Shown: positions 1 to 64,000, numbered from the stretch's first letter. The stretch: 64,000 nucleotides of DNA from Bordetella parapertussis (GCA_945901405.1 CAMDLH010000006.1:1-64000); one strand, 5' to 3'. Notes: generated by a model not told the origin, from the letters alone. Program-made: numbers and translations.

Positions 1-117
1 AACCAGAGACTCCCCCAAAGGGTTCGTTTGTTCAAGTTCTCTGCGGGGGATCCCCCCCTTCCCATTACGATACTTGACAAAAAAGACGTAATTTCCCACT
101 AAGATCGCTGACCATAC

Positions 118-300
118 TCACTTGAAGGATGCATCGCCGATGCCGCCCAGTGCCAGGACGTTGAGCAGGATCAGTATCAGGAACGCCATCAATACATCGA
201 GGCTCCATAACGCGCCGGCTTTCGACGCTGCCGCGCGCCGCCGCAGAAGCAGCTCATTCACACTCACCCCGGTCATCACACTCATCGCGCTCATCGGCAT
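118..300 (-). CDS. possible small single-pass membrane protein
   Basis: This 60-codon ORF starts inside the last codons of the upstream pilin gene, overlapping it by 10 nt, and could be the last cistron of the STAND/pilin operon. The N-terminal half is short and polar with an RRR cluster. About residues 30-52 form one hydrophobic segment (LMAFLILILLNVLALGG), which predicts a single membrane span. I do not recognise a family. The overlap with the pilin and the GC-rich codon use argue for a real gene. Its small size and the lack of a clear Shine-Dalgarno argue against. No function is proposed. Confidence 0.35.
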   Translation of the reverse strand: MPMSAMSVMTGVSVNELLLRRRAAASKAGALWSLDVLMAFLILILLNVLALGGIGDASFK

Positions 301-791
301 GCCCCCGGTAAGTATTTGTTTTCTATAAGTTTTTCACCCATCTTGCCGATGGCATCATAACCATTGGGAAAACGCCCGTTGTGACAAACCCAGATCAAGG
401 CACCGGTGGGGTACGCACGATTGACGCCGGGGCGCAGATAAAGGCTGCGCGATTCGGTCTTGCTCGATTCGGTGACGACTTGTACCTCGATGACGCCATT
501 GGTCACGCGTATCGAACGCACGACATGGCCGCGATACGCATCCGCCGGTGCCAGCCCCGCCGACGCGTTGTCCGCGGGAAATCCGCCCCAGCGGTCGTAA
601 AAGTCGCTGATCGCTTTTTGCGCCGGCCCGGCCAGTGAAAACGCTTCGGCCAGCCGCGAGCGCACCGTGTAGTCCTGATAGCTGGGGATTGCAACCGCGG
701 CCAGTATGCCGATGATGGCCACCACCAGCATAAGCTCGATCAGGGTGAAGCCGTTTTTCTTCACGCGTAACGAAGTGTATTTGTTGCTCAT
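291..791 (-). CDS. type IV pilin (PilA/PilE-like) major-pilin-type protein
   Basis: The 166-aa product has a class III signal: a short basic leader ending in KKNG followed by FTLIELMLVVAIIGILAAVAIPSYQDY, so prepilin peptidase should cleave after Gly14 and leave Glu5 of the mature protein. The hydrophobic alpha-1 helix is followed by a globular domain with two cysteines near the C-terminus, as in pilin D-regions. The ORF track extends it upstream, but that extension lies inside the preceding WD40 gene. The ATG at 791 sits 4 nt after the WD40 stop and has a GGAAGG-type ribosome site. Placement at the end of a STAND operon rather than with the pil genes at 36-44 kb is unusual. Confidence 0.85.
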   Translation of the reverse strand: MSNKYTSLRVKKNGFTLIELMLVVAIIGILAAVAIPSYQDYTVRSRLAEAFSLAGPAQKAISDFYDRWGGFPADNASAGLAPADAYRGHVVRSIRVTNGVIEVQVVTESSKTESRSLYLRPGVNRAYPTGALIWVCHNGRFPNGYDAIGKMGEKLIENKYLPGACR

Positions 792-795
792 CACT

Positions 796-3700
796 TTACC
801 TTCCCTTCCCTTGCGGCGCGGCCGCGGGCGTGCGCTTGAATGGCGCGAGTGCTTCATCGGCCCAGTTCATCCAGTGTGTATCCGCCTTGGCACCATTGTT
901 ACCCTTCGCGCCCCGAGCCTTGGCTTCCAGCGAATTTAGACGTTCGGCGCGCTTATCCATCAGGACGAGCGCGCCGGAATCATCGATGCGCGCGCCGCCC
1001 AACACCTCGACCATCGGCGCAACCCAATCGGGCGGCGCGCCGCTAAAGCCAAGGCCAAGCCGCCACAAGCGCAGATTGCCATCCGCCGCCCCCGTCGCAA
1101 CCCAGTCGTGCCCGCCAATAGCCGCAACGCCGCTGACATCATAGTCGTGGCGCAACGGGTCGGCAACCAGTTGGCCGCTGCGGATGTCCCACACACGCAC
1201 CGCGCGATCGCGCGCGCTGGTGGTCAGCCAGCGGCCATCGGCGCTGAATTCGATGCGCGTGACGAGCGCGTTGTGCTTCATCGGTGCACCCACCGGATTC
1301 AAACTATCGCGCGACCACACCTGCACGAAGCCGTCGATCCCGCTTGATGCGAAGCGCGCGCCATCGCGGCTGTAACGCACGGTCCACACCAGGTTGCGCG
1401 CGCCGCGGCTTGCGTCCGGTGTTTTTCGCTCCTGGCGCGCGCGATTGCCGCGCTCCAGTTTCCACAACGCCATGTCCCGTCCGCTCGCTGCGATGACTTC
1501 GTTCGAATCGGGGCCGATGCTCACCGAGGTCACATCCGCCGCGTGCTGCAAGCGCGTGAGCAGCGCGCCCGTGGGGGCATCCCAGATGCGCACTTCCGCG
1601 CCCGATGCGGTCGCCACGATGCGCCCGTCGCGCGAGAGTTCCGCTTCCACCACCGGCGCACCGTGGCGCATCGCCAGACCGCGCGGCGCCGATTGCCGCA
1701 CCGACCACAAGCGCGCGCTGTGATCCTCCGCGGTGGTAAGCAGCCATTCTCCGTCGCCGCTGAATCGCACGCTGCGCAGCGCGCCGCGGTGGCGCAGCGG
1801 CTTGCCCGCCGCCGCGCCGCTCGCGGCAACCCACACACGCGCCGTGCCGTCGCCGGAACCCGTCGCCAGATGCGTGCCCGATGCACTGAAGGCGAGGCTC
1901 GTCACCGCCTCCGCATGCGCCGCGAATTGCCGCTCAAGCACCACCGGCGCCGCACCCGGCGTCGCCGTCGTATTTACTTTCCACAGCCGCACTTCGCCGC
2001 GCGCCGTGGCGCTTGCGATGCGCGAGCCGTCCGCGCTGGCCGCGAGTGCCGTCACGGCCGCGCCGTGATCGAATGCTAGGCGCGTGTTGCGCAGATGATT
2101 AGGCTGCCACAGGTGCAGCCTGCCGTCGTCGGAAATCGTCGCCACGCGCTTGCCGCCGGGGCTGAATTCCGCCGCCAGCACCGATGAATCGTGCAGCATG
2201 GGTTCCTCCATCTGCTCGCCCGCCACGCTGAAGATGCGCGCCGTGCCATCGAGCGAAGCCGTAAGCACATGGCGCTTGTCGGGGCTGAAACGCGCCGCCA
2301 CCACCGGGCCGTCGTGCATCAGCGGGGGCGCCACGATGGAGGTCGATTCGGCATGCCACACGCGCGCGGCCTGATCCTGGCAGGCGGTCAACACATGTTC
2401 ATCGTCGGCGCTGAATGACACGCTGTTCACCGGCGCAATATGCGTGAGCGCCTTGCCGTGCGGCGCACCGGTGCGCGCATCATGCAGGCGCACGGTCGCG
2501 CCCGATACCGCCACCAGCCAGCGTCCGCCGGGACTGAACGAGGCACGCCCGGCAAATGCCGCGCCGCGCGCGATTTTCTGTGTCCAGCGTGCATCCCCTG
2601 AACGCGCGTCATACAGCGTTGCGCCGCCATCGGCGAACCACGCCAGCAGGCCGGCCGCATCGGGCGAAAATTCGAGCGCCGTGAGCAACTGCGTTTCGGC
2701 AAACTTGATTTTGAGCGAATCAGGAGACTCGCCCGCAACGACCGCGATTTCGTGATTCGACAATTGATAGGCAAACAGGCGGCCGGCAACATTGACGGCC
2801 TGGATACCGTTTACGTCACGTCTGCCGAATGTCTTCAGTGCGTCCAGGGATTTTGCATCGAAGACCACATTCTCGCCTTTGCGTGACCGCAGTATCGTAC
2901 GCGATTGCGCATCAAAACGCAGGTTGTTGTCCGGCCTGTCCTTGGCCGTCAAACCCATGGATAGCGCGGGGGTGCGGCTCGCGGCCAGGCGCTTCAAGTC
3001 AGGACTGTCCGCCAGTTTCCAAACACGATACGGGTCGCCGGCCAGCACGAGGCGATCGCCGAGCATCAACCGGTTGTCGTCGAGCCATGCGATCTCCGGG
3101 CGCACCAACTGCTCCGGCAACGGACGCTCCGCCGCATGCAGCGGGTAGCTGCGTTGATTCACCAGCGTCACCACGCGCGCCGCCGCGGCTTCGTTATTCG
3201 GGTTCAGGCGCATGGCCTTGGCAAGATAGGCTTGCGGGTCGCGCGGCGTGCGGTTCTCCAGGCTGATATTGGCTTGTGTCACCAGCACGTTCGATTGAGT
3301 CTCGACCACGCGATTTTTTTCCACCACGGCGCGTTGCATGAGCACCGCCATTACCACCGCCAACCCCAGCACCGCCACCCCGGCCGCGACGCCGATACCG
3401 ATGATGCGCCGCGTGCGCCGCCGCCGCTCGCGATCCTGCGCGAGGCGCTGCGCTTCGGCCTCGCGCGCCTGACGCTGATCGCGGCTGTCGCGCACCACGC
3501 GCGTCAACACATCGTGCGTGAGCTCGATGCGCAGCACGCCGAAGCGTTCATCCAGTCGCAACAGGCGCCGCGCCACCAAGGCGTCGATCGCTTCCTGCGT
3601 CACCCCCGGCAAGCGCCGCGCGTCTTCCAGCGCGTAGCTGTCGCGGTAGCCCGCCTCGGTGAGCAACTGGTCTTCAACGAACACGCGCATGCCGGGGTCA

Positions 3701-4725
3701 AGATCGGCCACGCTGCGCTCGTAAAAATTGGAGATGATTTCCTGCTGCGCGCCGGCTTCAAGCAAATCGCCGGTGATCTGCTCGCGGCCGGCGGCGATGC
3801 GCTTGTTGTTCAACTCGCGGCATACCAGGCTTAGCAACGCGGGTTCGATTTCCTGATAGATGCTGGTTTGTTCCGCGCCGTCAACCTCACCCTCGCCAGC
3901 ACCACCGCGCGGCCCCGCGACGAAACCGATGATGCGCCCGGCCACGCCGGAGGCGATCAAGTGTCCGCCCGATTGCGTGATGGCTTCCAGCGCCTGCGTG
4001 CCGTTCATGCGGGTGAGGCGCATGCGGTTTTGCATGATCGAACGGATGACGCGGCGCAGGCCCTCGAAGTCGGGCAAAAAGTCTTCGCGGAATGCGAGCA
4101 GCACCTTGCAATTGCGCTTGCCGAAATCCAGCTTTGCCGCCGCATCGGGATTTTCTTCGAGCCGCCGTTCGACCGCCGCGGGCGTGCGGTTCTCGATCAA
4201 ATCGCCCAGCTCGGTGATGAACGTGCGGCAGCGCAGCCGCATCTCGTCGCTGTGGCGCCCGAGGGTGAAAATTTCCTCGAATTGATCGAGCACCAGCACC
4301 GGGGTCAGCAGCCGGTTGCGCGCGCTCCAGAAATCAAGCTCCGAGTCGTGAAAATATTCCCACAGCGTTTCGTCCTCGCGCGGCGCGCGTGCATCGACGC
4401 CGTGATCGCGCAGATTTTGCGCGAGTATGGTCTTGACCTGCGCGCCGAACGCGGGCGCATCGGGCGAGACTTCAAGCCGGATGTAGACCGGCAAAAAATC
4501 CTCGCGCCGCAGACGCGGAAACAGGCCCGCGCTCAACAGCGAGGATTTGCCCAGGCCCGACTGACCGAAGAGCACGGTGAGCAGCTCGCGCTTGATAAGG
4601 CGCAGCAACTCCGCGGCCTCGGTGTCGCGGCCGTGAAAATACGCCTGAATTTCCTCGGTGAAAGGAACCAGCCCCGGCCACGGGTGCTCGGCGTTGACGC
4701 CCTGAAATCCGCCCGGCGCGCTCAT
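796..4725 (-). CDS. STAND-type NTPase with transmembrane segment and C-terminal WD40 propellers
   Basis: This 1309-aa protein begins with an nSTAND1-like NTPase: a PGLVPF...FHGRD entry motif, Walker A GQSGLGKS at about 54-61, and Walker B VLVLDQFEEIF at about 143-152. A winged-helix-like region follows up to about 410. A basic coiled stretch then precedes one transmembrane helix at about 441-463. From about 650 to the end there are roughly 13 WD40 repeats (such as HDGPVVAARFSPD...LDGTARIF), enough for two beta-propellers. STAND proteins use the repeat domain as sensor and the NTPase as oligomerisation switch. The gene overlaps the SIR2/TIR gene start by 4 nt, so the two are probably co-translated. 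The trigger and the effector coupling are inferred, not shown. Confidence 0.9.
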   Translation of the reverse strand: MSAPGGFQGVNAEHPWPGLVPFTEEIQAYFHGRDTEAAELLRLIKRELLTVLFGQSGLGKSSLLSAGLFPRLRREDFLPVYIRLEVSPDAPAFGAQVKTILAQNLRDHGVDARAPREDETLWEYFHDSELDFWSARNRLLTPVLVLDQFEEIFTLGRHSDEMRLRCRTFITELGDLIENRTPAAVERRLEENPDAAAKLDFGKRNCKVLLAFREDFLPDFEGLRRVIRSIMQNRMRLTRMNGTQALEAITQSGGHLIASGVAGRIIGFVAGPRGGAGEGEVDGAEQTSIYQEIEPALLSLVCRELNNKRIAAGREQITGDLLEAGAQQEIISNFYERSVADLDPGMRVFVEDQLLTEAGYRDSYALEDARRLPGVTQEAIDALVARRLLRLDERFGVLRIELTHDVLTRVVRDSRDQRQAREAEAQRLAQDRERRRRTRRIIGIGVAAGVAVLGLAVVMAVLMQRAVVEKNRVVETQSNVLVTQANISLENRTPRDPQAYLAKAMRLNPNNEAAAARVVTLVNQRSYPLHAAERPLPEQLVRPEIAWLDDNRLMLGDRLVLAGDPYRVWKLADSPDLKRLAASRTPALSMGLTAKDRPDNNLRFDAQSRTILRSRKGENVVFDAKSLDALKTFGRRDVNGIQAVNVAGRLFAYQLSNHEIAVVAGESPDSLKIKFAETQLLTALEFSPDAAGLLAWFADGGATLYDARSGDARWTQKIARGAAFAGRASFSPGGRWLVAVSGATVRLHDARTGAPHGKALTHIAPVNSVSFSADDEHVLTACQDQAARVWHAESTSIVAPPLMHDGPVVAARFSPDKRHVLTASLDGTARIFSVAGEQMEEPMLHDSSVLAAEFSPGGKRVATISDDGRLHLWQPNHLRNTRLAFDHGAAVTALAASADGSRIASATARGEVRLWKVNTTATPGAAPVVLERQFAAHAEAVTSLAFSASGTHLATGSGDGTARVWVAASGAAAGKPLRHRGALRSVRFSGDGEWLLTTAEDHSARLWSVRQSAPRGLAMRHGAPVVEAELSRDGRIVATASGAEVRIWDAPTGALLTRLQHAADVTSVSIGPDSNEVIAASGRDMALWKLERGNRARQERKTPDASRGARNLVWTVRYSRDGARFASSGIDGFVQVWSRDSLNPVGAPMKHNALVTRIEFSADGRWLTTSARDRAVRVWDIRSGQLVADPLRHDYDVSGVAAIGGHDWVATGAADGNLRLWRLGLGFSGAPPDWVAPMVEVLGGARIDDSGALVLMDKRAERLNSLEAKARGAKGNNGAKADTHWMNWADEALAPFKRTPAAAPQGKGR

Positions 4726-6122
4726 GCGTGGCCGCGCTCGCGTTTGCGGTAATCGCGCACGATCTTCACCATGCGCGATTCAAATTCGGCGGTGACTGCC
4801 CCCGCTGGCAGGCGCGTCCACTGCGCCTGGCGAAAGCGCTCCGGCACGGTTTCGGAATACTCGTTGGTGTCGTCGATCACCACCGGCAGGATGAACGGTA
4901 CGGTATCGGCGATGCCCAGCGAACGCTCGATGGCGAGATTCCACTCGCGGCGGAAGTAGCCCTCGAGCCGGCGCTCGGTGTTGCGCGAAATCACCGGTAT
5001 GAACAGCGAGCAACCCTTGATATGACGCTTGATCTTGGCATCATACTGGTCGCCCGCTTCGAGCCTGTCCTTATCGAACCATACGTCTAGGCCCAGCTCG
5101 CCCAGCGATGTTTGCAGGCTTTGAACAGCCTCCAGATCTTCCTTGGCATAGCTCACGAAGATGGCGCCGGGCGGTGCGTCGTCTGACTCGCCCTCGGCTG
5201 GCGCGGCAACCGCGGGCGCCGCGGCGGCAGGCTGTTCAGGATGGCGCTTCACCCAGCGCGCGTAAAGCTCATCGACGAACGCGGCGCCGCGCGCCGGAAA
5301 CAGCTTGGTGCTGTAACTGAAACTTTGCAAAAACATCACCAAGTTGGCATCGTGGCTTGCGTGTTCGTCCACCAGTATTTCGGTTTCGCTGCGTTGCATG
5401 GAAAGCTGGCGGCTCTTGGCGATGCGAATAAAAAACCGCGCCAGCCAATCCTGAAACGTGCAGCCGATAATCAGCAGATGGTTGTTTTGCAATTCATCGA
5501 ACAACAAGTGCGGGCGCTTCGACTCGGCTTGCAGCGCATGCAAAAACTCCAGCGTGTCTTCCTCGGTGATCACATAATCGGGCGCCGCCGACACCTTGCC
5601 GAGCAGGCCGTAGACCAGTGGGCGCGTGAGTTTTTTGCGCTCACACGGCAAATCCTGTGACTTGTTCGGCGCGAAAGCGAGGTGCTCGGCCTGTGCCACG
5701 CTGTTCAAGCGCGCCGCGCTGATGGCGTCGGCGAGCAACGTATCAAACGTGAGGCTCACGTAAAGATCGAAGTTGCGTATGCGCGCGAGCTTCAGCAATG
5801 CTTCGGGCGGTGCGACCTGCACTTCCTTCATGATGTTGCGGATTTTCGGATACAGTTCCTCGCGCCGGCCGCGTCCTTGCAGGTAACGGCACACCACGCT
5901 GTTGAGCGTGACCTCGCCGCCCTCCCCCTCCGCCGGCGGCAAACGCAGACGCTCGGCCAGCCGCTCGGCGACGTGTGTGTAGAGATTGACCTGCCTGCCA
6001 TCGATGATGACATCAAGCATGTCGGGCCCGATGATGGGAATGACGCGCTTGTCCTCGATGCATTCGAGCAGATCGTCCCAGAAATCCTCGTCGTCCATAT
6101 CCGGTGTCATGGCCGCGGTCAT
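4722..6122 (-). CDS. SIR2-like plus TIR domain protein (putative NADase effector)
   Basis: The 466-aa protein has an N-terminal SIR2-like Rossmann domain, about residues 12-285 (IPIIGPDML, SLTFDTLL, DYVITEED, LLIIGCTFQDWLARF). An Ala/Pro linker leads to a C-terminal TIR domain, about 319-460 (AIFVSYAKEDLEAVQSLQTSL...DVWFDKDRLEAGDQY...CSLFIPVISRNTERR). The FRREWNLA motif holds a Glu (about 393) at the place of the catalytic Glu of TIR NADases. The SIR2 part lacks the usual HxHG motif: the corresponding stretch reads VYGLLGK, so its NADase activity is doubtful. The ATG overlaps the stop of the ankyrin gene (ATGA), and the downstream STAND gene also overlaps, suggesting one complex or pathway. 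Confidence 0.85.
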   Translation of the reverse strand: MTAAMTPDMDDEDFWDDLLECIEDKRVIPIIGPDMLDVIIDGRQVNLYTHVAERLAERLRLPPAEGEGGEVTLNSVVCRYLQGRGRREELYPKIRNIMKEVQVAPPEALLKLARIRNFDLYVSLTFDTLLADAISAARLNSVAQAEHLAFAPNKSQDLPCERKKLTRPLVYGLLGKVSAAPDYVITEEDTLEFLHALQAESKRPHLLFDELQNNHLLIIGCTFQDWLARFFIRIAKSRQLSMQRSETEILVDEHASHDANLVMFLQSFSYSTKLFPARGAAFVDELYARWVKRHPEQPAAAAPAVAAPAEGESDDAPPGAIFVSYAKEDLEAVQSLQTSLGELGLDVWFDKDRLEAGDQYDAKIKRHIKGCSLFIPVISRNTERRLEGYFRREWNLAIERSLGIADTVPFILPVVIDDTNEYSETVPERFRQAQWTRLPAGAVTAEFESRMVKIVRDYRKRERGHA

Positions 6123-7945
6123 GGTGTGAGCAGCTTGATGAGTTCGTCGCGATTGCGCGGCGGTTTGCCCGTGCCGCCAAGCTGGTCGTTGAAATAATCA
6201 AGCGCGGTCTTGCCGCCGGCCTCGGATTTATCTCTTGCGTACTTGCGCGCCCCGCTCTTGATCAATGCCGGCGCCGCGTCCCATCTGCGCTCGATGACAG
6301 CCGCGTGCAGCGGCGTACGGCCAGAGCTGTCGGGCGCATTGACGTCAGCGCCCTTGGCCACCAGGAACTCAATCACGGCGGGTTTGCGCGCATGGTGCAA
6401 CGGTGTCGCGCCACCGTGCATAGTCACATTGACGCTGCCGCTGCTGTTTATAAGTTGTTGTATTAATTCAGTTTTTTCGCCAGCCGCTGCGGCGTGCATG
6501 AGAGTTTCGCCGTTCGCCGTGCGTGCCTCGTAACCGCCCGCGCGCGCGATCCATTCGCCGAAAAGTTTTACGTCGCCGCCGCGCGCCAGCGCGTGCGCGA
6601 GCGTCGCGCCCCGGCTGTTTTGCACATCCGCCCGCGCGCCGCGCGCCGCCAGTAGATCCATGGCGCGGCGTTTGTGTTCATACGGCTTGCTGGATTGCGC
6701 CACGATCATCAACGGCGTGTTGCCAGAGTTGTCCGCCTGATTCGCATCGGCCTTGGCGTCAAGGTACAAAGTTAGCGCCGCCAGCGATTCACGCGCGGCG
6801 GCCGCGACGTCGGGCATGCCGCCGTCACCCACATCGTCGAGCGGCGCGCCTGCCGCGCGCAGCGTTTCGAATAACCGCTCGTTGCTGAATGCCGCGTCTA
6901 GCAACGCGCCAGGATCGATATGCGCGCCGTGCGCGATCAGCATTTGCATGATCTCGACACGGCGCTCTACTTCGCCAACCGAGTAGTACGACACGGCGGA
7001 CATGTTGTTGGCGGACGCCGGAGTCTTGCGCCCCCAGATCGCGATCTGCACGAGGTTCGCTTCCATCTCGCGCAGATTGCCCGCGCGCCCGATCACCTCG
7101 CGCACCACGGCGGGCGCGCCCGACTTGACGCCATTCACCAGCAATTCACTTTGTGCTGCCGGCGCGGCCGCGCTGGGTTTGAGCAGGAAAAGGCGCTGCA
7201 GAGGACCGCTCAGGTAGGCTGATCCCGTATTCGCGGGGTCGGCAACAAACTTGATCGATATCAACAACACCGTCACCAGGACGCCCACGCACAGAAACAC
7301 GAGCAACATGCGCAGCACGGTACGCGCGATGTTCTTGAGGCGGCGCGTCCAGGTGAGTGGCGCGGCCGGCGCCACGGCAGGACGCAAACGCGCGAGTGCT
7401 GTCTCGAATGCAAGCGCATCCGCCGGCGCATAGCGCCAGTTGCCGTGCGCCCCCGTAATGCGATAGTTATTCAGCACGCTAAGGCTATTCGCGGCAAATG
7501 TTTTTCGGTCGATTTGGAGAATCTCGCCCCATTGCAAACTCACGGTTCGGCCCATGCGCCGCGTGAGCCGCATGCCGCTGGCGCCGGTCTCCACATGGCT
7601 TATACCGCGCGACCACCACCACACCCAGTGGCCGAGTATCAACACCAGAGCCACCCCCAGCCATTCGCTAAACGCGTCTTCGGCGAAGCGCCCAAGTTCG
7701 GGCACGAAGCCGCCAATAAACGACAATGCGGAAGGAAGGGTGCTAATCAGCAAGGCCGGCGCCGCAATCGCCGCCATCACGCTGACCAGAATCCAGCTAT
7801 ACAGCGCGGCGCAAAACACCGCTGCGTCCTTCCATCCCGCGGGGAAAGGCCGGCTATCGAAGTGGATATCGTAACAGCCGCCCGCTGCCTCGCCAGCCGA
7901 GGCCGCCGGAGTAGACTGCGCAACAAGAAACGAGGCCGGCTGCAT
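6119..7945 (-). CDS. multi-pass membrane protein with C-terminal ankyrin repeats
   Basis: The 608-aa protein has hydrophobic segments at about 41-65, 93-112 and 212-236. A PH-like or YcxB-like soluble stretch (MRLTRRMGRTVSLQWGEILQIDRKTF) lies between the second and third. The C-terminal 250 residues carry ankyrin repeats, for example NSGNTPLMIVAQ, NGETLMHAAAAGEKTELIQQLI, GGATPLHHARKPAVIEFLVAKGADVN and SGRTPLHAAVIERRWDAAPALIKSGA. It is the first gene of the minus-strand unit and overlaps the SIR2/TIR gene by ATGA. It probably anchors or senses for the SIR2/TIR-STAND pair at the inner membrane; that role is inferred from context only. Confidence 0.8.
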   Translation of the reverse strand: MQPASFLVAQSTPAASAGEAAGGCYDIHFDSRPFPAGWKDAAVFCAALYSWILVSVMAAIAAPALLISTLPSALSFIGGFVPELGRFAEDAFSEWLGVALVLILGHWVWWWSRGISHVETGASGMRLTRRMGRTVSLQWGEILQIDRKTFAANSLSVLNNYRITGAHGNWRYAPADALAFETALARLRPAVAPAAPLTWTRRLKNIARTVLRMLLVFLCVGVLVTVLLISIKFVADPANTGSAYLSGPLQRLFLLKPSAAAPAAQSELLVNGVKSGAPAVVREVIGRAGNLREMEANLVQIAIWGRKTPASANNMSAVSYYSVGEVERRVEIMQMLIAHGAHIDPGALLDAAFSNERLFETLRAAGAPLDDVGDGGMPDVAAAARESLAALTLYLDAKADANQADNSGNTPLMIVAQSSKPYEHKRRAMDLLAARGARADVQNSRGATLAHALARGGDVKLFGEWIARAGGYEARTANGETLMHAAAAGEKTELIQQLINSSGSVNVTMHGGATPLHHARKPAVIEFLVAKGADVNAPDSSGRTPLHAAVIERRWDAAPALIKSGARKYARDKSEAGGKTALDYFNDQLGGTGKPPRNRDELIKLLTP

Positions 7946-8004
7946 GATTTTGTCGTTGGAATGCCGTGTCGAATGATCGCGAACTCATTATACTTTGAAG
8001 CCAC

Positions 8005-9906
8005 ATGAACACGCCCGCCGATCTGGATTCTTTGTTGCGCACCTGGGAAGAGCGCGACCCCGCGGCATGGCGCGGCGACGCCAATCGTTATATCGATCTC
8101 GGCCGGCAGGCAATTTCGCTCGGCCAATACGTGATCGCGGCGGATATTCTGGGTGAGGCGCTGAGCGCGTTTCCGGACGACGCCACGATACTTTACTACT
8201 CGGCCCTGGCGCTCGCCCGCAGCGGCGCACGAGGGCTTGCCATGCAACACGTCGGGCGCCTGCTGGCGCGCACCGGCCTCGATCCAAAGGTGCGCGGCGA
8301 GGCGCTGAGTCTCGCCGGGCGCATCGCCAAGGATCGCATGGCCGCACTCGAAGACGCCCCGGAGGGCAGGCAGGCCGCCGCCCAGGCGCGCGGCTACTAC
8401 CTTGAAGCGTGGCGTCAAACCGGAGATTTTTTCCCAGGCATCAACGCCGCGACGCTAAGCCTGATGATGGGTGAAACAGCGGACGCGCGGCGCATCGCGG
8501 GCGAAGTCGTGGCGCTGTGCGTGGATACGCCGAACGCGGATCATTGGCTGCACGCAACCCTGGGCGAAGCATCCGTGCTGCTCGGCGAACGCGACGAGGC
8601 CGTGCGCTGGTATACGAAAGCGCGCGACCAGGCCGGCAAGCGCTATGGCGATCTTGCCAGCATGCGGCGGCAATTGCGCCTGCTGGCGCCGCATACACAC
8701 CTTGCGCGCGACATGCTCGGCGTATTGCACATTCCGCGCGTGGCGTTGTTTACCGGCCACATGATCGACGCGCCCGGCCGCGCGCAACCGCGTTTCCCCG
8801 CGCACCTTGAAGCGGCGGCGCAAGCAGCCATCGCAAACACGCTGGATCAGGTGGATATCGGCTTCGCTTATTGTTCGGCGGCATGCGGCGCTGACATTCT
8901 GTTCATTGAACAGGCGCTGGCGCGAAACATCGAAGTCACCGTAGTGCTGCCCTTCGGCCGCGAGGATTTCATACGCACCAGCGTACAGCATGCAGGCGCG
9001 GACTGGGTCACGCGGTTTGATGACGTGCTGTCACGCGCCGCCACGGTGACGGTGTGCGTGGACGAAGGTTATCTTGGCGACAACGTACTGTTTGGTTTTG
9101 CCGCGTACCTCACACAGGGGCTCACGCTGCTGCGCGCGCGCCAGCTCGAGACCGAAGCCGTGCTGATCGCCGTCGCCGAACCAGACCCGGCGCCCGCGAA
9201 AGGCGGCACATGGTCCAACGTGCTCGACTGGCGCGCACTGGGCCTGGCGGAACACGTCGTCGATCTACGTGACTTGCGCTCCAAAACGCCGCCGCCGCGT
9301 GGCGGCGGCACGATGCAACCAACCGCTGAAGTACGACCCGAAGCGCACGGCAAGTCGTGGGGCAAGCGCCAGATCAAAACCATGCTGTTCGCGGACGTGG
9401 TGGGATTCAGCAAACTCATGGAAGCGAGCGCGCCTGCGTTTTATTTCGATTTTCTGGGCCGCGTCGCACAGGAAATCGAAGCCTCGGCGGTGGCACCCAT
9501 CGCGAGCAATACCTGGGGCGATGGTCTATTCATTGTTTACGACGACGCGGCGCCCGCGGTTGAATTCGCCCTGCGCCTGCGCGACACGATCACGCGCACT
9601 GATTGGCGCGCGATGGGCTTGCCGCAACTCACCGCGCGCATCGCCATGCATACCGGCCCGGTGTTTCAGGCGTTCGACCCGGTGATTAAGGGCATCAACC
9701 ATTTCGGCTCGCACGTCACGCGCGCCGCGCGCATCGAGCCGGTGACAGCACCCGGCAGCGTCTATGTCACCGAGCAAACCGCCGCGATGCTGAAGGTAGA
9801 TGGCAATCAGGATTTCGCCTGCGATTATTTGGGCAAGATCACGCTCGCCAAGGCCTATGGCGCGACCGTGCTCTATCGCGTGCGGCGCGCGGCGGAGGAT
9901 GAGTAG
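8005..9906 (+). CDS. TPR/TRAFs-binding-like + SLOG-like + class III nucleotidyl cyclase protein
   Basis: The 633-aa protein has three parts. Residues 1-230 are helical TPR-like repeats resembling the MAP3K TRAFs-binding/DUF4071 family. About 245-410 is a Rossmann-like SLOG-type domain (ALFTGHMIDAPGR, CGADILFIEQAL, VVLPFGREDF, ADWVTRFDDVL). About 455-625 is a class III cyclase (MLFADVVGFSKLM, NTWGDGLFIVYDD, HVTRAARIEPV). The two metal Asp residues are present (Asp464, Asp506). The adenine-selecting Lys is Asn (NTWGD for KTxGD) and the Asn of VNxAAR is Thr, so the product is uncertain. It is divergent from the ankyrin/SIR2-TIR/STAND genes across 59 bp, which suggests shared control and possibly a nucleotide signal for that locus. 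Confidence 0.8.
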   Translation: MNTPADLDSLLRTWEERDPAAWRGDANRYIDLGRQAISLGQYVIAADILGEALSAFPDDATILYYSALALARSGARGLAMQHVGRLLARTGLDPKVRGEALSLAGRIAKDRMAALEDAPEGRQAAAQARGYYLEAWRQTGDFFPGINAATLSLMMGETADARRIAGEVVALCVDTPNADHWLHATLGEASVLLGERDEAVRWYTKARDQAGKRYGDLASMRRQLRLLAPHTHLARDMLGVLHIPRVALFTGHMIDAPGRAQPRFPAHLEAAAQAAIANTLDQVDIGFAYCSAACGADILFIEQALARNIEVTVVLPFGREDFIRTSVQHAGADWVTRFDDVLSRAATVTVCVDEGYLGDNVLFGFAAYLTQGLTLLRARQLETEAVLIAVAEPDPAPAKGGTWSNVLDWRALGLAEHVVDLRDLRSKTPPPRGGGTMQPTAEVRPEAHGKSWGKRQIKTMLFADVVGFSKLMEASAPAFYFDFLGRVAQEIEASAVAPIASNTWGDGLFIVYDDAAPAVEFALRLRDTITRTDWRAMGLPQLTARIAMHTGPVFQAFDPVIKGINHFGSHVTRAARIEPVTAPGSVYVTEQTAAMLKVDGNQDFACDYLGKITLAKAYGATVLYRVRRAAEDE

Positions 9907-10065
9907 GCGGCTTGCGGGTGGTGGGCGCGGCGTAATGGCGAAAACCACTGAGCCGCAGCTTGGCTTTGAAAATCGGGCGAGCCAACTATAAGCGCAGCAA
10001 ACCATCTTTTATGTGCGCCCGCCATGCGCCATTGACTTACCACCATCCGCTGAATAAACTATCCC

Positions 10066-10380
10066 TTGGTCTTTATCGAAACCTCTCAATTCAGCAAATT
10101 GCTGGGGCAATACCTGAATGATGATGCCTATCGCGGCCTGCAAAACCATTTGATGGCGCAGCCCGATGCTGGAGCCATCATTCGAGAGTCCGGCGGCGTG
10201 CGCAAGGTTCGTTGGGGTGCGGGCAACAAAGGCAAGTCGGGCGGCGTGCGAGTGATTTATTACTGGATAACGGCTAAAGCGCAAATTGTGATGCTCACGA
10301 TGTATGCCAAGGGCGAGCAAGAGACCCTTAGCGCAGCACAGCTAAAGCGCATCGTGAAACTGCTTGAGGGACTCAAATGA
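10066..10380 (+). CDS. HigB2/RelE-type toxin
   Basis: The 104-aa product matches the RelE/HigB2 ribosome-dependent mRNA interferase family: an N-terminal FIETSQFSKLLGQYLNDDAYRGLQ helix, the GGVRKVRWG strand, SGGVRVIYYW and the MLTMYAKGEQETLSAAQ C-terminal strand-helix. The start is a TTG (TTG GTC TTT ATC GAA); the family N-terminus aligns there and the next Met would delete the first helix. The antitoxin gene follows with an ATGA overlap, the toxin-first order typical of higBA. Confidence 0.85.
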   Translation: MVFIETSQFSKLLGQYLNDDAYRGLQNHLMAQPDAGAIIRESGGVRKVRWGAGNKGKSGGVRVIYYWITAKAQIVMLTMYAKGEQETLSAAQLKRIVKLLEGLK

Positions 10381-10730
10381 AAAAACGCAATATCGGCAAT
10401 GAAATTATTGAAGGCTTGGAAGAATTCAAGTCGTGGCAGCAGGGCAAAGTCAAACTCAAAACCCACAAGGTTGAAATGCCGACGGCCTCGGATGTGCCTG
10501 CCATACGCAAAGAACTGGGACTGTCGCAGACCGAATTCGCCGGATTCATGGGCGTGAGTGTAGGCACACTGCGAAATTGGGAACAAGCGCGGCGCGAACC
10601 GCACGGGCCAGCGCGTGCGCTTTTGCTGGTAGCTTCAAAGCAGCCCGCTGCGGTGCGCGCGGCCTTCCGCGCTTCACTACCTGTTACTCGCGTGACCACC
10701 CTCACCGGGCGACTGCAAAAAGCAGCATAG
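10377..10730 (+). CDS. HigA2-type XRE antitoxin
   Basis: The 117-aa protein carries a Cro/C1 helix-turn-helix in its middle (IRKELGLSQTEFAGFMGVSVGTLRNWEQARREPHGPARALL). An N-terminal arm (MKKRNIGNEIIEGLEEFKSW) resembles toxin-binding arms of HigA2/NadS proteins. The ATG overlaps the toxin stop by 4 nt, so translation is coupled. Such antitoxins neutralise HigB and repress the operon. No clear operator could be picked out upstream of 10066. Confidence 0.85.
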   Translation: MKKRNIGNEIIEGLEEFKSWQQGKVKLKTHKVEMPTASDVPAIRKELGLSQTEFAGFMGVSVGTLRNWEQARREPHGPARALLLVASKQPAAVRAAFRASLPVTRVTTLTGRLQKAA

Positions 10731-10746
10731 CAACGCGGTAACAACG

Positions 10747-11037
10747 ATGCGCACCAAACTGAAAATGACACGCGGCAGCGGCAATGTGTTTCAGGACGTG
10801 GGGTTCTCACCCGGCGAAGCAAACAACCTGATGCTGCGCGCGCAACTCATGACGCGCGTGCGTGACGCCGCCCGTGGCGCATCGCAGCGCGAAGCAGCCA
10901 AGCGCTTCGGCATCAATCAGCCGCGCCTTAACGATGTGTTGCGCGGCAGGATCGACAAATTCAGTCTCGATGCGCTGGTAAACATGCTGGCGCATGCGGG
11001 CATGCGCGTGGAACTGCGCGTAAAGAAAGCTGCGTAG
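10747..11037 (+). CDS. XRE-family antitoxin-like regulator without adjacent toxin
   Basis: The 96-aa protein has a helix-turn-helix of the HigA-like type (SQREAAKRFGINQPRLNDVLRGRIDKFSLDALVNMLAHAGMRVELRV). The GFSPGEANNLMLRAQLM leader is typical of antitoxins whose partner is a RelE/Gp49-like toxin encoded just upstream. Here the upstream gene is instead the HigA antitoxin of another pair, 16 nt away, so this looks like an orphan antitoxin that lost its toxin. It could also act as an extra regulator of the neighbouring modules. Confidence 0.7.
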   Translation: MRTKLKMTRGSGNVFQDVGFSPGEANNLMLRAQLMTRVRDAARGASQREAAKRFGINQPRLNDVLRGRIDKFSLDALVNMLAHAGMRVELRVKKAA

Positions 11038-11171
11038 CAAATCGCTTGCAAGGCGACACGCCACTGATGCGGCGCGAAGGCGATACAGAGTGCCGCACCA
11101 GTGATTACCGAGTGGGCGCACCCGGCGTAGCGTGGTGGACTCACCGTATCCCATAATATACAATACGCACA

Positions 11172-11468
11172 TTGAACACGATTCAAACCACGGAGACGTT
11201 TGACGCCTGGTTCAAAGGTTTGCGCGACCGAAAAGCGAAGGCGCGCATTCAGGTGCGCATCGACCGCGCGGAAGAAGGAAATTTCGGCGACTGCGAACCG
11301 GTGGGCAAGGGCGTATCCGAAATGCGCATTCACCAAGGCGCGGGGTATCGGGTGTATTGGAAACGCCATGGACGTGAATGGGTGGTTCTGCTGGCCGGCG
11401 GCAACAAGGCCACACAGCAGGCCGATATTAAAACCGCGCTGCGGCTGGCGCGCGAACTGGAGCGTTGA
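11172..11468 (+). CDS. RelE/HigB-type addiction module killer protein
   Basis: The 98-aa protein matches the short HigB-like 'addiction module killer' family: TTETFDAWFKGLRDRKAKARIQVRIDRAEEGNFGDCEPVGKGVSEMRIHQGAGYRVYWKRHGREWVVLLAGGNKATQQADI. The conserved GNKxTQxxDI end is visible. The start codon is TTG (TTG AAC ACG), placed where family members begin; an AT-rich TAATATACAATAC stretch lies about 10 nt upstream and may contain a -10 element. The antitoxin begins 3 nt after the stop. Confidence 0.85.
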   Translation: MNTIQTTETFDAWFKGLRDRKAKARIQVRIDRAEEGNFGDCEPVGKGVSEMRIHQGAGYRVYWKRHGREWVVLLAGGNKATQQADIKTALRLARELER

Positions 11469-11470
11469 AC

Positions 11471-11770
11471 ATGGGAAAACTCAAACTGCGCAAGTGGGAT
11501 AGCGCCGAGCACCTGAACAGCGATGAGGATATCGCGCTGTATCTGGACGCCTGTTTAGCGGAAGCGGGTGACGACCCCGCCTTCATCGCCAAGGCGCTGG
11601 GCAACATCGCGCGTGCGCGCGGCATGAGCCAGCTTGCGCGTGAAACCGGATTGGGACGCGAAAGCCTCTACAAAGCACTTTCCGGCGAAGGCAATCCGAG
11701 CTTTGCAACCATCCTCAAAGTGATACATGCGCTGGGCGTGAAGCTGCACGCGGAAACCGCGCAGGCGTAG
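11471..11770 (+). CDS. addiction module antidote protein, XRE type
   Basis: The 99-aa product (MGKLKLRKWDSAEHLNSDEDIALYLDACLAEAGDDPAFIAKALGNIARARGMSQLARETGLGRESLYKALSGEGNPSFATILKVIHALG...) is a typical putative antidote protein pairing with the preceding HigB-like killer. It has an HTH at about 50-90. The ORF track begins at a TTG two codons earlier that overlaps the toxin stop. The ATG at 11471 with a GGAG sequence about 8 nt upstream is preferred. Confidence 0.85.
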   Translation: MGKLKLRKWDSAEHLNSDEDIALYLDACLAEAGDDPAFIAKALGNIARARGMSQLARETGLGRESLYKALSGEGNPSFATILKVIHALGVKLHAETAQA

Positions 11771-11922
11771 TAGCCTGCGCCTGTTGCGGAATACCTGCCC
11801 TGTGAAGCTCGCGTAGCGCAAACGTAAAGCGCCGGACTAGGCCGACGGGCCGAACGGCGGGACACCTTCACCCGCCTGTCTGGTGCCTCCCAACTCGAAG
11901 GCTGCACGGGAAGGTGTGCGAT

Positions 11923-12351
11923 ATGAAAAAACCTGACTGGAATGTTTGGGGCGCCAAGGAACAAGTGGCCGTGTGGCAAGCGCCCCTACTATCACTCGAC
12001 AGAGACCCTGACAGAATAAATTTTGAGAGCATCAACTGGTTTGGTTTGCTGAATCACCCATCAGATTCGCCACCAAACGACAACCTGCCGCCTGAAATCG
12101 ACGATGCCTTCAAAAAGCGTCTTGGGTTGCTGTGGAAAGCATTGCACAGCAGTACGAAGTATTTCTCAGATGATGGGGAGTGGGGGAATACAGAGTTAGA
12201 GGATGACGTGCGTTTGCATGAATTCGCAGCCTGGTGCGAACTGTCGAAACTTGACGTGCCGGACCCACTTGCCGAGATTGGCAAAGCCTATGGCGGTGCG
12301 GCCCGACTGCATGCAAGATACGAAAGAACGCACGCAAGGCAGCATCCATAA
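11923..12351 (+). CDS. hypothetical protein
   Basis: The 142-aa acidic, Trp-rich protein (MKKPDWNVWGAKEQVAVWQAPLLSLDRDP...) is not one I can name. It looks soluble, with no signal or membrane segment. The ATG at 11923 has a GGGAAGG sequence upstream; the ORF track's earlier GTG is unlikely. Its content resembles short accessory-region proteins that start with a 'W..W' domain and end in a helical tail. It lies between the toxin-antitoxin genes and the next hypothetical gene and probably belongs to the same island. Confidence 0.6.
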   Translation: MKKPDWNVWGAKEQVAVWQAPLLSLDRDPDRINFESINWFGLLNHPSDSPPNDNLPPEIDDAFKKRLGLLWKALHSSTKYFSDDGEWGNTELEDDVRLHEFAAWCELSKLDVPDPLAEIGKAYGGAARLHARYERTHARQHP

Positions 12352-12362
12352 AGGCCGCCACC

Positions 12363-13007
12363 GTGGACGATGCAAAGGCGAATACGCTGACCGTGACCGA
12401 AGATAAACGCATTACCGCTGAATTAGCGCTATCGCCCATCGTGGGGAATGCAAACACGTCCCGCATTTTCGCAGCAGGCAGTTTGGCAGCCGTTGACTGG
12501 GGTGAGACCATCAATGTGATGCGCGAAATGGCAGACAAGGTATGTGCCGGCGACCTGACAGACGCGGAAACCACATTGATAGCGCAGGCCGTTGCGCTGG
12601 ATTCGATATTCACCGAACTGGCACGGCGCGCCGCTGCGAACATGGGGCAATACCTGGATGCTACGGAAACCTATTTGCGGCTGGCATTCAAAGCGCAAAG
12701 CCAGTGCCGCGCAACCTTGGAAACCTTGGCGGAAATCAAAAACCCGCGCGCGGTGGCGTTTGTGAAACAGGCGAATATTGCAAACGGGCCGCAGCAAATA
12801 AATAACGGCGTGCCGTCCGCAAATGAACCTCTCGCGCACGGAAATTCCACAATTCAATCAATCGAACTATCAGGGGCGGGCCATGAGTTACCACCGGACA
12901 CCGGAACACCGGCGCTTGCGGGCACAGTTGATTCGCAATTGGAAACCGTGGCAGCAATCAACCGGGCCACGAACAAAAACCGGCAAAGCCAAAAGCGCGG
13001 GCAATAG
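12363..13007 (+). CDS. hypothetical protein of accessory region
   Basis: The 214-aa protein starts at a GTG (GTG GAC GAT) 12 nt after the preceding stop. The N-terminal 150 residues are mostly helical and alanine-rich (INVMREMADKVCAGDLTDAETTLIAQAVALDSIFTELARRAAANMGQYLDATETYLRLAFKAQSQCRATLETLAEIKNP). The C-terminal 60 residues are polar and low in structure. I recall similar uncharacterised proteins in proteobacterial mobile regions but no function. The last 125 nt overlap the next gene in another frame. Confidence 0.6.
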   Translation: MDDAKANTLTVTEDKRITAELALSPIVGNANTSRIFAAGSLAAVDWGETINVMREMADKVCAGDLTDAETTLIAQAVALDSIFTELARRAAANMGQYLDATETYLRLAFKAQSQCRATLETLAEIKNPRAVAFVKQANIANGPQQINNGVPSANEPLAHGNSTIQSIELSGAGHELPPDTGTPALAGTVDSQLETVAAINRATNKNRQSQKRGQ

Positions 13008-13089
13008 CTGGAAGCACGGCAACCGCTCGCGTTCGGCGCTTGAGGCATTGCGCACGCTTGGCGCGCTGTTGCGACAGTTGCGTGATTAA
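12883..13089 (+). CDS. hypothetical small basic protein overlapping the upstream gene
   Basis: The 68-aa product begins MSYHRTPEHRRLRAQLIRNWKPWQQSTGPRTKTGKAKSAGNSWKHGNRS. This resembles a recurring small-protein pattern (RTPEHRxLRAxLIxxWxPWxxSTGPxTxxGKAxxxxN) seen in proteobacterial accessory regions. It is strongly basic, suggesting nucleic-acid contact, but no role is known to me. It starts inside the 3' end of the preceding gene in a different frame. The ORF track's start 20 codons earlier is not supported by the family pattern. Confidence 0.6.
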   Translation: MSYHRTPEHRRLRAQLIRNWKPWQQSTGPRTKTGKAKSAGNSWKHGNRSRSALEALRTLGALLRQLRD

Positions 13090-13176
13090 GCCGTGGCGCA
13101 GTGCGGGAATAGCCATCGCGATAAACGCTGAACACAACAGTATCGCACCATCGGCAAGTATTCCGTGAGCGCACAA

Positions 13177-13199
13177 AGTAAACCCCGCCGAAGCGGGGC
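13177..13199 (-). terminator. rho-independent terminator of the periplasmic protein gene
   Basis: Read on the minus strand, the sequence is CCCCGC TTCG GCGGGG followed by TTTACTTT. It is a 6-bp GC stem with a stable UUCG-type tetraloop and a short U-rich tail, about 20 nt past the stop at 13219. Confidence 0.75.
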
Positions 13200-13218
13200 T
13201 ATCTGACGTGCAAAACTC

Positions 13219-13656
13219 CTATTTTTTTGCAGCAGCCGGTTGCGCTGCATCCTTCAAGACAACGACGTAAACCACAAATTCTGTCTTGCCTGTGTTCTTC
13301 GTCGTATAGGCCGGCCCCGGCACTTGGATTTCCACGTCTCCGGTCTTCCACTCTTTTGTCTCTGTCTTGCCATCGGGGTAAGTTCTTAAAATCGTCCCTC
13401 CTTGTAAAGCCCGAACAGCGCGGGTGGCAGTTGAACTGGGAGTATTCACTTCACCGGGTTTTTGTCGAAGCTCGAACACAATCATTTTGTCATTTTCAGC
13501 TATGGTTTTTCGCGTTGCCTTGGCTTCCTGCGCTTTTGCCGCAGGCGCGGCTTTTGCGTCCTTCCCTTTATCCTGCGCCGGCGCGACACCCATCATACCG
13601 AAGCATGTGAATGCCGCCAGTGATGCCCCAACAAACAAACGTGTCGATTGTTTCAT
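13219..13656 (-). CDS. exported cupin-like hypothetical protein
   Basis: The 145-aa protein has an N-terminal signal peptide (MKQSTRLFVGASLAAFTCFGMMGVAPAQ) and an Ala/Lys-rich linker. A small beta-rich domain follows (DKMIVFELRQKPGEVNT...TYPDGKTETKEWKTGDVEIQVPGPAYTTKNTGKTEFVVYVVVLK), like cupin proteins described as binding small ligands in the periplasm. Start choice: GGAGG lies 7 nt before the ATG at 13656, while it abuts the ATG two codons earlier. A terminator follows. The function is unknown. Confidence 0.65.
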   Translation of the reverse strand: MKQSTRLFVGASLAAFTCFGMMGVAPAQDKGKDAKAAPAAKAQEAKATRKTIAENDKMIVFELRQKPGEVNTPSSTATRAVRALQGGTILRTYPDGKTETKEWKTGDVEIQVPGPAYTTKNTGKTEFVVYVVVLKDAAQPAAAKK

Positions 13657-13887
13657 GGTCATTCCTCCACTTTACGGAAAACCGCGCATACAAGCTGCCG
13701 TGGCAGTGCGCCGGGGTACGCGGTATTCGCCCGGCGCGAGGAATAATATACGCCCGCCATCGCAGCTTCACGAATGCAAAATGCAATCTGCGCCACAACC
13801 AGCAACAGATAATCCTACACAGCGCCTACACGAACCCTGAAATAAAAAATGAGCTACACATACAAACGCATAAGTCATTGATTTCTT

Positions 13888-13963
13888 TGGTGCCGCTGGT
13901 CCGACTCGAACGGACGACCTGACGCTTACGAAGCGCCTGCTCTACCAACTGAGCTACAGCGGC
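13888..13963 (-). tRNA. tRNA-Thr (anticodon CGT)
   Basis: The minus strand folds as a standard 76-nt tRNA with encoded CCA. It has acceptor GCCGCTG/CAGCGGC, D-arm GCTC-AGTTGGTA-GAGC, anticodon stem GGCGC/GCGTC around TTCGTAA, and T-arm GTCCG-TTCGAGT-CGGAC. The anticodon CGT reads ACG, giving threonine. The tRNA separates the toxin-antitoxin island at 10-13 kb from the catabolic genes. tRNA genes are common island attachment sites, though no duplicated tRNA end was found here. Confidence 0.95.
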
Positions 13964-14009
13964 GGCGGGGATTACTAAGGACTACCAGAAGGCGCGCATT
14001 TTAGCACGG

Positions 14010-15983
14010 CTAACCCAAAGAAGAGTTTGCTTCGCCGAGCGGGCCGATGGCTTTACGCACTTGCGGTGACGTTGTGCTCAAACGAATTGGGCAGCGCAGC
14101 AGCGGCCAGGCGCGCCCCGCCGAGTCGGTAGCCTGCGTGATCAGCGCGCGCGCCGTGGTCTGCGCATGTTCGGCGGCTTCCTTGACCGATTGCACGGGGA
14201 CGCTGGCGATGCCCTGGACCTGCAACAGGGCCACGGCGCCGGCGCGCGTGAGGTTTTGCGTTTTAACGCTTGACGTTGCTGCTGCCGCGACGATGTAGCC
14301 GTCGCTGCATTGCAAAGTAACGTAATTTTCACGAGGAAACGGCGCGCGCCACGCCCACTGCGTGACCCACGCGCCCGCATCCTGCATAGCGATGTCGATA
14401 TGTTCGGCGCCACTGCCAGTATCGCGCGCATAAAGCGCACTTAACGTACCGGTCAGCGCGAACAGGCCGCCAAGTATATCCGCAAGCGAGATGCCCGCCT
14501 TTTGCGGCACGCCGTTGGAACGTATCAAATCCATGATGCCGCACATCGCCTGCACCACGGTGTCGAACGCGGGCCGGCCGGGATACGCTGAATCCGCGCC
14601 GTAGCCGGAGATCGCGCAGTAGACGAGACCAGGGTTTGATTTTCGTAGATCAGAGGAACTTAACCCCAACCGCGCGAGCGAGCCGGGTTTTAGATTTTCG
14701 ACCAGCACGTCGGCCTTAGCGAGCAACGCATCGAACGTGGCGCGATCCTTGCCGTCGCGCAGATCGAGCCGCAGGCTGCGTTTGTCGGCATTGCTCAGGG
14801 TGAAGAAATAACCCTGCCCGTCCTGCTGCGGCGGCCACGCGCGCGAGGCGTCGCCTTCTGGCGATTCTATTTTGAGCACCTCGGCGCCCAGCGCACCGAG
14901 TTGACGCGCGACAAACGGCGCGGTGGTGAACTGGCCAATTTCAAGTACGCTGCGGCCCGCGAGCGGCATGGCTGCATGATCGGTCGTCACCGCAGACGAT
15001 TTGTGCTGGTCACCGCGCGGCATGAATTTCACCGCCGAAGGCAACACCGCATCACGCAGCATGCGCCGGTGCATGATGTTTTCCTGCGTGGGCAGATCGT
15101 GCGCGGCGACGATGGGGCCGGCGGCGATGCCTTGCGCCGCTAGCGCCTGCGCGCACTCGGCTGCCGATCTTCCAGCAACCCACTGCGCTACAGCGCCATC
15201 CACTTCATCGCGCCGCGCCACGCGTTCGGGCACGGTGTTCAAGCCCGCATCCGCAGCGAGATCGGCGCGCGCCATCACGGTGCACAGTTTGCGCCATTGA
15301 TCGTTGGTGCCGGTGCAAACGAGCAACCAGCCGTCCTGCGCCTTGTAGGCGTTCCAAGGCGCCGCGAGCACATGTTTGTTGCCGGAGCGCGTGACCGGCT
15401 TGCCAATAAAGTGAAACGGCAAAAAAGTGGTCAGGGTGGAGAACGCGCAGTCATAGAGCGCGATCTCCACATCCTGCCCCTTTGTTCCGCGCGCGCGCGC
15501 GATGAGCGCGGCGACCACGCCTGCTGCCGCGTAAAGTCCGGCTACGCCTTCGGCCACTGGAAAGCCGGTGAACACCGGCGGCGCATCGGGTTCGCCCGTG
15601 GTATCGGCAAGCCCGGTCAACGCCTGAATGAACGCGTCTGCATGCGCGACACCCGCGAGCGGCCCGCTGCCGCCGAACGCGGTGATGTCGCACACGATTT
15701 GATGTGTAGGCCGCGTGTACTTTGGGATGACTTCAATATCGCTGGACGCGATGACCACATCGGCGGACGCGAGCAGCGCCGATAGCCCGCCATCCACGCG
15801 CACCAGCGTCTTGCCATGCGACACGATTGCGCGGTCAATCCATTTGTTGCCGTTCGCCGCCGCCGGCTCGATCATCGTCACGCGCGCGCCCAGCGCCGCG
15901 AGCACCGTGCCGCATGCACCCGCGGCGATGCGCTCGCCGATTTCGACTACGTTTATTCCGGCAAGCGGTTTTGACTCCATCAT
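14010..15983 (-). CDS. fused double-domain family III CoA transferase
   Basis: The 657-aa protein consists of two CaiB/Frc-type CoA transferase domains in tandem (about 5-320 and 335-640). Each opens with a typical Rossmann-like motif (LAGINVVEIGERIAAGACGTVLAALGARVTMIEP and LAGRSVLEIGQFTTAPFVARQLGALGAEVLKIESP). The second retains the catalytic Asp (HIDIAMQDA). In the first the equivalent position is Glu (DVEIALYD, about Glu173), so it may be altered. Family members transfer CoA between organic acids. The start overlaps the stop of the next CaiB gene (ATGA), so the pair is co-translated and may form one catabolic step. Confidence 0.85.
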   Translation of the reverse strand: MMESKPLAGINVVEIGERIAAGACGTVLAALGARVTMIEPAAANGNKWIDRAIVSHGKTLVRVDGGLSALLASADVVIASSDIEVIPKYTRPTHQIVCDITAFGGSGPLAGVAHADAFIQALTGLADTTGEPDAPPVFTGFPVAEGVAGLYAAAGVVAALIARARGTKGQDVEIALYDCAFSTLTTFLPFHFIGKPVTRSGNKHVLAAPWNAYKAQDGWLLVCTGTNDQWRKLCTVMARADLAADAGLNTVPERVARRDEVDGAVAQWVAGRSAAECAQALAAQGIAAGPIVAAHDLPTQENIMHRRMLRDAVLPSAVKFMPRGDQHKSSAVTTDHAAMPLAGRSVLEIGQFTTAPFVARQLGALGAEVLKIESPEGDASRAWPPQQDGQGYFFTLSNADKRSLRLDLRDGKDRATFDALLAKADVLVENLKPGSLARLGLSSSDLRKSNPGLVYCAISGYGADSAYPGRPAFDTVVQAMCGIMDLIRSNGVPQKAGISLADILGGLFALTGTLSALYARDTGSGAEHIDIAMQDAGAWVTQWAWRAPFPRENYVTLQCSDGYIVAAAATSSVKTQNLTRAGAVALLQVQGIASVPVQSVKEAAEHAQTTARALITQATDSAGRAWPLLRCPIRLSTTSPQVRKAIGPLGEANSSLG

Positions 15984-17203
15984 GCGCCGACCACCACGCC
16001 GCTGGACATTAGTGCAGCGGCTTCGGACGAAGAATACCCAAGCGACAATAGTATCTCGCGCGAGTGCTGACCCAAAGCGGGCGCGGGCGCATGCGTACCC
16101 CGAGCCAACCCCGCGCGAGCGAGCGGATTAACCAGATGCGGAATGCGGCCCTCGGCGGGATGCTCGATGTGATTGATCGCGCCGCGGGCCTTTACGTGCG
16201 TGAGGTCCATCGCCTCTTGCGGATCGCACACGGGGCAAATCGCGATGCCGGTTTCCTCGACCTGGCGCATGATTTCGGCGCTGGTGTGCTGCGCGCAATA
16301 TTCGGTAAGGCCCTTGTGATAAGTCGCGTGCATGCCGACGTGCGCGCTCAGTCGATGCGCGGGGGTTTCGTCCTTGGAGATCAGATCGGGACGATTGATC
16401 TTGTTGCAGAACTCAACCCACGAGCGTGTCTCCAACAGCGACACCGCGATGGGCTTGCCGTCCTTGGAGAGATACGTTGCGTAGCGCGGGTTGCCGCCGA
16501 AGGATTCCAGGCGCGGCTCGCCGCTGTGACCCGCGTCGCGCGCGAAGGCCGATGAGAGCGGAATCAAACACATGTTGTAGAGCGCCTCGAACATCGCCAG
16601 ATCGATCTCGCAACCGACACCGGTCTTCGCGCGTTGCGCGAGTGCCGCCTGCACGCCGATCACGCAATACAGCGACCCGGCGAAATCAGCCGACTGAAAA
16701 CCCGGCACCGGCGGCGGATTTTGTTCTTCAAGCGCGCAGCCCATGAGTCCGGTTAAACCTTGAATCACCAGATCGTGCCCGGCGATGTGCGACAGCGGCC
16801 CCGTCTGGCCAAAGCCCGAGATCGCGCAATGAATCACGCGCGGGTTGTACGCGCTAACGGTGGCGTGATCGATGGCAAGTTTTTTTGCCACACCGGGTCG
16901 AAACGATTCGATCACCACATCGGCGTCTTTCAACAACCGCCGCGCCACTTCTCGCCCGGCGTCGTTTTTCATGTCGAGCGCGATGCTGCGTTTGTGTGCG
17001 TTCGTCGCATGAAAATAAACGCTCTCGTGTTTGTAACGCGGCTGCGCGTGGCGGCTGCCATCACCGATGCCAGGCTGCTCCACCTTGATCACGTCAGCAC
17101 CCATCTCGCCCATCATCTGCGTGGCAAACGGGCCGGGCAACAAGCGGCTGAAATCGACAATACGCACGCCGGCGAGCGGCAGAGGTTTCGTTGCACTAAC
17201 CAT
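15980..17203 (-). CDS. CaiB/BaiF family III CoA transferase
   Basis: The 407-aa product has the family start LAGVRIVDFSRLLPGPFATQMMGEMGADVIKVEQP and the RSIALDMKN motif. The catalytic Asp is in GCEIDLAMFEALYN, and the FGQTGPLSHIAGHDLVIQGLTGLMG loop is also present. Such enzymes move CoA between carboxylic acids without ATP; the substrate cannot be read from sequence. It heads an operon with the fused CoA transferase (ATGA overlap) and lies downstream of an acyl-CoA dehydrogenase in the same direction, consistent with a degradative pathway. Confidence 0.85.
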   Translation of the reverse strand: MVSATKPLPLAGVRIVDFSRLLPGPFATQMMGEMGADVIKVEQPGIGDGSRHAQPRYKHESVYFHATNAHKRSIALDMKNDAGREVARRLLKDADVVIESFRPGVAKKLAIDHATVSAYNPRVIHCAISGFGQTGPLSHIAGHDLVIQGLTGLMGCALEEQNPPPVPGFQSADFAGSLYCVIGVQAALAQRAKTGVGCEIDLAMFEALYNMCLIPLSSAFARDAGHSGEPRLESFGGNPRYATYLSKDGKPIAVSLLETRSWVEFCNKINRPDLISKDETPAHRLSAHVGMHATYHKGLTEYCAQHTSAEIMRQVEETGIAICPVCDPQEAMDLTHVKARGAINHIEHPAEGRIPHLVNPLARAGLARGTHAPAPALGQHSREILLSLGYSSSEAAALMSSGVVVGA

Positions 17204-17213
17204 GATTATCCTT

Positions 17214-17229
17214 TAAAAACAAATACTTA
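17214..17229 (-). repeat. copy of the TAAGTATTTGTTTTTA motif
   Basis: The exact 16-mer on the minus strand lies just upstream of the CaiB start codon at 17203. It is one of five exact or two-base-variant copies in the window. See findings. Confidence 0.6.
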
Positions 17230-17238
17230 TATAACATT

Positions 17239-17295
17239 AACCGCAGAGGCGCAAAGGAAAACAAATCAACTGGTTTTCTCTGCGCCTCTGCGGTT
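17239..17295. repeat. inverted repeat with CCGCAGAGGCGC arms
   Basis: The arms AACCGCAGAGGCGC and GCGCCTCTGCGGTT (17239-17252, 17282-17295) are perfect complements around a 29-nt AT-rich loop. It lies between the acyl-CoA dehydrogenase and CaiB genes. It may act as a transcript hairpin; CGCAGAGGCGC palindromes of this kind are familiar as dispersed elements in betaproteobacteria. Confidence 0.65.
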
Positions 17296-17316
17296 CAATC
17301 ATTCATGCGCGTAACT

Positions 17317-18474
17317 TCACTTACTCGGAGCAACACCACGAAACGCCTCCATCCCCGTGATATCGCGTCCATGTATCAGCGCGAGAATTTCATTCGTGCC
17401 ATCGGGAATCGGAATCATGCGGATGTCGCGGTACAGCGCTTCGATTTTCGCTTCGGTTGAAAGCCCCATCGCGCCGAAGATGTTCATCGCCTCCCACACC
17501 GCCGCGCGGCAGGCGTTCTGTGCATAGCGTTTCGCCATCGCCGCGTCACCTTCGCTCGCCTGGCCGGCATCGGCGCGCGACAACGCGTAGTAGCTTAGCA
17601 AGCGGCTGGTGACGATGGCGGTGTGCATGTCGGAAAGATTCTTTTGCACCAGTTGGTGCGCGGCGATGGGCTTGCCGAATTGTTTGCGCGTCTTCGCGTA
17701 TTCGAGCGCCATGTCGTAGGCGCGCTGCGCGAGATGCGCCGAGAGCAATCCAAACAACGGGCGATTCACCGCCCACGACGATTTCAGAATCTCGGTGCCG
17801 CCCGCCGGTGCGATGATCAGGTTCTCGGCCGGCAGCCGGCAGTTGTCGAATACGGCTTCGCCCAGCATGCCCTGGCGCAGGCCGATGGTGTCAATGTTGC
17901 GCGCGTCGAACGGCGAGGCCGCGCGGTCGATGATGACTTTCACCACCTTGTTGTTCTCATCGAGGCAGGTCACCAGCATCAGATCGCATTCGGCGACGTT
18001 GCTGATCCACATCTTGCGGCCGTTCAACACAAGCCGGTCGCCGTCGCGTTTGACCCGCGTCTTGATGCCGCGCGGGTCGGAGCCAGTGTCCGGCTCGGTG
18101 GAGCCGGTGCAGAACATTTTTTTCCCGGCGATGAGATCAGGCAGAAAGCGGCTCTTTTGCGCGTCATTCGATTCGGCGAAAAAGCGCGCGGTCGAAGCCT
18201 CGTGCGCGATCAGCACCAGCGCCACGCTCGGCGGAATCTGCTCGATCATGATGCCGTAGTCGAGCAACTTCATGCCCGGGCCGCCGCCGGATTCGGGCAG
18301 GCGCGCGGCTGTGAGTCCCATCTCGGCGAACTTGCCGAGGATGTGCATGAATTCGCTCTTCGGCAACGCGCGGTTCGCATCGTTCTTTTCAAGACGCGGC
18401 GTGATCTCGCGCTCGACCATGCGGCGCGCGGACGATTGCATCAATTCCTGTTCGGCTGTCAGCGTGAAATCCAC
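17317..18474 (-). CDS. acyl-CoA dehydrogenase
   Basis: The 385-aa protein has the full acyl-CoA dehydrogenase layout: an N-terminal helical domain (MDFTLTAEQELMQSSARRMVEREI), the FAD/substrate loop CTGSTEPDTGSDPRGIKTRV, WISNVAECDLML, and the C-terminal helical region (EYAKTRKQFGKPIAAHQLVQKNLSDM, YRDIRMIPIPDGTNEI). It oxidises acyl-CoA to enoyl-CoA with FAD, passing electrons to ETF. The position of the catalytic Glu in the IYEGT motif reads IPDGT, so Asp stands there. It lies upstream of the CoA transferases and likely acts on their CoA thioester; the substrate is unknown. Confidence 0.85.
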   Translation of the reverse strand: MDFTLTAEQELMQSSARRMVEREITPRLEKNDANRALPKSEFMHILGKFAEMGLTAARLPESGGGPGMKLLDYGIMIEQIPPSVALVLIAHEASTARFFAESNDAQKSRFLPDLIAGKKMFCTGSTEPDTGSDPRGIKTRVKRDGDRLVLNGRKMWISNVAECDLMLVTCLDENNKVVKVIIDRAASPFDARNIDTIGLRQGMLGEAVFDNCRLPAENLIIAPAGGTEILKSSWAVNRPLFGLLSAHLAQRAYDMALEYAKTRKQFGKPIAAHQLVQKNLSDMHTAIVTSRLLSYYALSRADAGQASEGDAAMAKRYAQNACRAAVWEAMNIFGAMGLSTEAKIEALYRDIRMIPIPDGTNEILALIHGRDITGMEAFRGVAPSK

Positions 18475-18492
18475 ATCGTTCTCCCCGTCAAA

Positions 18493-19551
18493 TCACCGGC
18501 GGTGATCAGCGCCCACGGCATCGGCCGCGGATTTAAATCCATCGCCACGCAGCAGCGCGGCAAGTTCTGTTTTGATGCTGCCCACGAGTTCCGGTCCATG
18601 AAACACCAGCGCCGAATACAACTGCACGAGGCAAGCGCCCGCGCGTATCTTCGCATACGCATCGGCGCCGCTGGCAACACCACCGCAGCCGATGATGGGA
18701 ATTTTACCGCCGGTAAGACGATACATATCCGCGAGACATTTCGTCGCCAGCGTCATCAGCGGCGGGCCGGACAAGCCGCCGGTTTCATTCGCATGCATGC
18801 TGCGCAGCCCCGGCGGGCGCGTAACAGTGGTGTTGCCGACGATGAGGCCATCGATTTTGGTGGCGAGCGCCACTTCGGCGATGTCGCTGATTTGCTGCTC
18901 GTCCAGATCGGGGCCGACCTTCGCCAGCAGTGGCGGCGGATGCGACGGCGCCGACTTGGCACGCGCTTCAAGCACGCGGTTGATCAGCACTTCGATTTCC
19001 GCGCGCGCCTGCAAGTTGCGCAGACCCGGCGTGTTGGGCGAGGACACATTGCACACCAGGTAATCCGCATGCGCGCACACGCGCTCGATGCCCTTCACGT
19101 AGTCGGCGGCGGCGTCCGTGGCATCGCGATTCTTGCCGACGTTGGCGCCAACGATGCCCACGCGTTTGCGTGATTGCAGCTTAGTGGCAAAGTGTTCAAG
19201 ACCCTTGCTGTTAAAACCAAAGCGGTTGATCACCGCCACGTCCTCATCAAGGCGAAACAAGCGCGGTTTTGGATTACCCGGTTGCGGCAGCGGCGTCACC
19301 GTGCCCGCCTCGACGAAACCAAAACCAAACGCGAGCATCGCGTCCATCACTTCGGCGTCCTTGTCGAAGCCAGCGGCGAGGCCTATGGGATTTTTGAAAT
19401 CACGATTCCATACGCGCGTGGCGAGTAATGCATCGTCAATTTCGCGTGCGCTGCCGGCGAGGCCGTGCTTCAACGCCCAGATCGCGATGCCGTGCGCGGC
19501 TTCCGGTGTAAACAAATGCAGCAGTGGGCGTAGGGTTTGGTAGCTCGGCAT
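18493..19551 (-). CDS. pyrD: dihydroorotate dehydrogenase (quinone), class 2
   Basis: The 352-aa product begins MPSYQTLRPLLHLFTPEAAHGIAIWALKHGLAG, the membrane-associating helices of class 2 enzymes. It continues with NPIGLAAGFDKDAEVMDAMLAFGFGFVEAGTVTP, NRFGFNSKGLEHF, the catalytic-Ser segment NVSSPNTPGLRNLQ, VKV-like AKVGPDLDEQQ and IIGCGGVASGADAYAKIRAGACLVQLYSA. It oxidises dihydroorotate with FMN, feeding quinone, in pyrimidine synthesis. The ATG at 19551 fits the family N-terminus better than the longer ORF. pyrE lies upstream in the same direction. Confidence 0.93.
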   Translation of the reverse strand: MPSYQTLRPLLHLFTPEAAHGIAIWALKHGLAGSAREIDDALLATRVWNRDFKNPIGLAAGFDKDAEVMDAMLAFGFGFVEAGTVTPLPQPGNPKPRLFRLDEDVAVINRFGFNSKGLEHFATKLQSRKRVGIVGANVGKNRDATDAAADYVKGIERVCAHADYLVCNVSSPNTPGLRNLQARAEIEVLINRVLEARAKSAPSHPPPLLAKVGPDLDEQQISDIAEVALATKIDGLIVGNTTVTRPPGLRSMHANETGGLSGPPLMTLATKCLADMYRLTGGKIPIIGCGGVASGADAYAKIRAGACLVQLYSALVFHGPELVGSIKTELAALLRGDGFKSAADAVGADHRR

Positions 19552-19591
19552 GGTGAGCTGGGTTTGGATTGGTTGATTCTTTTGAACCCAT

Positions 19592-19666
19592 CCCCATCCC
19601 AACCTTCCCCCTGAAGGGGAGGGGACTAAGTGCCCCTTCCCCTTCAGGGGGAAGGTTGGGATGGGG
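19592..19666. repeat. long inverted repeat (CCCCATCCCAACCTTCCCCCTGAAGG type)
   Basis: Two arms of about 33 nt (CCCCATCCCAACCTTCCCCC.... and its complement) flank a loop of about 8 nt between pyrE and pyrD. The arms are complementary except for one extra T. The sequence resembles dispersed palindromic elements common in proteobacterial intergenic DNA. In the transcript it would form a strong hairpin upstream of pyrD. Confidence 0.75.
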
Positions 19667-19695
19667 GTGGTTTACCGCAACAAACAGACAGAACG

Positions 19696-19711
19696 TAAGT
19701 ATTTGTTTTTA
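19696..19711 (+). repeat. copy of the TAAGTATTTGTTTTTA motif
   Basis: The exact 16-mer lies 10 nt beyond the pyrE stop codon. Confidence 0.6.
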
Positions 19712-19720
19712 TTAACTATT

Positions 19721-20422
19721 TTATCCACCAGCAGCGCCCGCCGTACCGCCGTGCGCCTTCGACCAGCCGCGCGGGTCGTTGATGAATTTCTCCACCTCGG
19801 CGAGCATTTTGGTATCGAACGTGTTCGCCGCCTTGGCCACCGCCAGCACATCCTGCCACGTCGCCAACGCGTGCATCTTCACGCCCATGTCATTCAGCAG
19901 CTTCGCGCCTTCGGGGAAAATGTTGTAGTAAAAATTCACGAACACGTGATCGCACTTCATGCCCGCCGCGCGCAACGCATTGCAGAAATTCACCTTGCTG
20001 CCGCCGTCGGTGGCGAGGTCTTCCACCAGCAGCACGCGCCAGCCTTCGCGCACGTCGCCCTCGATCTGCGCGTTGCGGCCAAAGCCCTTGGCCTTCTTAC
20101 GCACATATTGCATCGGCAGCATCATGCGGTCGGCGAACCACGCCGCGTACGGTATGCCCGCGGTCTCGCCGCCGGCAACCACATCGAATTGCTCGAAGCC
20201 AACATTGCGATGTATCGTCGCCACGCCAAAGTCGGTCAACGTCTGCCGCACGCGCGGAAACGAAATCAGCCGCCGGCAATCGGTGTAGACCGGACTCGCC
20301 AGCCCGGAGGTATAGATGAAGGGTTTATCCTGCATGAAGCGCACGGCATCGACTTCGATCAGCATCTTCGCCGTCAGCTCGGCCATCACCTTTGCGCCGG
20401 GAAATCCAATACCATGTGCCAT
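19721..20422 (-). CDS. pyrE: orotate phosphoribosyltransferase
   Basis: The 233-aa protein carries a PRTase core: [25 protein letters not shown] at the N-terminus, the substrate strand [19 protein letters not shown], and the PRPP motif [14 protein letters not shown]. The last is a variant of the usual VEDVxTTGxS, with Asp-Gly in place of the second Thr-Gly. It converts orotate and PRPP to OMP. The start at 20422 has an AAGGA sequence upstream. Transcribed ahead of pyrD, it gives two adjacent pyrimidine steps. The C-terminal tail GGTAGAAGG is unusual low-complexity sequence. Confidence 0.85.
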
Positions 20423-20517
20423 GTCGCGATCCTTGTTCGTGCGCGTGGAGAATGCGCCGTATTTTAGCCGAGTTTACCAGCGCACAATCCGCTTTTGCCA
20501 TGGAGGAAACCGAGAAA

Positions 20518-21507
20518 ATGAAAGCCGCCTTCTATACACACCAGGGTAAACCCAGCGAGGTGATCCAGTTCGGCGAACAACCCATGCCGCACACGGGCGC
20601 GGGCGAGGTGCGCGTGCGTCTGCATGCGTCGGGCGTGAACCCCGCCGACACCAACCGCACCGTCGGGCGCAGCTACGCGATGGAAGGCCCGCTCATCATC
20701 CCCAACAGCGACGGCGCGGGCGTTATCGATGAAACCGGCGCGGGCGTGGATGCTGCGTGGCTCAACAAACGCGTGTGGCTCTACAACGGCCAGCGCGGCG
20801 GGCGGCTGTTGGGCACCGCCGCCGAATACATCGCGCTCAATGCCGACCTGGTGTCGCCGCTGCCCGACAACACCACGTTCGCCGAGAGTGCGTGCCTCGG
20901 CATACCGTGCATGACCGCGCATCGTTGTGTCACGCTGGGCGGTGATCTTCAAGGCAAAACCGTGCTCGTCACCGGCGGCGCGGGCGCGGTCGGGCACTAC
21001 GCGATTCAATGGGCAAAGCGTTTCGGCGCGCGCGTGATCGCCACCGTCAGTTCGCCGGAGAAAGCCGCGCACGCAATGGCGGCCGGCGCTGAACTGTGCA
21101 TCAATTACAAAAACGAAGACGTTGTTGCAAGCGTGCGCGCACACGTCGGCAAGGCCTGCGTGCATCATGTAGTCGATGTCGATTTCGGCGGCAACCTCGC
21201 GGTGACGCTGCCGCTGCTCGCGGCGAACGGCTCCATCGCCTACTACGCCACGCGCGGCAATGTCTCGCCGGTAATCCTCGCGCCAGAACTCATGCGCAAG
21301 AATCTTTCGATCCACGCCGTGCTGCTCAACGGCGCGCCGCACGCCGCACGCAAGCGCGCGCAGAACGACATCACGCAATGGCTCAATGAGGGTGGTATGC
21401 AACATACGGTGTCGGCGGTGTTTCCACTCGCGCGCACCGCGGATGCTCACAACGCCGTCGAATATGTGCCGAAGAACGGCACGGTGGTTGTTGATTGCAC
21501 GGCGTAA
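20518..21507 (+). CDS. zinc-independent MDR oxidoreductase / NADPH:quinone reductase-like
   Basis: The 329-aa product (MKAAFYTHQGKPSEVIQFGEQPMPHTGAGEVRVRLHASGVNPADTNRT) is a medium-chain dehydrogenase/reductase of the quinone-reductase branch. It has the GroES-like N-domain and the Rossmann motif VLVTGGAGAVGHYAIQWAKRFGARVIATVSSPEK at about 145-178. The Zn ligands of classical alcohol dehydrogenases are absent. It probably reduces quinones or enones with NADPH. The ATG at 20518 is chosen because the family starts at MKAA; a GGAGG element lies upstream. Confidence 0.85.
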   Translation: MKAAFYTHQGKPSEVIQFGEQPMPHTGAGEVRVRLHASGVNPADTNRTVGRSYAMEGPLIIPNSDGAGVIDETGAGVDAAWLNKRVWLYNGQRGGRLLGTAAEYIALNADLVSPLPDNTTFAESACLGIPCMTAHRCVTLGGDLQGKTVLVTGGAGAVGHYAIQWAKRFGARVIATVSSPEKAAHAMAAGAELCINYKNEDVVASVRAHVGKACVHHVVDVDFGGNLAVTLPLLAANGSIAYYATRGNVSPVILAPELMRKNLSIHAVLLNGAPHAARKRAQNDITQWLNEGGMQHTVSAVFPLARTADAHNAVEYVPKNGTVVVDCTA

Positions 21508-22476
21508 TTATTTCGCCCGCAAGCCCGCCTGCACCGCCACCATTCTGAACACCTCGATGTCGCCGTGCACTGACTTGGTATAAGTCTCCGGCGTGCTGGT
21601 GTAGATGTTGAAGTCTACGCCCGTCAAGCGTTCGCGCACGTCGGGCATTTCAAGTATGCGCGTCACTTCCCTGTTGATCTGATGCACGATGGCGCGCGGC
21701 GTTTGCGCGTGCGCCAGCACGCCTTGCGAACCGTCGCGTCCCCAGCCCGGCAGCACCTCGGAGGCGGTGGGCACCTCGGACAGCAGCGGCGCGCGTTTTA
21801 ACGTCGTGACCGCGAGCGGCTGCAACTGGCCGTTCTTGATGAAGGTGATCGTCGGCCCCAGGCCGCCAACGCCGTAGTGTATGCGGCCCGCGACGATTTC
21901 GAGCAAAAATTCCGGCTGGCCCTTGAAGCCAACATGCGCGGCCTTGATGCCCGCTGCCAGGCGAAAACGCTCGGCGTTCATGAACGTCGCGCTGCCGCCG
22001 CCGGACGAACCGTAAAGCAATTTGCCCGGATTTGCATGCCCGTAGGCGATGAGTTCCTTCACCGATTTGACGCCGAGCGCGGGGGAGACCACCAGCACCG
22101 TGGTGCTGTAGCCAATTTGCGCCACGCCGATGAAATCCTTCACCGGATCGTAGGGCAGGTTCACATGCACCGCCGCGCCCACGGCGAAGCCGGGGCCGCC
22201 GAGCAAAAATGTGTAGCCGTCGGGAGCGGCCTTGGCGACGATGGATGCGCCGATCATGCCGCCTGCTCCCGAGCGATTCTCGACCACCACCGGCTGACCG
22301 AGGTTTTCACCGAGCTTGGGTGCCACCAGGCGCGCCAATGTATCCTGCGTGCCGCCAGCGCTGGAGGGCACGACGATGCGAATGGGTTTGATTGGATACT
22401 TCGGTTGCGCACAAACAGGGCCGCACACAAGCGCAAGCAGGATCGCGATCACGGCATTAGGCATATTCGCCATCAT
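21508..22476 (-). CDS. Bug-family periplasmic binding protein (TctC-like)
   Basis: The 322-aa exported protein has a signal peptide (MMANMPNAVIAILLALVCGPVCAQ), then YPIKPIRIVVPSSAGGTQDTLARLVAPKLGENLGQPVVVENRSGAGG and the PDGYT motif of Bug receptors. These bind carboxylates and similar anions in the periplasm. The gene follows another Bug gene, its ATG a few nt after that stop, so the two are co-translated. No TctA/TctB membrane components are nearby. The sequence is close to its neighbour (SPALGVKSVKELIAYGHANPGKLLYGSSG), suggesting tandem duplication. Confidence 0.85.
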   Translation of the reverse strand: MMANMPNAVIAILLALVCGPVCAQPKYPIKPIRIVVPSSAGGTQDTLARLVAPKLGENLGQPVVVENRSGAGGMIGASIVAKAAPDGYTFLLGGPGFAVGAAVHVNLPYDPVKDFIGVAQIGYSTTVLVVSPALGVKSVKELIAYGHANPGKLLYGSSGGGSATFMNAERFRLAAGIKAAHVGFKGQPEFLLEIVAGRIHYGVGGLGPTITFIKNGQLQPLAVTTLKRAPLLSEVPTASEVLPGWGRDGSQGVLAHAQTPRAIVHQINREVTRILEMPDVRERLTGVDFNIYTSTPETYTKSVHGDIEVFRMVAVQAGLRAK

Positions 22477-22477
22477 G

Positions 22478-23440
22478 TTACTTCGGACGCAACCCAGCAT
22501 CGACCACGACCTTGTTGAACACGGCGATATCGCTGCGCAGCATGCGGTCGGTTTCCTCGGGCGTGGTGGGTGCGATCAAAAACGCGACATTCAGCAAGCG
22601 CTCCTTGACATCCGGCAGCGCCAGCGCGCGCGCCACTTCGCGGCTCAGTTGTTGCAGGATCGCGCGCGGCGTGCCTGCGGGCGCCAGCCACATCTGCGAG
22701 CCGTCGCGGCTCGCGTTCGGCAGCACTTCGGTCATCGCGGGCACATCAGGAAACAGCGGCGTACGGTTGGGCACCATCGCCAGCGGCAGCAGCCTGCCGT
22801 CCTTGATCAATGGCATCGCGGGGCCGAGGCCGGCCATGCCGAACTGCACGCGGCCCGCGACGATTTCAATGATGAATTCCGGTTGCCCCTTGAACGCCAC
22901 ATGCACGGCCTTGATGCCGGCGGCGAAGCGGAAGCGCTCCGCGTTCATGTGCGTGGCGCTGCCCGAACCGGCCGAGCCGAAAAATACCTTGCCGGGCTGC
23001 GCATAACTTAACGCGATGAGATCCTTGACGGACTTGACGCCGAGCGCTGGCGACACGATGAGCGCGGTGGTGCTAAAACCGATGCTGACGACGCCGGCAA
23101 AATCCTTGAGCGTGTTGTAGGGCAGGCTCGGTTGCAGGGCCGCGGTAATTGCAATCGCGCCCGAGGTCGCGAGCAGGGTGTAGCCATCCGGCGCGGCCTT
23201 GGCGACGATGTTGGCGGCGAGGGTGCCGCCCGCGCCCGGACGATTCTCGATCACCACGGGTTGCCCCAGCGCCTCGGACACGCGCGGCCCGAGCAGGCGC
23301 GCCAGCGTGTCAGGCGTGCCGCCGGCGGTGAAGGCCACCACCAGGCGTATGGGTTTCGCCGGGAATTTCTGTTGCGCGTTCGCGAACGCCGGAATCGCGG
23401 CGATCACGATTGCAGCAACGACCAGGGGATTGATGTGCAT
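22478..23440 (-). CDS. Bug-family periplasmic binding protein (TctC-like)
   Basis: The 320-aa receptor has a signal peptide (MHINPLVVAAIVIAAIPAFANAQ). It also has the Bug motifs KPIRLVVAFTAGGTPDTLARLLGPRVSEALGQPVVIENRPGAGG and KAAPDGYTLLA. The ATG at 23440 has AGGAGG just upstream and gives a clean signal peptide, unlike the ORF-track start six codons earlier. It precedes the second Bug gene. Shared signature stretches (SPALGVKSVKDLIAL, GFSTTALIVSPALG) mark the two as recent paralogues. Confidence 0.85.
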   Translation of the reverse strand: MHINPLVVAAIVIAAIPAFANAQQKFPAKPIRLVVAFTAGGTPDTLARLLGPRVSEALGQPVVIENRPGAGGTLAANIVAKAAPDGYTLLATSGAIAITAALQPSLPYNTLKDFAGVVSIGFSTTALIVSPALGVKSVKDLIALSYAQPGKVFFGSAGSGSATHMNAERFRFAAGIKAVHVAFKGQPEFIIEIVAGRVQFGMAGLGPAMPLIKDGRLLPLAMVPNRTPLFPDVPAMTEVLPNASRDGSQMWLAPAGTPRAILQQLSREVARALALPDVKERLLNVAFLIAPTTPEETDRMLRSDIAVFNKVVVDAGLRPK

Positions 23441-23519
23441 GGAGCCTCCTGCGCGCATTATGCCGAATACCGGCGCGCGGCGGATTACAATTCGTTTTCA
23501 TCACTGGGAGATTAAAAAC

Positions 23520-25415
23520 ATGGTTACCCATCTCGAAGTTCAAAGCCGCGGCACGGTACTCGACGGCCAATCGTTCGGCGCCACCGGCGCCTACGAAAAA
23601 ATCGCCGGCGTGATGCGCTTCGCGGTTGATCCCGCGCATGCGCTGCACCAGCGCGTCACCGATATCGGTCTCGCACCGAAGAATGCGCAGGGCCGCGTTG
23701 AATTCACCGGCGACTTTTATGTGCTTAAACCCGTTGACATGAAAAAAGGCAACGGGCGCCTGCTGATGGATGTGGCCAATCGCGGACGCAAGGTGGCGCT
23801 GGGCATGTTCAACAGCACGCCGCGCGTGCCTGATCCGTCTGCGCCGGTGGATTTCGGCAATGGTTTTCTCATGCGCCACGGCTACACCGTGGCGTGGATC
23901 GGCTGGCAGATCGATGTGCCGCGCAAGGATGGGTTGATCGCGCTCGATGTGCCTAGAGCGCTGGGTGTCAGCGGTTTCATCCGCTGCCGATTGCGCCCGA
24001 ATTCACGCGTGAATTCTCTGCCGCTGGCGGATCGTTATCACATCCCGAATCCGGTTGCCGATCTGAATGACGCCGAAGCGCATGTCACGATGCGCGAACA
24101 CGGCGGGGCAGATCCGGTGACGCTACCGCGCGAGGCGTGGTTTTTCCCTGATGCGAATCACATCGAGATGAAGGACGGCTTCAAGGCCGGCGCGATTTAC
24201 GACGTGGTGTACCGCTCGATGAACCCGCCGCTGGTGGGACTGGGCATGCTGGCGGTGCGCGACACCGCGGCATGGCTGCGCTGGGCCACCACCGCCGATG
24301 GCAACCCGTGCGCCGGCGCGATTGATCACGCGTATCTCTTTGGCGTGTCGCAAAGCGGGCGCTTTTTGCGCGGCATGCTGAATCTCGGTCTCGACGAAGA
24401 CGAACAGGGCCGCATGGTGTTCGACGCAGTGCTGCCGCACGTTGCGGGCGGGCGGCGCGGTGAATTCAATTTGCGTTTTGGCCAGCCCTCGCTCAATTCG
24501 CAGGAGGCGGTGGGCAGCCTGCCGCCGTTTACCGATGAAGAACTGTTCGCGCGCCTGCGCGGACGCGAGTGCGGCACGCCAAAAATATTCGCCACCAACA
24601 CATCAGCCGAATACTGGCGCGGTGATGGCTCGTTGATCCATACCGACGCCAGCGGCGCGCGCGACACGGAACCGGCGGATTTTGTGCGCACCTATCTCTT
24701 CGCCGGCACGCAGCACACGCCGGGCGCGATACCGCCGCCGGATAGCGACGCCAACACTGGCAGCCGCGGCGCGCATGTATTCAACGTCACCGATTACGCG
24801 CCGCTGTTGCGTGCGGCGCTGGTGAACATGGATCAATGGGTGAGCAAGGGCATCGCGCCGCCCAAGAGTGAATTTCCGCGTCTGGCGAACGGCACCGCGG
24901 TCGAGGCTGAATCGCTCGGTGCGTATTTTCGCAAGCTGCCGGGCGCCACCTTCCCCGAGCGCATCGTGCGTCCCACCCAGCTTGATTTCGGCCCCGACAC
25001 CGAGCGCGGCATAGTGGTCTATCCGCCGAAAATCGGCGCGCCATACAAGGTGTATGTGTCGGCGGTGGATGCCGACGGCAACGACGCCGCAGGCATCCGG
25101 CTACCCGACGCAAGCGTGCCGCTCGCCGCCACCACCGGCTGGAATCCGCGCCATCCGGATCAAGGCGCGCCGGGCGACCTGATGCAGATGATGGGTTCGA
25201 CATTCGCGTTCGCGCGCACGAAAGCGGAGCGCGAAAAGAGCGGCGACCCGCGCCCGTCCATCGCCGAACGCTACGCCTCGCGCGCGGCGTATCTGGACAA
25301 AGTGCGCGACGCCACACAGAAAATGGTGGCCGCGCGTCATGTGCTGGCCGAAGACGTAGACGGCATCGTCGAGCGCGCGGGCAAGCGCTGGGATTGGATA
25401 CATGCGGCGGGTTGA
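23520..25415 (+). CDS. alpha/beta hydrolase domain protein
   Basis: The 631-aa protein (MVTHLEVQSRGTVLDGQSFGATGAYEKIAGVMRFAVDP) resembles the large alpha/beta hydrolase-domain family of environmental proteobacteria. A nucleophile elbow AYLFGVSQSGRFLRGML (GxSxxG) is in the middle and NRGRKVALGMFNSTPRVPDPS near the start. A hydrolytic role on esters or lactones is plausible but unproven. The long ORF in the track begins at 23199 inside antisense sequence; the ATG at 23520 has a GGGAG site 10 nt upstream and is the family N-terminus. It overlaps the following Bug gene by 14 nt. Confidence 0.75.
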   Translation: MVTHLEVQSRGTVLDGQSFGATGAYEKIAGVMRFAVDPAHALHQRVTDIGLAPKNAQGRVEFTGDFYVLKPVDMKKGNGRLLMDVANRGRKVALGMFNSTPRVPDPSAPVDFGNGFLMRHGYTVAWIGWQIDVPRKDGLIALDVPRALGVSGFIRCRLRPNSRVNSLPLADRYHIPNPVADLNDAEAHVTMREHGGADPVTLPREAWFFPDANHIEMKDGFKAGAIYDVVYRSMNPPLVGLGMLAVRDTAAWLRWATTADGNPCAGAIDHAYLFGVSQSGRFLRGMLNLGLDEDEQGRMVFDAVLPHVAGGRRGEFNLRFGQPSLNSQEAVGSLPPFTDEELFARLRGRECGTPKIFATNTSAEYWRGDGSLIHTDASGARDTEPADFVRTYLFAGTQHTPGAIPPPDSDANTGSRGAHVFNVTDYAPLLRAALVNMDQWVSKGIAPPKSEFPRLANGTAVEAESLGAYFRKLPGATFPERIVRPTQLDFGPDTERGIVVYPPKIGAPYKVYVSAVDADGNDAAGIRLPDASVPLAATTGWNPRHPDQGAPGDLMQMMGSTFAFARTKAEREKSGDPRPSIAERYASRAAYLDKVRDATQKMVAARHVLAEDVDGIVERAGKRWDWIHAAG

Positions 25416-26442
25416 AATTATTCGACATCAAATCGAACAATTCAATACCGTCGTTCCCGCGCAGGCGGCAACGACAGCGAGGCGGTGTGCTCGCGTTGCC
25501 TTGGTCGCTGCCGCTGCAATCTTTGCAAACTCGGGAATCGCGCAAAACTATCCATCCAAAACCGTGCGCTTGATCGCACCGTATCCACCCGGCGGTCCCA
25601 ACGATCTCATCGCGCGCATCGTCGCGCAGCGCATGACGCAAACGCTAGGCACGCAATGGATCGTGGAGAATCGCCCGGGGCGCGGCGGCAACATCGGCAC
25701 CGAGATCGTGGCCAAGTCACCCGCCGACGGCTACACGCTGGTTCACGGCGGCATGGGTACGCTCACTCTCGCGCCGTTTCTGGGCAAGGTGCCGTACGAC
25801 GCACTGCGCGACTTCGCGCCCATCACCGTGACTGCGCGCGTGCCGAACGTGATCGTGGTGCATCCCTCGCTGCCGGCGCGCACCATCAAAGAATTGGTGG
25901 CGCTAGTGCGCGCGCATCCGGGCAAGCTCGACTACGCCACCAGCGGTGTCGGCAGCACGCCGCACCTTGCCGCCGCGCTGTTCGTGTCGCAGGCAAAACT
26001 CAACATGGTGCATATCCCCTACAAGGGCAGCGCGCCGGCCACGGTGGATCTGGTCGCGGGCCAGGTGCCGATTGCGTTTTTGCCCGTCTCGACATTGCTG
26101 CCACATATCGAAGCTGGCAAGGTGCGCGCGCTCGCGGTCAGCAGTCTGCAACGTTCGGGCATGCTGCCGACGGTACCCAGTGTCAACGAAGCAGGCGTGC
26201 CCGGCTTTGAAATGAACCCGTGGTTCGGCATACTTGCGCCGGCTGGCACGCCCGGCGCCATCGTAGCCAGACTCAACGCCGAGATCGTGCGCTATCTCAA
26301 CGCGCCGGAGGCGGCGAAGCAACTTCTTGTGCAAGGCGCCGATGCCGCGCCCACCAGCAGCAGCGATTTTTTCGCGCTGATCAAAGCTGATCTGGCGAAG
26401 TGGGGCAAGGTGATTCAGGACAACGGGATTCGCGGCGAGTGA
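25402..26442 (+). CDS. Bug-family periplasmic binding protein (TctC-like)
   Basis: The 346-aa protein has an N-terminal extension of about 25 residues before a hydrophobic signal segment (ARVALVAAAAIFANSGIAQ). NYPSKTVRLIAPYPPGGPNDLIARIVAQRM...VENRPGRGGNIGTEIVAKSPADGYTL follows. The ATG lies inside the 3' end of the hydrolase gene, so translation is coupled to it. It probably delivers a carboxylate related to the hydrolase product. No transporter membrane subunits are adjacent. Confidence 0.85.
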   Translation: MRRVEIIRHQIEQFNTVVPAQAATTARRCARVALVAAAAIFANSGIAQNYPSKTVRLIAPYPPGGPNDLIARIVAQRMTQTLGTQWIVENRPGRGGNIGTEIVAKSPADGYTLVHGGMGTLTLAPFLGKVPYDALRDFAPITVTARVPNVIVVHPSLPARTIKELVALVRAHPGKLDYATSGVGSTPHLAAALFVSQAKLNMVHIPYKGSAPATVDLVAGQVPIAFLPVSTLLPHIEAGKVRALAVSSLQRSGMLPTVPSVNEAGVPGFEMNPWFGILAPAGTPGAIVARLNAEIVRYLNAPEAAKQLLVQGADAAPTSSSDFFALIKADLAKWGKVIQDNGIRGE

Positions 26443-26473
26443 CCGCCGCGAATTGATTCCGCCAGCCGGCTTG

Positions 26474-26495
26474 CCGGAACCGCTACGCGTTCCGG
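26474..26495. terminator. hairpin between convergent genes
   Basis: CCGGAAC - 8-nt loop - GTTCCGG lies between the Bug gene stop and the stop of the 3-oxoacid CoA-transferase on the other strand. It may serve as a bidirectional transcript end, although no T-tract follows. Confidence 0.4.
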
Positions 26496-26496
26496 C

Positions 26497-27891
26497 CTAC
26501 TGCATTTCCTTCACGTTCGGCGCGGGGGTGAGCTCCATCTCGGTCATCGCGATGATTTCGTCCGCGGTGAATCCGGGCGCGACTTCGTCAAGTATGAAGT
26601 GTTTGCCGTCCCAGCGCATGACCGCGAGGTCGGTGACGACGTAGCTCACGCAGCCCTGCCCCGTCAGCGGGTAGCTGCATTTCTTGCGCAGCTTGGGACG
26701 GCCCTTGCTGTCGGTATGTTCCATGACGATGATGAGATCGCCCTTGCCTGACAACAGATCCATCGCGCCGCCAATGCCGCCGCGTTTGGCGTCCGCCGTG
26801 CTCCAGTTGGCGACACTCGCGGTTTGATCGACTTCGTAGGCGCCGAGGATGACGGTGTTGATGTGGCCGCCGCGCGCCATTTCGAAAGACTGCACGCTGT
26901 CGAAGAACGATGCGCCGGGGTTTAACGCAACAAACTGGCCGGCGGCGTTGTAGACATCGGGATCGATTTCGTGTTCCTCGGTAACCATGCGGCCATAACC
27001 CAGCACGCCGTTCTCGGCGTGCAGAATGACATCGCGGCCTTCGAGGTAGTTCGACACCATGGTCGGGATGCCCACGCCGAGATTGACGTACGTGCCCTCG
27101 CGCACCAGGCGGCCGGCGTTCTTGGCGATGCCTTGACGTGTCAACGCGGGTTTGCCGTTGTATAGACGCGGCTTGTCGGAAGGCCTGCGCTCGGGCCGCC
27201 GGTATGCCTTGCCGTCGGCGACCTGCGTGGTTTTCACCACGCGCTTGACGAAGATGCCGGGCAGATCAACCAGCTCCGGCGGGATCACGCCGGGTTCGAC
27301 GATCTCGTCCACTTCGACGATGGCGCAGCGCGCGGCCTTGGCGAAACTCGGATTGAAGTTCTGACTGCCGCCGCGGAATTGCACATTGCCCAGCCGATCC
27401 GCGCGATAGCCGCGCAGCAGCGCGTAATCCAGATGAATCGCGGTTTCGAGCACATATTTCTGGCCGTTGAATTCTCGCAGCTCGCGGCCAGCCACCAGAT
27501 CGGTGCCGACACTGGTGGGCGAATAAAACGCCGGGATGCCTGCGCCGCCGGCGCGGCAACGCTCCACCAATATGCCTTGCGGCACGAGTTCGACTTCGAG
27601 TTCGCCCTTGCCGATCTGCTCCTCGCTCGCGGTCGGCGTGCCGGGGCGCACCGAGAATGCCGCGATGAGCTTTTTCAATTGCTTGTTCTCCGCAAGAATC
27701 TGGCCGCGCGTAGCACCCGGATCGCCGAGCGAGTTGCACACCAGCGTGAGATTCTTGGTGCCTCTGTCGCGCAGGGCGAGTATCAGGCTGTTGGCGAAAC
27801 GGTGCGCGACGCCGAAGCCGGCGACCGCAACGGTGGAGCCATCGGCGATGTCTGCGACGCATTCTGCGGGGGATTCAACGATTTTGTTCAT
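26497..27891 (-). CDS. 3-oxoacid CoA-transferase, fused A and B subunits
   Basis: The 464-aa protein fuses the alpha subunit (about 1-225; DGSTVAVAGFGVAHRFANSLI, GIPAFYSPTSVGTDLV) and the beta subunit (about 245-450). The catalytic Glu is within HAENGVLGYGR, and GGHINTVILGAYEVDQ is also present. Such SCOT-like enzymes transfer CoA from succinyl-CoA to acetoacetate or related acids. The substrate-determining residues cannot be judged here. It lies downstream of a D-2-hydroxyacid dehydrogenase in the same direction, 49 nt apart. Confidence 0.85.
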   Translation of the reverse strand: MNKIVESPAECVADIADGSTVAVAGFGVAHRFANSLILALRDRGTKNLTLVCNSLGDPGATRGQILAENKQLKKLIAAFSVRPGTPTASEEQIGKGELEVELVPQGILVERCRAGGAGIPAFYSPTSVGTDLVAGRELREFNGQKYVLETAIHLDYALLRGYRADRLGNVQFRGGSQNFNPSFAKAARCAIVEVDEIVEPGVIPPELVDLPGIFVKRVVKTTQVADGKAYRRPERRPSDKPRLYNGKPALTRQGIAKNAGRLVREGTYVNLGVGIPTMVSNYLEGRDVILHAENGVLGYGRMVTEEHEIDPDVYNAAGQFVALNPGASFFDSVQSFEMARGGHINTVILGAYEVDQTASVANWSTADAKRGGIGGAMDLLSGKGDLIIVMEHTDSKGRPKLRKKCSYPLTGQGCVSYVVTDLAVMRWDGKHFILDEVAPGFTADEIIAMTEMELTPAPNVKEMQ

Positions 27892-27913
27892 TTTGATTCT
27901 CTCTTGCGAACTA

Positions 27914-27934
27914 GGATTGAGGATTGAGGATTGA
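27914..27934. repeat. 7-bp tandem repeat, GGATTGA x3
   Basis: Three perfect heptamers lie between the CoA-transferase and the dehydrogenase, flanked by CTAG on both sides. It is probably a slippage tract with no evident role. Confidence 0.6.
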
Positions 27935-27940
27935 GGAGAA

Positions 27941-28921
27941 CTAGCGTTTCGCTGCTTCGGGGTTGAGCACGTTGATGGGTTTGCCTTCGGCGTACGCCAG
28001 CACTTGATCGACGGCTTGTTTGTAGATGCCTTCGTAGGCGCCGATTTCGCTGTAGCCCAGATGAGGCGTGCACACCACGTTTTTCATTTTCAGCAACGGA
28101 TGATTAGCGCCGGTTATCGGCTCTTCTTCGTAAACATCGACCGCGGCGAAACCGGGCCGGCCTTTTTGCAGGGCCGCCACCAACGCGCCATTTTCGATGA
28201 TCGGCGCACGGCTGGTGTTGACCAATAACGCGGTGGTTTTCATGCGCGCCAAATCCGTGGCCTTGATGATGCCGCGCGTGTCCTTGTTGGTAAGTATGTG
28301 CAGGCTGATGATGTCGCATTGCTCGAAGAAAGCCTCGCGGCTGGCGGCGACTTCAAAGCCCTCGGCCTTGGCGCGCGCGAGCGAGCCTTCGCGCCCCCAG
28401 CAAACAACGTTCATGCCGAACGCGCGGCCCACGCGCGCGACACCGCTGCCGATGTGGCCGAACGCATAGATGCCCAGCGTTTGACCGAAGAGCCGCGTGC
28501 CCGCAGTTGAAAGCCAGTTACCCTGTTTGAAACGCTCCACCTCGTAGGGCAAATGGCGTCTTGAGGCGAGTATCAACGCCCACGCGATTTCGCCGGTGGT
28601 GGTGTAAGGACTCTTGCCCTCGTGCCCGCCCGCCGACACCACGATGCCGTGATCGGTGCACGCGGCCACATCGAGGTGACTCACGTTGCGCCCGGTCTGG
28701 CTGATGAATTTAAGCTGCGGCAGTTGCTCGACAATCTTGCGCGTGATCACCATGCGCTGCTGTGTGAGCACCAGCGCCTCGCAGCCCTGGGCTTGCTCGA
28801 CCACGCGCTCGGGGCCGGTGTAGGCGTCGGTGTAAATCTTGACCTCGTGCCCGGCCAAGCGCGGATACGCTTGCGTGCCGCGCAAAGCGTCAGCATAGTC
28901 GTGAATGACGGCGATTTTCAT
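27941..28921 (-). CDS. D-2-hydroxyacid dehydrogenase, NAD-binding
   Basis: The 326-aa protein matches the D-isomer-specific 2-hydroxyacid dehydrogenases. It has a catalytic Arg segment (SQTGRNVSHLDVAACTDHGI), the nucleotide motif TLGIYAFGHIGSGVARVGRAFGMNV (GxGxxG-like), DIISLHILTNKDTRGII, LVNTSRAPIIENGAL, VDVYEEEPI and the acid-base His in CTPHLGYSE. It interconverts a 2-oxo acid and a D-2-hydroxy acid with NAD(P)H. It is placed in front of the 3-oxoacid CoA-transferase, fitting hydroxy-acid catabolism. Confidence 0.85.
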   Translation of the reverse strand: MKIAVIHDYADALRGTQAYPRLAGHEVKIYTDAYTGPERVVEQAQGCEALVLTQQRMVITRKIVEQLPQLKFISQTGRNVSHLDVAACTDHGIVVSAGGHEGKSPYTTTGEIAWALILASRRHLPYEVERFKQGNWLSTAGTRLFGQTLGIYAFGHIGSGVARVGRAFGMNVVCWGREGSLARAKAEGFEVAASREAFFEQCDIISLHILTNKDTRGIIKATDLARMKTTALLVNTSRAPIIENGALVAALQKGRPGFAAVDVYEEEPITGANHPLLKMKNVVCTPHLGYSEIGAYEGIYKQAVDQVLAYAEGKPINVLNPEAAKR

Positions 28922-28961
28922 GCAGCGCTCGCAGAATTTGGCTATAAACGAAAATACAATG

Positions 28962-28977
28962 TAAGTATTTGTTTTTA
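28962..28977 (+). repeat. copy of the TAAGTATTTGTTTTTA motif
   Basis: The exact 16-mer lies about 40 nt upstream of the dehydrogenase start, on the opposite strand. Confidence 0.6.
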
Positions 28978-29114
28978 TTATGTTTTTTTAATGTCTGCAA
29001 TGACCTCCTGGCCATTGCGGATGGCGCGTCAAGAATACGCGACGGCCATCCGTCCGGCAACCCGCCCAGTGTCAATGCGTGGACAACGCTACTGGTGCGC
29101 AAACCGCCGCGAGT

Positions 29115-29621
29115 TTAGCTCGCGCCCATGAAATCACGTTTGCCGACCTCCATGCCGTTGTGACGCAGGATGTCATACGCGGTGGTCGCATGAAAATAAA
29201 AATTCGGCATCGCGCGGTTGAGTACGAGCTCAATCCCTTTGAAGGGCATTTCGCGACCGGGCATTTTGACGACGACGGCTTTGTCTTCGGTGCCGTCGAT
29301 CTGCGCCGGCGTGATGGCATTGAGCCAGGCGATGGTTTTCTCGACACGCGCGATGAGTCCGGCGAGATTGGTCTCGTTGTTCTCCAGGTTCAACGCTTCG
29401 ACGCCCGCCAGCAGCGCGGTGCAGTTCTTGGCGTGGTCGGTGGCCATCTGCACCTGGCGCGTGAAGCTGAACATGTCCGGATAGAAACGGTACGAGAGCA
29501 GCGTGGCCTCGTCGTATTTCTTCTCTGCGTAAACCGCCTGCGCTTTTTTCATGCAGTTGGCGAGCCCCGTCAGGTGACGGACAAACACGGGCAGTGAAAT
29601 CTGATGCATCGAAACAGCCAT
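29115..29621 (-). CDS. DUF1993 family protein
   Basis: The 168-aa helical protein (MAVSMHQISLPVFVRHLTGLANCMKKAQAVYAEKKYDEATLLSYRFYPDMFSFTRQVQMATDHAKNCTALLAGVE) is typical of DUF1993, a DinB-like four-helix family. The FYPDMFSFTRQVQ motif is characteristic. The biochemical role is not established. It is downstream of the racemase-like gene, 28 nt away, and may be co-transcribed. A GGAG site precedes the ATG. Confidence 0.8.
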   Translation of the reverse strand: MAVSMHQISLPVFVRHLTGLANCMKKAQAVYAEKKYDEATLLSYRFYPDMFSFTRQVQMATDHAKNCTALLAGVEALNLENNETNLAGLIARVEKTIAWLNAITPAQIDGTEDKAVVVKMPGREMPFKGIELVLNRAMPNFYFHATTAYDILRHNGMEVGKRDFMGAS

Positions 29622-29648
29622 GGTTTTCTCCTTTTAAGCAACGTGATG

Positions 29649-30395
29649 TTATGACAAAGCAAGTAAACGGCCCCAGCCCTTGACCGGCGGCGCAACACCG
29701 GCGGCCATCAACCGCCACGCTTGCGCGATCGGGTTGGTGACCACCGGAACATTGAAATCTTCCTCGAGAATCGGCACCGCCGCAAGACTGCGCCACGCGC
29801 CGCCCGCGAGCAGCAGCGCCTGCGCATCGGGCGCCTTGCGCATCGCCTCGCGGCCCAACTGGAACGCCAGTTTAACGCCTTCTTCGATGCTCATCGAAAA
29901 CGCCTGCTTCGCCCACTGGCCGACGCTGGTGATGGTCATCACCTCGATGCCGGCGTGCGCGAGGTAGGCCACGAGCGCGTCGTTCAGTTGCGTGGACCAG
30001 CGGCTGGCGACCGCGATACGTTTGGCGCCGAAATATTTCAGTGCGTCGATCGCCGCCTCGGAATGCGCATCGGCCGTGACGCCGGTCTTGCGCGCGGTCT
30101 CGGCCATCAATTCCAGCACGCGCGCGCGTCCGAGTTGCGAGGCAATCGGAAACCCCGCGAGCGTGATGCTCTGCGCGCCTTCGGCGACGAGTTCATCGAC
30201 GCACTTCCAGTAGCGCAGCTTGATCGCTTCATTAACGCCCTCGTGCGTGTAATCGGCGATCTCGATGGAGCGCGAGATTTTCCTGATGTCAGGCGGCAGC
30301 AACGGCTCCGGCTGCGGCATCGGATGACGGTCAACGCCGATGGGAGAGACGGTGCCTGCGATGTAGCGAGGTTTTACCAATGCATTCGTGCTCAT
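29649..30395 (-). CDS. Asp/Glu racemase/maleate isomerase-like protein
   Basis: The 248-aa protein follows the arylmalonate decarboxylase/Asp-Glu racemase fold pattern (SITLAGFPIASQLGRARV, IDALKYFGAKRIAVASRW, ADAQALLLAGGAWRSLAAVPILEEDFNVPVVTNPIAQAWRLM). The catalytic Cys normally found in the lSCT-type motif before the 'LE..lgkPVvt' segment is absent (LLAGGAW), and the first Cys is also missing. It may therefore not racemise amino acids. The ATG at 30395 is chosen over the 16-codon longer ORF since the family begins near MSTNALVKPRY. Confidence 0.7.
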   Translation of the reverse strand: MSTNALVKPRYIAGTVSPIGVDRHPMPQPEPLLPPDIRKISRSIEIADYTHEGVNEAIKLRYWKCVDELVAEGAQSITLAGFPIASQLGRARVLELMAETARKTGVTADAHSEAAIDALKYFGAKRIAVASRWSTQLNDALVAYLAHAGIEVMTITSVGQWAKQAFSMSIEEGVKLAFQLGREAMRKAPDAQALLLAGGAWRSLAAVPILEEDFNVPVVTNPIAQAWRLMAAGVAPPVKGWGRLLALS

Positions 30396-30493
30396 GATTT
30401 GCGTTCCGTGTGAGCGTGCAAGCATACCGGATTCTCGCCGCACTTTCCGCTAAGATACACGCACCATTCCCCAAACAAACCCTGGAGACCACG

Positions 30494-31102
30494 ATGTCGA
30501 ATACGGAAGTGGGCTACAAATTATCCCCCGTGCGCATGGGGCCGATACCCGAAGATAAAATGACGCCGGCGCAAAAAGAAGCGGTCGCAGCAGTGATGTC
30601 CGGGCCGCGCAAGCACATGGGCGGGCCGTTTTCCGCGCTGCTGCGCAGCCCCGAGCTGATGAACCGCGTGCAGAAAGTCGGCGAGTATCTGCGCTTCATG
30701 TGCCCGCTTGAAAAGCGTCTCGGCGAATTCGCCGCCATCATCGCCGCACGCCATTACTCGCAGCAATTCGAGTGGTGGGCGCACTACCGGCAGGCGGTCG
30801 AAGCCGGTCTCAAACCCGAAGTCGGCGACGCGGTTTGCGAAGGCCGCCGCCCCACGGGCATGCGCGAGGACGAGGAAATACTCTATGACTTTCTCACCGA
30901 GGCGCTGAAAAACAACGGTGTCTCCGACCCCACCTACGCGCGCGCCGTGGCGAAGTACGGCGAGCAAGGTGTGATCGACATACTTGCGGTGGCGGGTTAC
31001 TACGGCTTGCTGGCGCTGGTGATGAACGTCGCGCGCACGCCGGTGCCGGAGGGCCATCCGCTGCCGCTGCCAGCGCTGCCGGTGCGCACGCAGGTGACGT
31101 AG
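30494..31102 (+). CDS. carboxymuconolactone decarboxylase family protein
   Basis: The 202-aa protein has the CMD helical motif ERVQKVGEYLRFMCPLEKRLGEFAAIIAARHYSQQFEWWAHYRQAVEAGL. The redox CxxC of AhpD-like members is absent, so a lyase/isomerase-type role in aromatic degradation, or a structural role, is more likely. The ATG at 30494 has a GGAGACC site. The gene is divergent from the racemase-like gene and is followed by a Bug receptor. Confidence 0.75.
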   Translation: MSNTEVGYKLSPVRMGPIPEDKMTPAQKEAVAAVMSGPRKHMGGPFSALLRSPELMNRVQKVGEYLRFMCPLEKRLGEFAAIIAARHYSQQFEWWAHYRQAVEAGLKPEVGDAVCEGRRPTGMREDEEILYDFLTEALKNNGVSDPTYARAVAKYGEQGVIDILAVAGYYGLLALVMNVARTPVPEGHPLPLPALPVRTQVT

Positions 31103-31210
31103 AGCGTTGCCGCTTGCGCGGTGAATCTCGCGCGCAGCTGCCGTTGGCGGGCTGTCGGATATCGCAGACAGCGGCGGACTAGAACAGCAAACAAACGAGG
31201 GGAATATAAA

Positions 31211-32185
31211 ATGTTGTTTAAAAACAATAACTTAAAATCAACCATCGCTATGATGACTTTGCTCGCGAGCGGCAACCTTGCCGCTCAGGAGTACCCCAAT
31301 CGGGCGCTGCGTTTTGTCGTGCCCTTCCCCGCCGCGGGCCTGACCGACACGCTGGCACGCGTGCTTGCGCCGCCGATGTCGAAATCGATGGGCCAGAACA
31401 TCGTCATCGAGAATCGCACTGGCGCGAACACCGTCATCGGCACCGAACTTGTCGCGCGCGCGCCGGCCGACGGCTACACCGTGCTGTTCATGGCGACGAG
31501 TTTCACCGTCAATCCGTTCGCGCACAGCAAACTGCCGTATGACGCGCTAAAGGATTTCACCGGCATCACGCGCCTCGTTTACAACCCGCTGATCCATTGC
31601 GCGCACCCGTCGCTGCCGGTGAAGAACATAAAAGACCTGGTGGCGCTCGCGCGCAAGCATCCGGGCGAGCTGACCTGGGGCGTGTCGAGCATCATCGGCG
31701 GCGGACGCATCGCGGGCGAGTTGTTCAACGACGTGGCAAAAATCAACATGATCAACGTGCCGTACGGCGGCGGCGCGCCGGCGACGATTTCGATACTGGG
31801 CGGACACACCAGCCTGATGGTCGGCAACGTGCTCGATTGCTCGCAGCACGTCTTGAGCGGTCGGCTGCGCGGGCTGTCGGTGACCTCGCTCAAACGCGCG
31901 GACGTACTGCCGGACGTGCCCACCATCGCCGAATCCGGCTGGCCCGGATTTGAATCGCTGAACTGGTTCGGCACGGTCGTGCGCGCGGGCACGCCGCGTG
32001 CCGTGGTGGAGCGGCTATCCAGCGAAATCAACAAGGCGCTGCAATTGCCCGAAGTCAAGGATGCCTTCACCAAACAAGGCCTCTCCATCGGCAACATGTC
32101 GCCTGGCGAATTCGACGCCTACATACGCAACGAGATGGGGCGCAACGAGAAGATACTCAAGAAGCTGAATCTTAAGATCAATTGA
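31211..32185 (+). CDS. Bug-family periplasmic binding protein (TctC-like)
   Basis: The 324-aa exported protein has a signal peptide (MLFKNNNLKSTIAMMTLLASGNLAAQ) followed by EYPNRALRFVVPFPAAGLTDTLARVLAPPM...VIENRTGANTVIGTELVARAPADGYTV. The ATG at 31211 sits behind GAGGGG and lies 90 nt into the ORF-track entry. The first codons overlap the 16-bp repeat TAAAAACAATAACTTA (31219-31234). No transport partners are adjacent. Confidence 0.85.
   Translation: MLFKNNNLKSTIAMMTLLASGNLAAQEYPNRALRFVVPFPAAGLTDTLARVLAPPMSKSMGQNIVIENRTGANTVIGTELVARAPADGYTVLFMATSFTVNPFAHSKLPYDALKDFTGITRLVYNPLIHCAHPSLPVKNIKDLVALARKHPGELTWGVSSIIGGGRIAGELFNDVAKINMINVPYGGGAPATISILGGHTSLMVGNVLDCSQHVLSGRLRGLSVTSLKRADVLPDVPTIAESGWPGFESLNWFGTVVRAGTPRAVVERLSSEINKALQLPEVKDAFTKQGLSIGNMSPGEFDAYIRNEMGRNEKILKKLNLKIN
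31219..31234 (-). repeat. copy of the TAAGTTATTGTTTTTA motif variant
   Basis: The exact 16-mer variant (two internal bases swapped relative to the other type) lies inside the first codons of the Bug gene. Confidence 0.55.
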
Positions 32186-32211
32186 CCGCGCGGCTGCATC
32201 GCGCGGCTTAT

Positions 32212-32265
32212 GGAGTGCGGCGGCTTGCCGCCGCTTTTTAAAGCGGGAGAAAGCTCCCGCACTCC
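32212..32265. terminator. GC-rich cruciform between convergent genes
   Basis: The outer arms GGAGTGCGG/CCGCACTCC enclose two inner hairpins, GCGGCGGCTTGCCGCCGC followed by TTTTT, and GCGGGAGAAAGCTCCCGC. It lies between the convergent ends of a Bug gene and a CoA transferase gene. The T-run after the first hairpin supports termination for the plus-strand transcript. Confidence 0.7.
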
Positions 32266-32268
32266 AGA

Positions 32269-33456
32269 CTAAATCTCACCCTCGGCGCGCATGGCCTTGA
32301 TGTCATCCGCGCTGTAACCCAACTGCCCAAGTATCTCGTCGTTGTGCTGGCCAAACCCCGGCGGCGGGCTGGTGACTTGCGGGCCGCCGTGCGCGAATTT
32401 GAATGCCATCACCGGCACAGTGAGGTCCTTGCCGTAGCCCGGTGCATTTTTGTGGGTGTGAAACAGATTGCGCGCCTGCAATTGCGGGTCTTTCACCGAC
32501 TCGGAAATCTTGCGTGTGCGTGTCGCGGGCACGTGCTTGCTTTGCAAATAATCTTCCCATTCCTGCGCGGTCTTAGTGGCGATGATGTCCTCGACAATCT
32601 TGGTTTGCGCGTCATAGTTATCGCGGCGTTCCTTGTGTGAACTTTGCTTTGCAATATCCGGGCGGCCGATGGCGTTGAAGAATCGTTCGTGCTGGCCCTT
32701 GTTGCTGGCGGCGATCATCATGTAGGCGTCCTTCGCCATGTAGCCCTGGCTGCTGGCGAACTCCATGCGGTTGCCATTAGGTGAGGGCTCCTTGCCGGTG
32801 TAGAGGTAGTTGGTGAGGTGCGAGCCCATCAGCATCATCGCCACGTCGAGCATGGCGCTGTCGATGTACTGGCCCTTGCCGGTACGCTCGCGCTGGAACA
32901 ACGCCGCCGACAGCGCAAACGCATTCATGGTGCCCACGGCGTAGTCGATTACCGGCGAGCCGACCTTGATCGGGTTCACTTCCGGCGTGCCGGTGGTGCG
33001 CATCATGCCCGACGTCGATTGAATGGCGTGATCGTAGGCCGTCATGTGGCTGCGCGGACCGTCCTGGCCGAATGCGGTCATCGAGCAATAAATCAGCTTG
33101 GGATTGATCGCCGACAAATCCTTGTAGCCCAGGCCCAGCTTGGCAAACGCGCCGGCGCGAAAGTTTTCGACAAAAATATCCGCGTCCTTGATCAGCTTCT
33201 TGATGATCTCCTGGCCTTTTTTGGTTTTCAGGTTGACGGTGATCGCGCGCTTGTTCGAGGCCTGCGTGGCGAAACCCAGGCCCATTTTCGCGTCAGACAG
33301 GGCATGGTCGGAGCCGCTCTCGCGGCTTTGATCGCAGTCGTGTGGGTCTTCAACCTTGATCACGTCGGCGCCGAGCAGCGCCAGTTGATACGCGGCGAAC
33401 GGGCCGGCCAGCACGTGGGTTACGTCGATGATTTTGATGCCTTCAAACGGTCGCAT
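32269..33456 (-). CDS. CaiB/BaiF family III CoA transferase
   Basis: The 395-aa protein begins MRPFEGIKIIDVTHVLAGPFAAYQLALLGADVIKVEDPHDCDQSRESG. It has the catalytic Asp in GQYIDSAMLDVAMMLMGSHL, the AFGQDGPRSHMTAYDHAIQSTSGMM loop and the C-terminal PPPGFGQHNDEILGQLGYSADDI stretch. It should transfer CoA between organic acids; substrate unknown. The ORF in the track continues 483 nt upstream into antisense sequence. The true start is the ATG at 33456, preceded by AAAGGAAA. It is divergent from a Bug gene. Confidence 0.85.
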   Translation of the reverse strand: MRPFEGIKIIDVTHVLAGPFAAYQLALLGADVIKVEDPHDCDQSRESGSDHALSDAKMGLGFATQASNKRAITVNLKTKKGQEIIKKLIKDADIFVENFRAGAFAKLGLGYKDLSAINPKLIYCSMTAFGQDGPRSHMTAYDHAIQSTSGMMRTTGTPEVNPIKVGSPVIDYAVGTMNAFALSAALFQRERTGKGQYIDSAMLDVAMMLMGSHLTNYLYTGKEPSPNGNRMEFASSQGYMAKDAYMMIAASNKGQHERFFNAIGRPDIAKQSSHKERRDNYDAQTKIVEDIIATKTAQEWEDYLQSKHVPATRTRKISESVKDPQLQARNLFHTHKNAPGYGKDLTVPVMAFKFAHGGPQVTSPPPGFGQHNDEILGQLGYSADDIKAMRAEGEI

Positions 33457-33546
33457 GAAATTTCCTTTAAGTATGGCGGGTGTGCCTGTTATTCTAGCCG
33501 GATTGCAATGACGCGCACGCGCACTTGCGGCGCTGGCGACCACTTT

Positions 33547-34518
33547 ATGAGCATCATGATTCGGATATTGTTCCGCGCGCTTGCGTGTGCGTTCATTGCG
33601 GGCGTGCATGCCAGCGCCGCGGATTACCCGGCGCGTCCGGTGCGATTCATCGTGCCGTTTCCACCCGGCGGCGGCACGGATTTTCTGGCGCGCACCATCG
33701 GGCAAAAACTCGGCGAACGCCTCGGCCAGCAATTCGTAATCGACAACCGCGCGGGCGGCGGCGGTGTGACCGCGACCGAAATAGCCATGCGCGCCAACCC
33801 GGATGGTTACACCCTGCTGCTGGCGTTCAACGGCACGCTGGCGATCAGCCCGCACCTCGAAAAGGTCGCGTACGATGGCGCGCGCGACTTCACCGCGGCG
33901 GGCATGCTGGCGACGTCGTATCACATGCTGGTGGCGCATCCGTCGGTGCCGGCAAAAAACGTGCGGCAGTTGATCGATCTGGCGCAGTCAAAACCCGGCA
34001 CGCTTAATTTTGCCTCGAGCGGCAACACCACCAATCCACATCTGGTGGGCGAGTTGTTCAAGACCGTGGCCAAAATCGACATCGTGCATGTACCGTACAA
34101 GGGCACTGGCCCCGCGGCGATCGCTGTGCTGGCCGGAGAATCACACCTGATGTTCAGCAACCCGACAGCGGTGTTGCAGGCCGTGCGCGCGAATCGCCTG
34201 ACAGCACTTGCCGTCGCGCGGCCGCAGCGCTCGCCCATCGCGCCGGACGTGCCCACCATGGAAGAATCCGGCGTGCGCGACATCAAGGTTGAATCATGGT
34301 TTGCCGTGGTAGCGCCCGTTGCGACGCCGCGCGACATCATCGGCAAGCTGAACAGCGAAATCGCACGCATCGCGGCAACGCCGGACTACCGCGCGCTGCT
34401 GGAGAAAAACGCGTTCGACGTGGTGACGGCCAAGCCCGAGGAATTCCCCGCGTTCGTACGCGCGGAACGCGAAAAGTGGGGCCGGGTGATCAAGGCGGCT
34501 GGAATCAAGATAAACTAA
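33547..34518 (+). CDS. Bug-family periplasmic binding protein (TctC-like)
   Basis: The 323-aa protein has a short signal peptide (MSIMIRILFRALACAFIAGVHASA). It also has YPARPVRFIVPFPPGGGTDFLARTIGQKL...IDNRAGGGGVTATEIAMRANPDGYTLL and the lengthy domain typical of Bug receptors. The start chosen is the first Met of the signal; an ATG three codons later is equally possible. The ORF-track entry is much longer because it runs through the antisense of the CoA transferase. It is divergent from that enzyme, so the ligand could be its substrate. Confidence 0.85.
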   Translation: MSIMIRILFRALACAFIAGVHASAADYPARPVRFIVPFPPGGGTDFLARTIGQKLGERLGQQFVIDNRAGGGGVTATEIAMRANPDGYTLLLAFNGTLAISPHLEKVAYDGARDFTAAGMLATSYHMLVAHPSVPAKNVRQLIDLAQSKPGTLNFASSGNTTNPHLVGELFKTVAKIDIVHVPYKGTGPAAIAVLAGESHLMFSNPTAVLQAVRANRLTALAVARPQRSPIAPDVPTMEESGVRDIKVESWFAVVAPVATPRDIIGKLNSEIARIAATPDYRALLEKNAFDVVTAKPEEFPAFVRAEREKWGRVIKAAGIKIN

Positions 34519-34554
34519 AAATCCATTTATAAACAATATGATACAATCACCCGC

Positions 34555-35148
34555 ATGAAACGATTGATCGTCGCCATCACCGGCGCCTCTGGCGTCATCT
34601 ACGGCATCCGCGCGTTGCAAATATTGCGCAAACTCAAAGACATCGAGTCGCACGTGATCTTGTCGCCCTCGGCCGCGCGCACCATCGCCGAGGAAACCGA
34701 CTACGCCATCGACGACGTGCGCGCGCTGGCGGATGTTATCTACAACCACAAGGACATTGGCGCCGCGATCTCAAGCGGCTCGTTCAGGACTGAGGGCATG
34801 TTAATCGCGCCGTGCTCGGTGAAAACCTTGTCCGGCGTGGCGAATTGCTTCGACGATGAACTGGTGGTGCGCGCGGCAGATGTGTGCCTGAAAGAACGGC
34901 GGCGCGTGGTGCTGATGTTCCGCGAAACACCACTGCATGCCGGGCACATACGCCTGATGGAACAGGCCACGCTGAACGGCGCGATCGTCATGCCGCCGGT
35001 GCCGGGGTTTTATAGTAAACCCAAGTCGGTGGACGACTTGGTAACACAAAGCGTGGGGCGTGCGCTGGATTTGCTGGGCGTGGATGCCGGGGTGGTTAAG
35101 CGCTGGAAAGAAACCGAAGCGCCCGCCTCCAAACCACGGCGCAAATAA
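34555..35148 (+). CDS. ubiX: flavin prenyltransferase UbiX/Pad1
   Basis: The 197-aa protein begins MKRLIVAITGASGVIYGIRALQILRKL, the FMN-binding GASGxxYG loop. It has HVILSPSAARTIAEET, the SGSFRTEGMLIAPCSVKTLSGVANCF motif and RRVVLMFRETPLHAGHIRLMEQAT, where the RETP loop contributes to dimethylallyl-phosphate binding. UbiX makes prenylated FMN, the cofactor of UbiD decarboxylases in ubiquinone synthesis and aromatic degradation. No ubiD is in the window. Confidence 0.92.
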   Translation: MKRLIVAITGASGVIYGIRALQILRKLKDIESHVILSPSAARTIAEETDYAIDDVRALADVIYNHKDIGAAISSGSFRTEGMLIAPCSVKTLSGVANCFDDELVVRAADVCLKERRRVVLMFRETPLHAGHIRLMEQATLNGAIVMPPVPGFYSKPKSVDDLVTQSVGRALDLLGVDAGVVKRWKETEAPASKPRRK

Positions 35149-35158
35149 CCGCGTAACC

Positions 35159-35581
35159 CTAAGCCGAGCGGATGCGCACGATGATATCGATGCCTTCCGT
35201 CACCATGCCCTCGGGCAACGGCGGCAAACCAGAAACATCGATCTGCCCCGCGTCGATATCGGACAACTCGCTGGTATCGATATTGTAGAAGTGATGATGC
35301 GGCGTCGTGTTTGGGTCATAGAACACACGACTCGGATCAACAATTACCTCGCGAATCAGCTTCTTTTCGAGAAACAGATTCAGCGAGTTGTAGACCGTGG
35401 CCTTGGATGTCTCGGAGTGGCGCTCGTTGACAATGGCGAGCAGCCGGTCTGCGGATAAATGCTCGCCGCGTGAAAACAGCGCGTGCGCGATTTCGATGCG
35501 CTGGTGTGTTGGCGTGATGCCATGCGCGCGCAAGACCTCGGCCAGGTTGTCGCGTGAGTAGTGAATTGACGTTAATTTCAT
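35159..35581 (-). CDS. Fur-family transcriptional regulator (Irr-like)
   Basis: The 140-aa protein has the Fur-type winged helix (RAHGITPTHQRIEIAHALFSRGEHLSADRLLAIVNERHSETSKATVYNSLNLFLEKKLI) and a metal/heme region with an HHHFYNIDTSELSDI motif. The CxxC zinc site of Fur is missing, and the HHH stretch recalls Irr-type members that respond to iron or heme. Irr assignment is tentative. A perfect 20-bp palindrome and a second overlapping palindrome lie just before the start, consistent with autoregulation. Confidence 0.8.
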   Translation of the reverse strand: MKLTSIHYSRDNLAEVLRAHGITPTHQRIEIAHALFSRGEHLSADRLLAIVNERHSETSKATVYNSLNLFLEKKLIREVIVDPSRVFYDPNTTPHHHFYNIDTSELSDIDAGQIDVSGLPPLPEGMVTEGIDIIVRIRSA

Positions 35582-35589
35582 GCGTTTGA

Positions 35590-35619
35590 TTCTAATCCAC
35601 GGATTAGAACACGTCTAAT
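35590..35619. promoter_or_regulatory. overlapping palindromes upstream of the Fur/Irr-like gene
   Basis: TTCTAATCC-AC-GGATTAGAA (35590-35609) is a perfect 9-bp inverted repeat with a 2-nt spacer. It overlaps a second palindrome, ATTAGA-ACACG-TCTAAT (35603-35619). The second resembles the TTAGA...TCTAA core described for Irr/ICE boxes. Both lie within 40 nt of the regulator start codon. Confidence 0.6.
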
Positions 35620-35845
35620 TTGGATGGCATCGCGCTTTGCGGCGTAGTCAGCGACGCCCAAAACCGTGAACTGCGTCACGAACGCGGCCGCGCAAAGCCC
35701 GAAATTGGCTATTACCCACATCAAATATCGGTGCTATCATATTGTTTCAGAAAGAAAATTTTCGTGGCAAACCGCTGGTTCCGGGATTCGCCACGTTTGT
35801 CATCTGGCTTTGCGGTTAGAGGCCTTTTTTGAATAGGATGCAGAT

Positions 35846-36283
35846 ATGGAAAAGGAACGGGAAATGAAATTTGCAACACACTTGGGACGGCTTTCGAGCA
35901 CCCGGCGCGTTGGCTTCACATTGATTGAAGTCATGATCGTTGTTGCGGTAATTGGGCTACTGTCCGTAATTGCCTACCCGTCTTACACACAATATGTAAT
36001 TCGCGCCAATCGGTCAGCAGCACAGCAATTCATGTTGTCTATAGCAAGCCGCCAAGAACAATATGTGTTGGACAATCGCGCCTACGCATCAACGATTGCC
36101 GCGCTAGGACTTACTGCACCGGCAGAAACAACCACGCGCTATACGTTCTCCGTTGCATTGGTTGCAGGCCCGCCACCAGGCTACACCATTACAGCGACGT
36201 CGATTGGACCGCAAGTGTCTGATGGAAACCTTACGCTAGATAATTTGGGCACCAAGACCCCGGCTGACAAGTGGAAGAAATAG
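35846..36283 (+). CDS. pilE: type IV minor pilin PilE
   Basis: The 145-aa prepilin has a 23-residue leader ending in RRVG, then FTLIEVMIVVAVIGLLSVIAYPSYTQYVIRANRSAAQQFMLSIASRQEQYVLDNRAYA, the PilE pattern with Glu5. It is a minor pseudopilin of the assembly-initiating complex. An AGGA sequence lies 7 nt before the ATG at 35846; an internal ATG at 35864 is an alternative. It opens the operon followed by fimT, pilV, pilW, pilX and pilY1. Confidence 0.88.
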   Translation: MEKEREMKFATHLGRLSSTRRVGFTLIEVMIVVAVIGLLSVIAYPSYTQYVIRANRSAAQQFMLSIASRQEQYVLDNRAYASTIAALGLTAPAETTTRYTFSVALVAGPPPGYTITATSIGPQVSDGNLTLDNLGTKTPADKWKK

Positions 36284-36290
36284 GGTCGTC

Positions 36291-36884
36291 ATGACAAATG
36301 ATTCGCCTTTTCTCGATATGGGCTCAGATCGATTCGACTGCGCGCAATCCGCGTCACGTTGCCAGCTTGGGTTCACAATCATTGAATTAATGATGACGGT
36401 TGTGCTGCTTGGTGTTTTGATGACGCTCGCCGCCCCCAATTTGACCAATCTGGTTCGGGAGCAACGGGTCAAAACCGCAACGTCCGATTTGTACGTGAGT
36501 CTAATATATGCACGAAGCGAATCTATTAAACGCAATATGTACGTGGCTGTTTGCGCCAAGAACTCGGATGGCAGCGGTTGCGGCAATACCACTGACTGGT
36601 CTAAAGGTTGGATAGTATTTTTGGACGCCGACGGAAACGGCTATCCAGGCGCCGTCTCCGACATACTCAAAAAACAAGACGCGTTTTCGGACCTGACGTT
36701 AACTGGCACTGTAAGCAATGTTTCGTATCAACGGGATGGCAGGCTGAGGGCCGCTGCGTCTACATTTGTAATTAGTTCATCTGTCAGTGCGACAGTGGTC
36801 GCACGCTGCGTCAGCCTCGACCTCAGCGGACGGCCAAACACCAAGGTAGACACCAACAACAATGCATCTGACGGTTGCCAATAG
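36291..36884 (+). CDS. fimT: GspH/FimT-family minor pseudopilin
   Basis: The 197-aa prepilin (leader ending CQLG, then FTIIELMMTVVLLGVLMTLAAPNL) has the FimT/GspH body: VREQRVKTATSDLYVSLIYARSESIKRN, DWSKGWIVFLDADGNG and the QRDGRLR segment. A disulphide-bonded C-terminus is likely (VARCVSLD...SDGCQ). FimT-like proteins also bind DNA in some naturally competent species; that is not shown here. It is 7 nt from pilE. Confidence 0.85.
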   Translation: MTNDSPFLDMGSDRFDCAQSASRCQLGFTIIELMMTVVLLGVLMTLAAPNLTNLVREQRVKTATSDLYVSLIYARSESIKRNMYVAVCAKNSDGSGCGNTTDWSKGWIVFLDADGNGYPGAVSDILKKQDAFSDLTLTGTVSNVSYQRDGRLRAAASTFVISSSVSATVVARCVSLDLSGRPNTKVDTNNNASDGCQ

Positions 36885-36920
36885 TTGCGCGTCTAATTTT
36901 CATAAACCACGAATCATAAA

Positions 36921-37535
36921 ATGAAACCCAATCGCTCATTGCCCGCAAACACCGGGTTTACGCTGCTTGAAGTGCTGATTAGCATGCTGATTATTGCACT
37001 GGGGTTGCTCGGCCTCGCAGGAATGCAGGTGCGCATGCAGCAAGCTGAAATTGAATCCTACCAACGCTCTCAGGCCTTGGTGCTGCTCTACGATATGGTA
37101 GAACGCATCCAGCTCAACCGCGCAACGGCCGCTTGCTTTGCGATTACCACGAATACAACGGCGGGGACTCCGTACTACGGTACTGGAGTTAACACCGCTG
37201 CGGGTTGCACGCTAAGCTCTAGCGCGAATAACACGATGGCGGACAATGCCAAAATTGAATGGGACAACACGCTGGATGGCGCTTCCGAAACCTCGGGCGG
37301 GGGGGCTTCGGTGGGTTCGATCGTCGGCGCCCGCGGCTGCGTTAGCTACGGGACTGAATTACTCAATCCCGCCGGCGCAGCCATACCGGGAACCGGCATT
37401 TATACGGTCAGTGTCGCATGGCAAGGCAGTGTAGACACGGTTATACCCACTGCAAATTGTGCGAATGGCCTTTATGGCACGGAAACAAAACGACGTGTGG
37501 TGTCCACTACCTTCCGGTTAGCCGAACTTAACTGA
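36921..37535 (+). CDS. pilV: type IV minor pilin PilV
   Basis: The 204-aa prepilin has a 12-residue leader (MKPNRSLPANTG) then FTLLEVLISMLIIALGLLGLAGMQVRMQQAEIESYQRSQALVLLYDMVERIQLNR. This RSQALxLxxDMxxRixxNR motif is diagnostic of PilV. The domain after it is Gly/Ala/Thr-rich and variable. It fits the conserved operon order FimT-PilV-PilW-PilX-PilY1. Confidence 0.88.
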   Translation: MKPNRSLPANTGFTLLEVLISMLIIALGLLGLAGMQVRMQQAEIESYQRSQALVLLYDMVERIQLNRATAACFAITTNTTAGTPYYGTGVNTAAGCTLSSSANNTMADNAKIEWDNTLDGASETSGGGASVGSIVGARGCVSYGTELLNPAGAAIPGTGIYTVSVAWQGSVDTVIPTANCANGLYGTETKRRVVSTTFRLAELN

Positions 37536-37547
37536 CTTGAGTCCGAC

Positions 37548-38651
37548 ATGATCCCTAATCAATCCAGCTTCAACAAGCTCCGCGGTTTTTCGCTGATCGA
37601 ACTGCTGATTGCACTGGCGATCGGACTCCTTTTACTGGCTGGCCTAACAGTGGTATTCGTGAACTCCAGCGAGGCAAACCGGGAGCTCCAGAAAACCTCG
37701 CAGCAGATCGAAAATGGGCGATTTGCAATTGACACGCTCACGCAAAATCTTCACCACGCTGGCTACTATGGCCACCTTTACACGATGCCCGCGGCGCCGG
37801 CACTGCCTGACCCGTGCAATGTGGATGCCTCGGACGCCGCCAAGCGTGGGGTGTTGTTTTCCGCTCTGGCGTTTCCAGTTCAAGGGTACCGCGCGCCAGA
37901 TATGGTTACGATCGCGGATGTCACCGCCACGACGTGCGATTCTTCGTTGCTCACCTCTGCTAACTTGCAGCCTGGATCAGATGTTTTGGTAATCAGGCGT
38001 GCGAACACCAAAGCACTTGCAGTCGGTGATACCGCTGTAACCAACGATGTTTATATTCAGTCCATTGGTATCGAGGGAGAAGTGCAGATCGGTGGAGGCG
38101 CCGCTTATGTTGCCGGAACAAAGGCGGATGGCGGCGCATCAACCTTGTTCCTGAAAAACGGCACTACCGCCGCCCCCATACGTAAGTACATGGTTCATGT
38201 CTACTTCGTTGCACCCTGCAGCGTCGGCAGCGGCACGAATGCAGTTTGTACCAGCACGGACGACACGATTCCCACGCTGAAAAGGCTCGAACTGGTATCC
38301 GAAGGCGGCGCCACGAAAATGAAGATCGTGCCGCTGGTCGAGGGTATTGAATACATGAAGATAGAGTATGGCATCGATACTCTCCCCGCGGCTGTAAACC
38401 CCACGACACAGCTTACTGGCGATGCCACTGTCGACAGCTACACGGCAACGCCCGGCGATTGGACATCGGTAATCGCGGCCAAGGTGTTTCTGTTAGCACG
38501 CAACACGGAAGCAACGGGTTTCCATACAGACACAAAGTCTTACACGTTGGGAACAGCAGCAGTTGCCGCTAAAAATGATCGCTATAAACGCCATGTCTAT
38601 TCGGCGGCGGTTCGACTGGTTAATCCAGCAGGAAGAAGGGAAATTCCATGA
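37548..38651 (+). CDS. pilW: type IV minor pilin PilW
   Basis: The 367-aa prepilin has a 13-residue leader (MIPNQSSFNKLRG) then FSLIELLIALAIGLLLLAGLTVVFVNSSEANRELQKTSQQIENGRFAIDTLTQNLHHAGYYG. The QxENGRFAxxxLxxxLxxAGYYG motif is a PilW hallmark. The C-terminus has the LRDRY-like helix (KNDRYKRHVYSAAVRLVNPAGRRE). Its stop overlaps the pilX start (ATGA). It is part of the complex priming pilus assembly and anchoring PilY1. Confidence 0.88.
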   Translation: MIPNQSSFNKLRGFSLIELLIALAIGLLLLAGLTVVFVNSSEANRELQKTSQQIENGRFAIDTLTQNLHHAGYYGHLYTMPAAPALPDPCNVDASDAAKRGVLFSALAFPVQGYRAPDMVTIADVTATTCDSSLLTSANLQPGSDVLVIRRANTKALAVGDTAVTNDVYIQSIGIEGEVQIGGGAAYVAGTKADGGASTLFLKNGTTAAPIRKYMVHVYFVAPCSVGSGTNAVCTSTDDTIPTLKRLELVSEGGATKMKIVPLVEGIEYMKIEYGIDTLPAAVNPTTQLTGDATVDSYTATPGDWTSVIAAKVFLLARNTEATGFHTDTKSYTLGTAAVAAKNDRYKRHVYSAAVRLVNPAGRREIP

Positions 38652-39088
38652 TTCACACATATCACCGGCAACGCGGCGCCACGCTACTGGTCAGCTTAAT
38701 CATGCTCGTAGTGCTTACGCTGTTTGCAGTCACTGGATTTAATCTTTCCAGCGTCAATCTCAAAATTGCGGGCAATTTTCAGCAACAACGCTATGTTGAA
38801 GCCGTGGTGCAACAAGCCATCGAGCAAGTCATTAGCACCAGCACCGCGTTCAATTCCGCGGCTGCATTGCCTGCGCCTATTACCATCGATGGCATTACCG
38901 TGTCTTTTAATCTTTTCAGTTGCAACTACTATGTAACTGCAACGGGTTACACCAAAAAGATTGGCGAAATGGCCCCCGAGGATACCGATTGGGAAATGCG
39001 GGCGAGTGCGACTGACAGCTTCGGAGGCGCCACCGCAACCGTTTCACAAGGCGTGCGTGCTCGCTTGCTTGCCGGCAATTGTCCTTAA
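38648..39088 (+). CDS. pilX: type IV minor pilin PilX
   Basis: The 146-aa protein has a short leader (MIHTYHRQRG) and an ATLLVSLIMLVVLTLFAVTGFNLSSVNLKIAGNFQQQRYVEAVVQQAIEQVI helix. It lacks the Glu5 of normal pilins, as in PilX/GspK tip subunits. The TLxAxNxxxR-like pattern is weaker than usual but present in position. It is translationally coupled to pilW and precedes pilY1. Confidence 0.85.
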   Translation: MIHTYHRQRGATLLVSLIMLVVLTLFAVTGFNLSSVNLKIAGNFQQQRYVEAVVQQAIEQVISTSTAFNSAAALPAPITIDGITVSFNLFSCNYYVTATGYTKKIGEMAPEDTDWEMRASATDSFGGATATVSQGVRARLLAGNCP

Positions 39089-39119
39089 TTACACTGAATA
39101 AGTCATACGGAACACGGTC

Positions 39120-42100
39120 ATGAAACGCAAAATACACATTCTGCTAAACACCTGCCTTGCCCTGCTGCTGTCGGTTACAGCCGCATTCTCGGCATTTGAT
39201 CCGGTCAATGACGACACGGACATTTTTTTGGCCAATCCCAACATCACGGCACAGCGTCCTAATGTATTGATTATCCTAGACAATACTGCTAACTGGAATA
39301 CCCCGTTCGACGCCGAAAAGAACGCCCTCATATCAGTCATCAGTTCACTGAATGACAGTTTCAATGTCGGGTTGATGATGATGCCCGAGACGGGCAGTCC
39401 AAACGACAGCGTGGACGGTGGATACGTGCGGTTTCATGTGCGCCAGATGATCACCGCCAACAAGAACGCGCTGACCACCATGATCGGTGCACCGGGCGCC
39501 GGCCTTGATAAGCTTGGCGACAAGGGCAATAACGCGACGCATGGTGCCGCGCTCTACGAAGCGTATCTGTACTATGCTGGCCTTGCGTCGGTTGCAAGTT
39601 ATGGCAAAGTCAAAACGGATCACGACGGCACCACCGACCCGTTGCTGTCGCCGCTGGCCGGCAACCATGCGCTGCCAGCAAATCCGACTGCCAGTAGCCT
39701 GTATCGCTCGCCCATCGTCGATGGGTGTCAGAAGAACTTCATCATCCTGATCAGCAACGGCAAGGCTGACAACAACGTCACTGAAGGAAATACGATGGAG
39801 TCACGCATTACAGCGCTGACCGGAAGCAACGCCATCATTCCTTTGACGCCAAACGGCCGGCAGAGCAATTGGTCAGATGAAATGTCGCGCTACATGGCCA
39901 CCACCGACGTATACAAGAAGACTCCGGACACCGCTGCAAGCACGGGCATTCAGAACGTGTTTACCTATGTTGTTGAAATTTACCCCACGCAGGCTGACAT
40001 AGATAGCCGGACAAGCCCTGACTTGGCGTGGTCGGCGGTGATGGAAAGCACGGCGATAAACGGCAAGGGCAAATACTTTATTGTGGCTGCCGACGCCGGA
40101 GGTTCGGCCATTATTAATGCGTTGAATGCAATATTCAGCGAAGTTCAGGCGGTCAACAGCGTGTTTGCGTCCACCACATTGCCGGTATCGGTCAACGTGC
40201 GCGGCACCAACCTCAATCAGGTGTATATCGGCGTTTTCCGGCCTGACGCGAACAAGGCGCCGCGCTGGCTGGGCAATCTCAAGATGTACAACCTGGCATT
40301 CAACTCCGTGACGCAAGACGTGTTTCTTGCCGACGCCAGTGCGGGGCCACCGCCCGCAACCGGGATCGCCGCACAGGATGCGACCTCCGGGTTCGTAAAG
40401 GGCGCAGCCACCAGTTTCTGGACGGTAGACTCTACTTACTGGGGATTCCGCGACTCTTCACTAAATGGCGTCGGCGGTATATCGGATAAGCCCGACGGCG
40501 ATCTAGTGGAAAAAGGCGGTGTAGCTCAGCAAATAAGGCTGGCTTATGCCGCGGCCGAGGGAGCCACGACTCCACGCAGTCTTTACACCTGCACCAACGG
40601 CGGGTACGCGAGCCCGGGCTGTTTGCCCCTCGCCGGGTTTTCTCTACTTAACACACCATTCAGCACCGCCAACACGGACATCACCAACACCGCGCTCGCG
40701 CTCGACTCACGTGCTGTATTTCCATTGACCGCGTATGCCACACAATCGGTAACCACGGTAACCGACCGCCTGGGGGTCACACTCAACAATGGCAGCGGCA
40801 GTAGTATCTCCGTGACGTTAAGTAACGGGGGATCCGCCGTAGCTGCTATCTCGAGCCTGAACACCAATGTCGCGATTGCCATGTCCTCATACAGTGGAAG
40901 CTCGGCTGGCACCCAGGCAACAGGCGCAACAGGCAGCATTGTAAAAGCCGGTACCGGAAGTAGCACTTGTACCGCTACGTTCAGCGCAAACGTGGGAGCA
41001 CAATTTTTGGTCAGTTCGGTTGTTACGCTCAGTGGCTTTACCGGCAGCAACCAAAACGGCAATGTAACGCTTACAGCCGTCGGAACCAACACGATTACGT
41101 GGGCTTGTTCAGGCAGCATTGCAAGTGCGGCTGGCGGCCCCACCGGCACAGCGACCGTGGTTACCTTCCCATCGACAACGATTACCGGCACTTCGCCAGC
41201 GGTGCATGGCCTTGCAGTGAATGATCAAATCATAATTTCCGGGGCAACACCGACGTCGCTGAACAACACGTTTACCGTAATAGCGGTACCAACCACCACC
41301 ACTTTCAAGTTCTCGTTGCCGATCGGCTCGACCGTGATAGGCAGCGCAAGCGCGGTAGGAACAACCAACAAGTTCAGCACCACGGCGGTTGCGGTCACTT
41401 CCGCCAACCACGGTCTGGTTACCGGAAACACGATTATTATTTCGGGCGCAACACCTTCCGGTTATGACTGCGCAACCCCTTGCACCATCACCAGGATTAC
41501 CAATACCAGTTTCAGCTACCCGGTGGGCAGCAAGTTAACACCCGCAACGGTAGTGCCATCAGCCATCGCGAACGGCACGACTACGGTGGTCGCCACGAGC
41601 TTGGTCGCACACGGTTTTGTCGCGGGTAATTCCGTAACGATCAGCGGCGCAAGTCCTTCGGGTTACAACGGCGTCCAGACAGTTTTGGCGGCACCCGCGC
41701 CTACCGCAACGACTTTTGCCTACTCGACGTCGACCGTATTGACTATACCCAGCGGCACAATCACGGCAGGAACATCTACATCTTCGACGGTATCAGCGAC
41801 GACTACAGCAAGCGCCCTGCACGGCTTCGCTGCCGGTATTTCAGTGGTCATCGAGAGCACCAGTTCGCCTGCGGACGGTAACCATCCAGGCACCTGGCCC
41901 AGTATCACCACCCCAACGACGACCACGTTCACCTATGACACAGGTTCGGCCTTGCCCACCCCAACCGGAAACTTCACAGTACGGCCTGCAGTGATATCGA
42001 AAGCATATGTCACATTGGCCAATCACGGTTATTCCGACAATGATCAGATTTTGATTACGGGTGCATCGCCAGCCGGCTACAACGGGATTAAGACCATCAC

Positions 42101-44063
42101 CGTGCTAGACGCCAATACGTTCACCTACCCGTTGACAGGGCCATTAGGCAGCAACATCGCCACTGGCGTAACTGCATCCAAGGCGACAAACCTTGCGCGA
42201 GCCACATCTGTCGCGCATGGTTTTGCAAACCTGAGTTCCGTGCAGATTACTGGTGCAACCCCGAATGAGTTTAACGGCACCTATACCATTAATGTGATTG
42301 ATGGCAATAACTTTACGTATGCGCTGGGGAGTGCGCAAGGCGCCGCCACGGGTACCGTCAATGCCATTCAGGCTGGCGGCGGCGGCCGCGATGACCTGAT
42401 CCGCTGGGTACGGGGTGAAGACAACTTCCAGGACGAAAATGCAAACGGGTCCTCTACGGACATACGCGCATCGATCCATGGCGACGTGCTGCATTCCCGC
42501 CCCGCCGTCATAAACTACAATCGTTACGGTAGTGACAATGATGTGTATGTTTACTATGGTGCCAACGATGGTATTTTCCGTGCAGTCAAGGGCGGCTATG
42601 CGACTGATGGTTCAGCCACGGTGCAAATTGCTCCGGGACAGGAGGCTTGGGGATTCATTCCACCGGAATTCCTTGACGAACTTAACCGGTTGCGCAAGAA
42701 CAGCCCCATCGTCAGCAGTTCATTCAAGAAGGCTTATTTCGCGGATGGGTCGATTGGCATTTACACGAAGGACACCGACAACAACGGTAAACTGGGAGAC
42801 GCTGGCGACATAGTCAATATCTACATGTCGATGCGCCGGGGGGGCCGTTTTATCTATGCCCTAGACGTGAATAATCCTCACGACCCCAAATACTTGTGGA
42901 AGATTGATAACGCGAGCACCGGATTTACAGAGCTCGGACAGACATGGTCACAACCCACGGTTATTACCGGACTCGCGGGATATCCTGACCCAGTGCTGGT
43001 ATTCGGCGCGGGTTATGATTCGGCTGTGGAAGACATTGTTCCCACGACCATTACCGCCTCGACCTCGAGCTCGGTCTCGGTCGGCGCAACGACTATCAAT
43101 CGTTCAATGGGCCGCGGTATTTATGTGGTTAACGCCCTCACCGGAGCATTGTTGTGGCGCTCGCTGGGTGCCGGAACCCCCGCTGCAGATACCAAGATCG
43201 TGTCCGGCATGGATTATGCAATTCCGTCCGACGTAACCATCATCAAGAATGAAACGGGGGGCACCACCAATCGCGGCTATGTTGGAGACACTGGCGGCAA
43301 TGTCTGGCGCGTCGACTTCAGTTATGATGCGGTTAACGGTTGGGCCAATACATTGGTGACAAAAATCGGCGATGTCGGCGGCTCCGGCGTTGTCAAACGC
43401 AAGTTCCTTTATCCGCCTGACGTCGTTGGCGCGCAGGCCTTTGGCGGATTCGATGCAGTATTGATAGGGGCTGGCGACCGGGAACACCCGTTTGACATCA
43501 GCGTCGAAAATCGATTCTACATGTTCAAGGACTTCGGCAATGATTCGGGACCCGTTACCGGCACCGCCGTAGCCACGCCTACCATCGTGGAATCCGAAAT
43601 GTTTGACGCAACCCCCAACTGTATTCAGAACTGCTTAACGGCAGCGGAACGTTCCGCCGCAGTCACTGCGCTGAATGCAAAAAGCGGCTGGTATATCACG
43701 CTGGGCACCGGGGAGAAAGTCGTGGGTAATGCCCTATCGCTGGGCGGAACGACCTTCTTCAATACCAACCAACCGGATAGCGGTGCGGGCGGCGGCGCCT
43801 GCGGTAGCAACTTGGGAATAGCCCGCCAGTATCAGGTCAGCACAACGGATGCAACCGCAACCCAGAATCTCGATGGAACACCCGGAAATGACCGCTCGGT
43901 GGTAGTCGCAGGTGGTGGTTATCTGCCGCCGCCGGTGCACGTGGTCGTGGAAATTGGCGGCAAGATCGTAGAGGCGGTGATATCGGGAATTACCGTAACG
44001 GAACCTCCGGGCGTGACCCTGGCGGCTCGTTTGCGGAAGTTCTGGTACAAGGAAATTGATTGA
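39120..44063 (+). CDS. pilY1: PilY1-type tip adhesin with a large repeat insertion
   Basis: The 1647-aa exported protein has a signal peptide (MKRKIHILLNTCLALLLSVTAAFS). A VWA-like domain follows at about 35-360 (NVLIILDNTANWNTPFDAEKNALISVI..., LISNGKADNNVTEG). The C-terminal beta-propeller of PilY1 spans about 1090-1560 (IHGDVLHSRPAVINY, GANDGIFRAVKGGY, AWGFIPPEFLDELNRL, GGRFIYALDVNNPHDPKYLWKI) and has an EF-like Ca site DTDNNGKLGDAGD. Between them, about residues 590-1085 are six or seven degenerate repeats absent from ordinary PilY1. The protein is much longer than the usual 1100-1200 aa. A terminator follows. Confidence 0.88.
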   Translation: MKRKIHILLNTCLALLLSVTAAFSAFDPVNDDTDIFLANPNITAQRPNVLIILDNTANWNTPFDAEKNALISVISSLNDSFNVGLMMMPETGSPNDSVDGGYVRFHVRQMITANKNALTTMIGAPGAGLDKLGDKGNNATHGAALYEAYLYYAGLASVASYGKVKTDHDGTTDPLLSPLAGNHALPANPTASSLYRSPIVDGCQKNFIILISNGKADNNVTEGNTMESRITALTGSNAIIPLTPNGRQSNWSDEMSRYMATTDVYKKTPDTAASTGIQNVFTYVVEIYPTQADIDSRTSPDLAWSAVMESTAINGKGKYFIVAADAGGSAIINALNAIFSEVQAVNSVFASTTLPVSVNVRGTNLNQVYIGVFRPDANKAPRWLGNLKMYNLAFNSVTQDVFLADASAGPPPATGIAAQDATSGFVKGAATSFWTVDSTYWGFRDSSLNGVGGISDKPDGDLVEKGGVAQQIRLAYAAAEGATTPRSLYTCTNGGYASPGCLPLAGFSLLNTPFSTANTDITNTALALDSRAVFPLTAYATQSVTTVTDRLGVTLNNGSGSSISVTLSNGGSAVAAISSLNTNVAIAMSSYSGSSAGTQATGATGSIVKAGTGSSTCTATFSANVGAQFLVSSVVTLSGFTGSNQNGNVTLTAVGTNTITWACSGSIASAAGGPTGTATVVTFPSTTITGTSPAVHGLAVNDQIIISGATPTSLNNTFTVIAVPTTTTFKFSLPIGSTVIGSASAVGTTNKFSTTAVAVTSANHGLVTGNTIIISGATPSGYDCATPCTITRITNTSFSYPVGSKLTPATVVPSAIANGTTTVVATSLVAHGFVAGNSVTISGASPSGYNGVQTVLAAPAPTATTFAYSTSTVLTIPSGTITAGTSTSSTVSATTTASALHGFAAGISVVIESTSSPADGNHPGTWPSITTPTTTTFTYDTGSALPTPTGNFTVRPAVISKAYVTLANHGYSDNDQILITGASPAGYNGIKTITVLDANTFTYPLTGPLGSNIATGVTASKATNLARATSVAHGFANLSSVQITGATPNEFNGTYTINVIDGNNFTYALGSAQGAATGTVNAIQAGGGGRDDLIRWVRGEDNFQDENANGSSTDIRASIHGDVLHSRPAVINYNRYGSDNDVYVYYGANDGIFRAVKGGYATDGSATVQIAPGQEAWGFIPPEFLDELNRLRKNSPIVSSSFKKAYFADGSIGIYTKDTDNNGKLGDAGDIVNIYMSMRRGGRFIYALDVNNPHDPKYLWKIDNASTGFTELGQTWSQPTVITGLAGYPDPVLVFGAGYDSAVEDIVPTTITASTSSSVSVGATTINRSMGRGIYVVNALTGALLWRSLGAGTPAADTKIVSGMDYAIPSDVTIIKNETGGTTNRGYVGDTGGNVWRVDFSYDAVNGWANTLVTKIGDVGGSGVVKRKFLYPPDVVGAQAFGGFDAVLIGAGDREHPFDISVENRFYMFKDFGNDSGPVTGTAVATPTIVESEMFDATPNCIQNCLTAAERSAAVTALNAKSGWYITLGTGEKVVGNALSLGGTTFFNTNQPDSGAGGGACGSNLGIARQYQVSTTDATATQNLDGTPGNDRSVVVAGGGYLPPPVHVVVEIGGKIVEAVISGITVTEPPGVTLAARLRKFWYKEID

Positions 44064-44095
44064 CGCTCGAAAGCGCGCAAACTCCGGGGTAGAAA

Positions 44096-44125
44096 AACAG
44101 GGCAGACAAACTGCCCTGTTTTTTT
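44096..44125 (+). terminator. rho-independent terminator of the minor pilin operon
   Basis: AACAGGGCAG - ACAAA - CTGCCCTGTT followed by TTTTT: a 10-bp perfect stem with a 5-nt loop and U-tract, 32 nt past the pilY1 stop. Confidence 0.9.
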
Positions 44126-44165
44126 GGATACCACCGAATAGGCGCTCGTATATATTGAATTGCTT

Positions 44166-44810
44166 ATGCGACTCGCAAAGGAAATAGGAGTACATACGCT
44201 AATTCCCCTTGGACAGATTAAACGTATCGCGATTTGTTTGGGAGCGTCACTGCTGCTGCACATCGTAGCCATCGTTTTTTTGGGGCCACAACCTAGTTCA
44301 ATATATCGCCCGCTGCCGTTGCTCGTAAAACTACAAACGACGGAACAAACGCCAGATACAATTCTTGAGACGCCCGTGCCTGTCGCGGACCGCATACCGC
44401 TTGCAACCGCGCCGCTGATAAGCGAGCCTCCGGTTCGGCCCGAACAACCACCGACACCCATGGTTAGACCGGATCCATTTTTGGCATATCTACCCGGACA
44501 AGAGACAGATGTGCGTGCCGAATTGCTAAACGATGTAGACTTGGTTTATCCCGAACGCGCGCTAATGTTTCGTGTAGCGGGCAAGGTCCGGCTAACTCTG
44601 TTTATCAATGAAAACGGTGACGTGGACGAAGTTACGATTATCGAAGCGAAACCACCCGATGTGTTTGATCGATCTGCGAAAGAAGCGGCGTTGGCGCTAA
44701 AGTACAAACCTGCAGAGAAATTAGGCCGCCCCGTAAAAAGCCGCAGGACTATCGAAGTTACCTTCGATCCTTACAATCGAGCGCAAGAGCGGAACGTAGG
44801 GCAACGCTGA
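44166..44810 (+). CDS. TonB-like energy transducer
   Basis: The 214-aa protein has one N-terminal membrane helix (IAICLGASLLLHIVAIVFLG) with the SxxxH pattern of TonB. A proline-rich periplasmic linker (SEPPVRPEQPPTPMVRP) and a C-terminal TonB domain (YPERALMFRVAGKVRLTLFINENGDVDEVTIIEAKPPDVFDRSAKEAALALKYKPAEKLGRPVKSRRTIEVTF) follow. It would carry proton-motive energy to an outer-membrane receptor. No ExbB/ExbD is adjacent. The ATG at 44166 is preferred over an upstream TTG. Confidence 0.8.
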   Translation: MRLAKEIGVHTLIPLGQIKRIAICLGASLLLHIVAIVFLGPQPSSIYRPLPLLVKLQTTEQTPDTILETPVPVADRIPLATAPLISEPPVRPEQPPTPMVRPDPFLAYLPGQETDVRAELLNDVDLVYPERALMFRVAGKVRLTLFINENGDVDEVTIIEAKPPDVFDRSAKEAALALKYKPAEKLGRPVKSRRTIEVTFDPYNRAQERNVGQR

Positions 44811-44829
44811 CGTTACAAAATTTTCTTTA

Positions 44830-45195
44830 GATTACTCCCGCCAAACTCTTCGGCAACGGAAAAGTAACCCGCTCTTCAATCCCGTCAACGTCGCGCACAC
44901 TCACGACCCCCAACGACCGGAGCTTTTCAATCGCCTCCTGCACCAGCACTTCCGGCGCGGACGCGCCCGCGGTGATGCCCACACGTTCCTTACCCGTAAG
45001 CCATTCGGTCTTGAGTTCGCCTGCGTTGTCGACCATGTAGGCAGCGACGCCCTGATTTTGCGCGACTTCACGCAGTCGGTTTGAGTTGGAGCTATTGGGC
45101 GAGCCTACGACGATGACCTCGTCGCATTGTTTCGCCAGCGCCTTCACGGCGTCCTGCCAGTTTTGCGTGGCGTAGCAGATGTCGTCTTTGGCTCA
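44830..45195 (-). pseudogene. truncated third copy of the ispH 3' end
   Basis: The minus strand encodes [48 protein letters not shown]...[14 protein letters not shown]. This matches the last part of IspH from about residue 190 onward at high identity. The first two iron-sulfur cysteines are missing, so it cannot be a functional IspH. The similarity stops near 45195, just where the promoter region of the PrlF/YhaV module begins, and at the stop codon. It is one of two partial copies flanking toxin-antitoxin modules. Confidence 0.85.
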
Positions 45196-45260
45196 CTATC
45201 ATCAGAAATCACGTCCTCAGATGCCACCAAGGCGCGTTCGATTTTTGTTCGATTTTTTGT

Positions 45261-45292
45261 TTGACACGGTAAGGAATATTCCTTACTATAAA
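45261..45292 (+). promoter_or_regulatory. promoter and palindromic operator of prlF/yhaV
   Basis: TTGACA (-35) at 45261 and TACTAT at 45284-45289 with a 17-nt spacer, or TATAAA at 45287 with a longer one, form a promoter. The spacer contains GTAAGGAATATTCCTTAC (45269-45286), a perfect 18-bp palindrome overlapping the polymerase site. It is expected to bind the AbrB-fold antitoxin. Confidence 0.75.
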
Positions 45293-45313
45293 TACGATAC
45301 AAGGAGTTTAGCC

Positions 45314-45634
45314 ATGCCTGCCATTCACGAAGTTGCCACTATCACCGCCAAGGGACAAATCACCCTGCCCAAGCCCATCCGTCAGGCCCTTGGCGTGGAT
45401 TTTGGCGGCAAGGTGGCTTTTGATTTGCGCGGCTCTCGGGTGGTTGTCACCCGTGCCGAAGATGAGCCACATGACGATCCAGCGATCGGTATTTTTCTTG
45501 CACTGCTGGAAAAAGACATTAAGGCCGGTCGACACATCACCACATTGCCGGAACGTTTGGCAATATCCATGCTGTCGGCGATTAAGAAGCCCATTGATCT
45601 GAAGGTAGAGATTGAAGGCGGCGTGGCACTGTAA
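45314..45634 (+). CDS. prlF: PrlF-type antitoxin (AbrB fold)
   Basis: The 106-aa product (MPAIHEVATITAKGQITLPKPIRQALGVDFGGKVAFDLRGSRVVVTRAEDEPHDDPAIGIFLALLEKDIKAGRH) has the swapped-hairpin AbrB DNA-binding motif (TITAKGQITLPKPIRQALG). A C-terminal toxin-binding extension follows. The ATG at 45314 is preceded by AAGGAG; the ORF-track start at 45179 lies before the promoter. It represses itself through the 18-bp palindrome, and its stop overlaps the toxin start by one base. Confidence 0.85.
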   Translation: MPAIHEVATITAKGQITLPKPIRQALGVDFGGKVAFDLRGSRVVVTRAEDEPHDDPAIGIFLALLEKDIKAGRHITTLPERLAISMLSAIKKPIDLKVEIEGGVAL

Positions 45635-46077
45635 TGCAGCGTCATGGGTGGAATCTGCTCTTCCACGAGTGCCTGATCGAGCAACTTCAAAAACTGCACG
45701 ATGCGGTTAAACGCGCGAAGGCGCATGGTACGCATGGATTCGAGTCGAACGCAAACGTAAAACTCTTCAACGCCCTGTCGCAGCTAATATTGGAAACCGT
45801 GCCGAGCGACCCGAATCGCGAGGAATACCGGCAGGGCAATACGATGGGGACAGCCTTCCGGCATTGGCGGCGCGCCAAGATCGGGCGGCGGTTTCGTCTG
45901 TTTTTCCGATTTGACTCCAAGAGCAAGATCATTATCTTCGCTTGGGTAAATGATGAAAACACCTTGCGATCGTCGGGTAGTAAGAGCGATCCCTATGCTG
46001 TTTTCCAGAAAATGTTGCGGCGTGGTCACCCGCCGGACGACTGGGCAGTGCTAGTATCTGCAAGCAAAGCGGACTGA
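45634..46077 (+). CDS. yhaV: YhaV-type ribonuclease toxin
   Basis: The 147-aa protein (MQRHGWNLLFHECLIEQLQKLHDAVKRA...NTMGTAFRHWRRAKIGRRFRLFFRFDSKSKIIIFAWVNDENTLRSSGSKSDPYAVFQKMLRRGHPPDDW) matches YhaV. That is the RelE-fold toxin paired with PrlF: FRLFFRFDSxxKIIIFAWVND and the SDPYAVF motif. It inhibits growth by cleaving mRNA at the ribosome. Start and antitoxin stop share one base (TAATG), so the two are coupled. It is cargo between two ispH fragments. Confidence 0.85.
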   Translation: MQRHGWNLLFHECLIEQLQKLHDAVKRAKAHGTHGFESNANVKLFNALSQLILETVPSDPNREEYRQGNTMGTAFRHWRRAKIGRRFRLFFRFDSKSKIIIFAWVNDENTLRSSGSKSDPYAVFQKMLRRGHPPDDWAVLVSASKAD

Positions 46078-46138
46078 AAATAAATGTCCCGTTCATCAAG
46101 AGCCCACAGCGCGTGCATAGTTGCAGCAGACACTGCCG

Positions 46139-46700
46139 TAAACCGCGGCAATTCGCAGGGCAGAGTCGTTCCCGGCCTACGGTCTGATTGCTTACCTGTT
46201 GCTACCCCGCCAAACTCTTCGGCAACGGAAAAGTAACCCGCTCTTCGATCCCGTCAACATCCCGCACGCTAACCGCCCCAAGCGAGCGCAGCTTTTCAAT
46301 CACGGCCTGCATCAGCACTTCCGGCGCGGAAGCGCCTGCGGTGATGCCCACACGCTCCTTGCCCGCGAGCCATTCGGTTTTAAGTTCACCCGCGTTATCA
46401 ACCATGTAAGCAGTTACACCTTGATTCTGCGCGACTTCGCGCAGGCGGTTCGAGTTGGAGCTGTTGGGCGAGCCTACGACGATCACCACGTCGCATTGCT
46501 TTGCCAACGCCTTCAAGGCGTCCTGCCTATTTTGCGTGGCGTAGCAGATGTCGTCTTTCTTTGGCCCGATTATCGACGGGAAGCGTGATTTCAGCGCGGC
46601 GATGGTGCGCTCGGCGTCGTCCATCGACAGCGTGGTTTGCGTCACGAACGCGAGGTTGTTTTCATCCTTCACCGCCACTTTTGCCACGTCTTCCGGTTCT
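46139..46700 (-). pseudogene. truncated second copy of the ispH 3' end and its flank
   Basis: Within 46202-46687 the minus strand reads [52 protein letters not shown]...KSLAG. It is almost identical to IspH from about residue 147 to the end. The N-terminal domain is missing, so it lacks Cys12 and Cys96. Beyond the stop, 46139-46201 still matches the flank of the intact gene (47660-47722). Similarity ends near 46700 where the PemK-like toxin gene begins. The fragment is in frame but unlikely to function alone. Confidence 0.85.
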
Positions 46701-46714
46701 TGCGCTTTACGAAT

Positions 46715-47188
46715 TTATTTTTTGCACCCGGTCGGACGGGTAGTCATATCAACCGCTTTGGTGCTACCCATGTTTTTGAGTTCTGCAATTGCCGACGACA
46801 AACGGCGTTTCAGCCTGTTGTCATCCAAGTTCAGTTTGCCGCGCTTTGGATGCACACCGAAGCGGCGATTCCGCGATGGGGCAAACCACTCCTCATCAAA
46901 CGGGAGCTTGACTCGATTGCCAATATCGAACTTGGTATCGACGCTCAAGCCGGCATGGGGGTCGCTGCTCCTGATATTGAGTTCGCCAGGATGGCAGTTG
47001 TCGAAGTCCTCGGAAGTGCCATAGGCAACTGTTACAAAAACCTCGGTTGATCCGTTCGACAATTCGTATTCCTCAACGTCAATAACCAAAGCTGGCCGTT
47101 CTTTCGGGCCGGGTTGACGAATTTTGTCCTGGGGAAAGCGGCATTGTACGATGTCGCCTGCCTTGGGCAGCGAGTAGTATTTCGCCAT
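46715..47188 (-). CDS. PemK/MazF-like toxin
   Basis: The 157-aa protein begins MAKYYSLPKAGDIVQCRFPQDKIRQPGPKERPALVIDVEEYELSNGSTEVFVTVAYGTSEDFDNCHPGEL and ends in VKLPFDEEWFAPSRNRRFGVHPKRGKL. This is the PemK/MazF-like pattern of ribosome-independent endoribonucleases (the GDIVxxxFP and RPALVI strands). It sits 7 nt downstream of a candidate antitoxin. It is longer than MazF, with an extra C-terminal arm. Confidence 0.75.
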   Translation of the reverse strand: MAKYYSLPKAGDIVQCRFPQDKIRQPGPKERPALVIDVEEYELSNGSTEVFVTVAYGTSEDFDNCHPGELNIRSSDPHAGLSVDTKFDIGNRVKLPFDEEWFAPSRNRRFGVHPKRGKLNLDDNRLKRRLSSAIAELKNMGSTKAVDMTTRPTGCKK

Positions 47189-47194
47189 TCGGGA

Positions 47195-47503
47195 TCAGAA
47201 CAACGATTCTTTTCGAATCAGCTTTCCCCGTCGTTTCGGCGATCGAGAACGAATGTCGAAAAGTTGCCCGGCGGTCAGCGGCGGATAGGATTCGCCGCCT
47301 TCTGGGGCGCCGCGCCTCCCATTCGCAAGCACCTCATCGCGCAGACGGGCAATTGCAAGGTGCAGGGTCTGGGTTTCGTTGAACCCTAACGTTTTTGCGA
47401 CATCGCTAAACGTCTCATGACTCACCGTGGTTACCGTGTCATCCTTGAATTTGAACAAAAGCGTCTTGCGTTTGGCCACCGCCGATTTAGCCGTAGTCGC
47501 CAT
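47195..47503 (-). CDS. putative antitoxin of the PemK-like module
   Basis: The 102-aa protein (MATTAKSAVAKRKTLLFKFKDDTVTTVSHETFSDVAKTLGFNETQTLHLAIARLRDEVLANGRRGAPEGGESYPPLTAGQLFDIRSRSPKRRGKLIRK) has a beta-strand followed by helices as in ribbon-helix-helix antitoxins. A basic C-terminal arm could contact the toxin or DNA. Its first-gene position, a GGAGG site 7 nt before the ATG and an AT-rich palindromic promoter favour an antitoxin role. The exact family is not certain. Confidence 0.6.
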   Translation of the reverse strand: MATTAKSAVAKRKTLLFKFKDDTVTTVSHETFSDVAKTLGFNETQTLHLAIARLRDEVLANGRRGAPEGGESYPPLTAGQLFDIRSRSPKRRGKLIRKESLF

Positions 47504-47526
47504 GGCATATCCTCCGTAAGGAAAAA

Positions 47527-47560
47527 GAATATATTCAGTATATATACGGTAAATATTCTA
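47527..47560. promoter_or_regulatory. AT-rich palindromic promoter/operator of the PemK-like module
   Basis: GAATATATTC (47527-47536) and GTATATATAC (47538-47547) are adjacent perfect palindromes. A further AAATATTC half-site follows, 24-57 nt upstream of the antitoxin start. Their position suggests an autoregulatory operator overlapping the promoter. Confidence 0.5.
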
Positions 47561-47722
47561 GTTTAAGGTCGCGCCGGGCGCAATATGCTCCGCTTCAAGT
47601 GTTCCCTTATCCCATTGCGCCTCACGCTCACACATGCATAGGTAATACAAACGCCGCAGCAAACTGCCGCAATTCGCAGGGCGGGATCGTTCCCGGCCTA
47701 CGGTCTGATTGCTTATCTGCGG

Positions 47723-48646
47723 CTAGCCCGCCAAACTCTTCGGCAGCGGAAAAGTAACTCGCTCTTCAATCCCGTCAACGTCGCGCACACTTACGGCCCC
47801 CAACGAGCGCAGCTTTTCAATCACCGCCTGCACCAGCACTTCGGGCGCGGAAGCGCCAGCGGTGATGCCCACACGCTCCTTACCCGTGAGCCATTCGGTC
47901 TTGAGTTCGCCTGCGTTGTCGACCATATAGGCAGCGACGCCCTGATTCTGCGCGACTTCGCGCAGGCGGTTTGAGTTGGAGCTGTTGGGCGAGCCCACGA
48001 CGATGACCACGTCGCATTGGTTCGCCAGCGCCTTGACCGCATCCTGCCGGTTTTGCGTGGCGTAGCAGATGTCGTCTTTTTTTGGCCCGACTATCGACGG
48101 GAAGCGTGATTTCAGCGCGGCGATGGTGCGCTCGGCGTCGTCCATCGACAGCGTGGTTTGTGTCACGAACGCGAGGTTGTTTTCGTCCTTCACCGCCACT
48201 TTTGCCACGTCTTCCGGGTTCTCCACCAGATACATGCCGCCTTCGCTCTGCCCCATGGTGCCCTGCACTTCGGGGTGGCCTTTGTGGCCAATCATGATGA
48301 TTTCGCGGTTGTGTCCGCGCATTTTCGCGACTTCGACATGCACCTTGGTCACCAGCGGACAGGTCGCGTCGAACACTTTCAGCCCGCGTCCTTCGGCCTC
48401 CGCGCGCACGGCTTGTGATACCCCATGCGCACTGAAAATGACCGTGGCGCCTGACGGCACCTCGTCGAGACTTTCGACAAACACCGCGCCTTTTTTGCGC
48501 AGGTCGTCGACGACAAATTTGTTGTGCACGACTTCGTGGCGCACATAAATCGGCTTGCCGTGCAGTTGAATTGCGCGTTCGACGATTTCGATTGCACGGT
48601 CTACACCAGCGCAAAAGCCGCGGGGGTTGGCTAGGAGTACTTGCAT
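47723..48646 (-). CDS. ispH: 4-hydroxy-3-methylbut-2-enyl diphosphate reductase
   Basis: The 307-aa protein is complete: [26 protein letters not shown] with Cys12, [17 protein letters not shown] with Cys96 and [15 protein letters not shown] with Cys194 hold the 4Fe-4S cluster. [24 protein letters not shown] and [14 protein letters not shown] line the diphosphate site. It makes IPP and DMAPP in the MEP pathway. It lies downstream of lspA in the ribF-ileS-lspA-ispH order. A TATAAT at 48655-48660 on the minus strand may be a secondary -10. Two further 3' partial copies occur in the next 3.9 kb. Confidence 0.95.
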
Positions 48647-48760
48647 GTGGGGATTATAGCGGCGAATATTTCTTTCGCCGCTTCCAGTCTGATTTGTTGA
48701 AGAACACGAATACTGTAGGGCGGGACGAGCGTGGCGTATCTCGACTTACAAAATATCTTT

Positions 48761-48776
48761 TAAAAACAATAACTTA
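48761..48776 (-). repeat. copy of the TAAGTTATTGTTTTTA motif variant
   Basis: The exact 16-mer variant begins at the stop codon of lspA (TAA is shared). Confidence 0.55.
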
Positions 48777-49253
48777 CGATTTACTCTCGACAGGCACATT
48801 ACGCTCGCCGCGAAACCCATCGAGTATCAGCAGCACAGCACCACAGGTGATCGACGAATCCGCCACGTTAAACGCCGGAAAGTACCAGCCGCCGTAATGA
48901 AACTGTAGAAAATCCACCACCGCGCCGAACAACACGCGATCAATCAGGTTGCCCACCGCGCCGCCGAGTATCAGCGTGAGCGCCAGGCAAAACAATTTCT
49001 GTTGCGTGTGCCTCGCCATCAGCCACACCACCCAGATCGACGCGGCCACCGCGATGGCGATAAAAAACCAGCGTTGCCAGCCGCCCGCGTCCGCCAGCAT
49101 GCTGAACGATGCGCCGGCGTTGTGCACGCGCACGAGATTGAAAAATGATGTCACGCGCAGCGACTCGTGCAAAACAAAGTTCTGCACGACCACGTATTTG
49201 GTGATCTGGTCGAGCACCACGATCACCGCCGCAAGAGCGAGCCACTTACGCAT
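48774..49253 (-). CDS. lspA: lipoprotein signal peptidase
   Basis: The 159-aa membrane protein starts [26 protein letters not shown], the first helix with the DQxTK motif. The [14 protein letters not shown] motif and [24 protein letters not shown] carry the two catalytic Asp residues of LspA. It cleaves prolipoproteins after lipidation. The ORF track shows a longer reading frame, but the ATG at 49253 overlaps the ileS stop by 8 nt and is the family start. Confidence 0.93.
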
Positions 49254-52110
49254 GTTCGCGCGGCTCGCCGGGGCCAAACAGGTTTGAGACACAACGCCCG
49301 CACAGTTGCGCATGCTCCGCGTTGGCGCCAACGTCGGGGCGATAGTGCCAGCAGCGTTCGCACTTCGCGTGCGTGGTCGCGCTGACCGCGATACCTGCGC
49401 CCGGCATCGATGTCGCCGCAGCCGAAGCAGATGCTTGCGCATGCAGCGTCGCGCGTGAGGTGATGAGCACAAAGCGCAGATCGTCGCCCAATGAAGCCAG
49501 CAGATCGTGCCCCTCGCCCTCGGCATAAACATCAACTTCCCCTGCAAGCGACGAGCCGATGCTGCCCGCCGTGCGCAACGCTTCGAGCTGTTTCAGCACG
49601 TCTGAACGCAACGCACGCAGTTTGCTCCATCGCTCGCGCAACACCGCCGCATCATCGGGCAGCGCAAACTGATACCAAGTCTGCTCGAACACACTCGACT
49701 CATCCTTGGTCAGCGTTTCCCACACTTCCTCGGCGGTAAAGGACAATATCGGCGCCATCAGCCGCGTCAGCGCCTGCGTGATGTGATACAGCGCGTTTTG
49801 CGCCGAGCGACGTGCGCGCCCTTTCGTTGGTGCGGTGTAGAGCCGGTCTTTCAGAATGTCGAGATAAAACCCGCCAAGGTCTTCGGAGCAAAAGGTTTGC
49901 AGCCGCTGCGCGACGTTGTGAAACTCATATTCACCGTAATGTCCCTGTGACGCGGGCTGCTTGTTGCCCAACTCGGAAGGCGTCAACGCGAACTGCAAAT
50001 CGTGCATCATCACCATTGCATAGCGGTCGATCTCCAGCCACTCGCTGATCGGCAGTTGATCGCGCATCGGGTCAAAGTCCGCCAGATTCGAAAGCAAAAA
50101 CCGCAGCGTGTTGCGGATGCGCCGGTACGATTCGACCACGCGCTTCAAAATCTCTTTCGAGATCGACAGCTCGCCCGAGTAATCGGTCGCCGCCACCCAC
50201 AGCCGCAGGACGTCCGCGCCGAGCTCGCCCATCACCTGCTGGGGTGCTACCACGTTGCCCTTGGATTTGCTCATCTTGCGGCCGCTGCCGTCGACCACAA
50301 AACCGTGCGTGAGCAGGCTGCGATACGGCGCGTGGCCGTCGGTCATGCACGACACCAGCAGCGACGAATGAAACCAGCCGCGATGCTGATCCGAGCCTTC
50401 GAGATACAAATCGGCCGGATACGCGGCTTCGTCCTCGTGCGAGTTGCGCAGCACGGTGAAGTGCGTGGAGCCCGAATCGAACCACACATCGAGCGTGTCC
50501 TTGATTTTTTCGTAGTGTGCGGCGTCAGTGCCGAGCAGCTCTTCGGGCTCAACCGCCTGCCATGCCTCGATACCGTTTTTCTCCACGCGCTTTGCGACTT
50601 CCTCAAGCAGCTCCAACGTGCGCGGATGCAGCGTGCCGGTTTCCTTCGAGATAAAAAACGGCATCGGCACGCCCCACTGCCGCTGGCGTGAGAGCGTCCA
50701 GTCGGGCCGGTTGGCGATCATGCCGTGCAACCGTGCCTGGCCCCACGCCGGATAAAATTTGGTCTGCGTGACACCGCGCAGCGCAGTCGCGCGCAGCGTC
50801 TCGGCGGGCTTGACATCGACATAGCCCGGCGCCTCGTCCATCGCCGCAAACCACTGCACCGTCGCGCGCAAGATCACCGGCGTCTTGTGCCGCCAGCAAT
50901 GCATATAGCTGTGTAGATGCTCGTGCTTCGCGAACAACACGCCGCGTTCTTCGAGCAGCGCGACAATTTTCGGATTCGCCTTCCAGATCATTTCGCCGCC
51001 GAATAGCGGCAGCGTCGAAACGTATTTGCCGTCGCCCATCACCGGCGTGAGGATGTCTTCGTTCTTCATGCCGTAACGCCGGCACGACTGAAAGTCCTCG
51101 ACGCCGTACGCCGGCGCGGAATGCACGATGCCGGTGCCGGTGTCGAGCGTTACATAGTCGCCCAGATAAATCGGCGCTTCACGATCATAAAACGGATGAC
51201 GAAACGCCACGCGCTCCAGCGCGGCGCCCTTGCACGTCGCGAGCGTCGTGCCGGTGAGCTTGAAACGCGCAAGACACGCCGCCTGCAACTCGGCGGCGAG
51301 TATCAACAAACCTTTTTCGGTATCGACCAGGTTGTAGTCGAACTCCGCATGCATGTTGAGCGCCTGATTACCCGGCAGCGTCCACGGTGTAGTGGTCCAG
51401 ATCACGACGAAACCCGGCTTGTCGGGCAGCTTTGGCAAGCCAAACGCCTTGGCAATTTTTTCAGGCTCGGCAAACGCAAAGCCCACATCGATCGCGACGT
51501 CCTTGCGGTCTTCGTATTCGACCTCCGCCTCGGCCAGCGCCGAGCCGCAATCGAAGCACCAGTTCACCGGCTTGAGTCCGCGATAGACGTAACCTTTTTC
51601 CAGCAACTTGCCGAGTGTGCGGATCTCGTCGGCTTCGTTCCCGTAAGCCATTGTTAAATAAGGATTTTCCCAATCGCCCAAAACGCCCAAGCGGATGAAA
51701 TCGCGCTTCTGACTTTCAATCTGTTCCGCCGCATACGCGCGGCACAGCTTCTGAGTTTCAGCCGTCGGCAAATGTTTGCCGTGTTTCTTTTCGATCTGCA
51801 CCTCGATCGGCATGCCGTGGCAATCCCAGCCCGGCACGTAAGGCGCGTCAAAGCCGGACATGCTCTTGCTCTTGACGATCATGTCCTTGAGAATTTTATT
51901 TACCGCGTGGCCGATATGGATGTCTCCATTGGCGTACGGCGGCCCGTCGTGCAGCACAAAACGAGGGCGGCCTTTGCTCGCCGCGCGGATGCGCTCGTAG
52001 AAATTGCGCTCCTGCCATTGCTTCAACATCAACGGCTCGCGCTTTGCGAGATCGCCGCGCATCGGGAACGGCGTGTCGGGCAAATTCAATGTTTTTTTAT
52101 AATCAGTCAT
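49246..52110 (-). CDS. ileS: isoleucyl-tRNA synthetase
   Basis: The 954-aa protein has all IleRS landmarks: the HIGH motif in [22 protein letters not shown], the editing-domain motif [22 protein letters not shown] in [12 protein letters not shown], and a C-terminal zinc ribbon [24 protein letters not shown]. It charges tRNA-Ile and proofreads valine. It begins 15 nt after ribF and its stop overlaps lspA. Confidence 0.96.
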
Positions 52111-52125
52111 TTCAGTTTCAATTAA

Positions 52126-53076
52126 CTATCGGGCAGCTCTTTTCTGCGCTTCGGCGGTGGAGAAATAGGCCTTGGTATTTTCCACATCCACCGCGATCTG
52201 CCGCTTCAACGTATCAAGATCAACGTATTTCTCTTCGTCACGCAGCTTGTGCAAAAAATCCACGCGCAGGTGTTTCCCGTACAAATCTCCTTCAAAATCA
52301 ATAAGATACACTTCAAGCACCGCGCGACCACGCTCTGTTACCGTCGGCCGCACGCCCAGGCTTGCGGCGCCGCGCAGCGGCTTTTCGGCCACGCCCTCCA
52401 CTTCAACCGCGAAGATGCCCTGCACCGGCGGCAGGTTGTGTTTCATCTGCACGTTGGCGGTGGGGAACCCCAGCTTACGCCCCAAGCCGTCGCCGTGCAC
52501 CACGCGCCCGCTGATGCTGTAGGGCCGGCCGAGCAAGCGTGCGGCATGTTCGAGCCGGCCCGCGGCAAGCGCTTCGCGCACCGCCGTGCTCGACACGCGC
52601 ACGCCATCGACCATGACGCTGGGCAGGGCCTGCACTTCAAAGCCAAGTTTGGGGGCGGCTTCCTTCAACATCACAAAATCACCGGCCCGCCGCGCCCCGA
52701 AACGAAAATCATCCCCCACTTGCAGCCATCGCGTGCCCAGCCCGCCCACCAGCACGCGCTCTATGAAATCCTGCGCCGTGATCTGCGCGAGCTTGTAATC
52801 GAACCGGCACACGTGCGCGCGATCAACACCGCTCTCCGCAAGCAACTCGAGTTTCTCGCGCAATGATGTAAGCCGCGCGGGCGCACGGTCCGGCGCAAAA
52901 AATTCGCGCGGATGCGGCTCGAACGTCATCACGCACGCAGGCACGTTAAGCCTGTGCGCCGCGCGCGCGAGTTCATCGAGCATCGCGCGATGCCCGAGGT
53001 GAACCCCGTCAAAATTGCCAATGGTGAGCGCGACCGGCGAGCCCGCGCCCGCCGGAATACCGCGCGTGATGCGCAT
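52126..53076 (-). CDS. ribF: bifunctional riboflavin kinase/FMN adenylyltransferase
   Basis: The 316-aa protein has an N-terminal FAD synthetase domain (LTIGNFDGVHLGHRAMLDELARAAH, EPHPREFF, VGDDFRFGARRAGD, VSSTAVREALAAG) and a C-terminal riboflavin kinase domain (GRVVHGDGLGRKLGFPTANVQM, FLHKLRDEEKYVDLDTLKRQIAVDV). It converts riboflavin to FMN and FAD. It heads the ribF-ileS-lspA-ispH cluster. Confidence 0.94.
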   Translation of the reverse strand: MRITRGIPAGAGSPVALTIGNFDGVHLGHRAMLDELARAAHRLNVPACVMTFEPHPREFFAPDRAPARLTSLREKLELLAESGVDRAHVCRFDYKLAQITAQDFIERVLVGGLGTRWLQVGDDFRFGARRAGDFVMLKEAAPKLGFEVQALPSVMVDGVRVSSTAVREALAAGRLEHAARLLGRPYSISGRVVHGDGLGRKLGFPTANVQMKHNLPPVQGIFAVEVEGVAEKPLRGAASLGVRPTVTERGRAVLEVYLIDFEGDLYGKHLRVDFLHKLRDEEKYVDLDTLKRQIAVDVENTKAYFSTAEAQKRAAR

Positions 53077-53158
53077 AGTGATTCAAGCGTAAAAGCTTGA
53101 ATTATAGCGTGTTTTCCCTATGAAACTGACCTCGGGTGAACGCGCAAAGGCATTGCGA

Positions 53159-55804
53159 TTACACCTTGCGTATCGAACACACCGTATCGAACCAGCCCTG
53201 CATGCCCACCAGCGGCGCAGGCTGCACCGGCAGAATACCGTTGATGTTGTAACCCGCACCAGTGCCGCCGTTACGCTCGTCCCACCAGATGTCATCGACG
53301 AGATCCTGATCCTCGGCAATCACATTGTCGTCCCACGCATCGAGCGCTTGCTTGCCTCCGTTGCGTGCGTTGGCGGCGCGGCCATGCCACGGGTTGCCCA
53401 GCGTGTTCGACACCGCCAGTACGCGCGGATGGATGCCTTCGGTCACAAACGCAGGTATCACCGCGCGGCCCAGCACCTTGCCGCCACCCGTCATCATGTG
53501 CCCTGACGGTCGATACGTCGTGATTTCGACCATGTCGCCCGTGCGTATGCCGTGCCGCGCCGCTGCTTCGGTGTGTATCCACATCGGGTTGTGATGCACG
53601 ATCTCCGACAGGTATTTTTGCGATTGCGTGCGGCCCTGCGTATGCACGTTCCACTTGAAGGTCACCAGATGCAGTTGATCCGGCTTCATGTTCGCAATGG
53701 ACGGAACCGGAAAATACTCCGGCATTCCGCTCTGGAAATCCTCGGTGAAGCCGGTCTGCTTCGCCGCCGCCTCGATGTCCGGGTGATACACCGAAAACTT
53801 GCGCGAGGGCGTGATGAAGCCGCGCTTCGGCTTGCCATCCACCATCAGACCAGCTGCGGTTTCGCGCCCATCGGCACCTTTACGGTAAATGATCTGCGTG
53901 GCCTCGTCGACGCGGGTGTCTTTGGTCTCGGCGGCAGTCAAATCCCAGTTGTAAAGATCGTAATACTTGGGCTTGGACATATCCTGCCACACGCCGTGCG
54001 CCTTCATGTACTCGAAGCCGTCTTCGCCGACGCGCTTGGTGAGCGCGCCGCAGCGTTGGCGTATCCAGTCTTCGTGATCCTTGAACTGGAAATAACGCGC
54101 CGTATCCGGCCCCACGCGTTGGGCAATATCGATCAGCGAATCAACAAAGCTCTTGCATTCGCCCGGCGGCTGCACGATGGGTTGGCGCAGCGTGACGTAA
54201 TCGCGCAGTTCCATGTTATTACGCGTGTCGAAGCCCCAGCGTTCCATGTAGCTCGCATCGGGCAATATCATGTCCGCCCAGTGCGCCTGCTCCGAATAAA
54301 CAATATCGGAACACGCGTGGAACGGCACCAGTTTTTCATCCGACAGCACATCAACGGTCAACGTGCGCCCCTCGGGCCAGGTCTGCGGCGAGGCGACGGT
54401 GTACGACAGGAGTACCTGAATTTTCCCGCGCCCTTCCTTGATGTATTGATAAACAATCTGGCCCACTTTCATGCGCTGCCATTTGTTGGCGAGCGGCCAT
54501 TCGGGTGGATTCTCGATAGCACTTTGCGCCTTGGGCGCGGGCGGCGCCGGCTGCGGTTGCGGGAACACCGTCGGCGGCACGCGTGTCGGCTCTACAGTGT
54601 AGCAATAGCCACCCGCCTTTCCGATACTGCCGACGATGGCATTGAGCAGCACGATCGCGCGATCGCTGTTAAAGCCATTATAGTGCGCGCCCGCGCCGCG
54701 ATTGGAGAAGGCCACCGCCGCTGGGGCGGCCTGCGCGAACTCAAGAGCCACGCGCCGAATGTCGGCGGCCTTGATGCCGGACACCTGCTCTGCCCACTCC
54801 GGCGTGTAGCGCGACATCCATTCCTTCAGATCGGCGGCGTTGACATTGCTCCAGGTATCAAGCCACTTTGCATCGTGTTTGTTCGCCATCATGATGGCGT
54901 TACCCATCGCGAGCGCTATGGCGCCGTCGCTGCCCGGATTTGGCGCAAACCATTCATCCGCGCGGCCAGCGGTATTCGACAGCCGCACATCAAAGTAAAC
55001 GAACTTCGCCCCATTATCAAAACGCCCGCGGATGATGCGCTTGGCGGCGTGGATCGCACCCTGGTGCGCCTCATAAACATTCGCGCCGAAATCGATGATG
55101 TACTTGCTGCGCTCGAAGTCGCCCGACTCCCAATCGGTTTCACCGAGGCTCACATAGTTGGCCGCGCGTTTATTGGATGAACACAGCGCGCGGTGATTAA
55201 ACAGCGACGGCGAACCTATGGCATTCAGAAAGCGCCCCATCTCCTCGGCCAGACGCGAGCGGCCAATCTGGATCGCGACTTCCTCTGGCTTGCCTTCATC
55301 CATGGCCTTGCGGATGCGGCGCGCGATTTCAGTGTGCGCTTCCTCCCACGTAATGCGCATCCACTTACCCTCACCGCGCTTGCCCACGCGCTTTAACGGG
55401 AACAGCAGCCGCTCCGGGTAATCGTTGATGGTGGGGCCGCTTTGCCCCTTGGCGCACAGCGACTTGCCATTGTTCGGGTCTTCCGGGTTGCCGCCGATTT
55501 TCACCAGCTTGCCGTCGATGACATAGCCTTGAATGCCGCACACGGTGGAGCAATTCAGGCATACGCCCTTGACGATCGTGGCCTTGGTGTAGTCGTTCTG
55601 CAAGCGGCCTTTGCCATTGGGCCGGCGCTTGGCCTTGCGCTGGCCGATGAGTTCTTTTTTCTTCGAGCCAAAAAGCTGCGCTTCGGCATCCGTGGGCGTG
55701 AGAAAAATTGTTTCGCCCAGCGCGAGCGTGGACAGCGCGCCAAAACCGGTCTTGATGAACTCACGACGTGTAACGCCGTGATCGTGACTATTGCGCCGTT
55801 TCAT
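53159..55804 (-). CDS. TAT-exported molybdopterin oxidoreductase, catalytic subunit
   Basis: The 881-aa protein has a twin-arginine signal (VTRREFIKTGFGALSTLALGETIFL) and a 4Fe-4S site (CLNCSTVCG...SLCAKGQ; Cys82, 85, 89, 117). A likely Mo-ligand Cys is in HRALCSSNKRAANY (Cys208). Further cofactor-binding stretches are GANVYEAHQGAI and the C-terminal MVEITTYRP...VLGRAVIPAFV. This fits the complex iron-sulfur molybdoenzyme group (PsrA/PhsA/TtrA-like); the substrate cannot be fixed by eye. The following gene encodes its FeS subunit. No NrfD-type membrane anchor or dedicated chaperone is visible. Confidence 0.85.
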   Translation of the reverse strand: MKRRNSHDHGVTRREFIKTGFGALSTLALGETIFLTPTDAEAQLFGSKKKELIGQRKAKRRPNGKGRLQNDYTKATIVKGVCLNCSTVCGIQGYVIDGKLVKIGGNPEDPNNGKSLCAKGQSGPTINDYPERLLFPLKRVGKRGEGKWMRITWEEAHTEIARRIRKAMDEGKPEEVAIQIGRSRLAEEMGRFLNAIGSPSLFNHRALCSSNKRAANYVSLGETDWESGDFERSKYIIDFGANVYEAHQGAIHAAKRIIRGRFDNGAKFVYFDVRLSNTAGRADEWFAPNPGSDGAIALAMGNAIMMANKHDAKWLDTWSNVNAADLKEWMSRYTPEWAEQVSGIKAADIRRVALEFAQAAPAAVAFSNRGAGAHYNGFNSDRAIVLLNAIVGSIGKAGGYCYTVEPTRVPPTVFPQPQPAPPAPKAQSAIENPPEWPLANKWQRMKVGQIVYQYIKEGRGKIQVLLSYTVASPQTWPEGRTLTVDVLSDEKLVPFHACSDIVYSEQAHWADMILPDASYMERWGFDTRNNMELRDYVTLRQPIVQPPGECKSFVDSLIDIAQRVGPDTARYFQFKDHEDWIRQRCGALTKRVGEDGFEYMKAHGVWQDMSKPKYYDLYNWDLTAAETKDTRVDEATQIIYRKGADGRETAAGLMVDGKPKRGFITPSRKFSVYHPDIEAAAKQTGFTEDFQSGMPEYFPVPSIANMKPDQLHLVTFKWNVHTQGRTQSQKYLSEIVHHNPMWIHTEAAARHGIRTGDMVEITTYRPSGHMMTGGGKVLGRAVIPAFVTEGIHPRVLAVSNTLGNPWHGRAANARNGGKQALDAWDDNVIAEDQDLVDDIWWDERNGGTGAGYNINGILPVQPAPLVGMQGWFDTVCSIRKV

Positions 55805-56610
55805 GCTTTGCCTCCTTTGCCCACGCCACCGGGATTGGGCAGGTAATCAACCAGATTCTTCGCCGGCTCGACCCGCGCCCACGTCACGCGCTTGCGCCTG
55901 GGAAACTCAGCTTCAAGCTGCGCCCAGGTTTCGATCTCATACGAATACGGATCGTGTACGCGGCCCTTGGGAATCTTCTTCTCCATTTCCTTTGCGTGGC
56001 CCTTGTAGGCGACCGAAGGCTTGGTGTTTTCCTCGGGCTTTAATACCGCGGTCTGCTTGCCGTGTTTTGCCATGAAGCGCGAGTACGGCGACTGCGCATC
56101 ATTCGCGTCGCCAAAGTAAAACACTTCCGCCGGGCAGGTCTCGGCACACGCCGGCTCCATGCCTACGCTCAGGCGCTGCGAGCAGAAATCGCATTTGTCG
56201 GCGACATCGTTATCGTCGCATCCAATGGCGGCATACGGGCACGCCTTTTCGCAGTCGCCGGAGTGATCGCATTTGTCGGGATCGATGCGCACAATGCCGT
56301 CGGCGAGGCGATTGATCGCGTCGGTTGGACACGCCTTCAGGCACGGCGCATCTTCACACTGCATGCACAGCGTGGGCAGAAAGTTGCGTTTGACTTGTGG
56401 GAATTTGCCATGCTCCCAGTAATAGACTTTGGTACGGTAGCGTCCGAGCGGTACGCTGTTTTCAACCTTGCATGCTACAGAGCAGGCGTGGCAGCCGATG
56501 CATCGATCAACATCCAGCGCCATTTTCCAGCGCGGCGGCTTGCCGGTAGCGGGGTTGAGGGTGACGGGAGCGCCTATCGCGGGTGAGAGTAACTTCAGGC
56601 TATCGGTCAT
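55801..56610 (-). CDS. 4Fe-4S electron transfer subunit of the molybdoenzyme
   Basis: The 269-aa protein begins MTDSLKLLSPAIGAP and has four ferredoxin-like Cys clusters: CIGCHACSVACK, CMQCEDAPCLKACP, CDHSGDCEKACP and CDFCSQRLSVGMEPACAETCP. This layout matches TtrB/PsrB-type subunits that carry electrons between a quinol or cytochrome partner and the catalytic subunit. A GGAGG site 5 nt upstream supports the ATG at 56610 over the longer ORF. The stop overlaps the catalytic gene start (ATGA). A C-terminal tail of about 90 residues is unusual. Confidence 0.85.
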   Translation of the reverse strand: MTDSLKLLSPAIGAPVTLNPATGKPPRWKMALDVDRCIGCHACSVACKVENSVPLGRYRTKVYYWEHGKFPQVKRNFLPTLCMQCEDAPCLKACPTDAINRLADGIVRIDPDKCDHSGDCEKACPYAAIGCDDNDVADKCDFCSQRLSVGMEPACAETCPAEVFYFGDANDAQSPYSRFMAKHGKQTAVLKPEENTKPSVAYKGHAKEMEKKIPKGRVHDPYSYEIETWAQLEAEFPRRKRVTWARVEPAKNLVDYLPNPGGVGKGGKA

Positions 56611-57053
56611 TGAATCCTCCACGCAAAGAGCAATGGCCGGAATCCGGGGCAACAGCAGCGATACCGCAAACAACACGGCGAGTACGTGAACGGCTTGCTA
56701 TCAACATGATCTGGTTCTCCTGTTTAAAATCCTACCAATGAATGAATGATAAATACTGAAAAAAACAGCCACTGAGCTGTTTGACTCAAGGATAACGACT
56801 TTAATTATAAGGCTAGTCGCCGCGAACCTTTGCAATTCAGTTGATCCTGCTGTAACTTCTGATCCGTGGAAGACTGGCGCAAGCCGGCTTCCTTTACCGT
56901 GTTAATCAACCTTTAATGGGAGCATCGCCATGATCGATTTAAGCCCTTCCCGCACGCGTCTATGTGTCACCAGTTTCGCCGCGCAAGTTCGCGCGGGTCA
57001 AGCCGGCACTTCATATCCTCATATCAATTTAGCCTAGTAGAAAAGGAAACAAA
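56611..57053. other. intergenic region with possible leader ORF
   Basis: This 443-nt stretch divides the divergent molybdoenzyme and ABC transporter genes. On the plus strand an ACAGC-CACTGA-GCTGT hairpin sits at 56764-56779, and a weak TTGACT/TATAAG promoter candidate at about 56781-56811. A 35-codon ORF with its own ribosome site is listed separately. No other gene is seen here. Confidence 0.5.
56930..57037 (+). CDS. possible 35-aa leader peptide upstream of the ABC transporter
   Basis: ATG at 56930 has GGGAG 7 nt upstream and runs 35 codons to TAG: MIDLSPSRTRLCVTSFAAQ... . Its stop is 16 nt before the binding-protein ATG. It contains a single Cys, a basic segment and a 6-bp hairpin (CCGCGC-AAGTTC-GCGCGG) at the RNA level. 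It is too short for the ORF track. No database match is claimed; a regulatory leader (uORF) is inferred from position, ribosome site and context. Confidence 0.45.
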   Translation: MIDLSPSRTRLCVTSFAAQVRAGQAGTSYPHINLA

Positions 57054-57947
57054 ATGTTATCAACGACATCATTCCTGGCTCGCGCTTCTGCTTGCCTGCG
57101 CACTTTCCTGGTCGCTCTTGGCCTGACTGCAATCGGTGCGGCGCCGGCCCTGGCCCAGCAGCAAGTTCTCAAAGTCACCACCATTCCCGAAGAAGCCGCC
57201 ACCGAACAAATGCGCAAGTTCGGCCCCATCACCAAATATCTTGAGCGCGTGCTCAATATGAAAGTCGAGTTCACCCCGGTGAGCGACTATCCGGCCGCGG
57301 TGGAAGCGCTGGTCAACAAGCAGGTCGATGTGGTCTGGTTTGGCGGTTTTACCCACGTGCAGGCGCAACTGCGCTCCGGCGGCAAGATCGTGCCCATCGC
57401 GCAGCGCGAGGAAGACACGCAGTTCCGCTCTGTGTTCATCACCCAGACCGACTCCGGTATCAAGGCATTGACCGACCTGAAAGGCAAGCAAGTCAGTTTC
57501 GGCTCGCAATCGAGTACTTCCGGCCACCTGATGCCGCGCAGCTTCCTGTTGCAGGCAAAGATCGATCCCGACAAGGATTTCAAGCGCGTGGCTTACTCCG
57601 GCGCGCATGACGCCACCATCGCATCCGTGGTCGGTGGCCGTGTCGATGCCGCGGCGCTCGACATCACCGTGTGGCGCAGATTCGTCGAGGACAAAAAGGT
57701 CGACACCACCAAGGTAGACGTATTCTTTACCACGGCGCCGTATTTCAATTACAACTGGTCGGTGCATGCCGACATGCCGGCGGCACTTCGCGAGCGCATC
57801 ACTAAGGCGCTGCTTGATCTGTCGATGGCGAATCCGGAAGGCAAGGAAATCCTGACGTTAAACCGCGCCACCAAATACATCCCCACCCGGGCGGAGAACT
57901 ATCGCGATCTGGAAGCTGCGGGACGCAGCGCCGGCCTGATCAAGTAA
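57054..57947 (+). CDS. periplasmic binding protein, phosphonate/selenate-type ABC transporter
   Basis: The 297-aa exported protein has a signal peptide (ASACLRTFLVALGLTAIGAAPALAQ). It also has the PhnD-type fold: LKVTTIPEEAATEQMRKFGPITKYLERVLNMKVEFTPVSDYPAAVEALVNKQVDVVWFGGFTHVQAQ, LKGKQVSFGSQSSTSGHLMPRSFLL and HDATIASVVGGRVDAAALD. The SSTSG stretch binds a small tetrahedral or pyramidal oxyanion. Members of this family carry phosphonate, phosphite or (in a putative subgroup) selenate; the ligand is not determinable here. It heads the transporter operon and follows the possible leader ORF. Confidence 0.82.
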   Translation: MLSTTSFLARASACLRTFLVALGLTAIGAAPALAQQQVLKVTTIPEEAATEQMRKFGPITKYLERVLNMKVEFTPVSDYPAAVEALVNKQVDVVWFGGFTHVQAQLRSGGKIVPIAQREEDTQFRSVFITQTDSGIKALTDLKGKQVSFGSQSSTSGHLMPRSFLLQAKIDPDKDFKRVAYSGAHDATIASVVGGRVDAAALDITVWRRFVEDKKVDTTKVDVFFTTAPYFNYNWSVHADMPAALRERITKALLDLSMANPEGKEILTLNRATKYIPTRAENYRDLEAAGRSAGLIK

Positions 57948-57962
57948 CGCGCCAGTACACGA

Positions 57963-58802
57963 ATGCGCATCTCCATCGCCGGCCTGTCGGCCCGGCATCG
58001 CGCTGCCGCTGCCGGCGCGCCGGCGGCCTTGAAGCCGGTGACGATCACGATTGCCCCCGGCGAGCAAGTGGCGGTCATCGGCCCGTCGGGCGCGGGCAAG
58101 ACCACGCTGCTGCATGCGCTGGCGTGCGCGTTGCGGCCCGTGGCGGGGACGCTCGAACTCGACGGCGTCGATCCCTGGAAACTGTCCGTGGCGCGGTTGC
58201 AAAAACTGCGCGGCCTACTGTTTCTGGCGCCGCAGTCGCCGCCGCTGCCGCCACGTCAGCGCGTCATCACCGCGGTACTCGCGGCGCGACTCCCGCGCCA
58301 GTCGCTCGCGGCCAGCCTGCGTTCCTTGATTTACCCGACCCACATTGCCGAAGCCGAAGCCGCGCTGGCGCGGTTCGACCTTGCCAACAAACTGTGGGAC
58401 CGCGTGGACCGGCTCTCCGGCGGCGAGCGCCAGCGCGTCGGACTTGCCCGCGCGCTGGTGTCAGCGGCCTCGCTGTGGCTGGTGGACGAACCGCTGTCGT
58501 CGCTGGATCCTTCACGCGCGGCACAGGCCATCGACAGTCTCACGCAATCTGCGCGTGAACACGGCGCAACCCTGATAACCACGCTGCACCAGGTCGATGT
58601 CGCCACGCGCTTTGCGCGCGTGATCGGTCTGCGTGATGGGGAGTTGCACTTCGATCTGCCATCGCAGGATGTCACGCGGGAGCGGCTGGCGGCGCTGTAC
58701 ACGCAACATGAACACGAATTGCTCGGCTCCGCGCCGGCGCCGGACACGCCCGACAATGACGTGCCGGGCAACCTGGCGCCGGCGGCAATGTATTGCCGCT
58801 GA
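57963..58802 (+). CDS. ABC transporter ATP-binding protein (PhnC-like)
   Basis: The 279-aa protein has Walker A GPSGAGKTTLL (about 40-50), the Q-loop LAPQSPPLPPRQ, signature LSGGERQRVGLARAL, Walker B LWLVDEPLSSLD and H-loop TLHQVD. It powers the transporter of the preceding binding protein. The C-terminus carries a short Pro/Ala-rich tail. It is 15 nt from the binding-protein gene. Confidence 0.88.
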   Translation: MRISIAGLSARHRAAAAGAPAALKPVTITIAPGEQVAVIGPSGAGKTTLLHALACALRPVAGTLELDGVDPWKLSVARLQKLRGLLFLAPQSPPLPPRQRVITAVLAARLPRQSLAASLRSLIYPTHIAEAEAALARFDLANKLWDRVDRLSGGERQRVGLARALVSAASLWLVDEPLSSLDPSRAAQAIDSLTQSAREHGATLITTLHQVDVATRFARVIGLRDGELHFDLPSQDVTRERLAALYTQHEHELLGSAPAPDTPDNDVPGNLAPAAMYCR

Positions 58803-58811
58803 CGACCCGCC

Positions 58812-59657
58812 TTGAACGACACCGCCTCCGCCGCCCTGCCTTCCCCGCGTTTGCGCGATCCGGCATGGGTTTCGCGCGTGTTCTGGACCAGCGTCGCGCT
58901 GGTATTGCTGGCGCCCATGCTGGTGCTCACCGAATTCAAGCCCTGGACGCTGTTTGAACCCGCGACCCTCAAATCGACCAAACGCTTTCTCGCGGATTTT
59001 TTTCCACCCAAAATCGAAGGCGAGTTTCTGCTGCTGGTAGCGCGCGAGTGCTGGCGCACGGTCGCCATCGCTACAGCGGGCATGGCGCTGGCGCTGCTGA
59101 TCGCCATACCGCTCACGCTGCTGTCCACCAGCGCGCTGTCCGTTTCGGCGCTGCCGGGACGTATGAACACGATTCCCCTTGTTATCCGGCAAGCCACGCG
59201 CTGGCTGCTCATCGTGCTGCGCAGCGTGCCCGAACTGGTGTGGGCGCTGGTGTTCGTGCGCGTGGTCGGCTTGGGGCCTACCGCAGGGGTGCTCGCCATC
59301 GCACTCACCTACGGCGGCATGCTGGGCAAGGTCTACGGCGAAATTCTCGAAAGCGATGAGTCGCACGCCACCAACACCCTGCTGCGTAACGGCGCCGGAC
59401 GCCTGCAGGCGTTTTTCTACGGACTGCTGCCGCAAAGTTCGGCGGAACTGACAAGCTACACCGTCTATCGCTGGGAATGTGCGATCCGCTCTTCGGCCGT
59501 ACTCGGCTTCGTGGGCGCGGGCGGGCTGGGGCAACAAATGGATAACTCGATGAAAATGTTCCAGGGCGGCGAAGTCGCGACCATGCTCATCGTCTTCATG
59601 CTGCTGGTATGGCTGGCCGATTACGCCAGCGCCTGGCTGCGGCGGGTACTCGCATGA
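58812..59657 (+). CDS. ABC transporter permease (PhnE-like), first subunit
   Basis: The 281-aa membrane protein has several hydrophobic spans (VFWTSVALVLLAPMLVLTEF, TVAIATAGMALALLIAIPLTLL). It also has the permease loop ELTSYTVYRWECAIRSSAVLGFVGAGGLGQQM, matching the EAA-type coupling motif. The start is a TTG (TTG AAC GAC) 9 nt after the ATPase stop. It is co-translated with the next permease (ATGA). Confidence 0.85.
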   Translation: MNDTASAALPSPRLRDPAWVSRVFWTSVALVLLAPMLVLTEFKPWTLFEPATLKSTKRFLADFFPPKIEGEFLLLVARECWRTVAIATAGMALALLIAIPLTLLSTSALSVSALPGRMNTIPLVIRQATRWLLIVLRSVPELVWALVFVRVVGLGPTAGVLAIALTYGGMLGKVYGEILESDESHATNTLLRNGAGRLQAFFYGLLPQSSAELTSYTVYRWECAIRSSAVLGFVGAGGLGQQMDNSMKMFQGGEVATMLIVFMLLVWLADYASAWLRRVLA

Positions 59658-60496
59658 GTGACCATTCCCCCAAACCGCCGCCGCCGGCCAACGAGGCCTA
59701 CCGCCTGCCGCCGAAACTATTCAACGCGCGCTGCACTGCGTGCTGGTTCATGGCGGGTCTGGCCGCACTGACAGTGGCGAGCTTCTGGACGCTGGATTTA
59801 CAGTGGGCGAAGTTTTTGTCCGTGGATTCCGCGCGCAAGATGGGCAAGTTCCTCGGCGAACTGTTGTCGCCATCCGTCAATCCGGCGTTTCTGCAAAAAC
59901 TTGCGGTGGCCAGCCTCGAAACCATCGCCATGTCCGCGCTGGGCACGCTGCTGGCCGTGATCGGCGGCCTGGCGCTGGCGCTACCCGCGAGCCGCACGCA
60001 TGCCGAGGACAGGGCGTTGTGGCGCACACCGGCGCGGCTCATTCTGAACGGGTTGCGCAGCATCCCGGAACTGGTGTGGGCGGCGCTGCTGATTATCTCC
60101 GCCGGCCTGGGCCCGTTCGCCGGCACGCTGGCGCTGGGGCTGCACACCACCGGCGTGCTGGGCCGGTTATTCGCCGAGGCCATCGAGAACGCGCCGCCCG
60201 GGCCTGCCTACGCGCTGCGTGTGCAAGGCGTGCCCGCGGGCCGCGTATTTCTTTACGCGACACTGGTGCAGATATTGCCGCAACTGATGTCATACACGCT
60301 GTACCGCTGGGAAAACAACATCCGCGCGGCGGCTGTTCTCGGCATCGTCGGCGGCGGCGGTCTTGGCCAAATGCTGGCGTTCCACATGGGCCTCTTTCAC
60401 ATGAACGAAACCAGCTCCATCCTGATAGCGATGATCCTGCTGGTCGCGCTGGTGGATGTGCTGTCCTACGTGTCGCGGCGTCTGTTGCAGCGCTAG
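59654..60496 (+). CDS. ABC transporter permease (PhnE-like), second subunit
   Basis: The 280-aa membrane protein is homologous to the preceding permease. It has spans such as ACWFMAGLAALTVASFWTL and LGTLLAVIGGLALALPASRT, and the coupling loop LMSYTLYRWENNIRAAAVLGIVGGGGLGQML. The ATG at 59654 overlaps the stop of the first permease. The ORF-track start at 59609 lies inside that gene. Two permeases, as in PhnE1/E2 systems, complete the transporter. Confidence 0.85.
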   Translation: MSDHSPKPPPPANEAYRLPPKLFNARCTACWFMAGLAALTVASFWTLDLQWAKFLSVDSARKMGKFLGELLSPSVNPAFLQKLAVASLETIAMSALGTLLAVIGGLALALPASRTHAEDRALWRTPARLILNGLRSIPELVWAALLIISAGLGPFAGTLALGLHTTGVLGRLFAEAIENAPPGPAYALRVQGVPAGRVFLYATLVQILPQLMSYTLYRWENNIRAAAVLGIVGGGGLGQMLAFHMGLFHMNETSSILIAMILLVALVDVLSYVSRRLLQR

Positions 60497-60570
60497 GCGC
60501 GCACCCTCGCATCGCGCCTTGTTTGCAATGCCACTCAATCGACTTTTCAACACTGTTGAAGTGACGTTTT

Positions 60571-61923
60571 TTACAGCGCAAAATCCAGCGTGGCGAAGTC
60601 AGCAATCTTCTCCGCTTCGGCAAGCTGCGAGAACAAACGCTTCGCCTTGGCGCGGTCGCGATGCGCGGTGAGTTTCAAAAACTTGTCCAGCAACTCGCCG
60701 CGCGACAACGGCATCGACGGCGTGCCCTTGAAGTTGTCGCCTTCGATTGTGAGCTCCTTGCCGTTCTTCAGGTGCAGCGTCAGACGACTCGCCATGTTGA
60801 CATTGCCCTTGGTCGCGTTCATCGCTTCGAGTTTTAAGTTTTTCGATAGCGCACGAATTCGCGGGTCATTCACGCTTTGATCGCAAAACACATTGGGATC
60901 GGTGGGGTCGAGGTACAGCGCGAGTGCCGTGCTGAACGGTACGCTGTATTGCGCCATCGCCAGATCCATCGGTTCCAGTATCGCGTGGTGGCTCAGCGTC
61001 TTTTCATTGGCGGCGAGCGTAATGCGTGCAACGTCGTCGCCCTTGATGCCGTGTTTTGCCTTCAGCTCAATAGCCAGCGACACCGGCACTTGCGCATTGG
61101 CGTGACACGCAAAACGCTTGAACTTGGTCTTCATGGTGTGCCACGTCTTGCCCAGCTCTTGCGTCATCAACTCCGGCGTTGCGTCGCGGCAAAACGTATT
61201 GAGCAAACCGTATTTGCCTTCGAGCACTTGAGCCGGCCCAGTGAACCCATCACGCGCGAGTGCCGCCGCCATGAAGCCGCCCTCCGCTGCGCGCCCCAGG
61301 TGCAGACGCTTCACCAGCCCACCCGATTTTGAAAACTCCATCAGGCCTGAGCTCATAGACCCGGCGATGCCGAAAGCGTTGGCCATTTGCTCCGGGGTTT
61401 CTTCAAACAGTTTCGCCACCACGGTGGCAACGCCATACACGCCCATCACGCCGGGCGCGTGAAAGCCGAGCTTTTCCGACGAGTGATGCGCGGCTTGCCC
61501 GATGCGATAAAGCACCTCGAAACCCGCGACAAACGCCTCGATCACCTCGCGCCCGGACTTGGCGCGGCCCTGCCCCACCGCCAGCACTGGCACGGCGAGC
61601 GCCGCGCCCGGATGCATGCCCACGCTGGGTTCGCACAGGCAATCAAGCTCGAACGCATGCACCGCCGCGCCATTGGACAAACACGCAAACGGCGCGCGCA
61701 CCTTGACCGGCGTGCCCAGCACATTCGAGCCGCCGGGTGCGCTATTGCGCTTGGCGTATTCGATGACGATCTGCGTCCACGGCATGCGCGCGCCGAGCAC
61801 GCACGCGGCCATGGTGTCGATGATGCAATCCTTGGCGCGCTCGACAACCTCTTTCGGAATCTGATCGTAGTTCAAGCCAACGGCGTATTGCGCGAGCGCT
61901 TGCGATGCGGTTTGCGTGGTCAT
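60571..61923 (-). CDS. MmgE/PrpD family protein
   Basis: The 450-aa protein belongs to the 2-methylcitrate dehydratase/cis-aconitate decarboxylase superfamily: FACLSNGAAVHAFELDCLCEPSVGMHPGAALAVPVLAVGQ, APGVMGVYGVATVVAKLF, SGGLVKRLHLGRAAEGGFMAA and FKRFACHANAQVPVS. Members act on tricarboxylic or unsaturated dicarboxylic acids. Substrate unknown. It lies just downstream of a second MmgE/PrpD gene, the two starting 2 nt apart in the operon, and may form a heteromeric enzyme. Confidence 0.82.
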   Translation of the reverse strand: MTTQTASQALAQYAVGLNYDQIPKEVVERAKDCIIDTMAACVLGARMPWTQIVIEYAKRNSAPGGSNVLGTPVKVRAPFACLSNGAAVHAFELDCLCEPSVGMHPGAALAVPVLAVGQGRAKSGREVIEAFVAGFEVLYRIGQAAHHSSEKLGFHAPGVMGVYGVATVVAKLFEETPEQMANAFGIAGSMSSGLMEFSKSGGLVKRLHLGRAAEGGFMAAALARDGFTGPAQVLEGKYGLLNTFCRDATPELMTQELGKTWHTMKTKFKRFACHANAQVPVSLAIELKAKHGIKGDDVARITLAANEKTLSHHAILEPMDLAMAQYSVPFSTALALYLDPTDPNVFCDQSVNDPRIRALSKNLKLEAMNATKGNVNMASRLTLHLKNGKELTIEGDNFKGTPSMPLSRGELLDKFLKLTAHRDRAKAKRLFSQLAEAEKIADFATLDFAL

Positions 61924-61925
61924 GT

Positions 61926-63266
61926 TTATTTCCCCTGTAATTCGTTCATCAATGGTTTGAGATCCGCTGCTTGTTCAAGGCCCTTCAATGCCCGTGCGAG
62001 ACGGCCCGTGCGCTGCGCGCCGAATACCGGCGTCACCAGCCCGTCGAACTTGCGGTCGAGTTCGTCCGTGTTCATCGGCTGGTGCCACACTTCGCGCGTA
62101 TGTGTCTGCCTGGCTTTGGTGGTGATCGACACGATCGCATGGCGGCCGGCTTCCATGCTGGTCCAGTCTTCACGGCCGACGAACTTGACGCGCTCCTGCA
62201 TTTTGAGCGACGCCTCATCCATCGCGCCGGCGGGATCGTGCAGTTTGTAGAAATCCAGCTTGCCGTGCGCGGCGGCAATCGCGCACACGGTCAGCGCGGA
62301 TATCGATGCATGGCGCGTGGTCGGCACGCGATGCAGCCCGCGCTTGGGTATCTGCACTTCGACCTGCGCAATGTCATCGGGCGCGATTTTTTCGTCCTCG
62401 ATCAATCCGAAGACGCCTTGCAGATACGCCTGATTGGGGCTGCCCACGCAGTAGCGCTTGTGCATGACATCGCTGATCGAATAGTACTCGCCGAGCTTGT
62501 CGAGCAAGCCCGCGCCGGCATCGGGCGCACCCAGATACGCGTCGAGAAAACCATGCGAGCCGTCGAGGATGTCGAGCGGCGCATGGCAACCCTGTTCGGC
62601 GAGTATCGCGGCGGTCACGCCGTTGCGATTGGCCGCTCCCACCTGGAACGTCTTGCCCATGTGCGCCGGGTCTTTGGTCATGTTGTCGGGGCCGGCCGCC
62701 TGATAAGCGGCCAAGCACAGCGCCACCTGCATCTGGCGCGGCGTGAGGTTCAGCAGCAAGCCCGCGCTGACCGCGGAACTCACCGCGCCCACCACCGCCG
62801 TCGGATAAAACCGCCGCGCCACGTAATCGCGCTCGCGGTAAAAAATCGTCATCAGCCGCCCGCCCACTTCGTAGCCCAGCGCCACCGCGCGCAGTACATC
62901 GGCGCCGCTGGCGTTGAGCCACTGGCCCACGGCCAGCGCGCTGGGCACGGGGGCGGAGGCCACATGCCCGCCGACGGAGGTGCTGTGCACCGGGTCTGCC
63001 TCGTCGCCGTGCGCCATGCCGCCGTTGGCGAGCGCCGCGTTGACCACGCTGGTCAATTCGCGCTCGCCTATCACCGTGCATTCGGCCTTGCCGCCCATGC
63101 GCCCGATGAATTTCACCAGGGCTTTCACTTCGGGCAGCGTCGAGCACGCCGACATCGCGCCCACCGAGTCGTAAACCACGTCGAGCGCCTTCTGCCGCAC
63201 CGGCGCGGGGAAATCCTGCCAGCGCCGGGCGCATAGCCATTGTGAAAGTTGTTCGGTGATCGTCAT
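61926..63266 (-). CDS. MmgE/PrpD family protein
   Basis: The 446-aa protein has the same fold: ANGGMAHGDEADPVHSTSVGGHVASAPVPSALAVGQW, FYPTAVVGAVSSAVSAGLLLNL, KTFQVGAANRNGVTAAILAEQGCHAPLDILDGSHGFL and VGSPNQAYLQGVFGLI. The ATG at 63266 is preferred over a TTG four codons earlier. It precedes the other MmgE/PrpD gene and is divergent from purB. As in many proteobacteria, the pair probably works in the same carboxylate pathway as the Bug receptors and CoA transferases. Confidence 0.82.
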   Translation of the reverse strand: MTITEQLSQWLCARRWQDFPAPVRQKALDVVYDSVGAMSACSTLPEVKALVKFIGRMGGKAECTVIGERELTSVVNAALANGGMAHGDEADPVHSTSVGGHVASAPVPSALAVGQWLNASGADVLRAVALGYEVGGRLMTIFYRERDYVARRFYPTAVVGAVSSAVSAGLLLNLTPRQMQVALCLAAYQAAGPDNMTKDPAHMGKTFQVGAANRNGVTAAILAEQGCHAPLDILDGSHGFLDAYLGAPDAGAGLLDKLGEYYSISDVMHKRYCVGSPNQAYLQGVFGLIEDEKIAPDDIAQVEVQIPKRGLHRVPTTRHASISALTVCAIAAAHGKLDFYKLHDPAGAMDEASLKMQERVKFVGREDWTSMEAGRHAIVSITTKARQTHTREVWHQPMNTDELDRKFDGLVTPVFGAQRTGRLARALKGLEQAADLKPLMNELQGK

Positions 63267-63398
63267 GAGCCACGCCAAAAAAGGAAATTGAATCTGATGC
63301 GATTTTACGCCCGCGCACCCGAGGAATCGACCCGATGTGATGCACGGTCCGCTGATACGGCCATGTTAAGATTGCGCGTCAAAATTCGCTGCCGTGCC

Positions 63399-64000
63399 AT
63401 GAATCTCTCTTCGCTTACCGCGCTCTCGCCCCTCGACGGCCGTTACCAATCAAAAGTCGCGCCTCTGCGCGCGTTGTTCAGCGAATGGGCGCTGATTCGT
63501 TTTCGCGTACAGGTGGAAGTGGAGTGGCTAAAAGCGCTCGCCGGCGAACCCACGCTCGCGGAAATTCCGCCGTTCAGCAGCGCCACCATCGCTGAACTGG
63601 ATTCGCTAGTGACGAATTTCTCGGAAGCCGACGGCACCGCCGTCAAGGCCATCGAGGCAACCACCAATCACGACGTAAAGGCGGTTGAATACTTCCTCAA
63701 GGACAGGCTCGCGAACAACGCCGAGGTCGTCAAGGCATCCGAGTTCATCCATTTCGCCTGCACTTCCGAAGACATCAACAACCTGTGCCACGCGCTGATG
63801 CTAAAACACGCGCGCGACGAAGTAATGCTGCCCTCGCTGGACGCGGTGGTCACGCGGCTCGCCACGCTGGCGCACGAGCACGCAGGCCTGCCCATGCTCG
63901 CGCACACACACGGCCAGCCCGCATCGCCCACCACGCTGGGCAAGGAAATCGCCAACGTCGTGCACCGCCTGCGCCGTGCGCGCGCCAACATCGCCAGGGT
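63399..64000 (+). CDS. purB: adenylosuccinate lyase, 3' end missing at window edge
   Basis: The visible 200 codons read MNLSSLTALSPLDGRYQSKVAPLRALFSEWALIRFRVQVEVEWLKALAG, then EATTNHDVKAVEYFLKDRL, FIHFACTSEDINNLCHALMLK and AHTHGQPASPTTLGKEIANV. The THGQPASPTTLGKE segment contributes the conserved active-site His of this superfamily. PurB acts twice in purine synthesis. The gene runs off the window and is absent from the ORF track because it has no stop here. It is divergent from the MmgE/PrpD genes. Confidence 0.95.
   Translation, partial: MNLSSLTALSPLDGRYQSKVAPLRALFSEWALIRFRVQVEVEWLKALAGEPTLAEIPPFSSATIAELDSLVTNFSEADGTAVKAIEATTNHDVKAVEYFLKDRLANNAEVVKASEFIHFACTSEDINNLCHALMLKHARDEVMLPSLDAVVTRLATLAHEHAGLPMLAHTHGQPASPTTLGKEIANVVHRLRRARANIAR

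Follow-up and report, generated by a model that had tools for sequence, protein, structure and literature searches.

We describe here a gene pair, encoding a SIR2-TIR protein and directly after it an nSTAND1 NTPase, that recurs in all 32 distinct loci we collected from three phyla (Proteobacteria, Verrucomicrobia and Acidobacteria). One of these loci lies in the 64,000-nucleotide stretch of Bordetella parapertussis DNA that was analysed as a whole (the window). The pair forms the core of the locus, while a nucleotidyl cyclase gene and an ankyrin/pilin set of genes are two add-ons. Judging from domains and conserved residues, the products may constitute a membrane-anchored STAND/TIR conflict system acting by cell suicide or growth arrest, a candidate assignment in which our confidence is evenly balanced.

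Four intact ORFs make up the part of the locus that was noticed at the beginning (Table 1), and the orthologous gene order in other genomes rules out that they are open by chance. A preliminary description of the window had reported three minus-strand genes coupled by ATGA-type overlaps and a cyclase gene diverging from them over 59 bp. All of this was found as stated, with CATGA at both minus-strand junctions forming true ATGA overlaps. Its four genes stand as well, its end point does not: a type IV pilin gene (pilin 1) had been missed, which extends the minus-strand operon past the STAND gene after a 4-bp gap from the STAND stop. The contig starts at window base 1, so the operon is cut off and anything after pilin 1 is missing. 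As to the domains it named, ankyrin, SIR2-TIR, STAND-WD40, TPR and cyclase are recovered by Pfam, and SLOG lacks profile support. The divergent spacer contains a single weak sigma-70-like site (minus strand, 7972-7944, 9/12 consensus matches). Toxin-antitoxin genes lie beside the locus at 10066-11770. The window genome also harbors a second copy of the SIR2-TIR/nSTAND1 pair, on contig 100.

Table 1. Genes and domains of the locus, in window coordinates
Feature	Position	Strand	Remarks
Type IV pilin (pilin 1)	291..791	-	166 aa; Pfam Pilin 2.2e-12, N_methyl 1e-8
nSTAND1 NTPase - TM helix - WD40 propellers	796..4725	-	1309 aa; Pfam
WD40 region of STAND protein	about 3045-1057	-	Pfam WD40
TM helix of STAND protein	about 3411-3319	-	predicted
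nSTAND1 domain	about 4683-3430	-	Pfam nSTAND1 1.3e-31
Pseudo-SIR2 - TIR protein	4722..6122	-	466 aa; Pfam SIR2_2 3.3e-9, TIR_2 1.4e-16
TIR domain	5168-4788 (residues ~319-445)	-	Glu393 kept, codon 4946-4944
SIR2-like fold	6092-5238 (residues ~11-295)	-	catalytic Asn/His absent
Ankyrin-repeat membrane protein	6119..7945	-	608 aa; Pfam ankyrin 2e-28
Divergent intergenic spacer	7946..8004	.	59 bp
TPR-S - Rossmann-like (SLOG-like?) - class III nucleotidyl cyclase	8005..9906	+	633 aa
TPR-S	8137-8460	+	Pfam 3.7e-15
Rossmann-like domain	~8737-9264	+	AlphaFold model
Cyclase domain	~9364-9888	+	Pfam Guanylate_cyc 9.5e-13

NAD depletion had initially been assigned to the SIR2/TIR protein without distinction between its domains, and the sequence supports this for the TIR half only. 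In all 29 aligned members the catalytic residues of SIR2 are replaced: where TxNYD has Asn they carry T, S, G or a different residue, and where LHG has His they carry L or F. When aligned to SeThsA, TTNYD becomes (S/T)xTFD and LHG becomes LLG, and the positions coincide with the Asn and His of SeThsA; the ThsA substitutions N112A/H152A abolish NAD cleavage (PMC7272460). By its aligned residues the domain is thus a pseudo-SIR2, with catalytic residues lost in every member checked. The SIR2 part alone approaches SeThsA by sequence with an E value of 0.08 only, and its identity is backed by a fold search, in which the model of the SIR2-TIR protein matched best to ThsA (the top structural match), Avs5, KomC and DSR2, all of them NAD-consuming defence proteins. 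A sequence search of PDB retrieved hits for the TIR part only, to solved TIR NADases. The catalytic glutamate of TIR (Glu393) is present in 29 of the 29 aligned members, and both Pfam TIR_2 and the fold fit TIR NADases as well. Because the SIR2 Asn and His are replaced, any NAD depletion must come from TIR, the sole predicted NADase of the protein.

The second core protein scores 111 bits against PF20703 (nSTAND1, cut-off 27.1). Its Walker A (GQSGLGKS) and Walker B (VLVLDQFEE) motifs are intact, Walker motifs being present in nearly all members, and it carries a C-terminal repeat sensor (WD40), as STAND NTPases do. In 28 of 31 STAND proteins the nSTAND1 domain is followed by a hydrophobic segment whose N-side carries basic residues; the remaining three are ORF boundary errors. 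Because of this segment, the WD40 sensor should be placed outside the cytoplasm, as far as sequence can predict.

To obtain the set of loci, SIR2-TIR relatives were gathered from GTDB genomes, from the family, the order and the phylum, and from plasmids, and their neighbourhoods were scored with profiles made from the genes of the window and their first homologues. The resulting 32 loci comprise 19 proteobacterial, 12 verrucomicrobial and one acidobacterial locus, two of them cut or broken yet recognisable. A housekeeping role can be dismissed, as just 9 of the 399 genomes from the order have full-length SIR2-TIR; the host range is strongly biased. The phage collection contained no match. In the plasmid collection we found one weak SIR2-TIR match (31%, on a Paraburkholderia replicon, with nSTAND1 adjoining), and TPR-S cyclases on Caballeronia plasmids. 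With no phage match and one weak plasmid match, nothing points to spread by phages. Two other members have caspase, RyR and caspase-FGE genes as neighbours.

The preliminary description suggested checking whether the gene families travel together. The core does so throughout, the ankyrin gene within one clade, and the cyclase gene near the core in 7 of the 19 proteobacterial loci (window, L060, L062, L063, L107, L108 and L109). The cyclase gene overlaps the STAND gene by 4 bp (ATGA) downstream in L107, diverges from SIR2-TIR in L108 and L109 and from the ankyrin gene in the window, lies beyond the cassette in L060 and 8 kb upstream in L062. Among the 399 genomes of the order it is present in 11, and 5 of these also carry full-length SIR2-TIR, vs 0.25 genomes expected (P 7e-7); by genus, the two are shared in 4 (P 4e-5), both P values being optimistic owing to relatedness of the genomes. 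In all 5 shared genomes the two genes are on one contig, less than 10 kb apart. The cyclase gene is nevertheless not obligatory, because SIR2-TIR is missing from 6 of the 11 genomes with the cyclase, and none of the 13 verrucomicrobial and acidobacterial core loci has a cyclase gene. One could think of two independent systems, the SIR2-TIR/STAND pair and an unrelated TPR-S cyclase, that merely came to lie in the same defence or variable island next to toxin-antitoxin genes. Such an explanation, which would suit the mostly separate occurrence of TPR-S cyclases, the toxin-antitoxin genes next to our locus and the variable position of the cyclase gene among the window, L060, L062, L107, L108 and L109, seems unlikely to us: the co-occurrence is 20 times the expectation and always on one contig, the cyclase and STAND genes overlap in L107, and TIR genes recur as cyclase neighbours.

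The cyclase protein reaches 56.8 bits with PF20308 (TPR-S, cut-off 27.6). For its residues ~245-420 there was no SLOG profile match. In the AlphaFold model (mean pLDDT 86), the domain that lies between TPR-S and cyclase is Rossmann-like, with alpha and beta elements in alternation, and the listing of a fold search with this protein contained cyclase and TPR matches only; SLOG identity of the middle domain is plausible on the model. The metal-binding aspartates (D464, D506) and Arg576 of the cyclase are kept, the transition-state Asn is Thr here and Ser or Asn in relatives, and nucleotidyl cyclase activity appears probable from these residues. Where the cyclase stands without the core, TIR genes often adjoin it (L034, L036 and L128). 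In L063, a gene for a cNMP-binding/Crp-HTH/TPR-S protein is found beside the core; such a Crp-type protein would complete a cyclic-nucleotide loop.

The other add-on is centered on the ankyrin protein, which has hydrophobic segments at its N terminus, then a soluble loop, a further TM helix and the ankyrin repeats. Hydropathy predicts the repeats to be outside the cytoplasm. Homologues are encoded in L060, L061, L062 and L067, where a pilin gene occupies the position orthologous to pilin 1 of the window, whose class III leader reads KKNG^FTLIEL. In these four loci the run goes on after the STAND gene with pilin 1, a minor-pilin-like gene, a gene for a PilC-like (T2SSF) protein and pilin 2; L061 and L062 further have a PilN-PilO fusion gene ahead of the ankyrin gene. 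The ankyrin gene lies upstream of SIR2-TIR in 5/5 cassette loci (the window and these four) vs 0/26 others (Fisher P 6e-6, with some negative loci being short contigs and the five positives one clade). It was discarded as a constant upstream neighbour of SIR2-TIR, since L056 has a TIR protein in that place and L057 an unrelated enzyme. Because the five ankyrin/pilin loci form a supported clade (96/94) in the SIR2-TIR tree, the add-on is one acquisition that was kept, not five. The link has been long kept, since SIR2-TIR proteins of this clade have diverged to about 50-68% identity.

Searches of the window genome with the PilC-like protein and pilin 2 did not find the remaining cassette genes elsewhere. 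As they gave only a ~30% identical 409-aa PilC (C4), partial matches and minor pilins of the host, the rest of the cassette was probably lost at the contig end. Genome G027 keeps the cyclase gene, and a pilin-2 remnant directly adjoins it. No T2SSE motor gene was present on the fetched stretches of the locus contigs, so a filament would need the motor of the host.

Surface sensing in Pseudomonas uses CyaB-cAMP-Vfr. The locus could serve pilus-coupled surface sensing with no immunity involved, the ankyrin and WD40 domains reading the state of a small filament made from the pilins and the PilC-like protein (and PilN-PilO in relatives), the cyclase raising cAMP or cGMP in a comparable manner, and TIR and STAND having a regulatory role. 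The contiguity of pilin 1, minor-pilin-like, T2SSF and pilin 2 genes with the operon in four loci would be explained in this way, as would the PilN-PilO fusion in two, the confinement of the cassette to one supported clade where it is kept despite SIR2-TIR divergence to about 50%, and the Crp-type cNMP-binding protein beside L063. We still hold this improbable, because core and cyclase occur in 27 of the 32 loci with no pilin gene, the fetched stretches contain no T2SSE motor ATPase, and conflict is what the TIR, caspase and RyR neighbours suggest. A speculative reading, to which we attach rather low confidence, joins the filament to the suicide system: a mini type IV pilus would be the sensing arm of STAND/TIR, the whole forming a trans-envelope immune receptor. 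Its pilus parts might be, equally tentatively, the two pilins, the minor-pilin-like protein and a PilC-like platform, with PilN-PilO in some loci. Just as doubtfully, phage or contact could be detected outside the cell and signalled to an NADase in the cytoplasm and to an amplifier working by cyclic nucleotides.

A possible course of events in the proposed STAND/TIR conflict system is as follows. The WD40 domain would sense an envelope event such as phage adsorption, foreign contact or pilus state; in the ankyrin/pilin lineage, the ankyrin membrane protein would assist it together with a small assembly resembling a pilus. The STAND domain would then bind ATP and oligomerise under the membrane, and pseudo-SIR2 may act as a scaffold, for oligomerisation or for ligand binding, on which the TIR domains cluster. 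Cleavage of NAD by TIR would result in depletion and/or release of an ADP-ribose messenger. Where present, the TPR-S protein could bind the NAD-derived messenger, and its cyclase might spread or tune the response by making a cyclic nucleotide. TPR-S was reportedly predicted by Burroughs and Aravind in 2020 to be a sensor of NAD-derived signals; because of this prediction and of the TIR genes adjoining stand-alone cyclases, we would place the cyclase after the NADase and not before it. The reverse order, favored in the preliminary description, has the cyclase acting first and its cyclic nucleotide activating the SIR2/TIR protein, in a CBASS- or Pycsar-like manner. The pseudo-SIR2 site could have turned into a ligand-binding site, and ThsA of Thoeris, itself a SIR2 protein, is activated by a nucleotide ligand, but we regard this order as very improbable: STAND is present in 32/32 cores and the cyclase in only some, so the trigger must come without the cyclase, and Pycsar-type cyclases pair with dedicated effectors, none of which is seen here. 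For the conflict system as proposed, we count the constancy of the core, the STAND helix, the TIR glutamate along with the replaced SIR2 residues, the NAD-consuming fold matches, the cyclase linkage, the Crp-type protein gene next to the core in L063 and the TIR, caspase, RyR and caspase-FGE neighbours. Against it we count the cyclase being mostly apart from the core, the Thr for Asn, the lack of a phage match, the biased host range and the lack of a PADLOC system.

The locus resembles several known systems. It shares with Thoeris (ThsA SIR2-SLOG and ThsB TIR) that a SIR2 fold and a TIR domain occur together in one NAD-based system. Here, however, both are fused on one chain with no SLOG or macro domain on it, whereas Thoeris has a separate ThsB TIR and a ThsA effector with a SLOG or macro ligand domain. 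SIR2 is moreover catalytically dead and its partner is a transmembrane STAND protein; with ThsA as the killer in Thoeris, the roles are reversed. Avs5/DSR (SIR2-STAND and SIR2 defence proteins) and TIR-STAND proteins likewise couple a STAND switch to a NAD-cleaving domain, but the effector is here on a separate polypeptide, SIR2 is dead, and STAND has, besides a TM helix, a WD40 sensor that is predicted to lie outside the cytoplasm. With type IV pilus and minor pseudopilus clusters, the cassette has in common the class III leader pilin, the PilC-like T2SSF protein and, in two relatives, PilN-PilO; unlike in those clusters, no motor ATPase or secretin is adjacent and the genes are embedded in a STAND-TIR operon. 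The PilC-like cassette protein (about 350 aa) is about 30% identical to the 409-aa PilC of the host.

The domain vocabulary that Aravind and co-workers established for TPR-S systems and nSTAND1/EACC1 conflict systems (PMC8195603, PMC7159879) includes TPR-S, nSTAND1, TIR, cNMP cyclase, caspase and FGE, but we found no account there of this gene set or its pilin/PilC genes. On TIR domains signalling through ADP-ribose, and on the bacterial roots of the ASK signalosome, PMC8195603 cites Burroughs and Aravind 2020. PADLOC placed the four genes in no recognised system; neither the STAND nor the cyclase protein has a model there, and only generic similarity was seen for the other two, to TIR for SIR2-TIR and to ankyrin for the ankyrin protein. 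The literature searched held no description of this gene set, although the cyclase part could be in Burroughs and Aravind 2020, and nothing relevant on TPR-S with SLOG, cyclase or TIR, or on pilin with STAND and TIR. The initial impression that no described system has this exact set was thus borne out in PADLOC and in the literature searched. All the domains belong to published STAND/TIR conflict vocabulary; new, within the literature searched, are a pseudo-SIR2-TIR/nSTAND1 pair that is kept in every locus, the anchoring of this pair in the membrane, and the ankyrin-pilin-PilC cassette.

That every member checked has lost the SIR2 active site shows how domain presence alone misleads the prediction of NADases. 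The recurrent pairing of TPR-S cyclase with TIR offers a testable route from an NAD-derived messenger to a cyclic nucleotide. Characterised antiviral STAND proteins detect phage proteins in the cytoplasm (PMC10907252). If our assumptions are true, an outward-facing STAND sensor with a TIR NADase, joined in one lineage by a pilus cassette, would represent an extracellular-facing bacterial immune receptor.

Two genomes, G027 and G041, carry what we describe as decaying relics of the pilus cassette. In G027, a remnant of pilin 2 adjoins the TPR-S cyclase gene (locus L031, 3548-3853; L032, 7405-7650) and a TAG is present within the cyclase frame; the trace in G041 is shorter than this remnant. On the Caballeronia plasmid pSBC2-4 (L117, 4523-7677), the gene before that for the TPR-S cyclase encodes a predicted lipoprotein without known function, and the two genes share 4 bp.

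In the window, the cyclase gene adjoins a group of small genes for RelE/Gp49-type toxins and HTH antitoxin-like proteins (10066-11770), and this region has the character of a variable island. The tRNA-Thr (CGT) gene lies between them and a CoA-transferase pair, and possibly marks an island boundary. At 35846-44063, a run of minor pilins, which differs from the cassette pilin and is separated from it by about 26 kb, leads to a 1647-aa ORF at 39120, which occupies the position of PilY1 and has no Pfam match.

Features of the window
Feature	Position	Strand
Toxin/antitoxin-like gene	10066-10380	
Toxin/antitoxin-like gene	10377-10730	
Toxin/antitoxin-like gene	10747-11037	
Toxin/antitoxin-like gene	11172-11468	
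Toxin/antitoxin-like gene	11465-11770	
tRNA-Thr (CGT)	13888-13963	minus
GspH/FimT-like minor pilin	36291	
PilW	37548	

Because four copies of SIR2-TIR/STAND (L068, L069, L070, L077) are harbored by a single Opitutaceae MAG, F1-140-MAGs074, we suggest a lineage-specific expansion there. Elsewhere, a RyR-domain gene and a caspase-FGE gene (L061, 253-7724; L065; L056, 12451-16234) recur next to SIR2-TIR/STAND at two different loci (41% and 59% identity). Another neighbor (L063, 6503-8965) encodes an 820-aa protein combining cNMP-binding, Crp-HTH, TPR-S and Rossmann domains, apparently a cyclic-nucleotide receptor that has its sensor module in common with the cyclase protein.
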